From contig CAJQUW010003393.1 of the NCBI GenBank assembly GCA_907163375.1, positions 1 to 64,000 of the forward strand: a stretch of 64,000 nt of DNA. The letters run 5' to 3'. How positions within the stretch are numbered: position 1 is the stretch's first letter; each line of letters opens with the position of its first letter. Below the pieces are notes generated by a model. That model searched no databases. It was not told the DNA's origin and worked only from the letters and a program-made list of their open reading frames with translations. Origin of the DNA: Prostheceraeus crozeri (lineage: Eukaryota > Platyhelminthes > Polycladida > Euryleptidae). A program made the position numbers and the translations under genes. Positions 1-64,000 of the stretch are shown piece by piece.

Positions 1-1319
1 GACTGCAGATTTTAAATTTTAAGAAAAGTAATACTAAAAAATTTTTGATGTGTTCTGAAAATCTGTTTTAATATGTTGTGCGTATATCTGCGGCTAGCTC
101 TCTGTCCGTTTGATCAAAGTTTTAATAATTTTTCGTTTTATGATTGGATCATTAAGTTTTAAGCAACTTTTATTCATTCATCAGTGGTACCATGACCAGC
201 GTTTATCAATAGTTGCCCTTAACGTCATTGATTTGGTCTCAACATCTTGTTTACTTTTGTTTCACTCGGTCTTTTGTTGCGGCAAGAATAGAAAGATGCA
301 ATGGACCAGATAAAAACGTCTTCCAGTTTTCATAATAAATTTCTATCTCTATTTTAATTCACGATTTTATTCGCGATATAGGCCACCTCCACCCAAACAT
401 TGGTCACATCATTTTTTTAACAATTAAAAATAAAATTTTTTTCTGATTTAGAACAACATACATAAATTATGAAAATTGACATAAAGTTTATAAATGCAAT
501 ACATAAATTATAATATAAAAATAAAATTATTTCCTAATAAAAATAAAAAAATGGGCAATGGACTCATATTTGGCAAGTGTTTGCAATATGCGTTTTTTTA
601 AATCAACCCTATTCTTAGTCTCTTATTGAAAAAACACACCATGTGGTGTCATGCCTAGAGATCAATTACAACCTAATATATAGTATTCACACCTAATACT
701 AGTAATTCAGAATAATATTCCAACCTCAATACTAGTATTCCGTTATAATAATTATTCAATCAGAGCAACCCATTACAAGGTGTATATATATTGGAGGGGG
801 GGGGCAATTTATTTATTTCAGATTAGTGAACCAAAATCTTTTATACTGCTAGAATACATAACCCTAGGCAAAATACACCTAGGGCAAAATAATTAATAAT
901 TCCTATTGTGCAAAATGATCCATCTTGGTTCACAATAAATATGTAGCACAAACTAATCCTTTTGTTCCAAAAATAATTATGTAGCTCAAAATAATTACTG
1001 TAGCTCAAAATAATTATATTGAGTAAAATCAATTTGTTTGAAAGCTAAGTACAAAAAAATATGTACCGGTTAGTAATATAAAAATATAACATCAAAAAAT
1101 TTTTTTTGCACGTCATATTAAAATTATGCGAAAACAACCATGAAGAGGTTATGTCAAAGATAATAAAGTATAAACCCAAGATAAATTAAAAGATCAGGGG
1201 TATGTCGTAATGCTGGAATAAATCTCGATTTGGGACAATGTCAAGGAATGACTAATCATTATAATTCTTGTAGAAGTTCTACAAGACAATGTACAGTTGT
1301 CAAAATTACTAAAACCTAA
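1..1319. other. AT-rich region, no gene seen
   Basis: No supported coding region. The stretch is A+T-rich with short local repeats: around 960-1025 the phrase TAGCTCAAAATAATTA recurs, and around 690-745 ACTAGTATTC-type words recur. It could be the left flank of the AT-rich virus-like element or host intergenic DNA; nothing in it decides between these. Confidence 0.5.
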
Positions 1320-1850
1320 GACAGAGGGGGTGGATACGGTATATTTGCAGGGGGCCCCAGTGGGACAAGGATTGGGGGGGATATAGGGAAAATGTTATTG
1401 GTGTGATGCGTTGGCATATAATTTAGTATGATGGAAAGAGTTAATTGCGGGGCTGTCGTCAGGGTTATCGACTGGGCCTTTTAGGATATGATTTACTGTA
1501 TATTGCATTTATGCTATGTTCGTTGCGGCGCGGCTTTTGTTGTTGGGTAGTGGTGGTGGGATTGGAGGTTTTGAGGGGGTTGGGATTCGCGTTTAGTGGG
1601 GGTGGGAACGGAAAAGTGGGGGTGGGATCCGTAAATAGTTGTTTCTTTAATCCACCATCTAATACAAACCACCCACTATACACCCCCCCCACAAACCACC
1701 CCCCACCCCAACCCACACCCAACAACAAACAACACCCATCCACACCCCACAACAAAACACCACAACAACACTCCAACCTTCACCCCCCCCAAACCCCCAC
1801 CGACCCCCCACCTCCACCCCCCCCCCCTCCCCCCCCCCCCTCTTCTTGTA
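1320..1850. repeat. G-rich tract followed by C-rich tract (low complexity)
   Basis: From about 1320 to 1630 the plus strand carries many G runs (for example GGGGGG at 1373-1379 and repeated GTGGGGGTGGGA-like words at 1595-1628). From about 1665 to 1850 the composition switches to almost only A and C, with C runs of eight to ten. The ORFs here give only proline/threonine- or glycine-rich translations and are not believed to be genes. G-quadruplex formation is plausible. The switch could also be a low-quality or mis-joined assembly segment. Confidence 0.6.
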
Positions 1851-1997
1851 CTCCACAAATTCTTTTGAGTATAGGAACAAAAAGTCCGACACATTCCGGA
1901 GGTTCTACAGAGGTTAAAAACACTCATAAGAGTGTAAGAATGCTAGTCCGGAATCAACAAATAATAACTCCTAAATTTTTTATTTAAAAAATAATAA

Positions 1998-2549
1998 ATG
2001 AATAAAAGCGAAAATTTGGAAGATTTATATTCACCGGTTATAATTAAAAGTGATAAAAGTAATAAAAGTAATAAAAGTAATCTAAGTCGTCATAAATCTC
2101 TTAATGCAATAAACGAAATAATAAATAATTATATGAATAACACTGAGTTTCAAGATACACTAACCCCTCAAGATCCGAATCTCAAAGATATTAATAATAT
2201 TGTAGATAATCCTATATATAATACTAAACATAATAATAATATAGATAAAAATATATATAATAATAATATAGATAAAAATATATATAATAATATAGATAAA
2301 AATACATATAATAAAAGATATTTAGAGACACTACCCCCTAATTCATCTCTTAATAAAAAAATACCACAATCAGATCTTACACGTCTTTGGAATTTTTTAA
2401 AATTTCATTGTATAAAAATATTGTTAGCATGTATTTTAATATTTTTTATTTATCATCTTGTTATATGTATTGGTAATCAATGGGGTTACTTTCTAACAGA
2501 GGAACAAAAGAGAATAAATTTTTATAAACAAGAAAAAAAAAACTTTTGA
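1998..2549 (+). CDS. Asn-rich single-pass membrane protein of AT-rich element
   Basis: This is a 183-residue protein that I do not recognise. The N-terminal two thirds are hydrophilic and low-complexity, with near-tandem NNIDKNIYN-type repeats at about residues 75-105. One clear hydrophobic segment lies at about residues 138-158 (CIKILLACILIFFIYHL...), so it is probably membrane-anchored. The ORF ends at an A10 run (2531-2540) followed by CTTTTGA. The other frame, the one used by the downstream ATPase, is open from there with no stop. A one-base slip in the A run would therefore fuse this membrane segment to the ATPase. It could be a separate protein or the N-terminal part of that ATPase. ATG was chosen because the region just upstream is AAATAATAA with no alternative start. 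Confidence 0.55.
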   Translation: MNKSENLEDLYSPVIIKSDKSNKSNKSNLSRHKSLNAINEIINNYMNNTEFQDTLTPQDPNLKDINNIVDNPIYNTKHNNNIDKNIYNNNIDKNIYNNIDKNTYNKRYLETLPPNSSLNKKIPQSDLTRLWNFLKFHCIKILLACILIFFIYHLVICIGNQWGYFLTEEQKRINFYKQEKKNF

Positions 2550-2616
2550 AGGATGGAAGACTGAGGAAGATAAGATTAAGGATAAAACTAATAATAAAAA
2601 TATTAAACAAGGTAAA

Positions 2617-3525
2617 ATGTATCAAGAAAATTTACATTTCATTGTTTACGGTAAAACTGGAAGTGGTAAGACTACGTTTATTAAAAAATATATAAACCAA
2701 TATTATAAGGATGAAACAAAAGTACATATTTTTTGTATGCATACTTCTGAATGGCCAACTTTTACAAACGTCTATAATGATAAACAATTAGATGAGTTAC
2801 AAGATATGGAAAGTTTTGCTGGTACACCTGAAAATAAATCTTTATTAATTTTAGATGATGTTGCAAGTTTATCAAAACAAAAAAATATGTCAGAAATATT
2901 TACAAAAGGAAGACATCAAAATATTGAAATAGTTGTATTAGCTCATAAAGCTTGTGATGTAGATAATAAGATTAGAGAAAACATTCAAACATTTTTTACA
3001 ACTACACAAAATAATGCAGCATTCTTTAATGATATTAATAAAAATTATAAAATGAATATGCCTTTATCATATTATACACAACATAAATATGGAATAATAC
3101 GTGTTGACACCATAAGAGGACATATGCAAGTATATGATAAAGATTTAAATATATTAGTAGATACCGAACATGAAATCTATAATAACTCTCAAGATTTTGA
3201 TATTAGAATGTATGCAAATGCAAAACATTTATCAAATCAAGTTATAGAACAAATAATTATCTTTTTAGAGTCTGAAGCAAAAGTACCACTAAAAATTATT
3301 CCTGATACATTTTATTTTTATTTTGATCATTATTTAAATGCAAAATTTGGTATACCAATACCTAACAGATTACAAGATAATGAAACATTAAACTATTTAA
3401 AAATTGCAATAAATGATGTTAGAAACGGTTTAAGAAAAGCAACCCCAATAATATCTGATGTTAAATCTACATTTTCTGATGCTAAATCTACATTTGATGA
3501 AGCCAAAAAACATATAATGATATAA
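2617..3525 (+). CDS. FtsK/HerA-type (A32-like) packaging ATPase, first copy
   Basis: 302 residues. A P-loop GKTGSGKT sits at residues 12-19, Walker B LLILDD at 76-81, and a GRHQN motif at 98-102 precedes a beta-strand, as in viral genome-packaging ATPases of the FtsK/HerA clan. Family knowledge: such enzymes pump DNA into the capsid in Polinton-like and NCLDV viruses. The C-terminal 100 residues do not match the core fold and end in amphipathic repeats (DVKSTFSDAKSTFDEAKKH). It lies directly after the membrane-protein ORF and its frame is open upstream through the A10 run. A second, different ATPase of the same clan lies at 10314-11078. It may have been recruited to another role such as plasmid-like partition or membrane-linked transport; that is inference. 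Confidence 0.75.
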   Translation: MYQENLHFIVYGKTGSGKTTFIKKYINQYYKDETKVHIFCMHTSEWPTFTNVYNDKQLDELQDMESFAGTPENKSLLILDDVASLSKQKNMSEIFTKGRHQNIEIVVLAHKACDVDNKIRENIQTFFTTTQNNAAFFNDINKNYKMNMPLSYYTQHKYGIIRVDTIRGHMQVYDKDLNILVDTEHEIYNNSQDFDIRMYANAKHLSNQVIEQIIIFLESEAKVPLKIIPDTFYFYFDHYLNAKFGIPIPNRLQDNETLNYLKIAINDVRNGLRKATPIISDVKSTFSDAKSTFDEAKKHIMI

Positions 3526-3583
3526 AACCATTAATAAATGGTGTAAGTGAAATACTTAATAATTAAACAAATTTATCATAATC

Positions 3584-3618
3584 AAACCGAAGGTACTAGG
3601 GCTTCGCGCTTCGCACGA
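3584..3618. repeat. double-hairpin element copy (intergenic)
   Basis: A GC-rich island in AT-rich DNA, related to the CGAACCGAAGGTTC + GGGCTTCGCCC family found ten or more times in this element. This copy has an extended second part with GCTTCGCGCTTCGC and a mutated first stem. It lies 60 bp after the ATPase stop codon. Confidence 0.7.
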
Positions 3619-3625
3619 TTTTGCA

Positions 3626-3710
3626 GATATATATATTTATAATATTTTCCATTATATATATATTTATAATATTTTCCATTATATATATTTTCCATTATAT
3701 ATATATTTTA
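3626..3710. repeat. AT tandem repeat upstream of PolB
   Basis: Three to four copies of a unit close to TATATATATTTATAATATTTTCCAT occupy the gap between the first ATPase and PolB. They may form the AT-rich promoter of the polymerase gene, but no defined promoter consensus is visible. Confidence 0.6.
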
Positions 3711-3763
3711 GATTTTTTTCTCTAAAAAACTAAAACACAAATTTTTTCTTTAAAAAATAAAAA

Positions 3764-6700
3764 ATGGAAAAATTTTATTGCAACTTATGTAAAAAAAAGT
3801 TACAAACAAAAAGAAGTTATCAATCTCATCTACAAAGTAAAATGCATTTACAAAATGTAGAACGAGTTGATGAAGGAAATATATTAAAATTAAATAGTTA
3901 TAAAAACTATCTAGAAACATTGCCTACTGATATAAAAGTTAAAAAAATGTTTGATGATTATTCACATTCGGAATATAAAAAAGTTTTTAATAGTGAAGAT
4001 GAACATGTATCAGATGGAAGATATTTATTTAGCGATACTGATGAATTTAACGAAATAGATGAATTTGATGAAGCCGTACGAACCGAAGGTTCTAGGGCTT
4101 CGCCCGAAACAGATATAAAATATTTATTTAATGAATCGGTTGAATATAATGAAACCGATAAAACTTTTTCTGATATTCTAACCAACTTTTCTAATATATT
4201 TAAGAAATCTTTCAAATGTTATATGAATGTAGAAGTACTTTATACAAAAAATGGACCTGATGGAATTCCTGAAGAAATAATACAAGGACATTTTACAAAG
4301 TCACAAGAAATTCATAATGTAAATAATATACAACCCATATTTGAATCGATGATACTTAAATTAGAAAATTGTATAATTGAAGCCCAGTTACGTGAATCTG
4401 GTTGGAGATTTGTTAAAATAATATCTAAGAAAATAGTAATTGATAAATATAAAAATAATACTGGTGGTAGTTATGTTCCTTTACCTTTCAGTTCACCTCA
4501 ATTAATCAACATAAAAAATGAAAATGATTATTGTTTTCTGTGGAGTATTATAGCACATTTACATCCTGCAAAATATCATAAAGAAAGACTAAGTCATTAC
4601 AATAAAGAAGAATACATAAGTGAATTTGATCTTTCTGATGGCTTAGATGAATTTCCATATGATTATAATAGGTTAATAAAGTTTCATAAAAAGAATAAAA
4701 ATTTAATAGAAGTAAATGTTTTTGAATTAAATGTGAATTATGTTTCTATTGGTAAAATTACTCCACTTTACTCAGATTCAAAAAAATTTTATTTGAATAA
4801 TAAAAATTTATGTCAATCAGAAATAGTATATAATGATAGAGGAAATTACATGCATCATAATATTTTTTACCAAGGAAATATAATATGTACTGAAAAATTT
4901 GAACTTGTTAAAACACTATCACCAATAATGATTAATCATAATAATTATAAAGGACGTACTGATGATTATAATTACAAATATTCATCTTTATCTTCAGAAT
5001 ACCAACAAAAATTAGAAAATTTAAATAAAAGTTTACAAAAATGTAAAATAGATTATCAACAACAAACAAAAATGTTACTACAAGAATATCACCATAAATA
5101 TCAAAATAAGATAGAAACAATTCAAAAATTAAATGAAGAAAATAATAAAAAATTAAATAATGAAGAATTAAATAATGAAGAAAATGAAACCAATCAAAAA
5201 ATAAATGAATGTTTAAAAAAATGTCTACAACAATATAAAGAACAATATGATAAAGAATATAGTTATCAGTTACAAATATTAAATCAAAATTATTATCAAA
5301 ATACATTTAATATTACAAAAGAAATTAATGAAACACATGAAATATATAAAGATGAATTTGAAAAACTAGAACAGTCAAAACAACCAGCACAAGCGAATAT
5401 ATTATATTATCAGGGTCATTTTATATTGTGTAAAGATGTTTCTATATTTACAAAAACTTCAGATAATAAAAATTTTCCTTGTCTTCAATGTATGACAAGT
5501 TTTAGAACTTTAGAAGAAATGAATAGACATTTGGAGAATTGTCAACAAAACGAAGCAGTTCAAAATACTTTTCCTAAAGATGATTATTTAGAATATAATA
5601 AATGGTATTTTAAAAATAAAGTACCCTTTACTATTTATTGTGATTTTGAAGCATATAATGTTAATATGACACAAAATCGAACGGAAAGTTCCAGGGCTTC
5701 ACCCGATTCTGAAAATTATAATTCTGAAAATTATAATTCTGAAAATTATAATTCTGAAAAAAGTGCGCCTGAAAGAAGTGCACCTGGAAAAAGTTCAACT
5801 GAACAAAGTAAAGAAAAATATTTATTTGAACAAAAACCATTATGTTGGGGAATGTACATTCATTCAAATTATCCTGAATTATTTAAATCAGAATATTTAC
5901 AATACTATGGTGAAGACAGTTCAGAAATGTTTACAAAGAAAGTAGAAGAATTACAAGGACGTTTTTCACAATTGCTTGAAACAAATAAACCAATGATACC
6001 ATTAACGGATGAAGAAAGAAAAGAATTTTATGATGAAATAAATTGTTATTACTGTGGAAAAGGTTTTACAAATAAATATAAAACTGGCAGAGGTAGATAT
6101 ATTGATAAAGTAAAAGATCATGATCATCTAAATGGATTATATAGAGGTGCAGCACATAATTCTTGTAATCTTAATGCTAACAAATTTAAATATAACTTTG
6201 TTCCTTTATATTTCTACAATGGTTCTAAATATGATTTCCATCTAGTAATGAAAGATTTATTTTCATCTGAAAAATTACAACAACAAAAAATAAATGTACT
6301 ATGTAAACAAGAAGAAGAATATTTTTCAATGCAATTAGGTTGTATTAGAATTTTAGATGCATTTAGATTTTTTACTCCTTATTCATTAGATGTTATGGGA
6401 AAAACTTTGAAATCTGAACAATGTAAAATATTAAATAAATATAATTTAAAACCTTTAAAAGGAATATTTCCGTATGAGTACATAGCCTGCGGCTCACAGT
6501 CGAAGACTGATATAACTGGAGATTTTAATTCTGTGAATAAAATTATGGAAGAAGAACAACTTCCTCCAATAAATAAATTTAAATCAACATTAAAACAATC
6601 ACAATTATCTGACGAAGACTATGCAGAAGCTGAAAAGAATTGGAGAGAGTTAAATTGTAAAACAATGTATGATTATACAATGAAATATCTACAGATAGAT

Positions 6701-8362
6701 GTATTAATACTAGCTGATCTTTTTGAAAACTTTCGTGATATGTGTTTAGAATATTACGGAATAGATCCATGTTATTGTTATTCTACACCAGGTTTAACAT
6801 GGTTAGCAGGATTAAAACATACAAATGTTCAAGCCGATGGCTCTAGGACAAAGTCCGTTAAACTTAAACATTATAAAGAAAATACATATGATAAATTATT
6901 ATTTTTTGAATCTGGAATTAGAGGTGGAGTTTCATCAGTTTTAGGTAATAGATATGTTAAATGTTATAATAAGAAAGTAAATCCACAAGAATATGGAATA
7001 ATAAAACCTTTATCTCCAGAAGAAAAAGAAAAAATATTAGAAATTTTTCGAACGAAACGAGAAGGAGTAGAACGTGAAAAAGCAATTGATGAATTCATGC
7101 GAGAAAACTATTTGTTATATTATGATTTTAATAGCTTATATTCTTCTTGCATGATACAGGAATTACCAACAGGTGAAATGACATGGTGTAATAATCTAGA
7201 TTATCAAAGAACATATGATGGTGAAAATAATTTTGGTTATGTATATGAAGTTGATTTAGTATACCCTGATTATATAAAAGAAGCAACAAAATATTATCCT
7301 TTCTGTCCAGAAAACAAAATTCCCAATATAGAAGATTTTTCAGATTATCAAAAATCTATAATTCCGAAAAAATACAGACCAACAAAAAAACTTATGTTAA
7401 CACAAAGCAATAAAGGAAAGTATGTTGTTGAAGGAAGAATGCTAGATTGGTATTTAGATCATGGTATGATTCTCACCAAAATACATCGAAAACTAGAGTA
7501 TAGAAAATCTAAATGGTTAAAAAATTATATAGAGTTCAATATTGAAAAACGTAAAATAGCTAAAAGAAATAAAGATGATTTTGGAAACGTTTTCTTCAAA
7601 TTAATGAATAATGCATTTTATGGTAAGACTTTAGAAAATGTGCGTAATAGACAAAATATTGAAATAGTTTATGATAGAGATAGATTTCAAAATTTAACAA
7701 GGAAACCTACATATAAAAGAACTACTAGATTCAGTGATGAACTTTGTGCTGTTCATCTATGAAGAAGCATTGTAAAACATGATAAGTTTAATTTCATTGG
7801 TTTCACTATATTAGAATTAGCTAAACTATTTATGTATAGTTTTATATATGATTATTTAGCACCTGCTTATGGCAAAAACTATAAATTACACTTTACAGAT
7901 ACAGATTCTATTTTCTTAGAATTAACAGTACCATATGGTTCTTCACTTGATGAAGAAATTAATAAAATAAAAGATATCATTCATCCTTCTGATTTATGTA
8001 AAGTAAAAGATGAATTAGAAGGAAATGAAGATTTCATAACAGAAGCTATATTTTTAAAATCTAAATGTTACTGTTATGATACAACTAATAATATTAGGAC
8101 ATCGGAGATGTCTTCCAGGGCTTCGCCCGTTAAAACACATAAAACATTGAAAGGAATTTCAAAGGCATCAATAGCTAATCAAATAACATTTCAAGATTAT
8201 AAAAATGCATTATTTAATAATGAAATAAAAACAGCATATAATTATAGACTTAATTCAAAAAAACATAAAATGTATTTAAAAGAAGAACATAAATTAGCAT
8301 TAGATCCATTTGATGATAAAAGAAAAATTTTACCTGATGGAATAACTACTTTACCTTTTTAA
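3764..8362 (+). CDS. polB: Protein-primed-type family B DNA polymerase with N-terminal zinc fingers; in-frame TGA at 7760-7762
   Basis: Replicative polymerase of Polinton/adintovirus type. A C2H2 finger (CNLCKKKLQTKRSYQSHLQSKMH) starts at residue 6. A coiled-coil, Lys/Asn-rich region follows at about 405-540, then a second C2H2-like finger (CLQCMTSFRTLEEMNRH) before the exonuclease. ExoI is D627/E629, ExoII D824, ExoIII Y975..D979. Motif A is YDFNSLYSS (D1121), motif B NNAFYGK (about 1282-1288) and motif C DTDS (about 1379-1382). A CxxC..CNLN zinc cluster with DHDH lies before ExoII. The part after 7762 is in the same frame, so one TGA separates motifs B and C; in this copy the product would lack the DTDS active site unless the stop is read through or is an error. 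Tryptophan elsewhere is TGG, so TGA=Trp is not obvious. Five double-hairpin elements lie in frame inside the gene. Confidence 0.9.
4079..4107. repeat. double-hairpin element in frame inside polB (copy 1)
   Basis: Two adjacent small hairpins: GAACC-GAA-GGTTC, then TA, then GGGC-TTC-GCCC. It is translated in frame as part of the polymerase (TEGSRASP). It lies in the N-terminal region before the exonuclease. Confidence 0.85.
5678..5706. repeat. double-hairpin element in frame inside polB (copy 2, degenerate)
   Basis: Reads like copy 1 with substitutions (CGAACGGAAAGTTCCAGGGC then TTCACCCGA), translated as ESSRASPD. It falls just after ExoI in a variable surface-like insertion followed by tandem NYNSE repeats (5707-5760). 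Confidence 0.75.
6484..6509. repeat. double-hairpin element in frame inside polB (copy 3, compensatory stems)
   Basis: AGCC-TGC-GGCT at 6484-6494 followed by CAGTC-GAA-GACTG at 6497-6509. The primary sequence differs from the other copies but the two-hairpin architecture is kept, so paired changes have occurred in the stems. It is translated as ACGSQSKTD. Confidence 0.7.
6832..6857. repeat. double-hairpin element in frame inside polB (copy 4, compensatory stems)
   Basis: AGCC-GAT-GGCT followed by TA and GGAC-AAA-GTCC. Both stems pair perfectly although their sequence differs from copy 1. It is translated as ADGSRTKSV. Confidence 0.75.
8098..8130. repeat. double-hairpin element in frame inside polB (copy 5)
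   Basis: GACATC-GGA-GATGTC (8098-8112) followed by TTCCA and GGGC-TTC-GCCC (8118-8128). It is translated as TSEMSSRASP in the thumb part of the polymerase, after motif C. Confidence 0.8.
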
Positions 8363-8463
8363 TTTTCTAATTTCTATTTTCTAAATATAACAATATAACA
8401 ATATAAAAATATAAAATATTATAAAATAAAATAAAAATAATAATATAAAATTATCATATAAAA

Positions 8464-9282
8464 ATGGATAAAGTTAGAGCTGATAATTTTAAAAGAATAA
8501 AACAATTAGACGAATTAATAAAACAAAGAAATATTATGAAAGAAAATCATCTTCAACATAGAATGACAAAAGCTGGTATTCAATCTGATATGTTTGATAA
8601 ATTAAAATTAACTGAAGAAGTAAAAACTGATTATGAAAAAACTGTCGAACCATTTAAAACTCTTGAAAAGGAACTTAATGAAAAACGTGTTGATATAGCG
8701 GATCCTGTACTTAAAACACTATTAGATGACTATGGTTTATTAGAGGCAAACATAGATAAAAAATTACCAAAATCTATGTTATTCGAACATTCTACTTTCT
8801 TTTTAGATAAAAAATTATTTGCAAGATTTTATCTTGGTGGTAAAGAAATATTTCCACAACCTTTACGAGGATTAATTTTTACTCCAGATAAAAAACCTAT
8901 TAGTTTAGATAGAAATTTTGTTGATCTTTTAAGAGGAGCAGATTTAAAAAATTATGCTGTAGAAGATCTAATAAAATATAAAACTATATTAGATAGAGTT
9001 GGCACAGTAAAAACTCTTAGACGTTATAAACAATTAGAAAATTTATTATCAACGGGAGTTAAAGTAGGGAAAGGTTTATCTGAAAAACAGAAAACAGAAA
9101 CAACTGTATTTTTACCAGATGATCCACAAGAATTACTAAATAGATTAAATATTTTAATATCGGCAATAAAAGAAGGACATAATTCTAGTTTCAATGAAAT
9201 TCATGCTATATTGAAAAGACTGTTAGAAAAGAAGATTCTAAATGAAGAGGATTATAAAAGTATAACGAACCGAGTGATCTAG
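8464..9282 (+). CDS. Conserved Polinton/virus-associated protein of unknown function (possibly DUF8207-type)
   Basis: 272 residues. The N-terminal third is charged and helical. The middle (about 120-200) has an LDRNFVDLLRGADL..YAVEDLIKYKTIL pattern that resembles proteins found beside PolB in Polinton-like elements of animals. The C-terminal segment LLNRLNILISAIKEGHNSSF is followed by a predicted helix pair and resembles short C-terminal modules in the same group of proteins. Family assignment is from memory of the pattern, not a search. The ORF stops inside a double-hairpin element (9266-9293), so that insertion may have set the present C-terminus. The function is unknown. Confidence 0.55.
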   Translation: MDKVRADNFKRIKQLDELIKQRNIMKENHLQHRMTKAGIQSDMFDKLKLTEEVKTDYEKTVEPFKTLEKELNEKRVDIADPVLKTLLDDYGLLEANIDKKLPKSMLFEHSTFFLDKKLFARFYLGGKEIFPQPLRGLIFTPDKKPISLDRNFVDLLRGADLKNYAVEDLIKYKTILDRVGTVKTLRRYKQLENLLSTGVKVGKGLSEKQKTETTVFLPDDPQELLNRLNILISAIKEGHNSSFNEIHAILKRLLEKKILNEEDYKSITNRVI

Positions 9283-9293
9283 GACTTCGCCCG
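9266..9293. repeat. double-hairpin element overlapping the stop codon
   Basis: CGAACCGAGTGATCTAGGAC then TTCGCCCG. It is related to copy 1 but with decayed stems. The in-frame TAG of the preceding gene lies within it. Confidence 0.65.
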
Positions 9294-9375
9294 TAGCTGA
9301 AATATGTTGTTGTTTTTAATTTTTTATAAAAAAAATATTTCATAAAAAAATATTTATTTAATTTTTAGTTTAAAA

Positions 9376-10164
9376 ATGTGTTCAGCAGATTTAGACAAAA
9401 TTAATAATCATTTAGAAAATTTGATAGAGATTTTGGGTTCATCAAAATTTAGTACGACGTTAAAAATTATAACAACTACTTCATCACACACTTGTAATTT
9501 AGAACCCATTCTACATTTAGAACAAAATAAAAATTATCAAATTGCATTGACTAGTTTCTCCACATTTAACACTATTCAAAACGTTATCAAAGATGTGAAT
9601 GATCAATTTAGATATTCTACTGATAAAGGTAAAACATGGAAAATACTAACTTTTCTTCCTGGTTCTTACGAAGTTGAAACAATATCAAATGAAATTAAGA
9701 GACATTTAGGTATACCATTTAAAGATAAGAAACAATTACATTTTGCAGTTGAACCGGCAGTTAATAAATTTTCTCTTACTTTAGACGAAAATCATCAAGT
9801 TGATTTTAATCATGATAGATCATTGTCAAAGCTATTAGGATTTAATAAACAAACTTATAGTCAAGGTTATCATTTAAGTGAGAAGATTCCAAAAATAACT
9901 GAAATAAATTCAATTGTTGTACATTGTGACATTATTGAAGGAGGTTATATAAATGGTAAATTATCAAATTTAATATTCAGTTTTCCAGCTTTTACTGTTC
10001 CCATTGGTTATAGATTAAATGTAATTCCACAAACATTAATATATTTCCCTATTACAAGAAAAACTATTAACAACATTAACATTAGAATCACTGATGAGAA
10101 AGGACAAGAAATAAATTTTGGAGGCGAAGAGATTATGATAGATCTTTTGGTTCGAGAGGTATAA
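9376..10164 (+). CDS. Spike-family-like protein, related to the two large proteins at 24300-27245
   Basis: 262 residues, with no signal peptide or membrane segment. The part HLEQNKNYQIALTSF near residue 53 matches the place of LNG(N)WEVGVTQL and LEGEWEVGVSSI in the other virus-like element. The C-terminal part (two short strands, then INNINIRITDEKGQEINFGG) matches their C-terminal QQIDIAIYDDAGALIPF. I see this as one family of beta-rich proteins carried by both elements. It is likely a virion surface or accessory structural protein, but the function is inferred only from its viral context. The gene ends in the first unit of a 21-bp hairpin repeat array. Confidence 0.55.
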   Translation: MCSADLDKINNHLENLIEILGSSKFSTTLKIITTTSSHTCNLEPILHLEQNKNYQIALTSFSTFNTIQNVIKDVNDQFRYSTDKGKTWKILTFLPGSYEVETISNEIKRHLGIPFKDKKQLHFAVEPAVNKFSLTLDENHQVDFNHDRSLSKLLGFNKQTYSQGYHLSEKIPKITEINSIVVHCDIIEGGYINGKLSNLIFSFPAFTVPIGYRLNVIPQTLIYFPITRKTINNINIRITDEKGQEINFGGEEIMIDLLVREV

Positions 10165-10233
10165 ACTCCCGTTCGGGAGGTATAAACTCCCGTTCGAGAG
10201 GTATAAACTCCCGTTCGAGAGGTATAAACTCCC
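10150..10233. repeat. four 21-bp tandem hairpin repeats
   Basis: Four near-identical units GTTCGAGAGGTATAAACTCCC (one has GGGAGG). Each can fold as GGGAG/GAGAG-GTATAAA-CTCCC. They start at the last codons of the preceding gene, whose TAA lies in the first unit. They may act as transcription terminators, 3'-end processing sites or mobile hairpins. Confidence 0.8.
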
Positions 10234-10313
10234 ACGCGAAGCTAGAAAAGTTTAATTTTCTTCTTCTTCTTTAAAAATAAAAATAAAATAAAAATAAATT
10301 TTTTTATTAGAAA

Positions 10314-11078
10314 ATGAGTGTAATGTCTTTAAATAAAAAAAAACTTAAATTTAATCATCATCCAAATTTATCTAATAAAGTTTTGTCAGTTATTTGCGGA
10401 AGATCAGGTTGTGGAAAAACGTATCTATTATTTAAAATTTTAACGACTCCAAATTTTTTGGATTATAACAATCTTATAATTTATACAACAACAGCAGAAC
10501 AACCTGTCTATCAATTTTTAAAATATGGATTTGAAAATAATCTTAAAAAAACAGCAATTGCTTCCCTATTCGAAGAATACGAAAAATCTGAATATGAAGA
10601 AGAAATAAGTTCATGGTGTGAGGAAGCAGTAGAAAATAGTCAGTTAGTAGAATCTAATAAAAATAACCATATAAAGATACAATTAATAGATGATAGTGGT
10701 AATATGCAAGATCCTAGTAAACTAGATAAAACAATGAAACATTGTGTAATTTTTGATGATTGTGTTAATGATAGAAATCAGTCAGTTCAGAGAAATTATT
10801 TTACAAGAGGTAGACATAATAACTGTAGTGTATTTTATTTAACACAAAGTATGTATTCATTAGACGGAAGTGTTATTAGAAAGAATGCAAATATATTTAT
10901 ACTATTTGAAATAAATGCAAGAAACTTAAGTGATTTGCTAAGAGATTTATGTATAAGAGATAAAGATGAATTTAAACAATCGTGTAATAATGCTTGGGCA
11001 AAAGATTATGGATTCATTACAATTAATATTGATAAAAAAATTCATGATAGAGTTATCGAAGATTTGTTTACTGAGTAA
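10314..11078 (+). CDS. FtsK/HerA-type (A32-like) packaging ATPase, second copy
   Basis: 254 residues. P-loop GRSGCGKT at residues 29-36, Walker B CVIFDDC at 144-150, GRHNN at 167-170 and a polar sensor LTQS at 176-179. This layout is closest to packaging ATPases of Polinton-like viruses, more so than the one at 2617-3525. An acidic insertion (EEYEKSEYEEEISSWCEEA) sits between the two Walker motifs. By context it is the best candidate for the motor that fills the capsid, but no capsid gene is visible in this element. It is preceded by the 21-bp hairpin array and an AT-only leader. Confidence 0.8.
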   Translation: MSVMSLNKKKLKFNHHPNLSNKVLSVICGRSGCGKTYLLFKILTTPNFLDYNNLIIYTTTAEQPVYQFLKYGFENNLKKTAIASLFEEYEKSEYEEEISSWCEEAVENSQLVESNKNNHIKIQLIDDSGNMQDPSKLDKTMKHCVIFDDCVNDRNQSVQRNYFTRGRHNNCSVFYLTQSMYSLDGSVIRKNANIFILFEINARNLSDLLRDLCIRDKDEFKQSCNNAWAKDYGFITINIDKKIHDRVIEDLFTE

Positions 11079-11293
11079 TAAAAAATATACAACATAGTGG
11101 TATAATATTTTTTTGTTATTATCAGCTTTAATTTTATCTATTTTTTAAAATATAATATTTGAATTTTGTGGTAACATTGGAATACAGCAAAAACATTTTA
11201 CTGAACAAATTATTTTTTTATTGCTTTGTTGTTTGTAATCTTTTCGTTTAAAGTTTTCTCGTTTAAAGTTTTCTCGTTTAAAGTTTTCTCGTA

Positions 11294-12019
11294 TTAAGTT
11301 TTGTTTAATAAAGTTTTGTCTAATAAAGTTTTTAGCTCTTCTAAAAAAATTTTATCATCACTAAAAGTTTTACCATCCTTTTTATTTTTATCATTAACTT
11401 TTTCTGTCTGTGATTGAAATGATATTTGATTTACTTCATTAGCTATTTGATCAAATTTTTCAATCTCATCTAACGTAATAACATTATCATCACATACTCT
11501 TTGAAAGTAGTAATGTAGTTTATCATAGACTTCTTTAATATGTAAATGCTTAGTTTTTAATGATTTTCGTTTCTTAGTTATTAAAGATTTATCTAACATT
11601 GTAGCAAGTGAAGTTGCAAAAACACCCGTACCTGTTAAAGCTGTAGCAACTACTGGAATTACTAAAACACCTGAAGATATAACAATTGTTAAAGCACCTA
11701 AACTTATTGTTAAGAATATGCCAATTCCTTGTGTTACATTCTTAACTTTAGTCCATTTCTTTCTTAATTTTTTATAATGCTCTAATCTTAATAATAATTG
11801 GGATTCCTTATCTTTCATATAACGTACTCTATCTTTGTGTTTTTCAATATTTAATTCACTTATTTTTAATTGAGATAACGAAGGATATATTCTTGAGGTT
11901 CCTTCCATTTTTGTTCCTTCCATTTCTGAAGTTCCTTCCACTTTTGTTTCTTCCATTTTTAAAGAAATATTATTAGTCACATGATATATTTTAAAAACCT
12001 GAAAAACGTCTAAACTCAT
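11294..12019 (-). CDS. Coiled-coil protein with central hydrophobic hairpin
   Basis: 241 residues on the minus strand, convergent with the ATPase. Met22 (MEETKVEG) may be the true start because residues 1-21 are atypical. A run of EGTS repeats is followed by a coiled coil (about 55-90), two adjacent hydrophobic segments (about 98-140, GIGIFLTISLGALTIVISSG and VIPVVATALTGTGVF), a basic helix and an acidic tail. The shape suggests a membrane-active or membrane-anchored protein. Similar architecture occurs in proteins of other animal Polinton-like elements, but I cannot name the family with confidence. Confidence 0.6.
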   Translation of the reverse strand: MSLDVFQVFKIYHVTNNISLKMEETKVEGTSEMEGTKMEGTSRIYPSLSQLKISELNIEKHKDRVRYMKDKESQLLLRLEHYKKLRKKWTKVKNVTQGIGIFLTISLGALTIVISSGVLVIPVVATALTGTGVFATSLATMLDKSLITKKRKSLKTKHLHIKEVYDKLHYYFQRVCDDNVITLDEIEKFDQIANEVNQISFQSQTEKVNDKNKKDGKTFSDDKIFLEELKTLLDKTLLNKT

Positions 12020-12101
12020 GAATTTGAAATTCTCAACTTTTATGATTTTCGGTGTCCGGTTTTAGATGACCTTGAACGGTCATGATTTAAGCAATGAAAA
12101 T

Positions 12102-12137
12102 CGAACCGAAGGTTCTAGGGCTTCGCGCTTCGCCCGA
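12102..12137. repeat. double-hairpin element copy (intergenic)
   Basis: CGAACCGAAGGTTCTAGGGC followed by TTCGCGCTTCGCCCGA. This is the same form as 3584-3618, with the extra TTCGCGC in the second hairpin. Confidence 0.8.
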
Positions 12138-12294
12138 TTGTAATTCTCAAATTTGAGATACTCAACTTTTATAATTTTTAGTGTCCTAGAACGGTCATGA
12201 TTTTCAAGGTAAAAATTGTAATTCTCAAATTTGAGATTTTCAACTTTTATGATTTTCGGTGTCCTGGAACGGTCATGATTTTCAAGGTAAAAAT

Positions 12295-12323
12295 CGAACC
12301 GAAGGTTCTAGGGCTTCGCCCGA
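12295..12323. repeat. double-hairpin element copy (intergenic, identical to polB copy 1)
   Basis: The 29 bases are identical to 4079-4107 inside polB. Exact identity between a coding and a non-coding copy argues for recent copying of the element. Confidence 0.85.
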
Positions 12324-12388
12324 TTGTAATTCTCAAATTTGAGATTTTGAAAAATTTGAAAAACTGGGTATTTTTAAAAACGCCCAAA

Positions 12389-12499
12389 TCGGAGCGAAGC
12401 TCCTCTGGCTTTAGCCGATTTATGAATTTAGGTCTTCATAACCTGAAAAAGGGTTCAAATTCATGAATCGGCTTAAGCCAGAGGAGCTTCGCTCCGATT
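12389..12499. repeat. large snapback hairpin made of two inverted double-hairpin elements
   Basis: The left arm is a double hairpin GGAGC-GAA-GCTCC / TCT / GGCT-TT-AGCC (about 12391-12420). The right arm (about 12469-12498) is its inverted copy. The roughly 45 bp between them are themselves nearly palindromic (ATGAATTTAGG... AAATTCATGAAT). The whole could extrude as a cruciform and may be a replication or recombination site. Confidence 0.75.
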
Positions 12500-12683
12500 T
12501 ATGTTGTTTTTAAAAATACCATTTTTTGAAAAAATGGTACTTTTTGAATGGACTAAATTCATGAATTCAGGTCTTAAAAACCTGAAAAAGGGACTAAATT
12601 CATGAATTTATGTCGTTTTTAAAGATACCAATTTTTTTTTTGACTTGTCCTGTCCTGGAACGGTCTTTTGACCATTACTCGCT

Positions 12684-13205
12684 GTGTCTCATTTTGCAAC
12701 TGCGCCTGCATTGGCTCCTGCTGTTCATCCTTCTATCCATCAGCCATTACTGCGAGCCAATCCGAAGTCAGAAGATTGGTCGTTCTTCAAGAGACAGTTC
12801 CAAAATTATCTGATTATTGTTGACTGTGATGCTGCTAAGAAACTTGCTTATCTACTTAGTTGTGTTGGAGAAAGCGGCTACAATATCTACGATGGGTTGC
12901 CTGACCCGAAAGCAACATACGATGATGCGATTGACCGGTTCGATGAATTCTTTAAAGTACGCTCTAGTCTTTTACTACGACGAAAACAGTTGTTCGAGGC
13001 TAGACAAAACCAGTTCGAGTCTATAGTGGAATTTTCTTGCCGCTTTCGACGATTGATCTCAGAATGTGACTTTGACCCGAAAACAAGAGAAATTCTTCTT
13101 CGAGACATCTTCGTGGTGGGTGTTTCTTCAAGTCAGCTTGGTGAACGTCTCCTCAGTGAAGATGCCAAGTGTTTGACCTTCGAAATTGCGGTGGCACGAG
13201 AGTAG
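12684..13205 (+). pseudogene. gag: gypsy Gag capsid region, 5'-truncated
   Basis: About 173 residues of Gag. The pattern KSEDWSFFKRQFQNYLIIV at about residue 28, then AAKKLAYLLSCVGESGYNIYDGL, and RKQLFEARQ..ESIVEFSCRFRRLISECDF is the usual capsid-domain layout of Ty3/gypsy Gag proteins. There is no good ATG at the start (the first codon is GTG) and the AT-rich element ends immediately upstream, so the 5' end is lost. The ORF ends at 13203 where foreign DNA begins; the zinc-knuckle part of the same Gag resumes at about 35985. Confidence 0.8.
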
Positions 13206-13366
13206 TAAGCAAACGGCGAACACTCGACCGGCGCCCCCCCCCTCTGGAACGGCAGAGTGTCGTGGTCGGCCGCCGTGGTGCTTCGGGTCTGACTCCCCCC
13301 TCTGGAACGACAGAATGTCGTGGTGGACTTGGGCGACCGCCAGGTTTTGACTTGAGGCTATAGTGT
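13206..13366. repeat. GC-rich left edge with short direct repeats
   Basis: Two copies of a phrase close to CCCCCCTCTGGAACGRCAG followed by ARTGTCGTGGT (about 13240 and 13298). It is much more GC-rich than the neighbours and is probably the outermost part of the left arm. No counterpart is seen at the right end. Confidence 0.45.
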
Positions 13367-15244
13367 GTGATGATTTTCGAGAAAACGACAGAGTTAGAAT
13401 TTTGGACGTTTTCGGCTGTAGCGCCCAAAGGAACCATCGGATGGGAAAACGGAGGCCAGATTCTGAATCAGCGTGAAATTCTGCATCGGTATGGTGAGTT
13501 TCAAGTCAATCGGAGAGAAAAAATTTTCAACATTTTTCGAAAAACGACAGAGTTAGAATTTGGGACGTTTTGGTCTGTAGCGCCCAAACGAAGCATCGGA
13601 TGGGAAAACGGAGGCCAGATTCGGATTCAGCGTGAAATTCTGCATCGGTATGGTGAATTTGAACGCAATCGGAGAGAAAAAATTTTCGCTGACGTCCCCC
13701 CCCCTGCGCCAAACTTCCATTTTGCTTCTAGTGGACGGATTTTGTCGTGCAATAGCTCGTTTGAAAGCTAAGAGTAAGAAAAATTCACTGAAAGAATCGG
13801 CTTGTTCATATCTGTCTTCGTTTAGATGTGAGACGCCATTTAAGATTTTGGGACATTGGCGAAAAACGACAGAGTTAGAATTTGGGACGTTTTGGTCTGT
13901 AGCGCCCAAACGAAGCATCGGATGGGAAAACGGAGGCCAGATTCGGATTCAGCGTGAAATTCTGCATCGGTATGGTGAATTTGAACGCAATCGGAGAGAA
14001 AAAATTTTCGCTGACGTCCCCCCCCCTGCGCCAAACTTCCAAATTTGCTTCTAGTGGACGGATTTTGTCGTGCAATAGCTCGTTTGAAAGGTAAGAGTGA
14101 GACAAATTCACTGAAAGAATCGGCTTGTTCATATCTGTCTTCGTTTAGATGTGAGACGCCATTTAAGATTTTGGGACATTGGCGAAAAACGACAGAGTTA
14201 GAATTTTTGACGTTTTGGGCTGTAGCGCCCAAACGAACCATCGGATGGGAAAACGGAGGCCAGATTCGGATTCAGCGTGAAATTCTGCATCGGTATGGTG
14301 AGTTTCAAGTCAATCGGAGAGAAAAAATTTTCAACATTTTTCGAAAAAACGACAGAGTTAGAATTTGGGACGTTTTGGTCTGTAGCGCCCAAACGAAGCA
14401 TCGGATGGGAAAACGGAGGCCAGATTCGGATTCAGCGTGAAATTCTGCATCGGTATGGTGAATTTGAACGCAATCGGAGAGAAAAAATTTTCGCTGACGT
14501 CCCCCCCCCTGCGCCAAACTTCCAATTTTGCTTCTAGTGGACGGATTTTGTCGTGCAATAGCTCGTTTGAAAGGTAAGAGTGAGACAAATTCACTGAAAG
14601 AATCGGCTTGTTCATATCTGTCTTCGTTTAGATGTGAGACGCCATTTAAGATTTTGGGACATTGGCGAAAAACGACAGAGTTAGAATTTTGGACGTTTTG
14701 GGCTGTAGCGCCCAAACGAACCATCGGATGGGAAAACGGAGGCCAGATTCGGATTCAGCGTGAAATTCTGCATCGGTATGGTGAGTTTCAAGTCAATCGG
14801 AGAGAAAAAATTTTCAACATTTTTCGAAAAAACGACAGAGTTAGAATTTGGGACGTTTTGGTCTGTAGCGCCCAAACGAAGCATCGGATGGGAAAACGGA
14901 GGCCAGATTCGGATTCAGCGTGAAATTCTGCATCGGTATGGTGAATTTGAACGCAATCGGAGAGAAAAATTTTCGCTGACGTCCCCCCCCCTCTGGAGAG
15001 CTAGCTTTGATCTTGGCTTCTAGTGGACGGATTTTGTCGTGCCATAGCTCGTTTGAAAGCTAAGAGTAAGACAAATTCACTGAAAGAATCGGCTTGTTCA
15101 TATCTGACTTCGTTTAGATGTGAGACGCCATTTAAGATTTTGGGACATTGGCGAAAAACGACAGAGTTAGAATTTGGGACTTTTTGGGCTGTAGCTTCAA
15201 AACGAAGCATCGGATTGGAAAACGGATTTCAGATTTGGAATTAG
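13367..15244. repeat. left inverted arm of the provirus: tandem repeats (161/322-bp subunits, 483-bp period)
   Basis: The phrase ACGACAGAGTTAGAATT recurs eight times (about 13385, 13546, 13866, 14188, 14349, 14671, 14833, 15157). Spacing alternates between about 161 and 322 bp and gives a 483-bp higher-order period. Long subunits carry an extra block with a CCCCCCCC run and GTGGACGGATTTTGTCGTGC. Copies are almost identical. ORFs in all frames here are repeat artefacts. An inverted, shorter version lies at 35393-35985. Confidence 0.9.
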
Positions 15245-15258
15245 CTTGATGTTATTGT

Positions 15259-15306
15259 CCAATAAGGATCATCATCCAATGAGAATCAAGCATTTCTATA
15301 TAAATA
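15259..15306 (+). promoter_or_regulatory. CCAAT-CCAAT-TATA promoter (rightward)
   Basis: CCAAT boxes at 15259-15263 and 15276-15280 (start-to-start 17 bp) are followed by TATATAAAT at 15297. The ATG-only exon begins 91 bp after the TATA box. The PolB unit has the same build on the other strand (31652-31605), with the same 17-bp spacing. Confidence 0.8.
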
Positions 15307-15396
15307 GCGACCCTTCTACAGTGAGAATCATTCCATCGTTGAATCACACGAGTGACGGACGCATATTTTCTCTCTCTATTCTATTATCCAACTAAA

Positions 15397-16171
15397 ATGG
15401 TAAGTCGCTACTTTCCTCCCTCTCCTCCCTTGAACGTAAACTTAATACAATCTTTTTCATTTTCAGGCATCTACTCCATCTGCTGCACTAGTAGGACAAA
15501 ATGGCGGTCAAACGTTACAAGGTTCGCTACGGTCAGATCATCTACAACTGAGGCCAGTGGAAGAAACAACCAAGGTACATAATCCTACACCGCTACAGCG
15601 TAAATTTAAACAAGTCTTGCGTTATGACGATCATAGCGTAGTACTCCAAACGGGAATGCTCCCTTCAACGGATGTCAAGATAATGCGCAATCAGTATGGG
15701 GACTACATACTGATCCCCGTGAGTCCGTACATTCGCCACCAACTTGATATTATTGAGGAGTACGTGACATTAAATATGGACATTCCTACTCCTCTTGCTC
15801 AAGAGTGGAAGGCTAGAGATGACAAGGATGCTCCCTATAGAAAGATTTGGGATGGTAATCACATTTGCCTACCGGTATCACATTGGTGTACTTACTATAA
15901 GAAGGATGGAGATCATTCAATACCCATCACATGCGACGAGCTCGGAGAAGGTACTTGGGATATCATTTTCAAAGTGAATGGGCTATATTATGGTCGACAC
16001 AAGGATAATAAAATAGTCTCTCTCTCCATGCATATGGAATCCATCCTATATATTCCAAAACCGCCCAACGTGGATGACATAATTGATCAAATCCTTAACA
16101 GCAGTGGTACGAAGCGCAAGTCGGAGAAGAATGCTGCCTCAAAACGCAAATCAAAGAAGGAGAATTACTAG
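15397..16171 (+). CDS. Spliced early protein, candidate DNA-binding protein; ATG exon 15397-15399, intron 15400-15466
   Basis: The first exon holds only the ATG; it is followed by a consensus GTAAGT donor. The intron is 67 bp and ends in TTTTTCATTTTCAG. Exon 2 (15467-16171) is open in the same phase, giving about 235 residues. No family is recognised. The body is alpha/beta with GTWDIIFKVNGLYYGRHKDNK near the C-terminus and a basic tail with two KRKS clusters that looks like a nuclear localisation signal. The position at the head of an early-type unit next to an exonuclease-like gene suggests a replication role such as single-strand binding; that is inference. The promoter is the CCAAT-TATA element just upstream. 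Confidence 0.7.
15400..15466 (+). other. 67-bp intron directly after the start codon
   Basis: GTAAGT at 15400, a pyrimidine-rich tract and CAG at 15464-15466. Removing it joins ATG to GCATCT in frame with the long downstream ORF, and no other start fits the upstream coding extension as well. Confidence 0.8.
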
Positions 16172-16205
16172 TCCTTTCCTAACTCTACCCTATGACAATT
16201 CGCTT

Positions 16206-16331
16206 ATGTGCTTTGAGTGTCTTAGACGTGGTCTTATTAGATACATTTTACTTCTTCGTTGCCATCATATCATTTGTGTATTTTGTCGTGAAAAGCATCG
16301 ATGTAATTCTTCATTTTGTAATATGTTATAG
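16206..16331 (+). CDS. 41-residue cysteine-rich mini-protein, RING/zinc-ribbon-like
   Basis: Starts MCFECLRRG and contains CHHIICVFC and HRCNSSFC. The spaced Cys/His pairs (CxxC, CHH, CxxC, C) look like a small zinc-binding fold. It is too short for certainty, lies between the spliced gene and the exonuclease-like gene, and might instead be the 3'UTR of the former. Confidence 0.4.
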   Translation: MCFECLRRGLIRYILLLRCHHIICVFCREKHRCNSSFCNML

Positions 16332-16364
16332 AACGTTTCCTTAGATGTGTAATTTCCGTTTTAG

Positions 16365-16913
16365 GCTTCTATCATCATTTTTATGGATTGTGAGGGTGAA
16401 CCTGTACAGGAGCTCAGTGCTATTGCTATGAACAATTGGACATATCAGATTGTTAGTGTCTATCATCAACATGCCAACTGCGATCCCAATGTTGATCAAT
16501 GGGCGAGAAAACACATTCATGGACTTAATCTGAAATATTTGCAAGACTATGGCTTTTCTTGTGAGAGTGCTCTTCTTATTGACTTTAAACGATGGTTAGC
16601 TGCTTTCAATGTTATACGCATCTTTTGTAATAATCCTGGTAAGGAGAGGAAAGTATTTCCCAATCTAATCATTGATGATATTTTGCTCCCGCCTTGGGAT
16701 AGTAGAGTGAATCAACATTATCATGAAGTCACGAAACGTTTTAAGGATTTGTGTGTTCCTATTTTGTCTATTCGTTGTAGTAGCTACGTTCATAACCAAT
16801 GCTTCTTTCCTCCTTACCTCAACACTGCCAAAGTCCTGTATGGTTATCATTGCTCGCTGTATGATAGTTACCAGCTGTATCTATTTTATCTCTTTCAAAC
16901 CATTGATTTATAA
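16365..16913 (+). CDS. DEDD-type exonuclease-like protein, probably spliced to the ATG exon at 15399
   Basis: About 183 codons from a splice acceptor (TTTCCGTTTTAG, ending 16364). The downstream phase equals that of the first acceptor, so the exon with only ATG could be joined here as well. Extending the ORF 5' of the internal ATG (16383) supplies a hydrophobic strand IIIF right before MDCEG. That is the DxE motif I of DEDD exonucleases and needs such a strand. Further conserved-looking blocks are ELSAIAM, ALLIDFKRWL (second acidic position) and NQCFFPPY. The final acidic residue is not obvious. It may be a proofreading or recombination nuclease for viral DNA, or a structural relic of that fold. 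Confidence 0.55.
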   Translation, partial: ASIIIFMDCEGEPVQELSAIAMNNWTYQIVSVYHQHANCDPNVDQWARKHIHGLNLKYLQDYGFSCESALLIDFKRWLAAFNVIRIFCNNPGKERKVFPNLIIDDILLPPWDSRVNQHYHEVTKRFKDLCVPILSIRCSSYVHNQCFFPPYLNTAKVLYGYHCSLYDSYQLYLFYLFQTIDL

Positions 16914-16969
16914 TGCATGCTTGTTACCGTTATTCAATAAATGTTACTATGAGAAGAGTTGTTGTTTTC

Positions 16970-16976
16970 ATGCAAT
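16970..16976 (+). promoter_or_regulatory. ATGCAAT, variant of the octamer-like promoter word
   Basis: Lies 31 bp before the ATG at 17001, in the same window as the other six copies (29-46 bp). It has one mismatch to ATGCAAA. Confidence 0.4.
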
Positions 16977-17000
16977 GAATGGGTTAGATAAAGGGCGATC

Positions 17001-17411
17001 ATGTCTTTCTCAAACGACTGCGGAACATTACATTTTCATAGGCAAAGTTTAAAAGGAGCTGTTCAAGATTATGTGATAAATTTTCATAAAGATGAGACCG
17101 ACATCGAAGCAGTGGTCGATGATGCTAGCACTCTATTTCTAGAGTTAATGAATACATTCTCTGATAGCATTATCATGGCGCGATTAGTTGCGAAAATTAA
17201 GTTTAGTCATTTTGGAAAGGAAGAGGTGGAAAGTCGCTCTTTCCATTTTGCTTCTTATTCAATGGAAGCGGTAGATCACCCCGAAGAATTTTTTGAAAGA
17301 CATATGATAAAAATTGCTGAACGTCTTAACGCATTTAATCATCATGGTAGCAGTCTAGTGATTGAAGCGATTTCAGATATTCACATTCAACTTTCCATAA
17401 AGAAAAATTGA
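17001..17411 (+). CDS. Stand-alone copy of the PolB N-terminal domain
   Basis: 136 residues. The sequence pattern SIIMARLVAKIKF, a serine/phenylalanine strand (ESRSFHFASYSMEAV), then DHPEEFFERHMIKIAERLNAFNHHGSSLVIEAISDIHIQLS matches the build of the N-terminal regions of both polymerases: 30.27-30.85 kb, and about residues 147-230 of the AT-rich PolB. It therefore looks like a duplicated accessory domain encoded as a separate gene. A role in replisome assembly or protein priming is possible. An ATGCAAT word lies 31 bp upstream. Confidence 0.55.
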   Translation: MSFSNDCGTLHFHRQSLKGAVQDYVINFHKDETDIEAVVDDASTLFLELMNTFSDSIIMARLVAKIKFSHFGKEEVESRSFHFASYSMEAVDHPEEFFERHMIKIAERLNAFNHHGSSLVIEAISDIHIQLSIKKN

Positions 17412-17413
17412 AA

Positions 17414-17737
17414 ATGCAGTGGTACTTGATTGTAGCACAACTGGTTTTCGAGCTATGTCTGCTCACTCTCGAAGTATATTCCTTCTGTACATGTGTCTAT
17501 TATTTAAAAAAGGCTAGCAAATTCATATCTTCAAAAAGACTTGCTATAGACATCATTAACGGTGAAACTATGTGTTGTGATGTATGTAAGCGAAAGGATG
17601 GAAATGAAAAGCGCATCTGCAAGAGATGTAAGCATGCTTTTTGTCAACGCTGTTTCATACGTAATTGCATTCAACTTTGCAAATGTAATCACTGTGATAT
17701 TGCTAATTTCGAGTGTCACTTATGCCGCAATAGTTAG
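17414..17737 (+). CDS. Membrane-anchored RING-like zinc protein
   Basis: The frame is open from 17408, but the first ATG is at 17414, just after the stop of the preceding gene (17409-17411). There is an N-terminal hydrophobic segment (about residues 4-28), then from about residue 55 CDVCKRKDGNEKRICKRC..FCQRCFIRNC..CKCNHC. This Cys spacing resembles RING or RING-CH ubiquitin-ligase domains with a C-terminal extra zinc cluster. It may modify host membrane proteins; the function is inferred from the domain only. Confidence 0.6.
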   Translation: MQWYLIVAQLVFELCLLTLEVYSFCTCVYYLKKASKFISSKRLAIDIINGETMCCDVCKRKDGNEKRICKRCKHAFCQRCFIRNCIQLCKCNHCDIANFECHLCRNS

Positions 17738-17742
17738 TACCT

Positions 17743-17750
17743 ATGCAAAT
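17743..17750 (+). promoter_or_regulatory. ATGCAAAT promoter word, 46 bp before 17789
   Basis: Exact octamer in a short intergenic gap, directly after the RING-like gene and before the core protein gene. See the corresponding finding for the set. Confidence 0.6.
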
Positions 17751-17788
17751 GTGATAAAGATAGGTTTTCGCAAAGACTAACACGGAAA

Positions 17789-18154
17789 ATGGCGAAACGT
17801 AAAATGACGAAACGTAAAAGTCAAAAGTCTTCAAAGTTTTCTTCAGCCATTCAAGCTCTCCGACGAATGAAAGCAAATCAGCGATACAATGCTATACGAC
17901 ATGCTAACGATAAATTCATTTGTGAAATTATTTCTCATGTGAGGAAGTTGAGGACGAAGAAATTAGCGCCAAAACAACGAAAGTTACTTAAGCGATATGC
18001 TACGAAATTGCGTTTCATCTCCAATCCTAAAGTCACCCTTCAAAGAAAGAGGAAAACTCTAACACAAAAGGGCGGTTTCCTTTCAGCAATACTTCCAATG
18101 ATAGCTCCTGCCGTGGGCAACCTATTGGGTAATATCTTTGGTTCTAAGCGTTAA
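17789..18154 (+). CDS. Basic core/DNA-condensing protein with hydrophobic C-terminus
   Basis: 121 residues, very rich in Lys/Arg over the first 95. A KGGFLSAILPMIAPAVGNLLGNIFG tail resembles the hydrophobic or amphipathic ends of adenovirus-like core and membrane-lytic minor proteins found in Polintons/adintoviruses. It probably binds packaged DNA inside the virion, and the tail may interact with the capsid or membranes. It sits immediately before the packaging ATPase and has its own ATGCAAAT word upstream. Confidence 0.7.
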   Translation: MAKRKMTKRKSQKSSKFSSAIQALRRMKANQRYNAIRHANDKFICEIISHVRKLRTKKLAPKQRKLLKRYATKLRFISNPKVTLQRKRKTLTQKGGFLSAILPMIAPAVGNLLGNIFGSKR

Positions 18155-18156
18155 TT

Positions 18157-18164
18157 ATGCAAAT
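18157..18164 (+). promoter_or_regulatory. ATGCAAAT promoter word, 29 bp before 18186
   Basis: Exact octamer in the 31-bp gap between the core protein stop and the packaging ATPase start. Confidence 0.6.
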
Positions 18165-18185
18165 GTTGAATCTCAAAATAGTAAA

Positions 18186-18803
18186 ATGGATTTCAGACTT
18201 CAATGTGATAAAGTTCTGACTGTATCAGGTCCATCTCATGCAGGTAAAACTGTTTTCACGCTGAATTTATTGGATAAAAGAAGGGAGTTGTTTAAGGAAC
18301 CTATCAATCGAGTGATTTGGTGTTATGGTATTTATCAACCGTCCCTGTTTCAGGAATTGCAAAGTCGCAATTTTATTCGACATGAAGGAATTATTCCAGT
18401 GGATAAACTTCAGTCTAATGATGTTGTTGTATTGGATGATTTATTAAAAGAAAGTAAGAATTCAAAAGATGTTACAGATATGTTCACTCGTGCAGCACAC
18501 CATAAAAGGTGTTTTATCATCTATATCACACAAAATTTGTTTCCTGATGGAAAAGAAGCTCGTACACGAAACCTGAATACACACTATTATGCTATTTTCA
18601 AGAATCCGCGAGATAAAAGTCAATTTGAAATTTTAGCGCGACAAGTTGCACCCAGAGGATCAAAAGCCTTAATTGAAATTTTTCAAGCAGCTACTGAAAA
18701 ACCATACGGTTACTTATTCATTGACTTTACGCAAGAGTGTCCGGAAGAATTTAGATTTCGAAGTGATATTTTGAAAACTCCCATGATTATCTACAAACTA
18801 TGA
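18186..18803 (+). CDS. FtsK/HerA-type genome-packaging ATPase
   Basis: 205 residues from ATG 18186. The frame is open from 18138, but that earlier start would place the promoter word inside the gene. P-loop GPSHAGKT at residues 15-22, Walker B VVVLDD at 80-85, and a sensor-like YITQN at 113-117 after AAHHKR. This is the compact form typical of Polinton packaging motors. The stop overlaps the next start (ATGA at 18800-18803), suggesting co-transcription. No lesions are seen in this gene. Confidence 0.85.
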   Translation: MDFRLQCDKVLTVSGPSHAGKTVFTLNLLDKRRELFKEPINRVIWCYGIYQPSLFQELQSRNFIRHEGIIPVDKLQSNDVVVLDDLLKESKNSKDVTDMFTRAAHHKRCFIIYITQNLFPDGKEARTRNLNTHYYAIFKNPRDKSQFEILARQVAPRGSKALIEIFQAATEKPYGYLFIDFTQECPEEFRFRSDILKTPMIIYKL

Positions 18804-19493
18804 GTTCTTATTCTCGCATGATTGTTATTCCTCAGGATGAATATGTACAATTGACTGCCATGCAGCAAGTAAAGCAACCTCTTGCAAATCAAATGTATAG
18901 GAAAGAAATAGATTATCAGCAAAATGTTCACATCAAAGATCCACATCGTGCTGTATTATTACAATCGGAAACTGTTGAGCAATTAAAAAACTTGAAGAAT
19001 AAGATGCGTGACTCTGTATCGACTGCTACACCTTTAGCATCTCGCGCACATGCCATATCTCTTTTCAATAGTATTGAACCCCATCTCAATGTAAAATGAT
19101 AGAGGAGAAATCATTACAGATGAAAATAAAGTGATTGATGCTTCACGTTATGAAGACTTGATTCAGTATGCGACACGTAGAAAGCGCCGTCAGGGCTATA
19201 TTCCACCTGGTTGGTCATACTTTCTTAAACTATTGAAAAAGCATAATGTGCCAAAATTTGCTTTGAATAATGAGACATTGAAAGAACTTGATTCAACAGT
19301 GGCTACTGCTCCAATGCTTCAGATGATGAAAATGCCAACAAATTGGTTTAAGGCGTCTCCTGCTACATCCCCTCCCACACTCACTAAGCAAACAAGAGGA
19401 AGAACTCGACGTAGATCTACATCGCCACTAAAACTAGTAAAAGGAAAACGTAAAACAGCTCCTCCCAGGAAATACATGTTCTCAGACTATTAA
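18800..19493 (+). CDS. Conserved Polinton-type protein, frameshifted near 19090-19099
   Basis: Two ORFs (18800-19099 and the frame of 19131-19493) appear to be one gene. The second frame is open from about 19095, upstream of its first possible start. The N-terminal half begins with a short hydrophobic strand and DEYVQL, then is helical. The C-terminal half has YEDLIQYATRRKRRQGYIPPGWSYFLKLLKKHNVP and a basic Ser/Pro/Arg tail (TRGRTRRRSTSPLK). Proteins of this build lie between the ATPase and integrase in other animal Polinton/adintovirus elements, and a minor structural or DNA-associated role is likely. The frame break makes this copy non-functional unless it is a sequencing error. Confidence 0.6.
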
Positions 19494-19494
19494 T

Positions 19495-19710
19495 ATGAAG
19501 CAGATGTGTTGCTTGCCATGTAATGAGCCGCCAGAGGTGAATGTCGTTGTCACTTGCACTTGCTGCGCCAGCTCTCATAATGAAACCCCTAAGCAATGTG
19601 AACACGATCGCAAAACCGCTAAAGCTAAATGCTGCAGTTGTTGTAAATGTAGAAAGGCAAGAAAACAAACAGATGAGAAGGAGGAAAAAGAGTCAGTCGT
19701 CATCGACTGA
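19495..19710 (+). CDS. Small cysteine-rich protein overlapping the integrase start
   Basis: 71 residues with 13 cysteines (CCLPC, CTCCASSHNE, KCCSCCKC) and a charged C-terminus. It starts one base after the preceding stop codon and overlaps the integrase start in another frame. The clustered Cys pairs suggest metal binding. It is not recognised, and could be an overprinted accessory gene or chance. Confidence 0.4.
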   Translation: MKQMCCLPCNEPPEVNVVVTCTCCASSHNETPKQCEHDRKTAKAKCCSCCKCRKARKQTDEKEEKESVVID

Positions 19711-20760
19711 ACGTTTGAAGTCAATCTATTATGATGTAAAACATCCGGCAGGATTTGCATCTATCAAGAAATTATCAAAAGCGAGTGGTCTTCCACAATC
19801 ACAAGTGAAACGATGGTTAAAGGGTCAGGCTACCTATACACTCCACAAACAAGCGAAAAAGAAGTACCGCACCCGCCATTATATTGTTCATGACATCGAT
19901 GAACAGTGGCAGCAGATTTGTGCGATGTCGCCTCCATTTCAAAACATAACTCGGGCAATAATTTTATTTTAACCGTCATTGATATTTTCTCGCGTTATGC
20001 GTGGGCTCAACCTTTAAAAACTAAAGAAGGGAAAGGAGTAGCAAAAGCATTCCAAACAATTTTTCGAGAAGGTCGCATTCCAAAAAGAATTCAGAGTGAT
20101 CAAGGAAAAGAGTTTGAAAATCAGCATGTGAAAAGATTATTTGAGAGGCATGACATTGAGTTGTTTAGTGTAAAGAGTGCTTATAAAGCTGCACTCGTTG
20201 AACGTTTTAATCGCACATTAAAAAATCGCTTGTGGCGACATTTTACTGCCAACTTGACACAAAATTGGACAAAGGTTCTACAAGATACACTCCATGCCTA
20301 CAATCACTCTATCCATCGTTCTATTGGACTCAGACCAGTAGATGTAAATGCTGACAATGCAGATAAAGTGCGCGAATCATTCCAACGTAAACGCACTCAT
20401 GTGAAAAGTGATGTGAAAATTGGTGATAAAGTTCGTATCTCAAAAGTGAAAAGTGTTTTTGCTAAAGGGTACCTTCCGAATTGGACAGAGGAGGTATTTA
20501 CAGTATCAAGGATTAATCAAAAAGACTCTCCAACCACCTACAAGTTGAAAGATTACGATAATGAAGAAATTGAGGGTAGCTTTTACCGCGATGAGATTGA
20601 GGTAGTCACTGAAAGTGAAACATATTTGGTAGAGAAAATCATTCGATGTAAAAAACGGCAAGGTGAAGAATGGTGTCTTGTTAAATGGACTGGTTATCCT
20701 TCAAGTATGAACTCTTGGATCCGTCGTGCCGACATCTTTCATCTAAGTGATCGACAGTGA
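19673..20760 (+). CDS. int: Retroviral-like integrase with chromodomain, frameshift near 19909
   Basis: Integrase of the rve superfamily that inserts the viral DNA. The frame from 19673 has a basic start, an N-terminal helical DNA-binding part (KLSKASGLPQSQVKRWLKGQ) and reaches DIDEQW. The frame then changes by one base at about 19909, just before the first catalytic Asp (DLCDVAS). The rest (to 20760) is intact: second Asp in IQSDQGKEF, Glu in ALVERFNR 34 residues later, an SH3-like segment (VKIGDKVRIS..KGYLPNWTEEVF) and a C-terminal chromodomain (YLVEKIIRCKKRQGEEWCLVKW). The chromodomain may steer insertion to modified chromatin. The break removes this copy's activity. Confidence 0.9.
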
Positions 20761-20763
20761 TTC

Positions 20764-20770
20764 ATGCAAA
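20764..20770 (+). promoter_or_regulatory. ATGCAAA promoter word, 38 bp before 20802
   Basis: In the 41-bp gap after the integrase stop, before the second core-like protein and the capsid gene. Confidence 0.6.
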
Positions 20771-20801
20771 GTTGTAACTAACAATGTTTAGGGTTTGAGC
20801 T

Positions 20802-21257
20802 ATGAATCCAACTGCCTCATTTTATTCACGACCCTCCTATGTAAGTGGTGGAGGACAAATTTACATGGGCGCTCGCCGCCAACGTGAAGGTAGCATACTT
20901 GGCGCACTGAAATCTGTTGTAGCACCTCTCATATCCAATGTCGGTAGATCTTTAAAACGAAATGTTTTAAGTAATGCCGTTGGCTTTGCTGGTGATGTTG
21001 CTAGTGATCTTTCCAGAGGTAGAAGTTTTAAGAGCAGTTTGTTGAATCGTGGGAAGGAACGCGGTTTAAAAACATTGAAGCAGACCTTTGCTGGTGTTAC
21101 TCAAGGAAAGAAATCACCTAAACGAATGAATAAAGGAAGGAGGAAACATCGCGGAGCTGGTAAGGTGCGATCTTCAGTCAAAAGGCATTCACGCAAACGT
21201 CGCAGACGCTCTAATCATTCATCAGGCGCTAAACGACGACGCTGCTATAACTTCTAA
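20802..21257 (+). CDS. Basic virion core/minor structural protein
   Basis: 151 residues. The N-terminus has Ser/Gly/Tyr-rich sequence (SYVSGGGQIYMGARRQREGS). A middle amphipathic alpha part follows (SILGALKSVVAPLISNVGRSLKRNVLSNAVGFAGDVASDL) and an extremely Lys/Arg-rich tail. This layout is common for the X/core-type proteins next to the capsid gene in adintoviruses and Polintons. Its likely roles are DNA condensation and bridging to the capsid; the middle part could be membrane-active. It ends two bases before the capsid gene start. Confidence 0.7.
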   Translation: MNPTASFYSRPSYVSGGGQIYMGARRQREGSILGALKSVVAPLISNVGRSLKRNVLSNAVGFAGDVASDLSRGRSFKSSLLNRGKERGLKTLKQTFAGVTQGKKSPKRMNKGRRKHRGAGKVRSSVKRHSRKRRRRSNHSSGAKRRRCYNF

Positions 21258-21259
21258 TC

Positions 21260-22530
21260 ATGGAGTGTAAAACTTCCGGTTTTTGTTTGTTTGATCAACA
21301 AGCCATACAGACAGATATTCTTAGTTCAAGTATTGTAGATTATCATCCTCGAACAGCTGAGAATGCTGGCCCCATTGAATTTGTTATTCCTGGTGGTAGC
21401 GATGACTACATAGATTTGAGTTATGCGATGCTTGATTTGAGGTTTAGAATTCAGCAAGCAGATGGAACTGCTATTGACGATGCACATAAAGTTGGACTGA
21501 ACAATTTACCATTGACTACATTACTTCGCGATGTTTCTCTAACGATTGGAGAGCAGCAGGTGGAAGGTGGTCAAAGCGATTATCCCTATAAATCATATTT
21601 CAATCACAGTTTCATCCAGCAGCACAAAAAAGTCATATGGAAGCCATGGGATGGTACAGAGATGAAGCAGGAAAATTTGACGTTGAAACAAACAGTGGCT
21701 TTGTAAAGCGATCTGCTATGATTAAAGATAGTAAAGTATGTCAGCTATATGGTCCGCTGAATTTAGACTTCTTTAGACAGTCAAAGTTTTTACTCTGTAA
21801 TACCAGCATGCGACTCAAGCTGACATTGAATAAGCCTGAATTTGCGCTGAATGCATTTGCTAAAGTTGACAATTTTAGAATTCATGTGGAAGATATTGCA
21901 CTTTACATTCGTCGAGTAGTACCGAATCCAAGTGTCATTAGAGGACATGCTGAAGGTCTTAACCGCCAAAATGCCATTTACCCCGTTCAGCATACAAAGC
22001 TTCTCACCTTTACAATTCCGAAAGATCAAAAGAGTTTCATGAAAGATGGCCTCTTTCCATCGGAAGCACCGAAGCTCCTCATGGTGGCAATGGTTGAAAA
22101 TGATGCATTTAATGGTAATATAAAGAAGAATCCTTTCAATTTTAAACACAATCAGTTAAGTGAAATTGCTTTACGTGTAAATGGTGTGAGTCATCCTGGT
22201 CCACCCTACAAACCAGATTTTGCTGCGGATCAATTTATGCGCAGTTATGTTGATTTTATGGATGTCTTTGGCTTTTACAATACGGATGACACCAACGGAC
22301 TTACTATGAAAGAGTTTAAGAGTGGATATACTATTTATGCATTTGATTTGACTGCTGACAGCGATATTAGTGCACCCTATCGTCAAGCGAACGTGCCTCA
22401 TAATATTCGTTTGGATTTGACGTTGAAAAGAACACTACCTGAGACGATCAATGTATTAATATATGCAGTCTTCGATTCAAATATTGAAATTACAAAGTAT
22501 CGTGACGTGATTCTTCAGTATAATCGTTAA
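21260..22530 (+). CDS. Double jelly-roll major capsid protein (F54H12.2-like), frameshift near 21626-21631
   Basis: Major capsid protein (hexon-like) of Polinton/adintovirus type. The first frame (21260-21706) carries the opening strand (VDYHPRTAENAGPIEFVIPGG), DDYIDLSYAMLDLRFRI and the loop LLRDVSLTIGEQQVEGGQSDYPYKSY. The second frame (to 22530) continues with the GWYRDEAGKFD segment through SKFLLCNTSMRLKLTL, RHVE/alpha strands and the C-terminal VLIYAVFDSNIEI. The switch point is an A6 run at 21626-21631, a typical site for a one-base indel. Homology to the C. elegans F54H12.2 type is recognised from the overall pattern. The stop codon overlaps the protease start (TAATG). Confidence 0.85.
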
Positions 22531-22991
22531 TGAGTTGGTTGACTGCTGACGATATTAAGACTAAAGTGCAGCGTAATGCAGACGAAGCGACGTTGAAAGC
22601 TTTCGATAATGTCTATTCACTCGATACCTTACCACCTGCAGTAAATCACTATCCCATCTTTATTGTGCTAAACACTCATTCGCAGAATTTAGGTGGTCAG
22701 CATTGGAAAGCGATCTTTATTGGAGAAGACCGACGTGGTGAACTATTTGACTCTCTTGCTCAACCTCCAAATATACCAACACAGCAGTGGTTGAGAAAAC
22801 ATACGCGTCAATATCAGCGAAATGAACGCATACTACAACATCCACTTTCATCAACGTGTGGTGCTTTTGTACTGTACTTCATCTTAAAACGTTTACATGT
22901 ATCTCGATTTGCATCTGTTATTCAAAACTTTTCATGTAATCCATCCTCTAATGAAAAAATGATTTGTAAGTTCTATCATGATTTGAAATAA
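22530..22991 (+). CDS. Adenovirus-type (adenain/Ulp1-like) maturation cysteine protease
   Basis: 153 residues. Catalytic triad by position: His58 in GQHWKAIFI, Asp74 in LFDSL, Cys110 in SSTCGAF, with the oxyanion Gln103 in ILQHP. In Polintons this enzyme cleaves capsid and core precursors during virion maturation. It starts on the last base of the capsid stop codon, so the two are in one transcript, and the gene ends in an AATAAA. No lesion is seen. Confidence 0.85.
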   Translation: MSWLTADDIKTKVQRNADEATLKAFDNVYSLDTLPPAVNHYPIFIVLNTHSQNLGGQHWKAIFIGEDRRGELFDSLAQPPNIPTQQWLRKHTRQYQRNERILQHPLSSTCGAFVLYFILKRLHVSRFASVIQNFSCNPSSNEKMICKFYHDLK

Positions 22992-23022
22992 AAACATCAT
23001 GTTGGAAAAATTGTTTTTTATT
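22987..23022. terminator. convergent polyadenylation signals
   Basis: AATAAA on the plus strand at 22987-22992 overlaps the protease stop. TTTATT at 23017-23022 gives AATAAA on the minus strand overlapping the stop of the TBP-like gene. Only about 25 bp separate two convergent transcription units. Confidence 0.65.
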
Positions 23023-23563
23023 TTACAATCCGCTGGGTACGTACACACTCGATGAGATAGTCTAGGATCACATTTGCTTGTACATGAGATTTTAGTCCAG
23101 TAATGATCACTTTACTATTATGAAAGATTGCCACATGCACAGGTAACCAACAACTAATGAGAGCTGCAGGAAAAAGTTCGGGTTCATAACACAAATTGTA
23201 ACTGCTGGTACGAATCTTCAAAAATGATACACTTTCACTCAATTGAGTAGAGATCACCATATTGTCCACAGTCAGATTCGACATCACACACCTCTCCCTC
23301 TTCCATATCCGACGTAGTAGTCTTTGTAGCTCTAAGCGCATTGACTGCGCCGATGAATGAGAAAGGGCGCCGAGAATCTGTACAGTCCCATTTGGGAAGA
23401 GTTGAAGATTCCGTGAATTGTTCATCTTCACCACTAACATTTGAGGTCGGCCCGGGTAATACTTGCTGTTTGGAAGGTGTTGGTGTAATGTTGTGAGATC
23501 GATTTTGGTGTAGAGTCTGAAGCGACGGAGAATGTTGACGATGGTGTAGCGATGGCGCTTCAT
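23018..23563 (-). CDS. TATA-binding-protein-like protein (two TBP lobes)
   Basis: 181 residues from ATG 23563 (the frame is open farther upstream). Two repeats match the TBP saddle. Lobe 1 (about 9-85) has a strand, IDLTTLHQHL, NSKYYPGRPQMLVVKM, a strand ending LFPNGTVQILGAL and an amphipathic helix. Lobe 2 (about 96-175) has NMVIST, then CYEPELFPAALI, HVAIFHNSKVIITGLKS and a final helix. YEPELFP and KVIITG are the most TBP-like words. Phe at 56, 131 and 147 lie where DNA-kinking phenylalanines are expected, while the fourth position is replaced. TBP recruits RNA polymerase to promoters, so the virus may carry its own promoter-recognition factor. The gene overlaps the downstream part of the PC4-like ORF in another frame. 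Confidence 0.72.
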   Translation of the reverse strand: MKRHRYTIVNILRRFRLYTKIDLTTLHQHLPNSKYYPGRPQMLVVKMNNSRNLQLFPNGTVQILGALSHSSAQSMRLELQRLLRRIWKRERCVMSNLTVDNMVISTQLSESVSFLKIRTSSYNLCYEPELFPAALISCWLPVHVAIFHNSKVIITGLKSHVQANVILDYLIECVRTQRIVK

Positions 23564-23885
23564 GATGAAAAAATGAGTAAATTGAGCGATGTACCTTCCT
23601 TTTATACTTTTCCCAACTACCTTGATGAAATGTGAAGTTAGTATGAAGTTGGGAATGATAGAGTTGAATTCGCCGATTGTTGACGCGCAACCAGATGTGA
23701 TTTCCAATACGTGAATGTCTTTTCATATAGAAGTATTTCAAATCCTTCATGATATGATGTAGAGATTGAAAATGACGATAAGATAAAGCAAACTCTCTTC
23801 TCACATTTCCAGTTGAATCTTTGAAATAGACGTTTCGATCATGATCCGTTTCAATACGTTGTAGGGAATCTAATTTCCAACTCAT
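23235..23885 (-). CDS. PC4-like protein, copy 1, with a long tail overlapping the TBP-like gene
   Basis: 216 residues. Residues 1-105 are a clear paralogue of the next gene (shared words W.LDSLQ.I, RDxNVHFK/DRNVYFK, HIMKDL, WEKY+R.+HRSI). The pattern strand-strand-strand then LxxRxFxxLxxIM, repeated once (GNHIWLRVNNRRIQLYH ... WEKYKR), resembles the single-strand-binding fold of the transcription cofactor PC4; this is a shape argument, not a search. Residues 106-216 are Ser/Thr/Pro-rich with an acidic end (EEGEVCDVESD) and are read in a different frame from the TBP-like gene over about 330 bp. The tail may be a genuine overlapping segment or the result of a lost stop. An ATTTGCAT word lies 35 bp upstream. 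Confidence 0.55.
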   Translation of the reverse strand: MSWKLDSLQRIETDHDRNVYFKDSTGNVRREFALSYRHFQSLHHIMKDLKYFYMKRHSRIGNHIWLRVNNRRIQLYHSQLHTNFTFHQGSWEKYKRKVHRSIYSFFHHEAPSLHHRQHSPSLQTLHQNRSHNITPTPSKQQVLPGPTSNVSGEDEQFTESSTLPKWDCTDSRRPFSFIGAVNALRATKTTTSDMEEGEVCDVESDCGQYGDLYSIE

Positions 23886-23907
23886 GGTGCGTGGTAGTCA
23901 TGTCTGA

Positions 23908-24264
23908 TTAAGATTTGCATAGTAGGGCGATGAACTCACGACGAATAAATGTCATGATGGAGCGATGTATGTATCTTCTATACTTCTCCCAATTGTATTT
24001 GCGAAATGAGAAACAGTTTGCGGAATGAGAATGGTAGATTTGAATTTCATTTCTGTAATGTTGAAGCCAAACTTGATCACCCAAGGAGATGAATCTTAAT
24101 GTTTCAAAATATTCCAAATCCCTCATGATATCATTGAGGTTGACAAATTGTCGCCATGTTAATGTAATACCTCTTGATGTATGACCATGAGAATTTTTGA
24201 AGTGTACGTTTCCATCACGATCAACTCTGATATATTGTAGAGAGTCCAAAATCCAAGTCTTCAT
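23908..24264 (-). CDS. PC4-like protein, copy 2 (tandem paralogue)
   Basis: 118 residues from ATG 24264 (the 24276 start is not ATG). It aligns over its full length with copy 1: TWILDSLQYIRVDRDGNVHF, RGITLTWRQFVNLNDIMRDL, GDQVWLQHYRNEIQIYHS, WEKYRRYIHRSI. The arrangement suggests two PC4-like half-domains in one chain. Expected role: single-stranded DNA binding in transcription or replication. It starts only 36 bp from the divergent plus-strand gene at 24300, so the two share a very short promoter region. Confidence 0.55.
   Translation of the reverse strand: MKTWILDSLQYIRVDRDGNVHFKNSHGHTSRGITLTWRQFVNLNDIMRDLEYFETLRFISLGDQVWLQHYRNEIQIYHSHSANCFSFRKYNWEKYRRYIHRSIMTFIRREFIALLCKS
23913..23920 (-). 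promoter_or_regulatory. ATGCAAAT promoter word (minus strand), 35 bp before 23885
   Basis: Reads ATTTGCAT on the plus strand, so the motif faces the PC4-like copy 1 gene. It lies just inside the 3' end of the neighbouring paralogue's ORF. Confidence 0.55.
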
Positions 24265-24270
24265 GATGTT

Positions 24271-24277
24271 ATGCAAA
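24271..24277 (+). promoter_or_regulatory. ATGCAAA promoter word, 29 bp before 24300
   Basis: In the 36-bp divergent gap between PC4-like copy 2 (minus) and the spike-family gene (plus). AATATAAAA directly before the ATG is a possible TATA-like element, but it lies too close to the start codon. Confidence 0.55.
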
Positions 24278-24299
24278 GCCGCAGATCAGCAATATAAAA

Positions 24300-25697
24300 A
24301 TGTCGTTTTATCATATTTTGCTTAGCAATGCGGCTACAAAGAGATTTGCTAGTAATCGAGCCGCACTCTTTTCTACTCCCATTGATCATGCACAATAGCT
24401 AAATGGAAATTGGGAAGTGGGTGTCACTCAACTTGTTTATAGCAACTGTGTCTATACTTTTGATCATGAGGTGATGACTATTAATATGAGACGTACAGCT
24501 GCTTACCAATGTGAAAAGGGCTGCCGAGTATACATTCCACAGTGGCCAAAGAAAGATCTCTTATCATGTAAAAAGTTTATATATGATTTCTTGAATAAAG
24601 CGTGTAAACATATTGTCCAATTTACTCCGCACAATGATGATCATAATTATGTACATCATGTAGTTGAGAAAGATTGGATTGTTGGTTTAAGTCCAAGTTT
24701 AAGAAATGATTTAGGTTACCTCGCTAGCGCCTTAACAAGCTATGATAATTTTAACGTTAATTACCACATAAGTGGTCATAAACAGTTAATATATCGAGAG
24801 GAAGCTTATTATGTAGATCTTATTCCAAAAAATGAGAAGACGTTGGTGAAGAAGATTGTGATTAAGCCAAGAAAGACAAACATGACTCCTGAAACATTAT
24901 TGAAGAAATTTAATTATCTCCTTCGAGTTGATGGTAAACAAGTGGCAACATTGACTTATATCAAATCATCTAATCATATTGCAATAAGTAAATTAAATGA
25001 TGATGATCTAGTATTAGTTTGTTCAAAAGATTTTCATCAGTTCTTACGACATCGTTCTGCAGCTGTTCATGGAAAATCTGATATGCAACATTTACCATGT
25101 GAAAGGCCAAATCAATTTGATACAGAATGGACCGTATCTTTATACAGAAAGTATGTAGAGCCTTTAGGTGGTATCTTACATGAAACAAGAGTGTTGATAC
25201 CTCGCATTATTACTTCAGTTAAATTGGTTGTAGATTTTTTAAATGAAGTGATTAATGAGCAACATATTTCATTTTCTGAAAAAGAAGGTGCTTTGTCTCT
25301 CACTATAAGTGGAAAAGGTATTGAACTAATTATGGATAAAACTCTAATGGACATTTTGGGTTTTGATCAAAATATCTTTAAAAGTGGTACTGTAACCAAA
25401 GCTAGCGCAGACATGTCGCTATCGCGTCGTATTAACTATTTTCCGATATATTCCAATATTGGTGAAGATGTACGTGTGGGAGATGTTGAAGCTCCATTGC
25501 TAGCAATGATACCATACCAGCCAAAAAGCTGCAGTATTTTATCTGAGCATACTTTCAAGAAAGTGCATTATACAAAGCTGAAATCAAACTACATCCAACA
25601 AATTGATATTGCCATTTATGACGATGCTGGTGCGTTGATTCCTTTTCATAAAGATGCTGTGACAAGTATCACACTCCATTTCCGAATGAAGAGTTAA
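24300..25697 (+). CDS. Spike-family protein 1, in-frame TAG at 24396-24398
   Basis: 465 codons. The ORF from ATG 24300 is in frame with the long ORF but is interrupted by TAG at 24396, in the context CAA TAG CTA. Directly after the stop comes LNGNWEVGVTQL, a motif also present at the corresponding place in the next gene, so the gene truly starts upstream of the stop. The body is beta-rich with a repeated pattern (DLIPKNEKTLVKKIVIK; FLNEVINEQHISFS..LTISGKGIELIMDKTLMDILGF). The C-terminus QQIDIAIYDDAGALIPF...LHFRMKS is shared with 9376-10164. It is probably a virion surface, penton or fibre-like protein; the role is inferred. A stop followed by CTA is known to favour readthrough in some viral mRNAs, but a simple nonsense mutation is at least as likely. 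Confidence 0.6.
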
Positions 25698-25703
25698 TGC
25701 AAA
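25697..25703 (+). promoter_or_regulatory. ATGCAAA promoter word, 40 bp before 25737
   Basis: Starts on the last base of the preceding stop codon. The distance to ATG 25737 fits the other copies, which supports 25737 rather than 25707 as the start. Confidence 0.55.
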
Positions 25704-25736
25704 AGTATGCTAATATATTTTTCCAATGTGAATAAT

Positions 25737-27245
25737 ATGGAAAGTGAAAATAAGGACTCGTTTCTAATCTACTTGCCCAGTAATGCTTCTATGAATAAAT
25801 TTCCCAAAAATAAACCATCAGACTATCGAGTAGAATTAAATCGCCCACTACATTTAGAAGGTGAATGGGAGGTTGGCGTTTCTAGTATTTGCTATGATAG
25901 CAATATTCAGAATGTGAATGATTTGGAGGAAATGATATTGACTCCTCGCACCCATGATGGAATAACGATGAATATTGCATTCCAGTTCCCATACAATTTA
26001 ACATCAGATGGAAAGTGGAACTATGAATGGATTCAGATAAAATCAGATTATTATGAACCATTTGGGAATGAGAAAATTATTAAGGCATTCAATAGTGGTA
26101 ATACTTCCATCATGAAGAATAAAAATCAGAAAGCTTATGAGTTTACTATCTATCATTGGAGTGGGAGACAGTTCCTTCGCTTTCATTCTTTTACTAAAGG
26201 TCTTACACTGAGGTTGGATAATGAATTCTATCCGCATCTCGGTTTTGGCCATGGACTACATCTAACGTCAATTGCTACTGCAAATGTTAAAAAAGTTTAT
26301 TCAAATCGAATCAACAAATTTCATCATAGATTTAAAATATTTGATGAAGATGTTGTAGAATGCGAAGAACGCATCATTTTGAAAAAGCGTGGTGTTCAAC
26401 CTTTATCACTTATTGAGTTAGTAAAACGATGGAATGAGACTGTGGGTAAGAAGTATGGAGAGAAAATTATGGCGGATAAAAATAAGTTGGTCATTCAGAA
26501 ATATAATGACAAACTTACAGTTTATTTCTCTCCAACCTTGCGTCATTTTGTAAGACATTATACACCTATTATTGGAAGCGGTGTGGTGTATGGTTCTCAT
26601 GAATATCACACTAAAGCTGATTCAGTTAATGATGAATGGTGGGTGGACATCTGTGGTGATCGCATCAAGAAAATTTACCAGTCTTATCAAGAATCTAAAG
26701 TTGCTATCAATATAATGCCGCGTCTATATCATACAGTTGAAAGCTTCATTCATGTAGTAAATCCTTATATACAACAGAAGTTGAAGCATGTGATGAAAAG
26801 TAAATATGATGTAAAGACACACCACATTTCGTTTTCAATTGAAAATCAACGCGTTGTTCTGAAACTGGGTGATGACATTCAATGTCAATTGAGTAAAAAT
26901 TTGAAAAAACTCTTTGGTTTTTCAATGCTACAAACTGTGTTTGCTGCTGCGCATACGATTGGTATAGAAACACCAATGACACTTGATAAACATGAACAGC
27001 ACCTTTACATTCAAAGTGATTTGATTCTACCTATTTCTGTTGGTGAGAAAAAAGAATACATTTTACGTGATTTCATTCATGATAAAGACGCTTCATATGG
27101 AATAGTCGAGAAGATGTTTGAATCTATTTTCGTCAAACAAACTATACCCTCTATTGCTATCAAAATTACCAATGGTTTACAAGAGTGCATCCATGTGAAA
27201 GATACTAAATCCCTCGTAACTTTAGTGTTTCGGAAAACAAAGTGA
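25737..27245 (+). CDS. Spike-family protein 2
   Basis: 502 residues from ATG 25737; an upstream ATG at 25707 would give ten more. The N-terminus is FLIYLPSNASMNKF, then LHLEGEWEVGVSSICYDS. Several beta-rich modules follow, with two segments of similar build (RFHSFTKGLTLRLDNEFYPHLGFG; SFSIENQRVVLKLGDDIQCQLSKNLKKLFGF), and the C-terminus is shorter than in its paralogue. No signal peptide or membrane segment is seen. It is a paralogue of the gene at 24300 and more distantly of 9376-10164. It likely sits on or under the virion surface. The ORF is intact. Confidence 0.65.
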   Translation: MESENKDSFLIYLPSNASMNKFPKNKPSDYRVELNRPLHLEGEWEVGVSSICYDSNIQNVNDLEEMILTPRTHDGITMNIAFQFPYNLTSDGKWNYEWIQIKSDYYEPFGNEKIIKAFNSGNTSIMKNKNQKAYEFTIYHWSGRQFLRFHSFTKGLTLRLDNEFYPHLGFGHGLHLTSIATANVKKVYSNRINKFHHRFKIFDEDVVECEERIILKKRGVQPLSLIELVKRWNETVGKKYGEKIMADKNKLVIQKYNDKLTVYFSPTLRHFVRHYTPIIGSGVVYGSHEYHTKADSVNDEWWVDICGDRIKKIYQSYQESKVAINIMPRLYHTVESFIHVVNPYIQQKLKHVMKSKYDVKTHHISFSIENQRVVLKLGDDIQCQLSKNLKKLFGFSMLQTVFAAAHTIGIETPMTLDKHEQHLYIQSDLILPISVGEKKEYILRDFIHDKDASYGIVEKMFESIFVKQTIPSIAIKITNGLQECIHVKDTKSLVTLVFRKTK

Positions 27246-27260
27246 AGTCATTGTGATATG

Positions 27261-27274
27261 TTTATTGAAATAAA
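27261..27274. terminator. bidirectional polyadenylation signal
   Basis: TTTATTGAAATAAA at 27261-27274 gives AATAAA on both strands between the plus-strand spike gene and the convergent PolB gene. Confidence 0.5.
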
Positions 27275-27424
27275 AATATGTATATGAAAAAGTCTTTTCA
27301 CAGATATAGGGGGAATGGGCTGACTGTAGGCATATATTCACAAGGAAAAAACAATCTCATGCGATACATAAAACAACAATGTTTATCTACAGAAATCAAC
27401 ATGAAAATACTAAGTTAAGGATGA
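27275..27424. other. short convergent intergenic gap
   Basis: No gene seen. It lies between the polyadenylation signals and the PolB stop codon. Confidence 0.4.
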
Positions 27425-30400
27425 TTATGCTAAGACGTCTCCTGAATGTGGTAGTGTGAGTTTAATTCTTTTGGGTGGTGGTATGTTTGTGTCAGGATGT
27501 CCATGTGGAAGAGATATGTTGTGTTCTAACCAGCACCTCTTATCCTCCCATGCTGAAAGCGCCCGTTTCCTAAAAGTATGAGTTTTGATCTCATGCGACT
27601 TAGATTTTAAGATTGTCATATTGACGAACGTTATATTCTTATTACTATAGGCTTTCCTGAAATTTTTATGTTTCATGTTAGAGACCAATGATCTTGTTAT
27701 GCCTTTAGCGCGCTTAATACTATCGTCGCTATCCTTCAATTTCATACTGTACATTTTTGGACGGAGGAGAATCATTTCATCTATTTCCTTCCCTGCTGTC
27801 TCATCCTTAAAGCAGCCAAGTTTTGCCTTATTTTTGATGGAGTAGAGTGGGTGATCAGTAGGATAATTTGATGTGTCAAAATATCTTTCTAAAGATTTTC
27901 CTACTTCAATGAAATTTAAATCTTTTTGAGTGGTAATACCTAAGAAGAAACTATCTGTATCACCATCCAACAAACGAACCTCTTTTACGAGAGGACATGG
28001 TTTTAGTATTTTATAAAAGAGTTGGTACATTTCAAGCTTAGAGTAATCTAGTACAGCTTGGCCAATATAGATGGGTTTGCACAACTCAACTTCAGATTTT
28101 ATCATTTTAATACCTACAAGGTCCTCATCGATAATGTCTCTATCGATGAATAGAGGTGATGAGACCAATTTCTTAAATTTTGTAACATCATTGACTAGTT
28201 TATAGTTTACACGCTTTCTAACATCCTCCATCGTCTTACCAAATAGACTATTATTCTTATACTTATAAAAATCTTTTTCAAAATTATTTTGGGCTAGTGC
28301 ACGTTTCTGGCTGTTGCTATCAATATATGCTTTGAGGAAGGCTTTCTGTCTAAATTTAATAATGCGGTGAACTCTTTTTAAAATCATACCCATTTCTAAA
28401 TAAAATTTTAAGATGCTAAAGTGGACTAGATAGTTTTCCTTATCATACTGGGTGAGTAAAAGTTTGCGGCAAGGCTTATAGTCGGGTTGACCGCATGATT
28501 CTAAATCTTTATGAAATTGTTTCATAAAGTCGGAAAACATATCTTTGGTCACTTCACCTGATTCGGGTGCGAGTGGAAAATCTACGGTTTTATGTTTAAT
28601 ATTATTTGGATAGATTAGATCTATCTCAAAATAATATCCCCAATCACCTTCATCTGGAATTGCTAGTATGTTAGAAGGGTTGGAGAGATGCTGAATTTCA
28701 CTATCATCTAACCAGCTCAACTCAGAGTGACGGAGTGGTTTGGATAGTGAACTACCATATAAATTATTTTGGTCATAATACTTAAGATGAGTCTGATCAT
28801 CGCCTACTAATTTTGATTTTAACCTATGTTTATTTACAAATGTGAGACCACCGCGAATTCCTCGCTCAAATAAATTATACATCTCTGGATCTTGTAAGAG
28901 ATGAATGGTCTCACCAGTCATTTTAAAAGCAGACTTAAAGGACATGGCTGGCAGACTGACAAAGTGGACGGGATCTAACTTATCTTCTTCTAATGCCACT
29001 CGTCGAAACTCCTGAAATACATCAGCCAGCAAAAATACATCTAACTTAAGACAGGCAATCATATATTCGCCAAATGTATGGCAGTCAAATTTTATCCATG
29101 CATCTTGTGAATGATCATAATCTTCGGTCTTACACTCTGCGCCGCTCAAATCATTTTTAAATTTATCTATGGGCGGAAGAGAAGTCTCGCCGAGTTTACT
29201 AATCGCATCAAAATATGCATATGGAAAGACTCCTTTCCGTGTGATGACTTCATCGGTTAGATTTGGATATTGTTTCTTAAGATTTTGTGTTAGTGGAAGA
29301 GACTTTAGATTTTGTACGAGAGAGGCCAGTGATGCAGTCATGAATTGGTAGGAATCTAAAAATTTTATATCAAAATAGACCGTCTTATTTTCTTTAGTTT
29401 TATCGACAGGCACTTTTGCTGTCATGGCCATAAACTTCTCTCTCGTTTGTGCTATTACATCAAGCTTCCACTCTTTCATTTGACCTAAACCTCCTTTTAT
29501 TATCATATGGCTGTCGTAGCCCTTGAAATTATGGAAAATGACGGGTAATGTACGCCGTTTCATCCTAAGTGAAAAATTGCATTTTGAACATAGTGCGTTT
29601 CTAAATTTACCAGTGATGTGATCATGGTCGCGCACTTTCTTAATCTTATCATCATCAAATGTTTTACTACATTTGGGGCAAACGTTGCAACTATCAAATT
29701 TTGCTTGATCATCTGCCGTCATATGCAATGATCTGCGATAGAGTTCACCATCATACTTTTGTTGAAATTTTACAGCCTGTTCGAGGAATTGTAGGAATTG
29801 GTAAATACAATCCTCACCTTGCCAGACGTGCATTTTATTTTTTCTATTTTGGAAATGGTGATGCCATACTTCATAGCAGGATATGGCTGCTGGCTTGTGG
29901 ATGATATCATCGATATAGCATTCGATGTCAGCATAGATGACACGAAGAGGACTTAGTTCATCGCCATTCTCTCTATATGAAAAGTCCTTATCTTTGGGCA
30001 TGCGCTCCATTTGTAGTTTACCTCGCTTACACCATTCGTAATGAGTTTCAAATCTATTTTTACTCCTAAAGTTGCGAATGCATCTGTCACAGTAATAAAT
30101 CTCTGATGAGCTAGAATTTCTTAAGTGGTGGTATAAGCGAGAAATTTTGGGAATACCGCAGTAGTGCCATTCCTCACTATCATCCTGTCTTACTAATAAA
30201 AGGTTGACAACGTGGTCATAACAACTCGAACGCGAGTTGTAGCGGACACCCTTCAATCCCTTTTCCTAAACATGGAGAACTATTTTGATGTTGTTCAATT
30301 TTTCAAATTTTTCTATATCTTTAATTTTCATATCTTCACTATTGCAGTCATCAAACTTTAATTCATTCTCCCACTGTTGATACTTACTCTTACGGTATCG

Positions 30401-31273
30401 GCTATACTGTACATCATTATAGTGGAGAATGGAGAGGACGGCATACTTAAAACATTGCGATTCGCAATCTACAGAAATAACTGCTGCTTTATTTCTTAAA
30501 TTTTTCGGAAGTTTAAAGGAGCCCCGTCCAGAGTAGTTCTCTAATAAAGTGATTTTAATCATGGCGGTCTCAATACCATCAAAAACGAGACCAATATCAC
30601 GCTCGTTAAATTTATCTATGTTTAATTTTAACCCTTGGATATGAAAATTTATCCAAGAGTCACAGTCTACAACTTCGGTTGCAGGAGAGGAGGGTATGTG
30701 AAACTCCAACCTCTCTACTATTTGACCAGTATGGTGGTCGATTTTTACATATTTTATTTTGAGATAGATGAGCGCCTTCATTCTAAAATTGACTAAATTG
30801 TTGAAGAGCGCACCAATCAAAGATGAATTTTGATGAAACCATTCTTCAAAGTCAGTAATGGTTTCTGAGGATTCCATCTGGTAGTTCCTCACTAAATTAT
30901 TTATCGACACTTCAGAGAGTCGGATAGAGGAGGTGCTAGTATAACTATCGTCACTGTGTGTATGTCAACGTCTATGTGAAGATAGTTCAAAATGTGACTC
31001 AAAAGACTGAATGCATAAATCGCAAGAAAAGGAGACATCGTTAACAGAATCATCCCCACCTTCGGAGATTGATGCTGACTTAGGTCTACAAACACCTCGC
31101 TTGATGTGTCGGACGAGATCACGCTTCCTCGTGAAGATGTGTCCACAGTCAGCACATTCCCGATCGTTGCATTCCCGCGACAATGTTGACATGGAGTCGC
31201 TGTTGTTATCCAACTCGCTCGAGATGGGACTGGTATCACCTGAAAGAGAAATCATTCTTTCATCTCTGTTCAA
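27425..31273 (-). CDS. polB: Protein-primed-type family B DNA polymerase with N-terminal zinc fingers; in-frame TGA (30965) and TAG (30266)
   Basis: One reading frame runs from ATG 31273 to 27425 with stops at 30965-30967 and 30266-30268. Segment 1 has two zinc-finger motifs (CADCGHIFTRKRDLVRH; CDLCIQSFESHFELSSHR). Segment 2 (30964-30269) has the PolB N-terminal domain also found alone at 17001-17411, and CESQCFKYAVLSIL. Segment 3 (30265-27425) has a further finger (CDRCIRNFRSKNRFETHYEWC), ExoI (ADIEC), a CPKC..DHDH..CSKCN zinc cluster, ExoII (FKGYDSHM), ExoIII (CLKLDVFLLAD), motif A (YYDQNNLYG), motif B (KNNSLFGK) and motif C (GDTDSFF). The AT-rich polymerase also begins with a zinc finger, supporting one gene. 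All catalytic motifs are intact in segment 3. The promoter is at 31605-31652. Confidence 0.85.
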
Positions 31274-31604
31274 GTCTCAGTGTATTGTTACAACCTACCT
31301 TGACTCAACAACTCTAAACTTTCCTCGAGAAGGGAGGGCGTTGGTGATGAAGTTGATGCCTGAAATTGAGGAAGATGCTATTAGCCACACGTTTGAGGGA
31401 GATGAGAGAGGAAATCTTCAACTTACCATTTCAACGAAATCAAGTTTAATGTTGATACTTCAACAAGATAGAGACTTCACTCAAATTTGGAATTCACGAG
31501 ATAGCAGTTCACTTGTACACCTCAAATAATAACAGAATTCGCTAGAGAACACTTCACTTATACGTCTCAAAGACAGAGTGAAATGATACGGATGTCACTT
31601 TACA

Positions 31605-31652
31605 TATATATACTTTCATATTCATCATTCATTGGCTGTTCATTCTGATTGG
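31605..31652 (-). promoter_or_regulatory. CCAAT-CCAAT-TATA promoter (leftward) for PolB
   Basis: On the minus strand CCAAT boxes lie at 31652-31648 and 31635-31631 (17 bp apart), followed by TATATATA at 31612-31605. Spacing and order match the rightward promoter at 15259-15306. Transcription would run into the zinc-finger/PolB gene. Confidence 0.75.
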
Positions 31653-31709
31653 TTGCTTGTTGATACTTAAGAACTAGAAAACATTTCAAAGTTATTATTC
31701 ACAGTCAAC

Positions 31710-32158
31710 ATGACAAGCCCTCCGACAACGCCGAATACAAAATTCTCTTCTCCATGCTCAACACCAAAGGCGCTCGTTGCACCAAACGCTCCAACGAAGG
31801 GGAAGGTAGAGAAGGTGTACCGACTGGACAATATCAGAAAGTTGTCATTAGCAGCGGATGACGAAGAGGAGAGTGTATGTGAGAAGGAGTGTCCCGACTT
31901 AACAGGCGTGAGGTGGAAGTATCTCCAGTACGATACTGACGATGTGATGGAGATCACCAGCACCAAATTCCTCCACCAATTATGGGAGTGGTACACCCTA
32001 ACTCCCAGCCACGAACTATGGCGGAGTGGGAGTATATTGACAAAGTGAGGCTCGCAGTGGAAGAACGATTGAAACAAGTGAACTGTTTTTGTGATCTATG
32101 TGAAGCCAGACTCTGGGACGATATTGACGATGAAGACCTTTTGAAATACATGCCATAA
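31710..32158 (+). CDS. Small acidic protein of unknown function, frameshift near 32010-32025
   Basis: The first frame encodes a Pro/Thr/Ser-rich start with a nuclear-localisation-like KGKVEK, then an acidic part (AADDEEESVCEKECPDL) and TGVRWKYLQYDTDDVMEI. The other frame takes over at about 32020 (MAEWEYIDKVRLAVEERLK, CFCDLCEARLWDDIDDEDLLKYMP) and ends at TAA 32156, which overlaps AATAAA (32157-32162). Both halves look protein-like and adjoin without a gap, so one gene with an indel is likely. No family is recognised; an early regulatory protein is possible. It lies divergent to PolB. Confidence 0.5.
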
Positions 32159-32162
32159 TAAA

Positions 32163-32750
32163 TTTTTATTTCATATTATCTTTGCTTTCATACTGACTTA
32201 CTTGAATGGGGCTTCAGTGGATGATTTAACCATGTATACTTTTTCATTTGGAAATAGTAGCACACTTAGTTTAACTTGCAATTCTTATAACATTTCATAT
32301 GGATGATAATGGTAGATGAAATAGTGTTAGATAGAATTAAGATAGCTTACACTTCTGATACAGGGATAGCAATCGACTGCGATCCATGTGTAAAGAGCTT
32401 GTTAGACTACGGAAGAGAGAAGTGTGTTATGTTGCGTGTGGCGCGTGAGTGTCCTCCCATTTCATTCCATTCATCAATTCATCTCATTGATAGAGACAGG
32501 TAGAACTCATGGTTCTCATAACGTATGCAATGGATAGTTTATAAGGCAACCTTCGACAGTTGGCTAAATGTCGCCCTGACGCGAATGCATACTACGTTGA
32601 GACAGAGGCAATCACTTGCAAACATGACGCAGAGAGGTTTAACAAGATTGACCATTGCCGAATGTCCCTTGCAGTATACATAGCTACGGGTTTCACCGCC
32701 GCCCTTTACAGGAACGCCCGTCGAAAGGAAGTATTACACCGAACTTCATT
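32163..32750. other. intergenic segment with no convincing gene
   Basis: A short plus-strand ORF (32303-32503) has no recognisable features. The phrase CAGGGATAGCAATCGACTGC at about 32359 recurs at 33259, indicating duplication and rearrangement of this region. Confidence 0.4.
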
Positions 32751-32896
32751 TGCAACGTTCAAGTTGACTGATAGCAGATTCAACTTAATGATAGTATTCG
32801 CCAGTCCGAAGACTGCCCAGGGCAAACCGCGTGGAGGTTCTATCATGTCTTGCCCCATGGTGGCCCTTAAGAGAGCCGATGGTTCATTCTCGGGGT
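32751..32896. repeat. direct repeat, copy A (about 140 bp)
   Basis: AACGTTCAAGTTGACTGATAG through GAGAGCCGATGGTTCATTCTCG. It matches 33282-33421 with few differences. Translated on the minus strand it gives a plausible peptide (IEPPRGLPWAVFGLAN), so it may be a duplicated coding or exon fragment. Confidence 0.7.
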
Positions 32897-32911
32897 GTGA
32901 ATTTAAGTTGA

Positions 32912-33169
32912 CTATTGGCTGGAATAGTCAATGGGTATGACGGTTAGGTTGTCATAGACCCTATACCGCCTAGCTCGTGCTGGTGCATCTGGAACCTTTC
33001 GGATGCGAGTGGTATTTGGAGTCCACACCCCATCCGTCCAAACGATCTTCTCGATCTTCCCCTTCTTCTCATCCTCTTCATCCCACTCGTCGAGGATGAC
33101 GAACTCGGGAATGGCGTTGTCTTCATCGATGAAGACGGGAATGCTGTTGGCAGGAGACGTTGCTTCCAT
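32912..33169 (-). CDS. Small acidic protein (85 aa)
   Basis: 85 residues, with the centre EFVILDEWDEEDEKKGKIEKIVWTDG and a basic C-terminus (ARARRYRVYD). A TATA-like CCTATATAAG lies on the minus strand at 33218-33209, about 40 bp before the ATG, which supports a real gene. It is not recognised, and may be an accessory or regulatory viral protein. Confidence 0.5.
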   Translation of the reverse strand: MEATSPANSIPVFIDEDNAIPEFVILDEWDEEDEKKGKIEKIVWTDGVWTPNTTRIRKVPDAPARARRYRVYDNLTVIPIDYSSQ

Positions 33170-33208
33170 CGTGACTTGAAATTGAATGAGAAGCGCGACA
33201 ATCTTCTG

Positions 33209-33218
33209 GCTTATATAG
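33209..33218 (-). promoter_or_regulatory. TATA-like element upstream of 33169
   Basis: CCTATATAAG on the minus strand, 40-49 bp before the start codon. Confidence 0.5.
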
Positions 33219-33281
33219 GGTTTTCAACAATGAATTGCTCAACAGCGAATCAGAATGCTTCAGGGATAGCAATCGACTGCA

Positions 33282-33421
33282 TAACGTTCAAGTTGACTGA
33301 TAGCAGATTCAACTTAATGATAGCATTCGCCAGTCCGAAGACTGCCCAGGGCAAACCGCGAGGAGGTTCTATCAAATCTTGCCCCATGGTGGCCCTTATG
33401 AGAGCCGTTGGTTCGTTCTCG
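33282..33421. repeat. direct repeat, copy B (about 140 bp)
   Basis: See copy A at 32751. Here the CAGGGATAGCAATCGACTGC phrase directly precedes it, whereas in copy A it lies 370 bp away. Confidence 0.7.
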
Positions 33422-33500
33422 CCGCATCTGAAAAATAGAAAGAAAATAGATGAAATTATATTCAAGTGATAGAGATGATATTAATTTACCATAAATCAAT

Positions 33501-34700
33501 TCAACCGGTTCGTTGAACCTTCGATGGTGGTGGCTGAGGCAGGTACTTGGCCGGCAATTTTCGCTTACGATGGCGCAATTCCTGAATGTCACCATTGTGC
33601 TTAATGCTTATGTGGAGACAGCGAATATCTGGCATTGCTCCTTCGTAGCACTCGCTCGTTTTATCCAAATCCTCCGACTCCATTATTACATCGTCGATAA
33701 TTTTGCTACCGACTACGGGGAGGTGGAGCGTTGTTCTTCTCTCCTTGACAGCGTTATTCTTCGCCTCAAGAAGAGCCATCTTCTCCTGCTCATGTTGGAG
33801 TTTGAGCGTCGCCTCCTTCGCCTTCATATTCTTAATGCATGTGTCCTGATCCTCTACGCGACTCTCACTCGCTAGAGCTCTCTTTTGGAAACCTTCCAAC
33901 TTTAATACTTGAGCCTTAAGACTCCTAATTTCCGCCACCTGCTTTTTGAGTTCAAAATTCTCATCCCTTAATGCGGAGCATTCGTTTTTATAACGGCTCA
34001 TTTCATCCTTGAGCTTCTTAATGGCATACTCTTGGCTAACCCTCGCCACACCATCATCCTTAGCCCACTGCTTGGCTTGGGCTTTGATACCTCTCCCTTT
34101 TTTAGGTGAGGAGTGCATTTTTGGCGCTGGCACTGGCCGACTCTTCACAATCGTCTTATCGGGTTTAGGAGCTATGATCGCCTCCTCGGGTTTGCTAGTG
34201 ACGACCACCTCTTCCGTTTCCGATTCAGATTCGGAGATTTCCGACTCAGAGCTAGAAGAGCTGAGGTGAGATGTCGTTGGCTGCACATTCTTGCAGTCTT
34301 GTATGGCTTGAACTGCCATCTGCAGCTCTGTCTCCGCATCTAGATCAACTTGAGGTCTTTCAACAGGTGGGATGATGACCTTCCCAACCTCTGAGGCATG
34401 CGTCTCTGTCTCCTCATCTTGATTAGGTTTTTCAAAAAGTGGGGTGATGGCTAACCCAACCTCTGAGGTGGTATAATTTTTCACCTTCTTAATGAGACAT
34501 GTTGAATGCGTCTTATAGAAAAACTCGTTCAGGTTTCCCCTGACGAATTTCATACATGATGTGCATCCGCTCACCACAGCGACCTCCTTATGCTCTTCGG
34601 GAGAGTCGGGGAATTTATTTAAATGGCGCTTGAACTCGCCACCTCGCTTGACTTCGCCACATAGGCACTTTTTAAAATGAAACTTTGTATTTCCTCCCAT
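33501..34700 (-). CDS. Zinc-cluster and coiled-coil protein of unknown function
   Basis: 399 residues from Met at 34700 (MGGNTKFHFKK). The longer ORF start is less likely because the minus strand there shows a pyrimidine tract ending TTTACAG just before, a possible splice acceptor. The N-terminus has spaced Cys/His (CLCGEVKRGGEFKRH, EEHKEV, GCTSCMKF, THSTC). Then comes a Ser/Glu-rich stretch (SSSSSESEISESESETEE), a proline-rich basic part, a coiled coil (about 215-330) and a conserved-looking C-terminus with a KRKLPAKY basic cluster. Nuclear location is likely. It may be a viral regulator or scaffold. Confidence 0.6.
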   Translation of the reverse strand: MGGNTKFHFKKCLCGEVKRGGEFKRHLNKFPDSPEEHKEVAVVSGCTSCMKFVRGNLNEFFYKTHSTCLIKKVKNYTTSEVGLAITPLFEKPNQDEETETHASEVGKVIIPPVERPQVDLDAETELQMAVQAIQDCKNVQPTTSHLSSSSSESEISESESETEEVVVTSKPEEAIIAPKPDKTIVKSRPVPAPKMHSSPKKGRGIKAQAKQWAKDDGVARVSQEYAIKKLKDEMSRYKNECSALRDENFELKKQVAEIRSLKAQVLKLEGFQKRALASESRVEDQDTCIKNMKAKEATLKLQHEQEKMALLEAKNNAVKERRTTLHLPVVGSKIIDDVIMESEDLDKTSECYEGAMPDIRCLHISIKHNGDIQELRHRKRKLPAKYLPQPPPSKVQRTG

Positions 34701-34759
34701 TTTGTAACTTATGTATCTGTAAAGGAAGGATGAAATAGAATTACTAACAGGCGACATTG

Positions 34760-35392
34760 GCAGTCATTTTTATAATCATACAGCTAAATTGTGAGATTGG
34801 TGGAAAGTGTCGAACCTTTGAATCCGTTACAGGCATTACTCAGAGGGGATCTTATCCCAACTCCAAGGCCTCGGCCCACAAATCCAACCTCCCGCGGACA
34901 GAGCGTGCGTCATATCACTGTGTTGGTATCCGGACCCCGATTTTGACATAAAAATCAGTGGATTGTTTACAAAGGTTGCAAATTCCAAGCCGAAGCTCGC
35001 CTCCCACAACTTTATAAATGTCTTAGTTGAATTCAGCAGGGTCGAAAACCCCAGAAAACCTCCAAAACTAGTGAATTTAAATTTTTCAATTTTTTAGCAC
35101 TACTTATGAAATTTTATAAGTAGTCTATCACTTAGGGCAGGTCAATAGCGACCGAACCTTTTTTTAATCAAGTCAAACGGACTTGTAGAAGCAAAGTGAC
35201 AAGCCTTTAAAGTTTTGGAGTCTTTTATGGCCTGGAGACGAAGGCCATCTCCTGGCTAACCTCGACTTACCGTTGACAATCTCTCGTATTAATGTCAAGT
35301 CTCTGTCGGTTCCCAGCTTATATAGTGTGTGGCGATGAGCTGATGACGTAATACCCATCATCCAAACACTAAAAACCCGTCTATCTCCGGTT
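34760..35392. other. non-coding segment between last gene and right arm
   Basis: No supported gene. A short palindrome ACTACTTATGAAATTTTATAAGTAGT lies at about 35100-35125. A short ORF at 34757-34951 has no features. Confidence 0.4.
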
Positions 35393-35985
35393 CTAGTGCT
35401 CCGATTGAGCTGGAAATACACCATTTCCATGTAGAATTTGACACTGAATCCGAATCTGGCCTCCGTTTTCCCATCCGATGCTTCGTTTTGGCTCCACAGT
35501 AGGCAGCCATCGCAAAAATTCTAACTCGTTTTTTCGAAAAATGTTGAAAACTTTTTCTCTCCGATTGACTTGAAACTCACCATGCAGATAGAGAATTTCA
35601 CGCTGATTCCAAATCTGAAATCCGTTTTCCAATCCGATGCTTCGTTTTGAAGCTACAGCCCAAAACGTCCCAAATTCTAACTCTGTCGTTTTTCGCCAAT
35701 GTCCCAAAATCTTAAATGGCGTCTCACATCTAAACGAAGACAGATATGAACAAGCCGATTCTTTCAGTGAATTTTTCTCACTCTTACCTTTCAAACGAGC
35801 TATTGCACGACAAAATCCGTCCACTAGAAGCAAAATTGGAAGTTTGGCGCAGGGGGGGGGACGTCAGCGAAAATTTTTTCTCTCCGATTGCGTTCAAATT
35901 CACCATACCGATGCAGAATTTCACGCTGAATCCGAATCTGGCCTCCGTTTTCCCATCCGATGCTTCTTTAACAGCTACCAGCTGA
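35393..35985. repeat. right inverted arm of the provirus (tandem repeats, inverted)
   Basis: The reverse complement of the left-arm units, including AAATTCTAACTCTGTCG, the CTAGAAGCAAAATTGGAAG block and the GGGGGGGG run at about 35854. The arm is shorter (about two subunits) than the left one. It ends in GATGCTTC at about 35967; gypsy gag sequence follows. Confidence 0.85.
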
Positions 35986-36172
35986 ACCGAAATCTGTGCG
36001 CAAGACGGGATTAACTACTAAACAGCCTTCTCCTGCTGTTTATCGTCGACAGTGTTTCCGTTGTGGATCGTTCAACCATGTTGCTAATGATCCGAAGTGT
36101 GCTGCGAAATCAGCTAAGTGTCATTTGTGTTCAAAAATAGGCCATTTTAGGGCCATTTTACTGCACCATTAA
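35986..36172 (+). pseudogene. gag: gypsy Gag zinc knuckles
   Basis: The open frame contains CFRCGSFNHVANDPKC and CHLCSKIGHF, two CCHC knuckles of retrotransposon nucleocapsid. It is the C-terminal continuation of the Gag at 12684-13205, separated by the provirus. A short internal duplication (GCACCATTAACTAATTTTAG / GTACCATTAACT) around 36160-36200 and a stop end the frame. Confidence 0.8.
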
Positions 36173-36214
36173 CTAATTTTAGTTACTGTACCATTAACTG
36201 AAACTAATAACTCC

Positions 36215-37510
36215 CTCACAAGTTGGGGAAAAGCCCCTGTTGAAGTTCTCGGAAAAGCCATGTGTACTGTAACTGCGAACGGCATTACTGTTGCTGCAGT
36301 CTTTTATTTTGCTGACGTTGACGACTATCCATTGTTTTCATTACCTCTTATGCGAAAACTTAATCTTGTTTCTGCTCTACTTACTGATGAAACCAGTCAA
36401 AATGATCTAGGCCCTATTAAGTCTTGTCATAATATTCAAGTCGAATCATTGCTCTTTGATCCTACTTCTAATGTTCAGTCAAATGCTCGTGATTCTCTTC
36501 ATGATATTAGGCCTACCGATGCCCGAGTGTTACCTATTGTTAGTGACTTCGCTGCGAAAGGATTGTTTGATGGTATAGGACTTGCTAAGACTAAGCCATG
36601 TATAATTGAAGTTGACGAGTCAGTGAAACCGGTTTCTACGCTCCACGTCGTTTACCTCCAGCCTTAGTCACTGATGTTGAGAAAAAGCTACAGGAAATGG
36701 AAACACAGGGTATCATTCGAAAAGTTACAGAACCAACTCCATGGTGTAGTGCACTAGTGATAGCACGTAAGAAAAAAAATGACTTGAGGATATGTACAGA
36801 TATGCGTCCACTGAACAAAGCCGTCAAAAGACAAGTTTTTCAAATACCTACGTTCGAAGAATTAACAGCAAAGATTAATAACGCCAAATTTTTCTCGCTT
36901 TTGGATTGCGCCAGTGCTTTTCATCAAATTCAAGTAGATCGTAATAGTCAGCCTCTTTTGACTTTTGCCGGACCATCAGGTCGATACGTGTGGCAACGAT
37001 TACCCTACGGATTACATAGTGCCCCGGAAATATTTCAAGCTACTTTAGTTGAGATTCTGCAAGACATTCCTAATTGCGTCGTATTTTTTGATGACATTCT
37101 TCTAGGTGCAGCAACTGAGAATGAACATAGTTCACTCCTACGGATGGTTATGCAACGGCTGAATGATTTTGGTATTACATTGAATAAACAAAAATGCGTT
37201 TTCTCATCTACAATGATTGATTTTCTTGGATACCAACTCTGTAGCAATATGGCATTAAACCCTCTCCGGAGAAACTCAAAGCTCTGCAGTCTATGCCCCG
37301 TCCGACTACTAGAGAAAGGCTTAGAAGCTTTCTAGGATTTGCCGGTTTCGTTGGACAAAAATTTTGCCCACATTACTCAACGCTCGCTGCTCTTTTGTTT
37401 GCTATGTGTTCCTCTGAACAACTGAATTGGACTGAAGACAATATCTTTGCATTTCTACGTTTGAAACAAGCTCTACTTGACATTTCTATTCTGAATTGGT
37501 TCGATACTAA
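36215..37510 (+). pseudogene. pol: gypsy protease region and reverse transcriptase, frameshifted
   Basis: The frame 36260-36667 covers a degenerate protease/linker. After a frame change near 36640, the RT follows with ICTDMRPLNKAV, FFSLLDCASAFHQI, LPYGLHSAPEIF and VVFFDDI (F-x-DD catalytic motif), then QKCVF and FLGYQLC. Another frame change near 37270 leads to RERLRSFLGFAGFVGQKFCPHYSTLAALL (connection). The frame then runs into the Harbinger insertion at 37511. It resumes at 50609 in the correct phase. Confidence 0.85.
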
Positions 37511-37715
37511 AGGTGCGCTTACACATGAGAGAAGGCTGTCGCGACTTATCGCCGCGAGAAGTCGCATGGGGTATTACACAGATGCAATTTCCTTCTATTC
37601 AACAGTATCATCGATTGTGAAATGAACTTAACTTTTATCACATGATTTAGTGACGTAGAAATGGAACGCGAGCTTCTATACAAGAGCTCGCAAGCCATAT
37701 TACATTGCTATAGCT

Positions 37716-38907
37716 ATGTCGGATGGTGAAATGGCAGCGGCTGCAGTTATCATTGCTGCAGTTAAAAAGAAGAAGATGAAGCGAAGAAGAACATGTTGGG
37801 TTCGGAAGTGGATTGCGAGGAGGGATGCATTCGGTGCATATACCACGTTAATGGCAGAGCTTGCACTTGAGGATAGAGGACAATACCGCAATTTTCTAAG
37901 GATGACTCCAGAAAACTTAGAAGAGATTCTGTGCAAAATTGGATCAACCATTTCCAGACAAGACACTCAGATGCGGGCCGCGATTCCAGCGAAAGAAAAA
38001 TTATCGGTTACCCTTCGGTTTCTGGCTTCAGGTAATCAAACTTTCTGTCTTATTCTATTACATGTGAGAAAAATTGTATTCTTTAATTTTGAATGATTGA
38101 TCCTATAGGTGCACCACGTCGCATAAGATAATGTTCTTGTATATAACACAGATTTAATCATGTGTATTTTTTGTCATCAGAAAGAAGTAGGCCATGATAC
38201 ATAAGCAAGCCAGCATATCCCAAAAGTACTTTGAATTTTTCACTTTACTTTCTATCAGGGTTGTGTTTTGGTACAGTTACAGCTACAGTTCAATTGTAAT
38301 CATATTTTGATGGTTCAGTTACAGTTACACTTTAATCATAATTTGATGGAACAGTTGCAGTTGCAGTACCCCCGGAGTCTGCTACGGTTCATTTGCGGTA
38401 CACTTAACAAAATTGAAGTGTAACACATCCCTGCTTTCTATGCAATCGTCATTTTCAGGTGATTCCTATGCCTCACTGGCCATGTTGTTCAGAATTCCAC
38501 AATGTACAATTTCTGGCTTTGTACCTGAAGTATGTGCTGCTATATTCGAGCAAATGAAATGTGATTTTTTGAAAGTAAGTGAAAGTTAATAATAATAATA
38601 ATGATGATGATGATGATGATTGATGATAATTGATGATGATTGATGATGATTGATGATGATTGATTGATTGATTGATGATTGATTGATTTATTGATTTATT
38701 TATTGATTGATTGATGATTGATTGATTGATGGTTGATTGATTGATTGATTGATTGATGGTTGATTGATTGATTGATTGATGATTGATTGATTGATGATTG
38801 ATTGATTGATTGATTGATTGATGATTGATTGATTGATGATTGATTGATTGATTGATGATTGATTGATGATTGATTGATTGATGATTGATTGATTGATTGA
38901 TTGATTG

Positions 38908-38940
<33 letters not shown>

Positions 38941-40462
38941 GATTGATTGATTGATGATTGATTGATTGATGATTGATTGATTGATGATTGATTGATTGAT
39001 GATTGATTGATTGATGATTGATTGATTGATGATTGATTGATGATTGATTGATTGATTGATTGATGATTGATGATGATTGATGATTGATGATGATTGATGA
39101 TGATTGATGATGATTGATGATGATGATTGATGATGATGATGATGATTGATGATGATTGATGATGATTGATGATTTTGTTCAAATATAGTACTTCCAGTTG
39201 AGAGACTCATAATATGGGATTTTTCCGGATAAAACACCAACTGTGGTCAAATCTTTTATTTGCAGACGTTTCGGTGGCAGACTGCACACCTTGTTCACTG
39301 CGATAAGCCGATGAAATGAAATAAAATGACAAGAGGAATGTTGACTAAAACTCATCTATCATAGATAAAATGCTGTAGAAGAAAATAGACTTACAGATAT
39401 GTTACTTACATATAAAAGAAGGTAATACTTAGACATTGCAAAATTGTTCGGAGTACTTCAAAATCAACGGTTTCCAAATGTCATGGATACCAATGCCATT
39501 ATCGCGATTGTAGATACTTTCTTTGTTAGCATATATATACATAGATTCTTTCAATTTCCTTTTATACCAATTACTTTCCCTGGAGACGATTGAAGCCTCA
39601 AAGTTTGGACGGTGACTCAATGTATGCGAATGTTCTGACACGGCTGATGAATTACTGATATCTCTTGTACTTCGCTGATGCTCCTTTATTCGAGTGCTCA
39701 ATTTGATGATGATTGATGATGATGATGATGATTATGCAATTCATCCTTGTTTACTGCTTACAGGTACCATCTGATCCAGAAGCATGGAAGACAATAGCAA
39801 TTCAGTTCGACGAGAAATGGAACTTCCCAAATTGCATAGGCAGCATAGATGGCAAACACATTGTTTTGCAATCACCAAATCGAAGTGGAAGTTATTATTA
39901 CAACTACAAGAAGTGCCATAGCATAGTTTTGCTTGCCGTTGCTGATTCAAACTACAAGTTCGTATTTGTGGATGTCGGTTGCAATGGCCGTATACCCGAT
40001 GGAGGAGTATTCTCTAGAAGTTCACTTGCATCAGCATTACGAAATGGCGACCTGCGCATACCCGAGCCGGCTTGTTTGCTCAATTCCAATGAAGTAGTTC
40101 CCTATGTTCTGGTTGCTGACGATGCTTTCCCATTGCTCAAAAATGTAATGAAACCATATCCATTCAGAAATCAACCAGGTCCAAATAGAATTTTCAACTA
40201 CCGACTTTCTCGAGCTCGAAGAGTGGTGGAGAATTCCTTTGGTTTACTCAGTCAGGTATTTCGAGTATTTCGTAAGCCTATGCTGTTGTCCCCTAACAAG
40301 GCAGAATCAATTGTTCTGGCAGCTTGTGTGTTGCACAATTTCCTACTAACAAGATCTCCAAATGTCTATGTACCACCGGGTGTGATAGATGCTGAAAATG
40401 AAGACGGATCTGAAAAATGGACAAATGAAAAAAATGAAGACAAATGGAACTTGGAGAAATGA
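37716..40462 (+). CDS. Harbinger transposase, exons 37716-38031, 38459-38574, 39764-40462
   Basis: Cuts and joins the transposon ends. Splice sites: exon 1 ends CTTCAG before GTAATC, exon 2 lies between TTTTCAG and GTAAGT, exon 3 follows TTACAG. Phases agree (316 and 116 nt, then in frame), giving about 376 residues. Exon 1 has a basic N-terminus and FLRMTPENLEEILCKIG. Exon 2 continues the helical DNA-binding part (SYASLAMLFRIPQCTISGFV). Exon 3 holds the DDE domain: Asp in GSIDGKHI, Asp in RIPDGGVF and Glu in RRVVENSFG. The frame is intact, so this may be the only potentially active transposase in the window. Intron 2 holds a TGAT microsatellite and a Penelope remnant. Confidence 0.85.
38596..39173. 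repeat. (GATTGATT)n / TGATGAT microsatellite
   Basis: About 580 bp of GATTGATTGATGATT-type repeats in intron 2 of the transposase. The two minus-strand ORFs here (poly INQS) are repeat artefacts. A small patch of the same repeat recurs at 39704-39733. Confidence 0.95.
39176..39703 (-). mobile_element. Penelope-like element remnant (GIY-YIG C-terminal end)
   Basis: The minus-strand ORF 39701-39429 reads TRIKEHQRSTRDISNSSAVS, HTLSHRPNF, YKRKLKESMYIYANKESIYN and RDNGIGIHDIW. That is the end of the GIY-YIG endonuclease of Penelope retroelements (family pattern). The 3' part with CGAAACGTCTGCAAATAAAAG lies at about 39247-39268. It sits between two patches of the TGAT repeat, so it probably inserted into the microsatellite. 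Confidence 0.65.
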
Positions 40463-41010
40463 ATCCATCTCGAACAGTTTCTTGTCACTTCATCGACAGG
40501 CAAGTAACAACGGTCCTCAAGATGCTAGAGGAGTTCGAGAGATTTTCAAAGACTATTTTGTTTCTACAAGTGGAGAAGTGCAGTGGCAATACAGGCATAT
40601 TTAATTTGATTTTTGCCTTTCATAGAATATAGATCTATAACTGGAAATCATTCTTTTTACATCAATAAATTATAGGGCTCATTGTCAAGCATTGCTTTAT
40701 TGGGAGCATTCATTTGATACTTTCTTTTGATATGATTTTCTGCCAAACTTAAGTATTAGATTTAAATTTACCTCATAAAAATCACTTTCTTGTAAAATTT
40801 TGTGGATGAAATATAGCGGAGAATCTTAATTATTTTCAAGATTGCTCTGAAATATTAATTAGATATGATTAGGTTGATGCTGATTTGACTCAAATTGATT
40901 CTATTTCAAAATTACATATTTCATATTTGAACCTTTCAATGAAAAACCTGGTGTTGTCAATAGAAAGCGAATGACTAATCCAGACGCACTATATTAAGTC
41001 AAAAAAAGTT
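40463..41010. other. Harbinger internal spacer, no gene seen
   Basis: AT-rich spacer between the 3' ends of the convergent transposase and MADF genes. An AATAAA lies at about 40663. Confidence 0.5.
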
Positions 41011-41011
41011 A

Positions 41012-41731
41012 CTAGCTATCTGCCATCATGTCTTGAAAAGGTTTCAAGTTAATGAAGTTAGTGTTGGGCTGCAAGCACTTCATTTTACCTAGAAATAAAA
41101 TGTCATTTATTAGCTTCTCAGCAATTGTTCGCTGTGTACCACACTCCATTCCTTGTAGCCCAACCGCAACGTTCTTCCCAAACAGGTCGTGCTCGTCATC
41201 CACCTTCCTCATTTCTTTTCTGCAATGGCAACCAATTCATCCATTGAATCATCCCTCTTCTTCTTCATTCGTGAATCGCAGTTTTCCGTTCCCTCCTGAA
41301 AATTAAACAATAAGAGAGTAGAGAATAGACAGTAGAGCTGATACGAATTTTGTTACTATACTCACTTTCGTGTTTTCCATATTTGACTTGCTAGATCTAG
41401 CTTCAACAGTGTCACACAGGAAGCTCATGGATTCAAAATACTGCCACTTTGTTGGGGACTTCGAAGTTGTTCCACTTCCCGATTTGCAATTCCCCTCTCG
41501 TTTTTTCTGGTTCGTGTACTGACTACGAAGATTGTGGATCTTTCGAGAAATCTCCTTCACCGTTGTAGCAAATTCGGTTGCCATTGACATCAGGGCTTCA
41601 TCTTTCAGGAGTCTGTTCCTGTACTCCTCTCGAGTCACCTCCCAAAGACAGACATTGTCTCTGTACATTTCAATCAACTTTTCTGTTTCCTGGCAAGTCC
41701 AATCTTTCTTCTCATTCTCAACGTGTGTCAT
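41012..41731 (-). CDS. Harbinger accessory MADF/Myb-SANT-like protein, two exons, frameshift near 41215
   Basis: DNA-binding partner of the transposase. Exon 1 runs from ATG 41731 to a GTGAGT donor at about 41367. It has a MADF-type domain (DWTCQETEKLIEMYRDNVCLWEV ... EISRKIHNLRSQYTNQKKRE ... WQYFESMSFL). Exon 2 (acceptor TTTTCAG, about 41297) continues to about 41215. There the frame shifts by one base in an A-rich run before MRKVDDEHDLFGKNVAVGL, the usual C-terminal tail of these proteins. The last part is open to 41012. Only the tail is affected, so the DNA-binding domain may still be made. Confidence 0.7.
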
Positions 41732-42204
41732 GCTGTCGATTGAAAGTAGCAAAGGTCTGAAAGCTGAAACTCTGTCGCAGCTTATATTTTGTGTCAAGTT
41801 GATAACACTGCTCGCGTCCAAATTTCGCTCGATGCAACTGATGTCATGCAAGCAGTGTCAAAGGCAATTACATTACGACAGCATTTAACAAAGAATGTCA
41901 AGGTTGTTTCTATGAAAACGACGCTTCTCACAGAACCTATTACACTGATGCAAGTTCTTCCGTGCAACATCTGTCGCATAGCGCAGTGATTTTTCTCATT
42001 TCCTGGATCTTTAAAACCAAGACACTAGATTGTAGTCCTGGGGCTGAGGGGGGTTGAGTGTGCAAAAATATGTCCCCGCATTTTGACTCTTGACTCCTGT
42101 AAAGGACCCCTAGGATGATAAAAAAAACTTGGGTAGACATTCCAGATCGAGGACCTTGACCCCTAAATTCAAAATGGCGTCCAAGATGGCCGCCACGTCA
42201 TTGC

Positions 42205-42590
42205 CGTCATGATAACAGAGCATAGAAGTCACAAAGCATAGTGATAATAGAATCTAATCCTAGGTTAACAGGGTCGAGGAATCTATTGAGACTATGTACA
42301 AGCCAATTCAACCATCGCATGGTCAAATAAATGCAAAATGGCCGCCCCATGAGGCCACCAAAATCCAAGAAATATTCATTTTTATGATAATTTTATGCTT
42401 TTTGGCTACAGAAGTACCATGGCATAGTGATAATGGAGTCTATTCCCAGGTTAACAGGGTCGAGCAATTTATTGAGACTATTTACAAGCCAATTCAACCA
42501 TCTCATGGTCAATTAAATGCAAAATGGCCGCCCCATGAGGCCACCAAAATCCGAGAAATATTTATTTTTATGCTAGTTTGATGATTTTAT
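42205..42590. repeat. left subterminal tandem repeats (about 190 bp each)
   Basis: Two units with AACAGGGTCGAG, TACAAGCCAATTCAACCATC and AAAATGGCCGCCCCATGAGG. Inverted copies lie at 45500-46158. Confidence 0.85.
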
Positions 42591-45230
42591 TTGTTGAAAG
42601 TCTATCTAGGCTGCATTGGTAAATACCTTCGTGGCAGTGGTGCTGAAAGCAGATGGATCGAAAATGAAATATTTGGACCACATACTGCCCAAACTGTTCT
42701 CAGGGGTTCTCATTATGCTCGATCTTTGGAAGGAATGGTTCTTCTTTCAGAAGCTGAGAGACTTCAGTGGCAGGCTTTTTTGAAAGTTGCGGAACACGAA
42801 AGTATTTGGAACCACTCAAATTCCTCAGAGAAATGAAAGAGGCAATATCCAAGAAGAACAGATTGAGATCCAAGGAGCTCCTAAGTCCTTACATGGAAAG
42901 TGCGAGTCATTTGATTTACAATTTCAACAAATTCAGAAAGGAAGGTCAGGAACAGAGCAAAACATTTGCTTACTGGGATAGACTGATTCAAATGGTCTTT
43001 GAGGCGAAAAATTTGGTAAAATTTGATAGAGAAGGCGATTGGCAGCTCCACCTACATACAGTTGAGGCAATATTACCCTATTTCGCTATCTTCGATTCAA
43101 CTAATGATCTTCGCTGGTTTTCTCTTTACTTGGAAGACATGAAGAAACTATCTACGATCGCACCAGAGATTCATGACAATTTTATGGACGGCCGATTCGT
43201 GGTAAAACGTTTCTCAATTCCATTTTCCGCTGTTGCTCCCGACATGTGTCTTGAACAAACGATCAACAGGTCCTCAAAAGCAAGTGGTGGAATTATCGGT
43301 AATACAAGAAGAAAAGAATACGTAACGCGATGGAACATCATTCATCATGAATTGATGTCTGTTAATCAAACTTTTTTTGCGAAGTAACAGGCGTACAACC
43401 ATATGACACTGAACTCACTGTGAATCATTCATTTACGGTTCGTCATACGCATGAAACTGAAATCAAACTAAACAAAATGATCTCGTACATTTCACAATAT
43501 GAAAACCCATTTCAAATCAACCTAACAACTGAAACTAAACTACACAACTTTCTAACAAGAGCCATTGTACCAAACGAAATACAAGAAAGCTTGATTGCTG
43601 TCAATGAAAACGGCACGATTTTGTATGAAAAATTCAAAAGAGAACGCCTGATAGAAAAAACAAAACGCTTGAGTGATACCATCAACAGAAACAACATCAA
43701 AACATTTGCAAGTATTGAAGTGAAGAAACCACCACCTTCGAAAAAGCAGAAAGAATATAGGAAAGAACTCTGTCTGGCACACAAGCGACTGGAAACAGCA
43801 AGATCACGAGGATGTCCTGTAGAAGAAATCCTTGCGTATGATTTAGTAAAAAATAGCTTTTTGTTTGACGACGATGAATTGATGAAAAAACCCTATAAAG
43901 CATGAACTTGTAAAACAACTAGAATCAAATATTTCCGAAGATGACTACTCAACCCCTGCGAACTGGGGGACATGCAAACTGCATATATAGTTGATGCTAT
44001 GGCGTATGTAAGAAAATTAAAAACGTCCACCATGAAGACCTTTGGGGATATTTGCGCTCATTTGCACAGTGCTGTCACAGGAACATGCAAAAATGTTTTC
44101 CGCATTGATTATGTCTTTGATTCATACAAAGAGGGCTCGGTAAAATACAGTGAGCGACTACGCCGTACTCGGAACCCTTCTGTTATGTTCAGCAATATAA
44201 CAAGGGAAAGCAAATTGCCGAAAGACATGGAAAGTTTTTGGTCGTCAACACGAAACAAATTCGATCTGGAAATTCTCGTAAAAGATTGGCTGATTGACTA
44301 CCATAAAAAAAAATCCGAACGACCTTATCATAGTCTTGAGCCGCATAATTGGCGAAGAAATGGAAAGTTCAACATCAGCGCAATCGATAAGGAATGGCAC
44401 AGTACAACAACACCCTGAATTGGATACGGAACATGAAGAGGCAGACATCCGCATAATTCCCCATGCTCTGCACGCCATCAGAAACGGATGTAGCGAATCG
44501 CGATTCTATCCAATGACACGGATGTTTTTGTTATTGCCTTGCATTTCTGCCATATTTTCGCATCGAACGGACTCCAGGAGCTTTGGTCGAGAGGTGGGGC
44601 TGGAGACAAAACCAGGTACATCCCATTACACATTGTGTCAAGAAAGATTGGCCGTTCCATGTGCGAAGTTCTACCAGCAATTCATGCATTGTCTGGATGT
44701 GATACCACCAGCAAGTTCGGTACGAAAGCAGCTGCAATCAACGCTGATCCAATTCGTTACTTGAAGGATTTCGGACAAGCCCAGATTAATGTGGAAACGT
44801 GCGTTCCAAACGCCGAGAGGTACTTGGTACAAGTTCTTCATCGAGGAGATCATGGTATCGAAACTATGGATTGCTTGCGTCACCACATGTTTCTCCATAG
44901 ACAATCTACATCCCTAATCGATCTTCCGCCGACCAGTTCTGCAACGAGGGGCCATATCTACGGTGCTTTCTACGCTGCATACATTCAAATAAATTGTCTG
45001 AGAAATACTTCGCCCAATCCACAGGACTTTGGCTTCATGACGGAGAACGGATATTTGGTGCAAAGAAACATGAACGGGATCTACCTGAAGAGATGGTGCT
45101 GAAGTGTATGTGTCAAAAGTGTGCTACGCGACTATGTCCTTGTAGGGAGGCCAACGTTGACCGTTGTGAATACTGTAAATGTCAAGCATACGCCACTTCT
45201 ACTGACAATAGCTGTCGAAATCCTAACTAG
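42591..45230 (+). pseudogene. Transposon-encoded protein of unknown class, broken into several frames
   Basis: ORFs at 42591-42836, 42767-43387, 43420-43905, 43972-44418, 44294-44764, 44539-45102 and 44994-45230 follow one another with frame changes and look like one long protein. Readable blocks: AETLQWQAFL-like start, RWFSLYLEDMKKL, FVVKRFSIPFSAVAPDMCLEQTINRSSKASGG (split here for length), EHEEADIRIIPHALHAI, LPAIHALSGCDTTSKFGTK, and a C-terminal Cys-rich end (CMCQKCATRLCPCREANVDRCEYC). The block ALSGCDTTS after an acidic EEAD motif is one I associate with repetitive transposon-like proteins of marine invertebrates. I cannot name the superfamily. It is the likely transposase or nuclease of the surrounding element. 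Confidence 0.55.
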
Positions 45231-45499
45231 GCATATATCTTCTTTCTGATAACTCTTGCAGAACTTATTCATACTGCATCAATTATTTGTTTCGAATCAA
45301 TTATGCGTTTCTGTATTTCAAATGTATAAAATGTAAAAAATGTATAAAATGCCCAAATGTATAAAATTGTAAATATTAGAAGATCTTCAAATGGTGCGAA
45401 GCCCGTGTATGATAAACTTCAATGGAAAAAACCATAGTAAAATATTTGAAACTTTCTTTTGTTTTTTATCGCTTAAGCAGACATTCTGGGAAGTAGAAA
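45231..45499. other. 3' non-coding part of the unclassified transposon
   Basis: AT-rich with short ATGTATAAAATG repeats at about 45320-45365. No gene. Confidence 0.4.
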
Positions 45500-46158
45500 C
45501 AAACGGTGCCGTAAGTCGATCTAAGAAAAAGTCTCAATAGATTCCTCGACCCTGATAACCTAGGAATAGACTGCATTATAACGATGCCATGGCACTTCTG
45601 CAACCAAAAGCATAAAATTATCATAAAAAATGAATATTTCTTGGATTTTAATGGCCTCATGGGGCGGCCATTTTGCATTTATTTGACCATGAGATGGTTG
45701 AATTGGCTTGTAAATAGTCTCAATAAATTGCTCGACCCTGTTAACCTGGGAATAGACTCCATTATCACTATGCCATGGTACTTCTGTAGCCAAAAAGCAT
45801 AAAATTATCATAAAAATGAATATTTCTTGGATTTTGGTGGCCTCATGGGGCGGCCATTTTGTATTTATTTGACCATGCGATGGTTGAATTGGCTTGTACA
45901 TAGTCTCAATAGATTCCTCGACCCTGTTAACCTAGGAATAGACTCCGTTATCACTATGCCATGGTACTTCTGTAACCAAAAGCATAAAATTATCACAAAA
46001 AATGAATATTTCTTGGATTTTGGGGGCCTCATGGGGCGGCCACTTTGCATTTATTTGACCATGCGATGGTTGAATTGGCTTAGTCTCAATAGATTTCTTG
46101 ACCCTGTTAACCTAGGATTAGATTCTATTATCACTATGCTTTGTGACTTCTATGCTCT
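45500..46158. repeat. right subterminal tandem repeats (inverted, three to four units)
   Basis: Units with CCTCATGGGGCGGCCATTTTG and GATGGTTGAATTGGCTTG, inverted relative to 42205-42590. The arm is cut by the non-LTR element at 46164. Confidence 0.85.
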
Positions 46159-46581
46159 GTTATAGAATAGAATAGAATAGAATAGAAAATAGATTTATTC
46201 CCATTTCATCAATCACAACATGAATATATACAGGTGGGTGTCAAGTTTACATTTACACAAATTTATACTTGAAAAGAAAGGGAAAAGGACCAGAGGACCC
46301 ATCATAAGGGTATAAACCTGGCCCTACAGCCTTTGAGCGGATCACTATACGAGTACACTATAGTGATAGTATGATGTATGGTAATATCATGTATAGTGAT
46401 TGTATGTGATAGGAGTCAGTCAATCAGATAAAGTCATATTCACAAAAGAGATATTACGTTATACATGTGCAATATTTACATAGTCGTCAAAGAACACATT
46501 TACAAACTTGTTTACAAAACATGATTACAATTTTACAAAATTTTTGATTGATTTTCACTCTGCAATTTACTGACATGATTG

Positions 46582-49525
46582 TCAAAAAGTGATCATAGTA
46601 TCAATCAGATAAGACTTTAAACATTTTTTAAAAGATTTTAAATTATTAGTGTTTTTAATATGGTTAGGAAGTGCGTTCCACAAAAAGGGTATCTTGAATT
46701 TACTAATGCTTTGCTCCAAAGAAGTTCTATAATAGGGAAGCTGGAAGTTGTTATTGCGTCTTATCGATGTATTAACATAATTTTGAAAAATTTGTGGTAG
46801 TGATTCATTCATATATTTCATCTTGTAAGCAAGAACTAGTAATTCATACGTGTACATTGTATCTACGTTCATATATAGTTCACGTTTGTAGAAATTTAGA
46901 TTCAGAGATTGTTTTTCTATACGATATATTATTTTAATCAATATTTTATGCATTCTTTGCAATTTATTCAGCGGTTCTTTCTTTCCACTACCGTATGCTA
47001 TCAAACAGTATTTTATCAATGGGATGCAAAGTTGCTCGTGCAACATACGGAGCGTATTTTGCGGCATGAGATCTCTTAGTCTGTAAAACATAGGTATGAA
47101 TTTTTTTAACCTCTTGATTACCGAAAACACATGGTCATCAAATCGTAAATCTTGATCAAAATTAACACCAAGGAATCTTGTCCTTTCAACTTGGCTTAGT
47201 TTAGTGTTTTTCAAACTGATATCTACTGCTTTCGATTTTTCTTTGTGGATTCTTGGTGGAATAAGTATAAATTCACATTTTCCTAGATGTAGAGTAAGCT
47301 TATTACATTCCATCCATGTTTGTATATTTTCTAAGGAATTTTGAGTTTTCACTATAACTCCATTGAGGGATTTGTCACTTACGATTAGATTTGTGTCGTC
47401 AGCGAAAAGGTTTAGCTCTCCATTAGTGCTAACATTTTTGATATCATTAATATAAATTAAAAACAACAGCGGACCTAGCGCTGAGCCTTGAGGTATTCCA
47501 TTTTTAATCGTGAGCTTACTTGACCTAACATTATTTACGAGAACTGTATGCGGCCTGTTTTTCAGGTATGTTGTGAACCATTCGTGCATGAAGCCACGAA
47601 AACCTATCCTATGCAATTTATTTAATAATATGTCTAAGTCTACGGCATCGAAGGCCTTGGCTATATCTAGATTTACAGCAGCAGTAAATAGATTATTAGC
47701 CTTGGCTTGATATATTTTGTCAGTTAATTTTAAAACTGCTAGATTTGTTGAATGACATTTGCGAAATCCAAATTGATTTTCATAGAGGGCCTTATTTTTT
47801 TCCAGATAGCATAACATTCTTTTATGGATCAGTTTTTCAAAGATTTTTTGTTAAGTAGCTTAGCAGACATATTGGTCTATAGTTAGACGGATTGCTTTTA
47901 TCACCTTTTTTAAACAATGGTATAATGGTTAATTCCTTCAGGCTATCGGGGTATATTCCACTATTAACTGATTCATTGTATAATTTTGTTAGATAGGAAA
48001 ATACTTGCAGTGGACAATGTTTGAAGATTTTTAATGGTACTCTGTCATGTGTCGATCGGTTATTGTTCATTGTGGTTATTGTATTAGTTAATTCTATCGT
48101 TGTGAAATTCTGAAACCTGAATGAGTTCGGATACATATCAAGATAGTGTTCGTAGTTAGTTTTAGTTTTATTACTATTACCTAGAGTTTCTGTAATGTTT
48201 ACAAAATGATCATTTAATTCATTAGCTATGTCATTATAGTCATACTTCACACCATGACCCGTTTGTATTTCTGTGATGAAATTATCGGCCTTGGATTTTC
48301 CTCTTAGATTATTAATAGATTTCCACAATTCTTTCGTGTCATTTTTAATGGAGGAGAATTTGCGGTTATGATATTTTCTCTCCTCAGTCCTCGCTAAACA
48401 TTTGAAATATTTTGCGTACGATTTATAGTCTAGTTCATCTTTTTCAAGTTTAGATTTTTTCCATTTATTGAAAAGTCTAATTTTTTTCCTATGACATTTT
48501 CTTAAATCATCTGTAAACCAGTCTTTCTCTTTAAACATTTTCCGAGACAATTTCTGTAGGAGGAATATCTCATCGTGTACCGATATAATATTCTCTTGGA
48601 AATGTTTGAATTTTTCAGATGGCAAGTCAAATATCTGAGTGTCAAAATCAATGTCTGCTATTTTTTCTGTGAAGAATTTTATTCTTTCTTTGGTGTATGA
48701 TCTTACCATGGGACGTTCGTTAATGGAAAATTTTGGTTTTCTATTACTTTGATGTTTCAAAATTAGATATTGGCTATAATGATCGGTCAGTTCTGATCGA
48801 ACGTTGCCAGCAAATGAATCAATTTTCTTATCGTATAAAATTTTATTATGGATTAGCATTTGATCCATGACAGTCATAGAGTCTTTCGTTATCCTAGTTG
48901 GTGTAGAAATCAGTGGTGAAAAATTAAAATCTGTTATTGTATCGTAAAATTTGCAAATAGATTTATCAGACTGTTTATTTCGATTAAGATTGAGATCTCC
49001 AACTATCATTAACTTCTCAGTTTTCTTAACTTTACGCAAGATTTGGGACATACTATCAGTAAAAGGTTGTATCTCTAATGATGGACTGCGATATATACAA
49101 ATAATGCAGTTTTCGTTTGAGTATTTCGTATTGTAATGTAGCCATAGGTCATCGCAATTATTTAACTTCTTAGTTTCAACATTTATTACCTCAACAGTCG
49201 ATGTATTAACGAAGATAGCGACACCTCCACTTTTATTATGACTAGATAGATGATAATAGAATTTAAATCCGGGTAATATGTTATTGTACATTTCTATATT
49301 GAAATTCCATATCTCTGAAAGAATCAATAAATCCAATTTCGATTTTAGACAAGATAAGAAAACAACTAATTCCCGATAATTTCGGTTTAAAGATCGAATG
49401 TTCATATGTAAGGTTTTTAAAGTTATTGAGTCATCATTTCGATTTAAAAGATCATCGAAGTCACCTACATCTAAATCTGCATACTCGAGACTGCTGTGAT
49501 AGTTTTGTTTATGATTATCCTGCAT
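46582..49525 (-). CDS. Non-LTR ORF2: AP endonuclease and reverse transcriptase, frameshift at 47844-47849
   Basis: Copies the element RNA into a nicked target site. Endonuclease part (49525 onward): HMNIRSLNRNYRELV, LLILSEIWN, GGVAIFV, LMIVGDLNLN, and TDHYSQYLI as the SDH-like motif. RT part: YRPICLLSYL, then in the other frame KRMLCYLEKNKALYENQFGF, AFDAVDLDILL, GIPQGSALGPLLFLIYINDI and LFADDTN (catalytic ADD). The C-terminal part has RLRDLMPQNTLRMLHEQL and the usual end. The frame break lies in a run of six A (minus strand), typical of a one-base indel. No RNase H domain is seen. Confidence 0.85.
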
Positions 49526-49614
49526 TGTTCGTTTTACCTTCTAGACAGACAGGAAATGAGAGTGACAAGCAAATTTCGGGTCATTATCACAATAAAATAT
49601 CTGCATTGTGCCTA

Positions 49615-50346
49615 TTACAAATTATCATAAACATCATCTAATGTACCTCGAGATTTTACACGAATGTAAGAGGAGTTTTCGTCTTTTCGCAGAAACACTG
49701 CACCATCCCTAGTCCACACAAACTTAAAATTGCATCTCGTTGCAAATTCCTTAGTCTCCTTAAGGAGGCGATACCGAGATTCGGTCAAATTTTCCCTAAC
49801 AAAAATGTTTCTACTTCTAAATAGTTTTCGATGTGTTAAGATGTTCTTTTTGATGGCAGTGCTTCGGAGAGTTCCAACAAGAGTAACTTTACCGGTGTTG
49901 ACTCTATCTGGGATGACCTTTATGTCTTCTACATCACCTTCTTTCACTGCGTCGGTCATGAGGATTGAGTTGACAGTTCTCCTCAGCTGCAACTTTGGAT
50001 CTTCCTCCGTTTTCGGGATGTTGCTTACAACTACGTCTCGGATTCTCTTCTCTTGCTCTATCTCGTCAAGACGTCCTGCGAGATAGTTGACCTCTCCATT
50101 AAGGTATTTTATGTCGTTGTTCATCTTTTTGTTCTCCGATTCCAGACGTTTTCGCTCCTCCTTTTCCTTGTCGAGTTCCTTTCGCATATCGAAGAAGTCG
50201 TGTTGGATCACTTCAAGCTGTCTTTCGAATCCCTCCTTCGAAACTTTCATCACATCCTGCATAAATTGCTTCATACATGACATCATGTTATCTTCAGATG
50301 AGTCAGATGTGGAAGGTGAGCTTTTCTTGATCGCTTTAGTAGCCAT
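49615..50346 (-). CDS. Non-LTR ORF1: coiled-coil RNA-binding protein
   Basis: 243 residues. Ser-rich start, then a long coiled coil (about 45-110, EVIQHDFFDMRKELDKEKEE and following) and an RRM-like alpha/beta part (RDVVVSNIPKTEEDPKLQ ... NIFVRENLTESRYRLLKETK) with a C-terminal basic segment. This is the usual trimeric nucleic-acid chaperone of LINE-type elements. The ORF is intact and ends about 90 bp before ORF2. Confidence 0.75.
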   Translation of the reverse strand: MATKAIKKSSPSTSDSSEDNMMSCMKQFMQDVMKVSKEGFERQLEVIQHDFFDMRKELDKEKEERKRLESENKKMNNDIKYLNGEVNYLAGRLDEIEQEKRIRDVVVSNIPKTEEDPKLQLRRTVNSILMTDAVKEGDVEDIKVIPDRVNTGKVTLVGTLRSTAIKKNILTHRKLFRSRNIFVRENLTESRYRLLKETKEFATRCNFKFVWTRDGAVFLRKDENSSYIRVKSRGTLDDVYDNL

Positions 50347-50608
50347 AGTAGAAGCAGTAGCCGGTCAACGTTATCATGAAGGCAATGACGTGGCGGCCAT
50401 CTTGGACGCCATTTTGAATTTAGGGGTCAAGGTCCTCGATCTGGAATGTCTACCCAAGTTTTTTTTATCATCCTAGGGGTCCTTTACAGGAATCAAGAGT
50501 CAAAATGCGGGGACATATTTTTGCACACTCAACCCCCCTCAGCCCCCGGACTATTGGCTAAATCGCGAACTCGCGACGGTAAAGCTTGCATGTGTAAACG
50601 CAACTTAA

Positions 50609-52370
50609 AACTCCTATCGAAATTTTCTGTGATGCTAGTGGATTGGGAATTGGTGCTTGCCTGATGCAAAATGACAAGCCAGTCTCCTATGTAAGTCGAA
50701 AGCTTACTCCCGTGGAACAACGCTACTCGAACATTGAGCGAGAAATGTTAGGTCTAGTCTACGCGGTGAACAGATTCAGAAGAATGATAATTGGTGTTCC
50801 GACAACTGTCTATACAGATCATAAGCCTATTATCGCTATGATGCATAAGCATATCGACACATTGCCTTTACGAATTCAGAAGTGGATCATGTGTCTACAA
50901 TCTCACAACATAGCAGTAAAATACATACAAGGTCGTCAAAACCTTGTAGCTGATGCCCTCAGCAGAAACCCTATTGGTCAAGTACAAGAACACAATCAGA
51001 TACCTGATTTTGAAAATACGGAATTTGCACTTTGTTTTATCCTACGTTCTCTTCCTATTGACCTAAAACAGGTAGCTGAAGCATCAGCAAATGATACTAC
51101 TCTTCAGAACGTTATACATGAAATTGATAACTCCTGGTCTACACCTAATTCCAAATCATTAGGAACTTACTTTTCCATTCGCAGTGAGCTAACTACCAAA
51201 GTTTCCGATCCGTTAAACCCAAATACAATTGTAGTGTACAGAAACGAAAAGATCGCTATTCCTACTGCTCTGCGTTCCCAGCTACTTATTCAACTTCATG
51301 AAGGCCATTCGGGTACTACCAAAATGAAGCAAGTTCTCCGAACTTATGCATAGGCCTACTGGCCGGGATTCAGTTCAGACGTCGATGACTTCGTACGAAA
51401 ATGTCCAAGTTGCACCCAATTATCTACAAAAGTTGATCGCCCTCCGCTAACAATAACAGTTGAGAAGGAAACAGAGGTGATGTCAAAAGTTGGATTAGAT
51501 TTAACAGGTCCCTCACATCTTCTTCGAGGTCGAATCTTATTTACCTTCATTGACTACTACTCGCGTTACCCTGAAGCCGTCATTATCGATCATCTACAAG
51601 CTCTGCACTCATATCGAAGCTTACTACAATTTTCGCAACCTTCGGAATCCCTAAACAAGTGGTTACAGACAACGGTACTCCCTTCGTTTCAAATGAATTT
51701 TGCTCCTTTTTACAAAGCCAAGGTATCAAGCACATTAATAAGTCCGCTAACTATCATCCCCAGTCGAACGGAGTTGTGGAAAGATTCCACAGTTCAATGA
51801 AAACTAGACTTGCAAAAATTTTCTCAGAACCAACGAGTTTCATTACGACACGCGCTAGACAAAGTACTTTTTGACATGCGATCTGAACCACATTCCATAA
51901 CAGGTATTTCTCCATACGAGCGAATGTTCAATCGTCCAATGAGAACCAAACTTTCAAACCTTACTGATAACAACATTGGTGTACGTGCGCCTACCCGCGA
52001 TGTAGAATCTGAATACAGAAAAAAGTTTAAACCTAGTACGGTTTCTTATCCGATTGGTACTGCCGTCTACTTTCGAAAAGGGGAAAAGGATTCTTATGTG
52101 AACACAGGAGAAGTAGTGGAGATTGTCGCTCCAAATACTTATAAGATCATGACACCAGATGGCAACACTAGGATATACAATCAAGTAAATCTGAAAAGAA
52201 AATTTTCGCCAACGGAACCTATAGATGATATATGGACGATGCTTACGATCAGAATTATGCTTACGATCAAGTTATAGAAACAGCGTCTAGGACTGCATCT
52301 TCTCAAGTAGAATTCTCTTCTGAAAGCCAGAGTTCTTCTAATGAACCTATAGTTCACGATATTTCTTGAG
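50609..52370 (+). pseudogene. pol: gypsy RNase H and integrase, in-frame TAG and frameshifts
   Basis: Continues the pol frame from 37510 in phase. RNase H: FxDASGLGIGACL-type start near 50625, then VSYVSRKLTPVEQRYSNIER, VYTDHKPI and NLVADALSRNP. A linker and the HHCC zinc region (LLIQLHEGHSGTTKMKQVL ... CPSC) follow, with an in-frame TAG at 51352-51354 between the two. Integrase core: GLDLTGP, FTFIDYYSRYPEA, then after a frame change VTDNGTPFVS and NYHPQSNGVVERFHSSMK (DDE). A further frame change near 51810 leads to the C-terminal part with ISPYERMFNRPMRTKL. Confidence 0.85.
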
Positions 52371-52735
52371 AAAAAGGTATGTTGATCCTAAGTTTTACCG
52401 ACAATAGCTCTTAAGTATGATGATAGCTCTTCTATACTGTTTCTTATAGTCTACCATTTTTTATCGTTTTTCGCATTGTAAAGTTAATAAACCTGATTTT
52501 ATATTCGTGATTCTTCATTAACATTCTATATGCCAGCTTTACCAGCCGGATCTGTGTGAACTTAATGCTTCCTTATGCTCGTAGATGTTGAACTTTAAAT
52601 ACTCTATCTCTGATCTACAAACATGTGAATTTATGCGAAATACTTTAAATATTTGTACAAGTACTTCAATACTATGGACTTTACGAACTTGAATACAAGA
52701 AGTTGTTTCCTATGCTAATCTTACGACTTTTTCTA
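52371..52735. other. gypsy 3' untranslated region
   Basis: No gene. A-T-rich sequence between the pol end and the polypurine tract; AATAAA-like AATAAA at 52485-52490 (GTTAATAAACC). Confidence 0.45.
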
Positions 52736-53000
52736 TAAAAGGGGGGAATTGTGGAAATGCTCATTTGTATTATGACTCTGTGATTTATTGGAAGTGATGA
52801 ATTAAATACTTGTTTGAATTTATGTCATTCCAAAAATATACACATTTTCGCTGTCACCCCATGCACGCTGGTTTTCAATGAAAACTTACTCGGGACCCTC
52901 TTTGCATTTTAGGGCCAACTGGAATCGATAATCGCATGTCTGTCGATGTCAAAGATGTTATCAATGTGCATCGTATAAGATACATATTGGTATGTGTTGT
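52736..53000 (+). repeat. polypurine tract and start of the 3' LTR
   Basis: AAAAGGGGGGAAT at 52736-52749 is a typical plus-strand primer tract, followed by TGTGGAAATG (52750), the expected TG start of an LTR. The LTR end is not visible because no matching 5' LTR is in the window; the end coordinate is arbitrary. Confidence 0.6.
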
Positions 53001-55050
53001 TTGTTTTTATTTGCTAAAGCCAATTTTATATCAAATTTTCTGATGGTTCATATTTATTTTTTCTGTTGTATCATGTAATTTCTTGCCACAAAATTATATA
53101 CACACGTTAGATTATTGCCAAGCTTGGCAATCGCGCGTTGCCGGTGCACGTGGGGCGTGGGCACAGCAACAATATACGTGTACAACCATAGCCAGGTACT
53201 GGACTTATTACAAAGAAGCAATCTGGCTGACTGATCGCAAGTAAAGGCGTGGTTCATTATTCTGCTCAGAGAAGTCATTTAGTCATGTATCTGGTGAATC
53301 GTAAGTGAACTTCACTCTGCTTTCATCTAAAATTGAAAGAATTGGTTTTCATTTGTATTATTCCTATATAGCATGCACTCATCAGATTTAAGAATCAACA
53401 TAAAATAATGCAATAAAGTCTAATTGAAAGAATTGTGTCAGCAGTGCTTTTATTTACATCTGAAGACGTTTTTGCAAGATATCTGAAAAGTAGAATGTTG
53501 CACTCTTGGGGTCTATTTGTTGCAATTCGGACGCTGGTTTTAGACATATAGAAATTTCTTGATTTCTTGATTATTATTAAAATGCGCTTTGCTTCTGCAA
53601 TTACTGAAAAGAGGCAATGGAGAGGAATACATGTTCCTCGCTTGCAAATATTTTCAAATTCATGCAATATCAGCTGATTTTCACTGGTTTCGTTGCAGAA
53701 ACGTCTTTTTTCTATCGAGCCCTTTATAATATTAAATATCTTTGTTCGACACTCTACTTAGATATCCCTACTCTATGATAAAGAGCGTCTGGTATGGAAA
53801 TAGTGAAATAGTATTCTAATGCCGATCGCGGGCCTATGGGTCTAGGAGCACAGGACGCCACTGGTCACAATTACGCACATTGGGCAGCCCATAGCCTATA
53901 AAACAACAATATCGTCCCATTGCCGCAATGCTTTTTTGCCACGATGGCGAACTATCCTCTATTTCTCATCGACCTTTTACAACTAAATATCTTAAATAGT
54001 GCTACTGGCATTAGACATGATCAACTATTATTGTATTTCAAACCATCAGTGGAGCATGACGCTTGGTCAGAACAAGGGGAATGTACGGAATGTACAATCT
54101 TTTTCATTTCTGCAGCAAAATTAGAGAAGCTGATGTAATTTCTACATCCAAAATGTCACGATTTCTAGATTAATACTCTTGTGGAAGCTACATAAAATTT
54201 CTGTTCTTCCACAAATAGCACACAAAACCCATGCAAAAACCGCTGACTCGAATGCATTTATGTGAAAGGTCGCTTTACTTATGTCAATTTTATTGTAATG
54301 TAGCACAAAGAAAAGGCCCATTTAAATGGCCATGCCATTGAGTGAGTATACTTGCTCCATGGGCCATACGTGTTTAACCTTCAAAACATTTGTTTATCTA
54401 GTGTAGTAAAACACTATCATTTTAAACTCTTCTTTCTATTGTTGATGTTGGAAAAAGTAGGGAAAATATTATGACTAAAATGAAATAATCTTTCTAGTCA
54501 CATTGAAAATTGCTTTTGTTTCGTTGAAACAAAGCATTTCACAACATGCTTATTTTATTAATCCACAGCGTCTTCCCGAGTAGCTTTTATCTGCATAAAA
54601 TAGGCGCAAATGCATTCAATGTTGCCACGATGACTCAATGCACACAGCTGTACCGCACTAATTGCGATTTTGATCGCGCATGAGGAGTGCAAAATGGTGT
54701 AAAGTTGCAGCCAGAGCATCTTTTTTTCCATTAAAGATTCATCTCTGCCAATGCAGACCTTTTGCGTAATCGTTAAGTGAACTTGACGGACAATGAGACA
54801 TTTAGTCTACTGCCTTACTGCTGCAGTAATAACAACCACGCCATGTGCGAATCCAATGCTTGTTGTTAATTCTACGTTTAAATTGTCAGTCAATACTCAA
54901 TCACATTGCAGTCAAAAGGTCACTTTAAGCAATTGCAAAATTTCATGCACCTATACAATCAATCCCAGTAGATATTTATGAAAGTTTTTTGTGTGTATAA
55001 AAATTGATTCAGCAATATTATTTTTTAAAAAAACTGATGTAATAATATTA
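53001..55050. other. host intergenic DNA, no gene seen
   Basis: Only short ORFs without domains. No splice-consistent gene was recognised. Ordinary A+T-rich sequence. Confidence 0.45.
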
Positions 55051-55055
55051 TTTTC

Positions 55056-55218
55056 CAGTCTTTCTACGCACTGAAATTAATAAGCTGTATCAAAATATGT
55101 TTTGCCGATCTGGCCTTATCAATTGAGATAGAAAGACTATATCTCAATTGATAAGGCCTGATCGGCGAAATACATCTTGGAACAATTAATCAATTAATTT
55201 TTGTGCGCAGAAGGACTG
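55056..55218. repeat. foldback element (long hairpin)
   Basis: Near-palindrome. The inner stem GATCTGGCCTTATCAATTGAGATA at 55107-55130 pairs with TATCTCAATTGATAAGGCCTGATC from 55139. The arms continue with mismatches out to CAGTCTTTCTACGCAC (55056) and its complement (ending 55218). It is a MITE or foldback transposon; a hairpin RNA is possible. Confidence 0.75.
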
Positions 55219-55790
55219 AAAGGAGAAATATTATTTCACAAATTTCAAAAAATTGATATCGTCTTTCTTTACAAGATCTATAAAAATAACGAAAACATGA
55301 TCCAGAAATAGGCTCTCAAAAATCTTCTGAAAACAGCTGCAGATAGGTCAATTTTGCACCGAATTCACGATGATGACGAGGAGACTTAGAGTTAATCTAT
55401 AGCAGCTGCAACAGTCGCAGTATTCCGGCACCCGTCTTCCTTTTTCTGCTCAATGCATCATACAGTATGCCTTGCGCACACATTGCTTCACATTAAGATG
55501 TCCACATTTTTTGTCTACGGATTAGCAAAATGTTTGTGTAAGATTTATGGCATCCCTCTAACATTCGCTTCAGAACATGAAAATGCTTGAAGTATCCCTA
55601 CCCTTGACGGTACAGTAAGTCTCATCAGAATCGTTGATTTTATAGTCAGTCTATTGCTATCCAAGTTTATAACGTACATGTATATACATGAATTTTGACG
55701 TGAACATAGCAAACTTTTTCTGTTTTCTGTAGGTCTTTTTTTAGCGTCTTCTATGGATGTACATTGTGGCATGTTGTTCATTAGACATAT
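55219..55790. other. intergenic DNA, no gene seen
   Basis: A 123-residue minus-strand ORF (55916-55545) overlaps the end of the next transposon and shows no domain; it is not accepted. Confidence 0.4.
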
Positions 55791-56744
55791 TAGGGGAGAG
55801 TGGGGTGATTTGGCACCTGGGGTGAATTGGCACCCACCCCTACAGCCTATTTTAGGCTCTGTATCAAAAATCCGAAATATAAATTTGGAAGCACTATTAT
55901 AGTGCACACTTGGCATATAATAATTATGTTCATGGCGGACTTCGTTTTTCCTTCACACAAAAAAATTACGTTTACCTTAGGTCAAAAAAATTTTTGCATT
56001 TCTGCAGTTTTTTTGGATATTTTTTCCTAGCAACTGATATTTACCGGCAATACACGTTTTCTGCTAGCTAGGTCAATGGACTAAAAGGTCACATGAATGA
56101 AATTTCCAAAATTTTGGTATTCTCGGTACGCCAGCTGTTTTCGATAAAAAAGTGAAATGGGGTGATCTGGCACTATATGTTGACAGCTAGTTTTGTTGAC
56201 CGAATCTAGCTTAATCCTGCTATTAAAACTGAACTAGTAGGACATCCATCAGGCCTAAATCTTAACGCATCATCATCACTGCAAAGTACTGCTAACTATA
56301 ACCGATTAGGCTTAGCTAAAAGGGCAAATAACTCATAGCCTGTAGCGATATGCGTTTTCCAAGTTGATTTCGATTGCCTACTGCGTCAGTTGGAGGAGCC
56401 GGAACCATATATTTCGGCTACCTGCCGAAATATCAGTGTTCAATTTGCCGAGCCCGTAAACGTATTGGAAAAATAGCATGCTTACAGTGTTTCCATTGAT
56501 AGCATACTCTTATTTTATATTGTTCACCTGTGTAATTTTTTCATCGATTTGATGTATAAAGATTTATTTTTACTATGCATACTGTTTTACATGCGTCAAA
56601 TCAATAAGATTCAAGGATTGGGGATGATATGATATAATAAAACCACATTTCAGAATTATCTACATAGACATACAACAAATAAAAATTATAACGTAGGTGT
56701 AACAAAGTCGAAAGTCGAATGTGTGTAGTTAGTGCCGGTATATA

Positions 56745-58489
56745 CAGTCTGCGACATTTTATTAGGACCACCCATATTTTTTTAGTTTTTTACAACTAGC
56801 TACTTGTTGATGTCATATTATCTTTCACCCTTGTCAATACATTAAATAGGCATGTATGCCAACAATATACCACAACATAGCCATCTACTGATTAATAACA
56901 CAGACACCAGACACTCAAACATAAAAATTGACCGCGACATATTATTAGGACCACCTTCGACATTTACATAAAAAGTTTTCCTTTGGACATGATAACGCTG
57001 CGTTTTTGTTTTGTAATTGGCAACCCAAACATCTTATATAAATCTTATGCAGCCGATGCTTCATGATAGCGCATTAATGTTCTGAATGGTTTACATCGGA
57101 GATGGTCCTTCCAACAAAGTGGCGCTGATGTCATCAAAATGTCGCTTCACAATACTGACAGTGTGGCAGGGAGCTCCCTCTTGCATAAGTAGTCCGTTGT
57201 TTTCCGGAAACCAGCAGTTATGAACTATGGAATCACCCTTCTCTGAAGCACTTGTAAGGATGAAGTCGAATCGAGTTAATAGAGCACTCACAAACATGAA
57301 GCCTACCAGTTTCCTCGCAAGAAAACAGGCCTACAGCATGACCTTTGCTTGGTGTTTGACGGGCTGAAACGCAGGAGCAAGTGATCCACGTGACTGCCAC
57401 ATTCGCTGACGAGTAGTCTGGTGACACTCAAGGCTCGGCTCTACGCAGAATGCCACATTCAACAGTCATTGACGCTCCAATTGACATGGCGAGTGGCAAA
57501 ATTAAGCCTATTAGATCTTCATGCATGGGTCAGTTACGACACTTTCCGTGACCGCAATCCCGCTTGCAATCATTTTATGCATCCCTCGTTGAACAGTGTG
57601 TGCCACTTCGCTGATGTAACGCTTCTACCATGGTCTTCGTAGCTGGGACGACGTTATTAGCCACCCTTTTCAAACAGTAGGCCTGCGCTCTTGGAATCGG
57701 CCATCTTGTGTCGTAGATTTTCATCATGCTCCACAACGTCATCATCGGTTTGCTGCATAAGGATTTCCAGAAGTCATATTCCGTTGAACAAGTAGTGCCG
57801 ACGACTTTGAAACATAACAACGAGTAGCGATTTCACGCTGAGAAAACTCTTCGCTATACAAAGCTTCCATCTACGAGCCACTTATGCTTGTTGTTAGATC
57901 CGTTTTTACTCATGAGTAGGATTTAGACTTTCCACGTTAGACCTAAACATAAATCGTATTGGTAGATATCCATGTTATCTCAATAGTTCAGATATCTGGT
58001 CTCGATGATGCAAAGCAAATCAAGGATCGATTTGATAATGAATATTAATATCTTTATTGTTGACAGTCAACAGTGTGCGTGCGCAGGCGACGACACACCA
58101 CACATTAATGATAGTTTCTCACATGCGGCTTTCTCACAGCAAGCCGACAATGCACAAATAAGGCAAACAGAACACACAATTTGTATTGCTAAGAAATCGA
58201 CATATAAGTAAATAACTGATAATAGATCTTTATCTAGCGTTGTCATGTCTAAAAGAAAGCTTCTTATCTAAATGTCGAAGGTGGTCCTAATAATATGTCG
58301 CGGTCAATTTTTATGTTTGAGTGTCTGGTGTCTGTGTTATTAATCAGTAGATGGCTATGTTGTGGTATATTGTTGGCATACATGCCTATTTAATGTATTG
58401 ACAAGGGTGAAAGATAATATGACATCAACAAGTAGCTAGTTGTAAAAAACTAAAAAATATGGGTGGTCCTAATAAAATGTCGCAGACTG
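56745..58489. mobile_element. Tc1/mariner-like transposon with about 220-bp inverted repeats, decayed
   Basis: The ends CAGTCTGCGACATTTTATTA and complement are flanked by TA (56743-56744, 58490-58491). Arms of about 220 bp (56745-56964 and 58270-58489) are nearly identical. A second inner copy of the end phrase (CGCGACATATTATTAGGACC) lies at the inner border of each arm, as in other long-arm Tc1 elements. The inside holds a broken transposase on the minus strand. Confidence 0.9.
57091..57820 (-). pseudogene. Tc1-like transposase remnant
   Basis: Minus-strand fragments. MQEGAPCHTVSIVKRHFDD followed by a proline-containing stretch (57180-57091) matches the second-Asp region of Tc1 transposases. 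The ORFs at 57427-57233 and 57820-57575 are in other frames and heavily mutated. No intact catalytic triad is readable. Confidence 0.65.
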
Positions 58490-58891
58490 TAATCCTAATT
58501 AGTAAGTCAATTAATTAGTTTTTACGGGTCTGCGTATGTGCTTATTTTATTAAAAACGCAACCTAGACTAACGGCACATACCCTAGTTCACAAAATAGTA
58601 ACAACGGTACATCGTGGGGCAAGTTATGGGGGACAAACTAGAGGAGTGCCAAATCACCCCCATCGAAGTGCCAATTCACCCCACACATTTCGTGAATTGG
58701 CATTTTTGTAACCTTTTTTGAAACGAATATTTGAAGAGGAAGGAGTCCGAATTGAAAAAAATTTTTAAAACAAAAAAGTTAGGAAATTCCTTGAATATTA
58801 AGGTCATTATGTTTGAATATTAAAAAAATTCGTTGTTTGGTCATGAGAGCTAATTTAGTGTTAGGGTGCCAGATCACCCCACTCTCCCCTA

Positions 58892-60300
58892 TCGAAATAA
58901 TTGATGTTTATCGTGTACACAACTGATCATCGTGTATTTTTAGAGAAGACTAAAAAATTCAGTCATTGTCGTATATGCATATCCCAAAAAAGAAAGATGG
59001 AAGCCTCATGGAATTCATAGATTTTTCGGTCACATTGCCCTAGTCGGGTCAGAAGTCAATATATGAATTCCAATTTGTTGATAATTAGCCTAATATGTGC
59101 CTTTTTCTGGCTCTATAAAGGTTTTCAGTGATGAAATTCGAGGTCCCTATTTTCCGAAAATTCCTTGGCCAGCCTGCTCAGTGGGAGTTCTGCTCTAAAT
59201 ACCATCATGCAGCTACTCTTAAATAAATAAAAGATCCACGTTTTCCTGAATTCCATGATTCTTTCTTAGAATAAAGGATTAAGCCAAGTTCCTTATTGAG
59301 GTATCAATTCACGGTTGATAGTGACCATCCACAATTTGATAACAGTTTACGACAGTTTAATAGTTGCCATTTGTTTCTTTATGGCCATTCTTTCCTCGAT
59401 GCGAGGAAGTGAAACTAGCGTTTTAACGTGGTCTAGGTGATGTTTTCTTACGAAATTCCATGGTATCAACGAATTTCTGCGATTCACTAGTTATTGGAAC
59501 GAAGCAATTAAAATCATGTTATAAACAAAGTAAAACATTGTTTTCCAGTGCAAGTGCCTTGATTGATCTTTAACTTTTTTGATAGGGAACAACCCAGGAG
59601 AATTTGATGTTATACAGCATTGCCACCGATGCGCGGTTCCGCGCATCTGCGCGGATGAGGGCTTTGAGCTGCGCGTGCGTGGAACTTGCGCGGATGAGCC
59701 TGAATCTGCGCGAAAGAAGGTCTCAGAAAATATTCTTTTATTTAGTGTTATAAATTTAGAAGAGATGTTCTTTGAAGTACGGGTAGCTCATTTCTTGTAA
59801 ATATGCAATTAAACATTTTTTCTATTACAACTACTACTTTGACTTTATTTAACTTTATTGAACAATTAGGCTATCGAGAAATATATAGGTAGTACAGCTA
59901 CTTTGATTTGATATCAATGGGGATGGTTGTATATAATATCAGTTCCTATGCTTTAATCAGCGTATAGAAGTTGTTGTATTAGTTCAATTGACTGGTGCTA
60001 ATACTATGGTATTGACATAGCTCTTGTACAGGTAGTGTTATATCTTGTATAATATGATCTCTTTTCTATGTTGGGATATCATGGTCAGTTATCATAGATA
60101 TGAATTGCCATGTATATTTGAAATTCTAGTTGCTGAATTCTTTACTCTGTATGCCATTTTCTAGCGTACTGTGCATTGTTGTGAATGGAAATATAAAATA
60201 TTTGCCGATACACAACCTTTACCTACTTGATTTCGCTAGCCTGTTTTTTTAAACGTCTTTCGTGTCGAAGCCGAATAGACGATTTACAACATAATTCACA
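58892..60300. other. intergenic DNA, probably including the 5' LTR of the BEL/Pao element
   Basis: No supported gene. A GC-rich patch with GCGCGGATGAG / TCTGCGCG words lies at 59630-59715. The BEL/Pao 5' LTR should lie in the last several hundred bases, but its limits cannot be seen without a second LTR. Confidence 0.35.
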
Positions 60301-60302
60301 AC

Positions 60303-62191
60303 ATGGCAAACAAGAACAACAAATTGAATGAGGATATGACAAATAAACGCGAACTTTCAACAAAGACAATTGATGAATTGAAAGATATTTGCAAACAGTT
60401 GAAAATTTCCGCGAAAGGAAGGAAGTGAACACTGATTCATAAAATGATGGAGAATATCAATATTCCGAGTGATTATAGTGATTGTGAAGAATCAAATGAA
60501 ATGACTCAGGTAGATAAAGACTGTAATATGCAAGGAGTAAACAATGAAATATCCCAGCTTTTATCTTTCATATGTAAACAACAGCAAGAGGATCGAAAAC
60601 TTCTTATGAAAGTAATTGAGAATATGTCGAATTCTAATCGCACTCAAGAAAGTGATGAACACTTACACACCACGGATTCTCAAACTTCCATGCATTCGTC
60701 AAATACAATCGAAAAAATTGAATGGATTTTTGATGATATTGATACAAAAATCAAGCATTTGGATGACGAAATGAGTAAGAATATTGGTGAATTTTCGTAT
60801 AAGGAGACCATCAAATCAGTTCAAGCCTCGATTGACTTTTTAAACAATTTGATCGTGGAAAATTTGGGAAAATTTAATGACATAATGGCGGCTGCATTGC
60901 AAATGAGATTCAAAGATATGAAAAACAGAGTACAGGAAAAGAAAATGACAGCTCTTAGTTCATGCAACAAGGAAACTCTAAAGAATCATTCTGGTAGTCT
61001 GCCATCAGGCATACCGGTAACTCCACCAAGTTTTTTTGGCGATGTGCAACAATTTCACATCTGGTGGGAGTCGTTTGATGCAATTGTCACAATTTTATAA
61101 ATATTTGTATTTGCGGCAATGTATGAAAGGAGCACCAGAAAATTGTTTAGATTCATTTTCACCTTTAGTGGAACATTATCTCCCTGCACTTGAATATGTA
61201 AAATCAAGTTATGGACAACCGCGAAAAGTAGTAAGACACATAATAAAATCTATTATAGAAATGCCCAAACTTACCGCGGATGATTCTCAATCACTTCGAA
61301 AAGTTCATGATGCTGTTCAAGGCTCTGTTCATTCCTTGTCATCTTATTTGAAAAATGTAAGTAATCCTTTCGACGCTCTATTAATTCCTATTCTTGAATC
61401 AAAACTAACTACAGGATTGAAAGAGTCTTGGGAAAGAGAAACTTACTCAAAATGATGAAAATGACTTTGTCGCTGTTGAAGATTTTTTACGATGGTTCAA
61501 CAGGGAGGTGAAATCGAAGGAGACAAACGAACCGATGGCTGAGTCATCAAAATCAAAAATTGACATAGGCCCACATGTTAGTCATACGAAAACAAAAGGT
61601 GCCTTCTCAACACAGTCATTGACGGCAAATCATGAAATTATAGACAAGGAAAAATGCAAGCGTTGCTGGAGAACAAACCATAAATTGCAAGACTGCTTCA
61701 AATTCCTGAATGATGACGTCAGTGTTCGTTGGAATTTAGCCAAAGAGTATAATCTGTATTTCCAATGCCTTAATGATTTTCATCCCAGACGATCTTGCAG
61801 ACTTAGTATGGGATGTTCTGTGGATGGCTGTAATCGAAAGCATCATACGTTACTTCATTTCGAAAATGATCCAGATAAAAATAAAGAAGGTAATCATTCT
61901 CTCAGTTCGAATATTACCTGTAGTCGAATAAGTACTGGTGATCAGAATACGAACAATGTGATGCCATCTGCTCTAGCATATATACGAAATGTAGAAGGGA
62001 AATCGATGCGTGTCAGAATAGCGTTTGATACTATGTGTCAAGATTCATTCATACGAGAGTGTAATACAAAAACTCGGTATAGAATATGTAAAGAATATAA
62101 CCATGAATGTCAACGGATTCGGCGAGAAGGTATCGACCATGCGTACGGGAAGAGTATCTTTCACATTATCCAAGTATTCAACCGACGATAG
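60303..62191 (+). pseudogene. gag: BEL/Pao Gag and zinc-knuckle region, broken
   Basis: ATG 60303 begins a short basic segment with LKDICKQLKISAKGRK, resembling the start of a SAP DNA-binding domain. It is cut by an in-frame TGA at 60426-60428 and resumes at ATG 60444. The Gag body has a coiled-coil stretch (60700-60860) and FFGDVQQFHIWWESFDAIV. A frame change near 61090 leads to EHYLPALEYVKSSYGQPRKV, and another near 61450 to the zinc part (CKRCWRTNHKLQDC, CLNDFHPRRSCRLSMGC, CNRKHHTLLHF). The protease start (RVRIAFDTMCQDSFIRE) is at about 62005-62060. The lesions exclude function. Confidence 0.8.
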
Positions 62192-64000
62192 AAAATTTCA
62201 TGTGAATGCCCTTGTGCGACCGCGGAAAATTTGTGCTCCACTGGATGCCGTGTCTATAGTCTGGACTAAGTGTGCACATCTACAAGGATTGGACATTGCT
62301 GATCAATTTCCACATGCTGATAGTGACATTGACATTCTTATTGGTATGAATCACTATTTGAAATTGGTATCGGGCAAAATTATCAAACATCCATCTGACA
62401 CAAATGTCCCTGCCGCCATGGAAACAGTATTTGGATGCGTCGTTATGGGTGTGAATGATGGACCACTGCGCATGAACCCAAACCCAGATGAAATTGAAAA
62501 GGTTGGTTGCATGTTCATACAAACAAGACAAAGAACTGATCTCGAGAAAAATGTAGAAAAGTTCTGGAATTTGGAATCTATCGGAATAATTGATCATAGC
62601 CTTTCAATACTCACCAACTCCGATCGTAAAGCTATCACTAAATTTAATGATTCGATCAAATTTGATGGTGATCGTTACAGTGTTCGTTTACCATTTCGAG
62701 ACGATGCACCGGATATCGTCAGCAATCATGAAACTGCAAAACGTATAATGATTTCCACTGAAAAACGACTAGAGAAAAACGAGACGTTGAAAGAAAATTA
62801 TGAGAAAAGTATGCAGGATTATGAAAAGTTGGGATTTGCACGAAGAGCGACTTTTGATGAAATCAAAGAATTCTCCAAAGGATCGGAATATTTCATACCA
62901 CAATCATGCGGTTGTACGGGAGGATAGTGTTAGTACCAAAACGAGGATAGTATTCAATGCTAGCTCACGTGATAAAAATGGTGTCTCTTTGAATGACTGC
63001 CTATTATCAGGACTTACCTTGGTACCCGATATTGTTCAGGTATTACTCAGATTTCGAACTCATCTAATTGGAATAATGGGAGATATTGAAAAAATGTTTT
63101 GTCAGACTAAAATCGACCCAATGGATTACAGATATCAACAATACCTATGGAGACATTTTGATAAGAGTTCTGAACCAATACGATATATTATGGCAAGATT
63201 AATGTTTGGTATTAAATCTTCGCCATTTCTTGCTGTTGGAAGCATAACTCATCACAAGAACCGCGTTGATATGATGGCGAAATATCCTATTGGATGCCAC
63301 GCTTGTTCTGATATTTGTGGATGATTACTGTGGTGGAGCGAACTCAGAAAAGGAAGCAATCGAACTGATAAGACAACTGTGTGAACTTTTCAAAGAAGGA
63401 GGATGGAAAATGACAAAATTTGTTTCAAACTCATCAAATGTTATTGACTCTGTTCCTGAAGGAGATAGACTATCAAAGAAAGTTATTGAATTTCAAAAAG
63501 TTGATGACGGTACTACTAAAGCTCTTGGTATTGGTTGGGACATAAATAGTGACTTGTTTTGTTTCAGAGGAGCAGAAAAGCTGTTTACTCCTCTTGAACA
63601 CATTACAAAGCGAAATGTATTGAGTAAGGTCAGTCAGATTTTCGACGTGTTTGGAATTTGGGCTGCTTTTACTGTAAGAGCAAAAATAATGATTCAAAAA
63701 TTTTGGGAATCAGACCTATCTTGGGACCAAATTATCCATGGAGATATAGTGAGAGAGTTCAAACAGTGGGAAATAGAATTGATACAAATACAAACTATTC
63801 AAGTACCACGACTCATATTGAAGAACTCTGATTACTCTCATATTGAGCTGATTTCATTTGCTGATGCCTCAGAAAAGGCATACGGCTGTATGGTATATCT
63901 TCGTACAACATACGGTAATAGTCACTTTGACGTACAATATATTATGGGAAAATCGAAAGTCCCTCCTTTGAAAACCAAGTCTCTGGCTCGCCTGGAATTG
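62025..64000 (+). pseudogene. pol: BEL/Pao protease-linked domain, reverse transcriptase and RNase H, partial
   Basis: The frame 62025-62927 covers the DUF1758-type region (DIDILIGMNHYLKLVSGKII) and the RT entry. After a frame change near 62900 come TRIVFNASSRDKNGVSLNDC and GIMGDIEKMFCQTKI (first catalytic Asp). After another near 63300 comes FVDDYCGG (YVDD-like catalytic motif), then KALGIGWDI, RNVLSKVSQIFDVFGIW and SFADASEKAYGCMVYL (RNase H-like start). It is truncated by the window end at 64000. Confidence 0.85.

Follow-up and report, generated by a model that had tools for sequence, protein, structure and literature searches.

A TATA-binding-protein-like gene and a conserved start-site word in a 23-kb Polinton of the flatworm Prostheceraeus crozeri

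Introduction

Virus-coded TATA-binding proteins (TBPs) are known from giant viruses, mirusviruses and herpesviruses, all with genomes far larger than that of the element described here. Among large DNA viruses, TBPs were known in three families, to which four more have been added (PMC11410667), and ASFV possesses a transcription machinery of its own (PMC10881513). TBP is found in 59% of mirusvirus genomes (PMC10132985), and its occurrence is sporadic in the mirusvirus-like elements of an alga (PMC10675990). The TBP and TFIIBs encoded by Chrysochromulina parva virus BQ1 are said to redirect host RNA polymerase II (PMC12085832). In KSHV, ORF24 is a TBP mimic that acts at TATTWAA late promoters and has polar residues at positions that are hydrophobic in TBP; the TFIIB contact of TBP requires glutamates, which ORF24 lacks, and ORF24 carries extra domains (PMC12529657).

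Here we describe a TBP-like gene on a Polinton-type element in a 64,000-nt stretch of genomic DNA (the window; contig CAJQUW010003393.1, positions 1 to 64,000) from the polyclad flatworm Prostheceraeus crozeri. An earlier note on this DNA, made from the letters alone, had called the gene and knew of no described case in the Polinton/adintovirus group. This still holds for the titles, abstracts and passages covered in the open-licence literature, in which no Polinton or adintovirus was seen to carry a TBP or the PUR-like pair described below. To our knowledge, the gene lists of Polintons contain neither TBP nor such a pair.

Results

The Polinton element and its genes

The Polinton-type element occupies positions 13201 to 35969 (22.8 kb) and is inserted in a Gypsy-like gag, with its breaks set by three element-free copies of the gag target (L029-L031). 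The insertion lacks 48 bp of the target, and no target-site duplication was observed at the element breaks, which, judged on this one copy, may reflect an accident of insertion or of later deletion. The left terminal inverted repeat (13382 to 15249) consists of repeated units of about 160 nt, with higher periods of 323 and 483 nt. The right arm (35410 to 35969) is short and matches positions 14392 to 14835 over 444 nt at 96%.

On the plus strand, the element encodes a packaging-ATPase-like protein (18186 to 18803; Pox_A32, E 0.024, a weak match below the cut-off), an integrase in two ORFs (19541 to 20760; rve, E 1.4e-9, above the cut-off, with a C-terminal Chromo domain, E 3.5e-7), a basic protein that we take to be pVI-like (20802 to 21257), a putative major capsid protein (MCP) in two ORFs (21260 to 22530) and an adenain/Ulp1-like protease (22530 to 22991; Peptidase_C48, E 0.0016, below the cut-off). 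The pVI-like and MCP names are presumptive, following Polinton biology and, for the MCP, also its position. The putative MCP has at least 300 homologues at E <= 1e-3, among them an unbroken relative of 425 aa (P0067), and it matched no named capsid profile and no PDB sequence. Another capsid homologue, P0068, is 87% identical and is recorded at NCBI under a Pseudomonadota MAG; it is probably animal DNA that was misbinned. PolB lies on the minus strand in two ORF pieces (27425 to 30910). It has no direct Pfam PolB match, aligns at 29% over 627 aa (E 2e-70) with the PolB of a neighbouring element (PF03175, E 1e-14), and is probably of the protein-primed type. Of 11 ORFs of the element that were compared with Pfam, none is an RNA polymerase.

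The window copy is damaged, with the integrase and capsid genes each spread over two frames by apparent frame breaks and with an internal stop in the frame that begins at 24300. The TBP gene is intact, unlike these split neighbours. In 7 of 7 older copies the genes follow the order INT, pVI, MCP, PRO, TBP, PURa, PURb, ORF24417. The place of TBP beside the protease, for which the earlier note had proposed a search in related genomes, was thus found in the window and in all seven older copies. It does not extend to a second TBP-bearing Polinton family of different gene order (L045; C13380:62606-71712), in which the TBP-PUR pair stands beside a PolB-like gene, named by eye. L045 also carries, by eye, a relative of the window ORF 16383.

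Two further features of the window lie outside the Polinton. Positions 1998 to 12019 hold a separate AT-rich virus-like element (about 23-26% G+C) with two A32-like ATPases (E 2.6e-10 and 3.2e-6) and the PolB (PF03175, E 1e-14) to which that of the Polinton is 29% identical, and positions 38473 to 39240 form a long simple repeat whose minus strand encodes (N/H)QSI-type peptides.

The TBP-like protein

The TBP-like protein comprises 181 aa, encoded on the minus strand at 23018 to 23563, with two lobes at about residues 6-86 and 97-176 and no N-terminal extension, and is thus a bare TBP core. The two pseudo-repeats first recognized by eye were recovered by Pfam, in which the 181-aa ORF matches PF00352 in two stretches with 73.9 bits against a curated cut-off of 22.9, and the expected saddle is present in the modelled structure of the protein. 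Its identity to cellular TBP is about 19-26%. The assignment of a TBP in a Polinton setting is backed by profile and fold as well as by gene order and by the copies described below.

We aligned the window copy and 61 protein homologues from outside the host genome, all with PF00352, to human TBP. The contact positions for DNA, TFIIB and TFIIA are those of the yeast and human complexes, and counts refer to the 62 sequences or to those with letters at the position. Lobe 2, which contains the YEPELFP noted earlier, is near-canonical: the human residues N253 (N101 here, 62/62), V255 (V103, 62/62), F284 (F131, 61/62), P285 (P132, 62/62), F301 (F147, 62/62) and T309 (T155, 61/62) are retained, and Val297 is replaced by His in 62/62. 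Lobe 1, which the note had called weaker, is altered throughout the family. F193 has become P40 (Pro in 58 of the 59 with letters), L208 has become Q54 (58/62), V216 has become Q62 (62/62) and T218 has become L64 (56/62), positions that would lie opposite the centre of the 8-bp site; the first Asn of this lobe is retained in all 50 with letters. As the note had counted, three of the four DNA-kinking phenylalanines are present, Phe193 being the exception. Its loss weakens the claim of ordinary TATA binding and leaves the claim of TBP homology untouched.

The TFIIB-facing loop (YEPEL) is retained, with E127 in 61/62, E129 in 62/62 and Leu at L130 in 55/62. The TFIIA-facing Glu is altered (E187 to K34, Lys in 46 of the 59 with letters). 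In all, 16 alignment columns are invariant across the 62 sequences. From the retained TFIIB loop and the changes in lobe 1 and at the TFIIA site, we infer that the Polinton TBP should still hold TFIIB and should not recognise a plain TATA box as TBP ordinarily does.

A word shared by gene starts

The word ATGCAAA occurs eight times in the whole element, and six of the eight lie 29-46 nt upstream of a gene start, on the strand of that start. Five are on the plus strand: at 17743 to 17749, 46 nt before ATG 17789 of a basic protein (intact in 4/4 alignable of the seven older copies); at 18157 to 18163, 29 nt before ATG 18186 of the ATPase-like gene (4/4 alignable); at 20764 to 20770, 38 nt before ATG 20802, where the pVI-like/MCP/protease block begins (5/6 alignable); at 24271 to 24277, 29 nt before ATG 24300 (6/7); and at 25697 to 25703, 40 nt before ATG 25737 (5/5 alignable). 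The sixth, on the minus strand at 23914 to 23920, lies 35 nt before the PURa start (23885), within PURb coding, and is the least conserved (4/7). By coordinates, five of the six are located between ORFs, and that at 25697 overlaps a stop codon by one base. A variant, ATGCAATG, is found on the plus strand at 16970 to 16977, 31 nt before ATG 17001; it is alignable in one of the seven older copies, where it reads ATGCAATT. The word thus stands ahead of 6 of 15 gene starts, and its exact form is absent at the other nine (16383, 17001 with the variant only, 19131, INT, MCP, PRO, TBP, PURb and PolB).

ATGCAAA is present in 5 of the 15 100-nt upstream stretches, a level that no 7-mer reached in 300 shuffles; shuffles matched the best word in 3% of cases for 6-mers and in 19% for 8-mers, so that the enrichment is weaker at the former length and absent at the latter. 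With the first start list, four of the eight occurrences fell at starts, and 14 of 5000 random window sets and 19 of 5000 random-ATG sets were as concentrated. With the refined list the figure was six of eight, and 0/5000 were as concentrated in both controls, two start codons having been refined after the motif was known and start 25737 having been entered as 25736 in the test. Across the seven older copies, 33 of 42 site-copies are alignable and ATGCAAA is intact in 28 of these; 226 of 231 motif positions are conserved, versus 640 of 907 spacer positions. Motif and spacer differ strongly in conservation at 17789, 20802 and 24300 (spacer 41-71%) and little at 25737 (spacer 92%), at the ATPase-like gene (18186; 83%) and at PURa (80%). 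In the 9.1 kb of L045, the sole ATGCAAA lies within an ORF and none is at a start; PURa is the only one of the word-bearing window genes found there.

The TBP gene itself is preceded by a canonical TATAAAAG box on the minus strand (23599 to 23606), 43 nt before the start codon and inside PURa coding, which is retained in 16/17 and 24/28 copies examined, L045 included.

That the Polinton uses the TBP it encodes as a promoter-selective initiation factor is, in our judgement, about as likely as not. A less favoured explanation, unlikely but to be taken seriously, is that ATGCAAA is an octamer for a host POU-domain factor and that the viral TBP serves in general initiation elsewhere, for instance at TATAAAAG, which precedes the TBP gene in both families. 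The consensus octamer of host POU factors is ATGCAAAT, and the eighth base after ATGCAAA is T in 3/6 window sites and 22/33 older-copy sites. Octamers function in both orientations, whereas the six start-site words all point the same way and keep within a narrow range of distances from the start codon, as would a core element, and they are preceded by T in 4/6 window sites and in 27/33 older-copy sites, so that the word reads TATGCAAA.

It is improbable that the protein competes with host transcription by binding promoters or TFIIB without initiation and so shuts off host genes. The Lys at the TFIIA-facing position, the lost phenylalanine and the bare ORF would suit such a competitor; the retained TFIIB-facing loop and the conserved start-site word that the neighbouring genes carry as their own speak against it.

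PUR-like neighbours and gene overlap

Two genes on the minus strand adjoin TBP. PURa (23235 to 23885) comprises a PUR-alpha/PC4-like domain (about 23553 to 23885) and a 107-aa tail, and PURb (23908 to 24264; 118 aa) comprises two beta-beta-beta-beta-alpha repeats. The two proteins are 43% identical and contain tandem PUR/Whirly-type repeats. The PUR-alpha/PC4/Whirly single-strand-binding fold is the closest known system, and searches matched neither protein to the PUR or PC4 families by sequence.

The PURa tail (23235 to 23558) covers about 107 TBP codons in another frame; it is exactly 107 aa long in 21 of the 28 copies examined and of equal length in a family with 48% TBP identity. The tail and TBP are thus likely overlapping genes. 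At least nine of the outside homologues have, by eye, an in-frame stretch like the window's GKSIKGRYIAQFTHFFIM ahead of the TBP start, which in another frame encodes the last part of the PURa domain; the overlap would therefore predate the window's family. Some of the fixed lobe-1 residues lie under this overlap, and overprinting could hold them.

PUR-like proteins bind single-stranded DNA, which, together with the TBP-PUR pair beside the PolB-like gene of L045, would fit a TBP-like protein that bends DNA for replication or integration at the terminal repeats, with no part in transcription. Such a protein would have no need to keep its TFIIB-facing residues, and we rate this role as more improbable still than host shut-off.

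Genomic copies and selection

In the host genome (2.05 Gb), the Polinton TBP gene recurs at least 150 times with 98-100% identity, alongside older copies with 83-86% protein identity. No internal stop was found in the best 150 of 11,851 candidates, which were picked by protein score and are hence biased. A stop lies inside TBP in 14 of 147 rows, with two host TBP exons and a TRF-like locus set aside; nine of those rows were fetched and all nine are Polinton copies. The dN/dS ratio is 0.22-0.40 between 8 young and 9 older copies, 0-0.14 within the young copies and 0.15-0.55 among the older ones, in a set whose selection by protein score favours intact copies. The host has TBP exons of its own, which share 85-86% identity with human TBP and are distinct from the Polinton gene. 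A further host locus related to TBP (L010; C3829) is 42% identical to human TBP and is perhaps a TRF gene.

A relic captured from the host TBP gene and now without a role could show such stops and a dN/dS of up to 0.55, but it is very improbable given the stop-free best copies, biased as they are, the young-versus-older dN/dS, the 16 invariant columns and the distinct host exons.

Discussion

Under the initiation-factor reading, host TBP would act in an early step by reading the TATAAAAG box, one of ordinary type, that precedes the viral TBP gene. The viral TBP would then read the G-C-containing (T)ATGCAAA, with its near-canonical lobe 2 and a lobe 1 altered at residues directed to the centre of the site, where the word has G-C, would recruit host TFIIB through the YEPEL loop and thereby host RNA polymerase II, and would switch on the gene blocks that bear the word, namely the capsid block, the ATPase-like gene and others. 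The PUR-like proteins would assist through single-strand binding, either at the promoters concerned or on replicating DNA. We hold more tentatively, and with somewhat less than even confidence, the full form of this proposal, in which a 23-kb animal Polinton works with a promoter code of its own, its bare-core TBP recognises a G-C-centred TATGCAAA through a re-specified lobe 1, TATAAAAG read by host TBP drives early TBP, and polymerase II is handed to the capsid genes. The dedicated late-transcription system suggested in the earlier note gains support from the shared start-site word, and it is still something we infer.

Even an element of 23 kb, these results suggest, can supply a factor that marks its gene starts. 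Should the full proposal hold, no smaller DNA virus-like element that has a TBP-type initiation factor dedicated to it, with promoters to match, would be known to us, and minimal elements would be able to choose promoters themselves and rely on the host for the polymerase. The Polinton TBP and its start-site word may thus form a compact system for how TBP changes its DNA word, and they bear on a possible Polinton past of mirusvirus and giant-virus TBPs.

The element resembles Polintons, Mavericks and adintoviruses in its chromodomain integrase, PolB, protease-like and putative capsid genes and inverted repeats. Its TBP shares PF00352 with the cellular eukaryotic and archaeal proteins and differs from them in residing on a mobile virus-like element, in lacking an N-terminal extension and in having, in most sequences, Pro, Gln, Leu and Lys where cellular TBP has Phe193, Val216, Thr218 and the TFIIA-facing Glu. 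Structural matches in BFVD include Heterosigma akashiwo virus, the B263R homologue of abalone asfa-like virus and mimivirus relatives, with 7-21% identity among the 50 matches listed. Giant viruses and mirusviruses likewise encode the TBP fold (B263R of ASFV, a mirusvirus core gene, CpV-BQ1), in genomes far larger than the 22.8-kb Polinton, and CpV-BQ1 is a precedent for a virus said to steer host RNA polymerase II with its own TBP and TFIIB. The vTBP of beta- and gammaherpesviruses, exemplified by KSHV ORF24, is alike in its TBP fold, nuclear DNA virus setting, polar substitutions and deviating TATA word, and it provides a precedent for polar-for-hydrophobic exchanges in a viral TBP that acts at a deviant late box. 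ORF24 lacks the TFIIB glutamates and carries extra domains, whereas the Polinton protein is a bare core in which the glutamates are retained.
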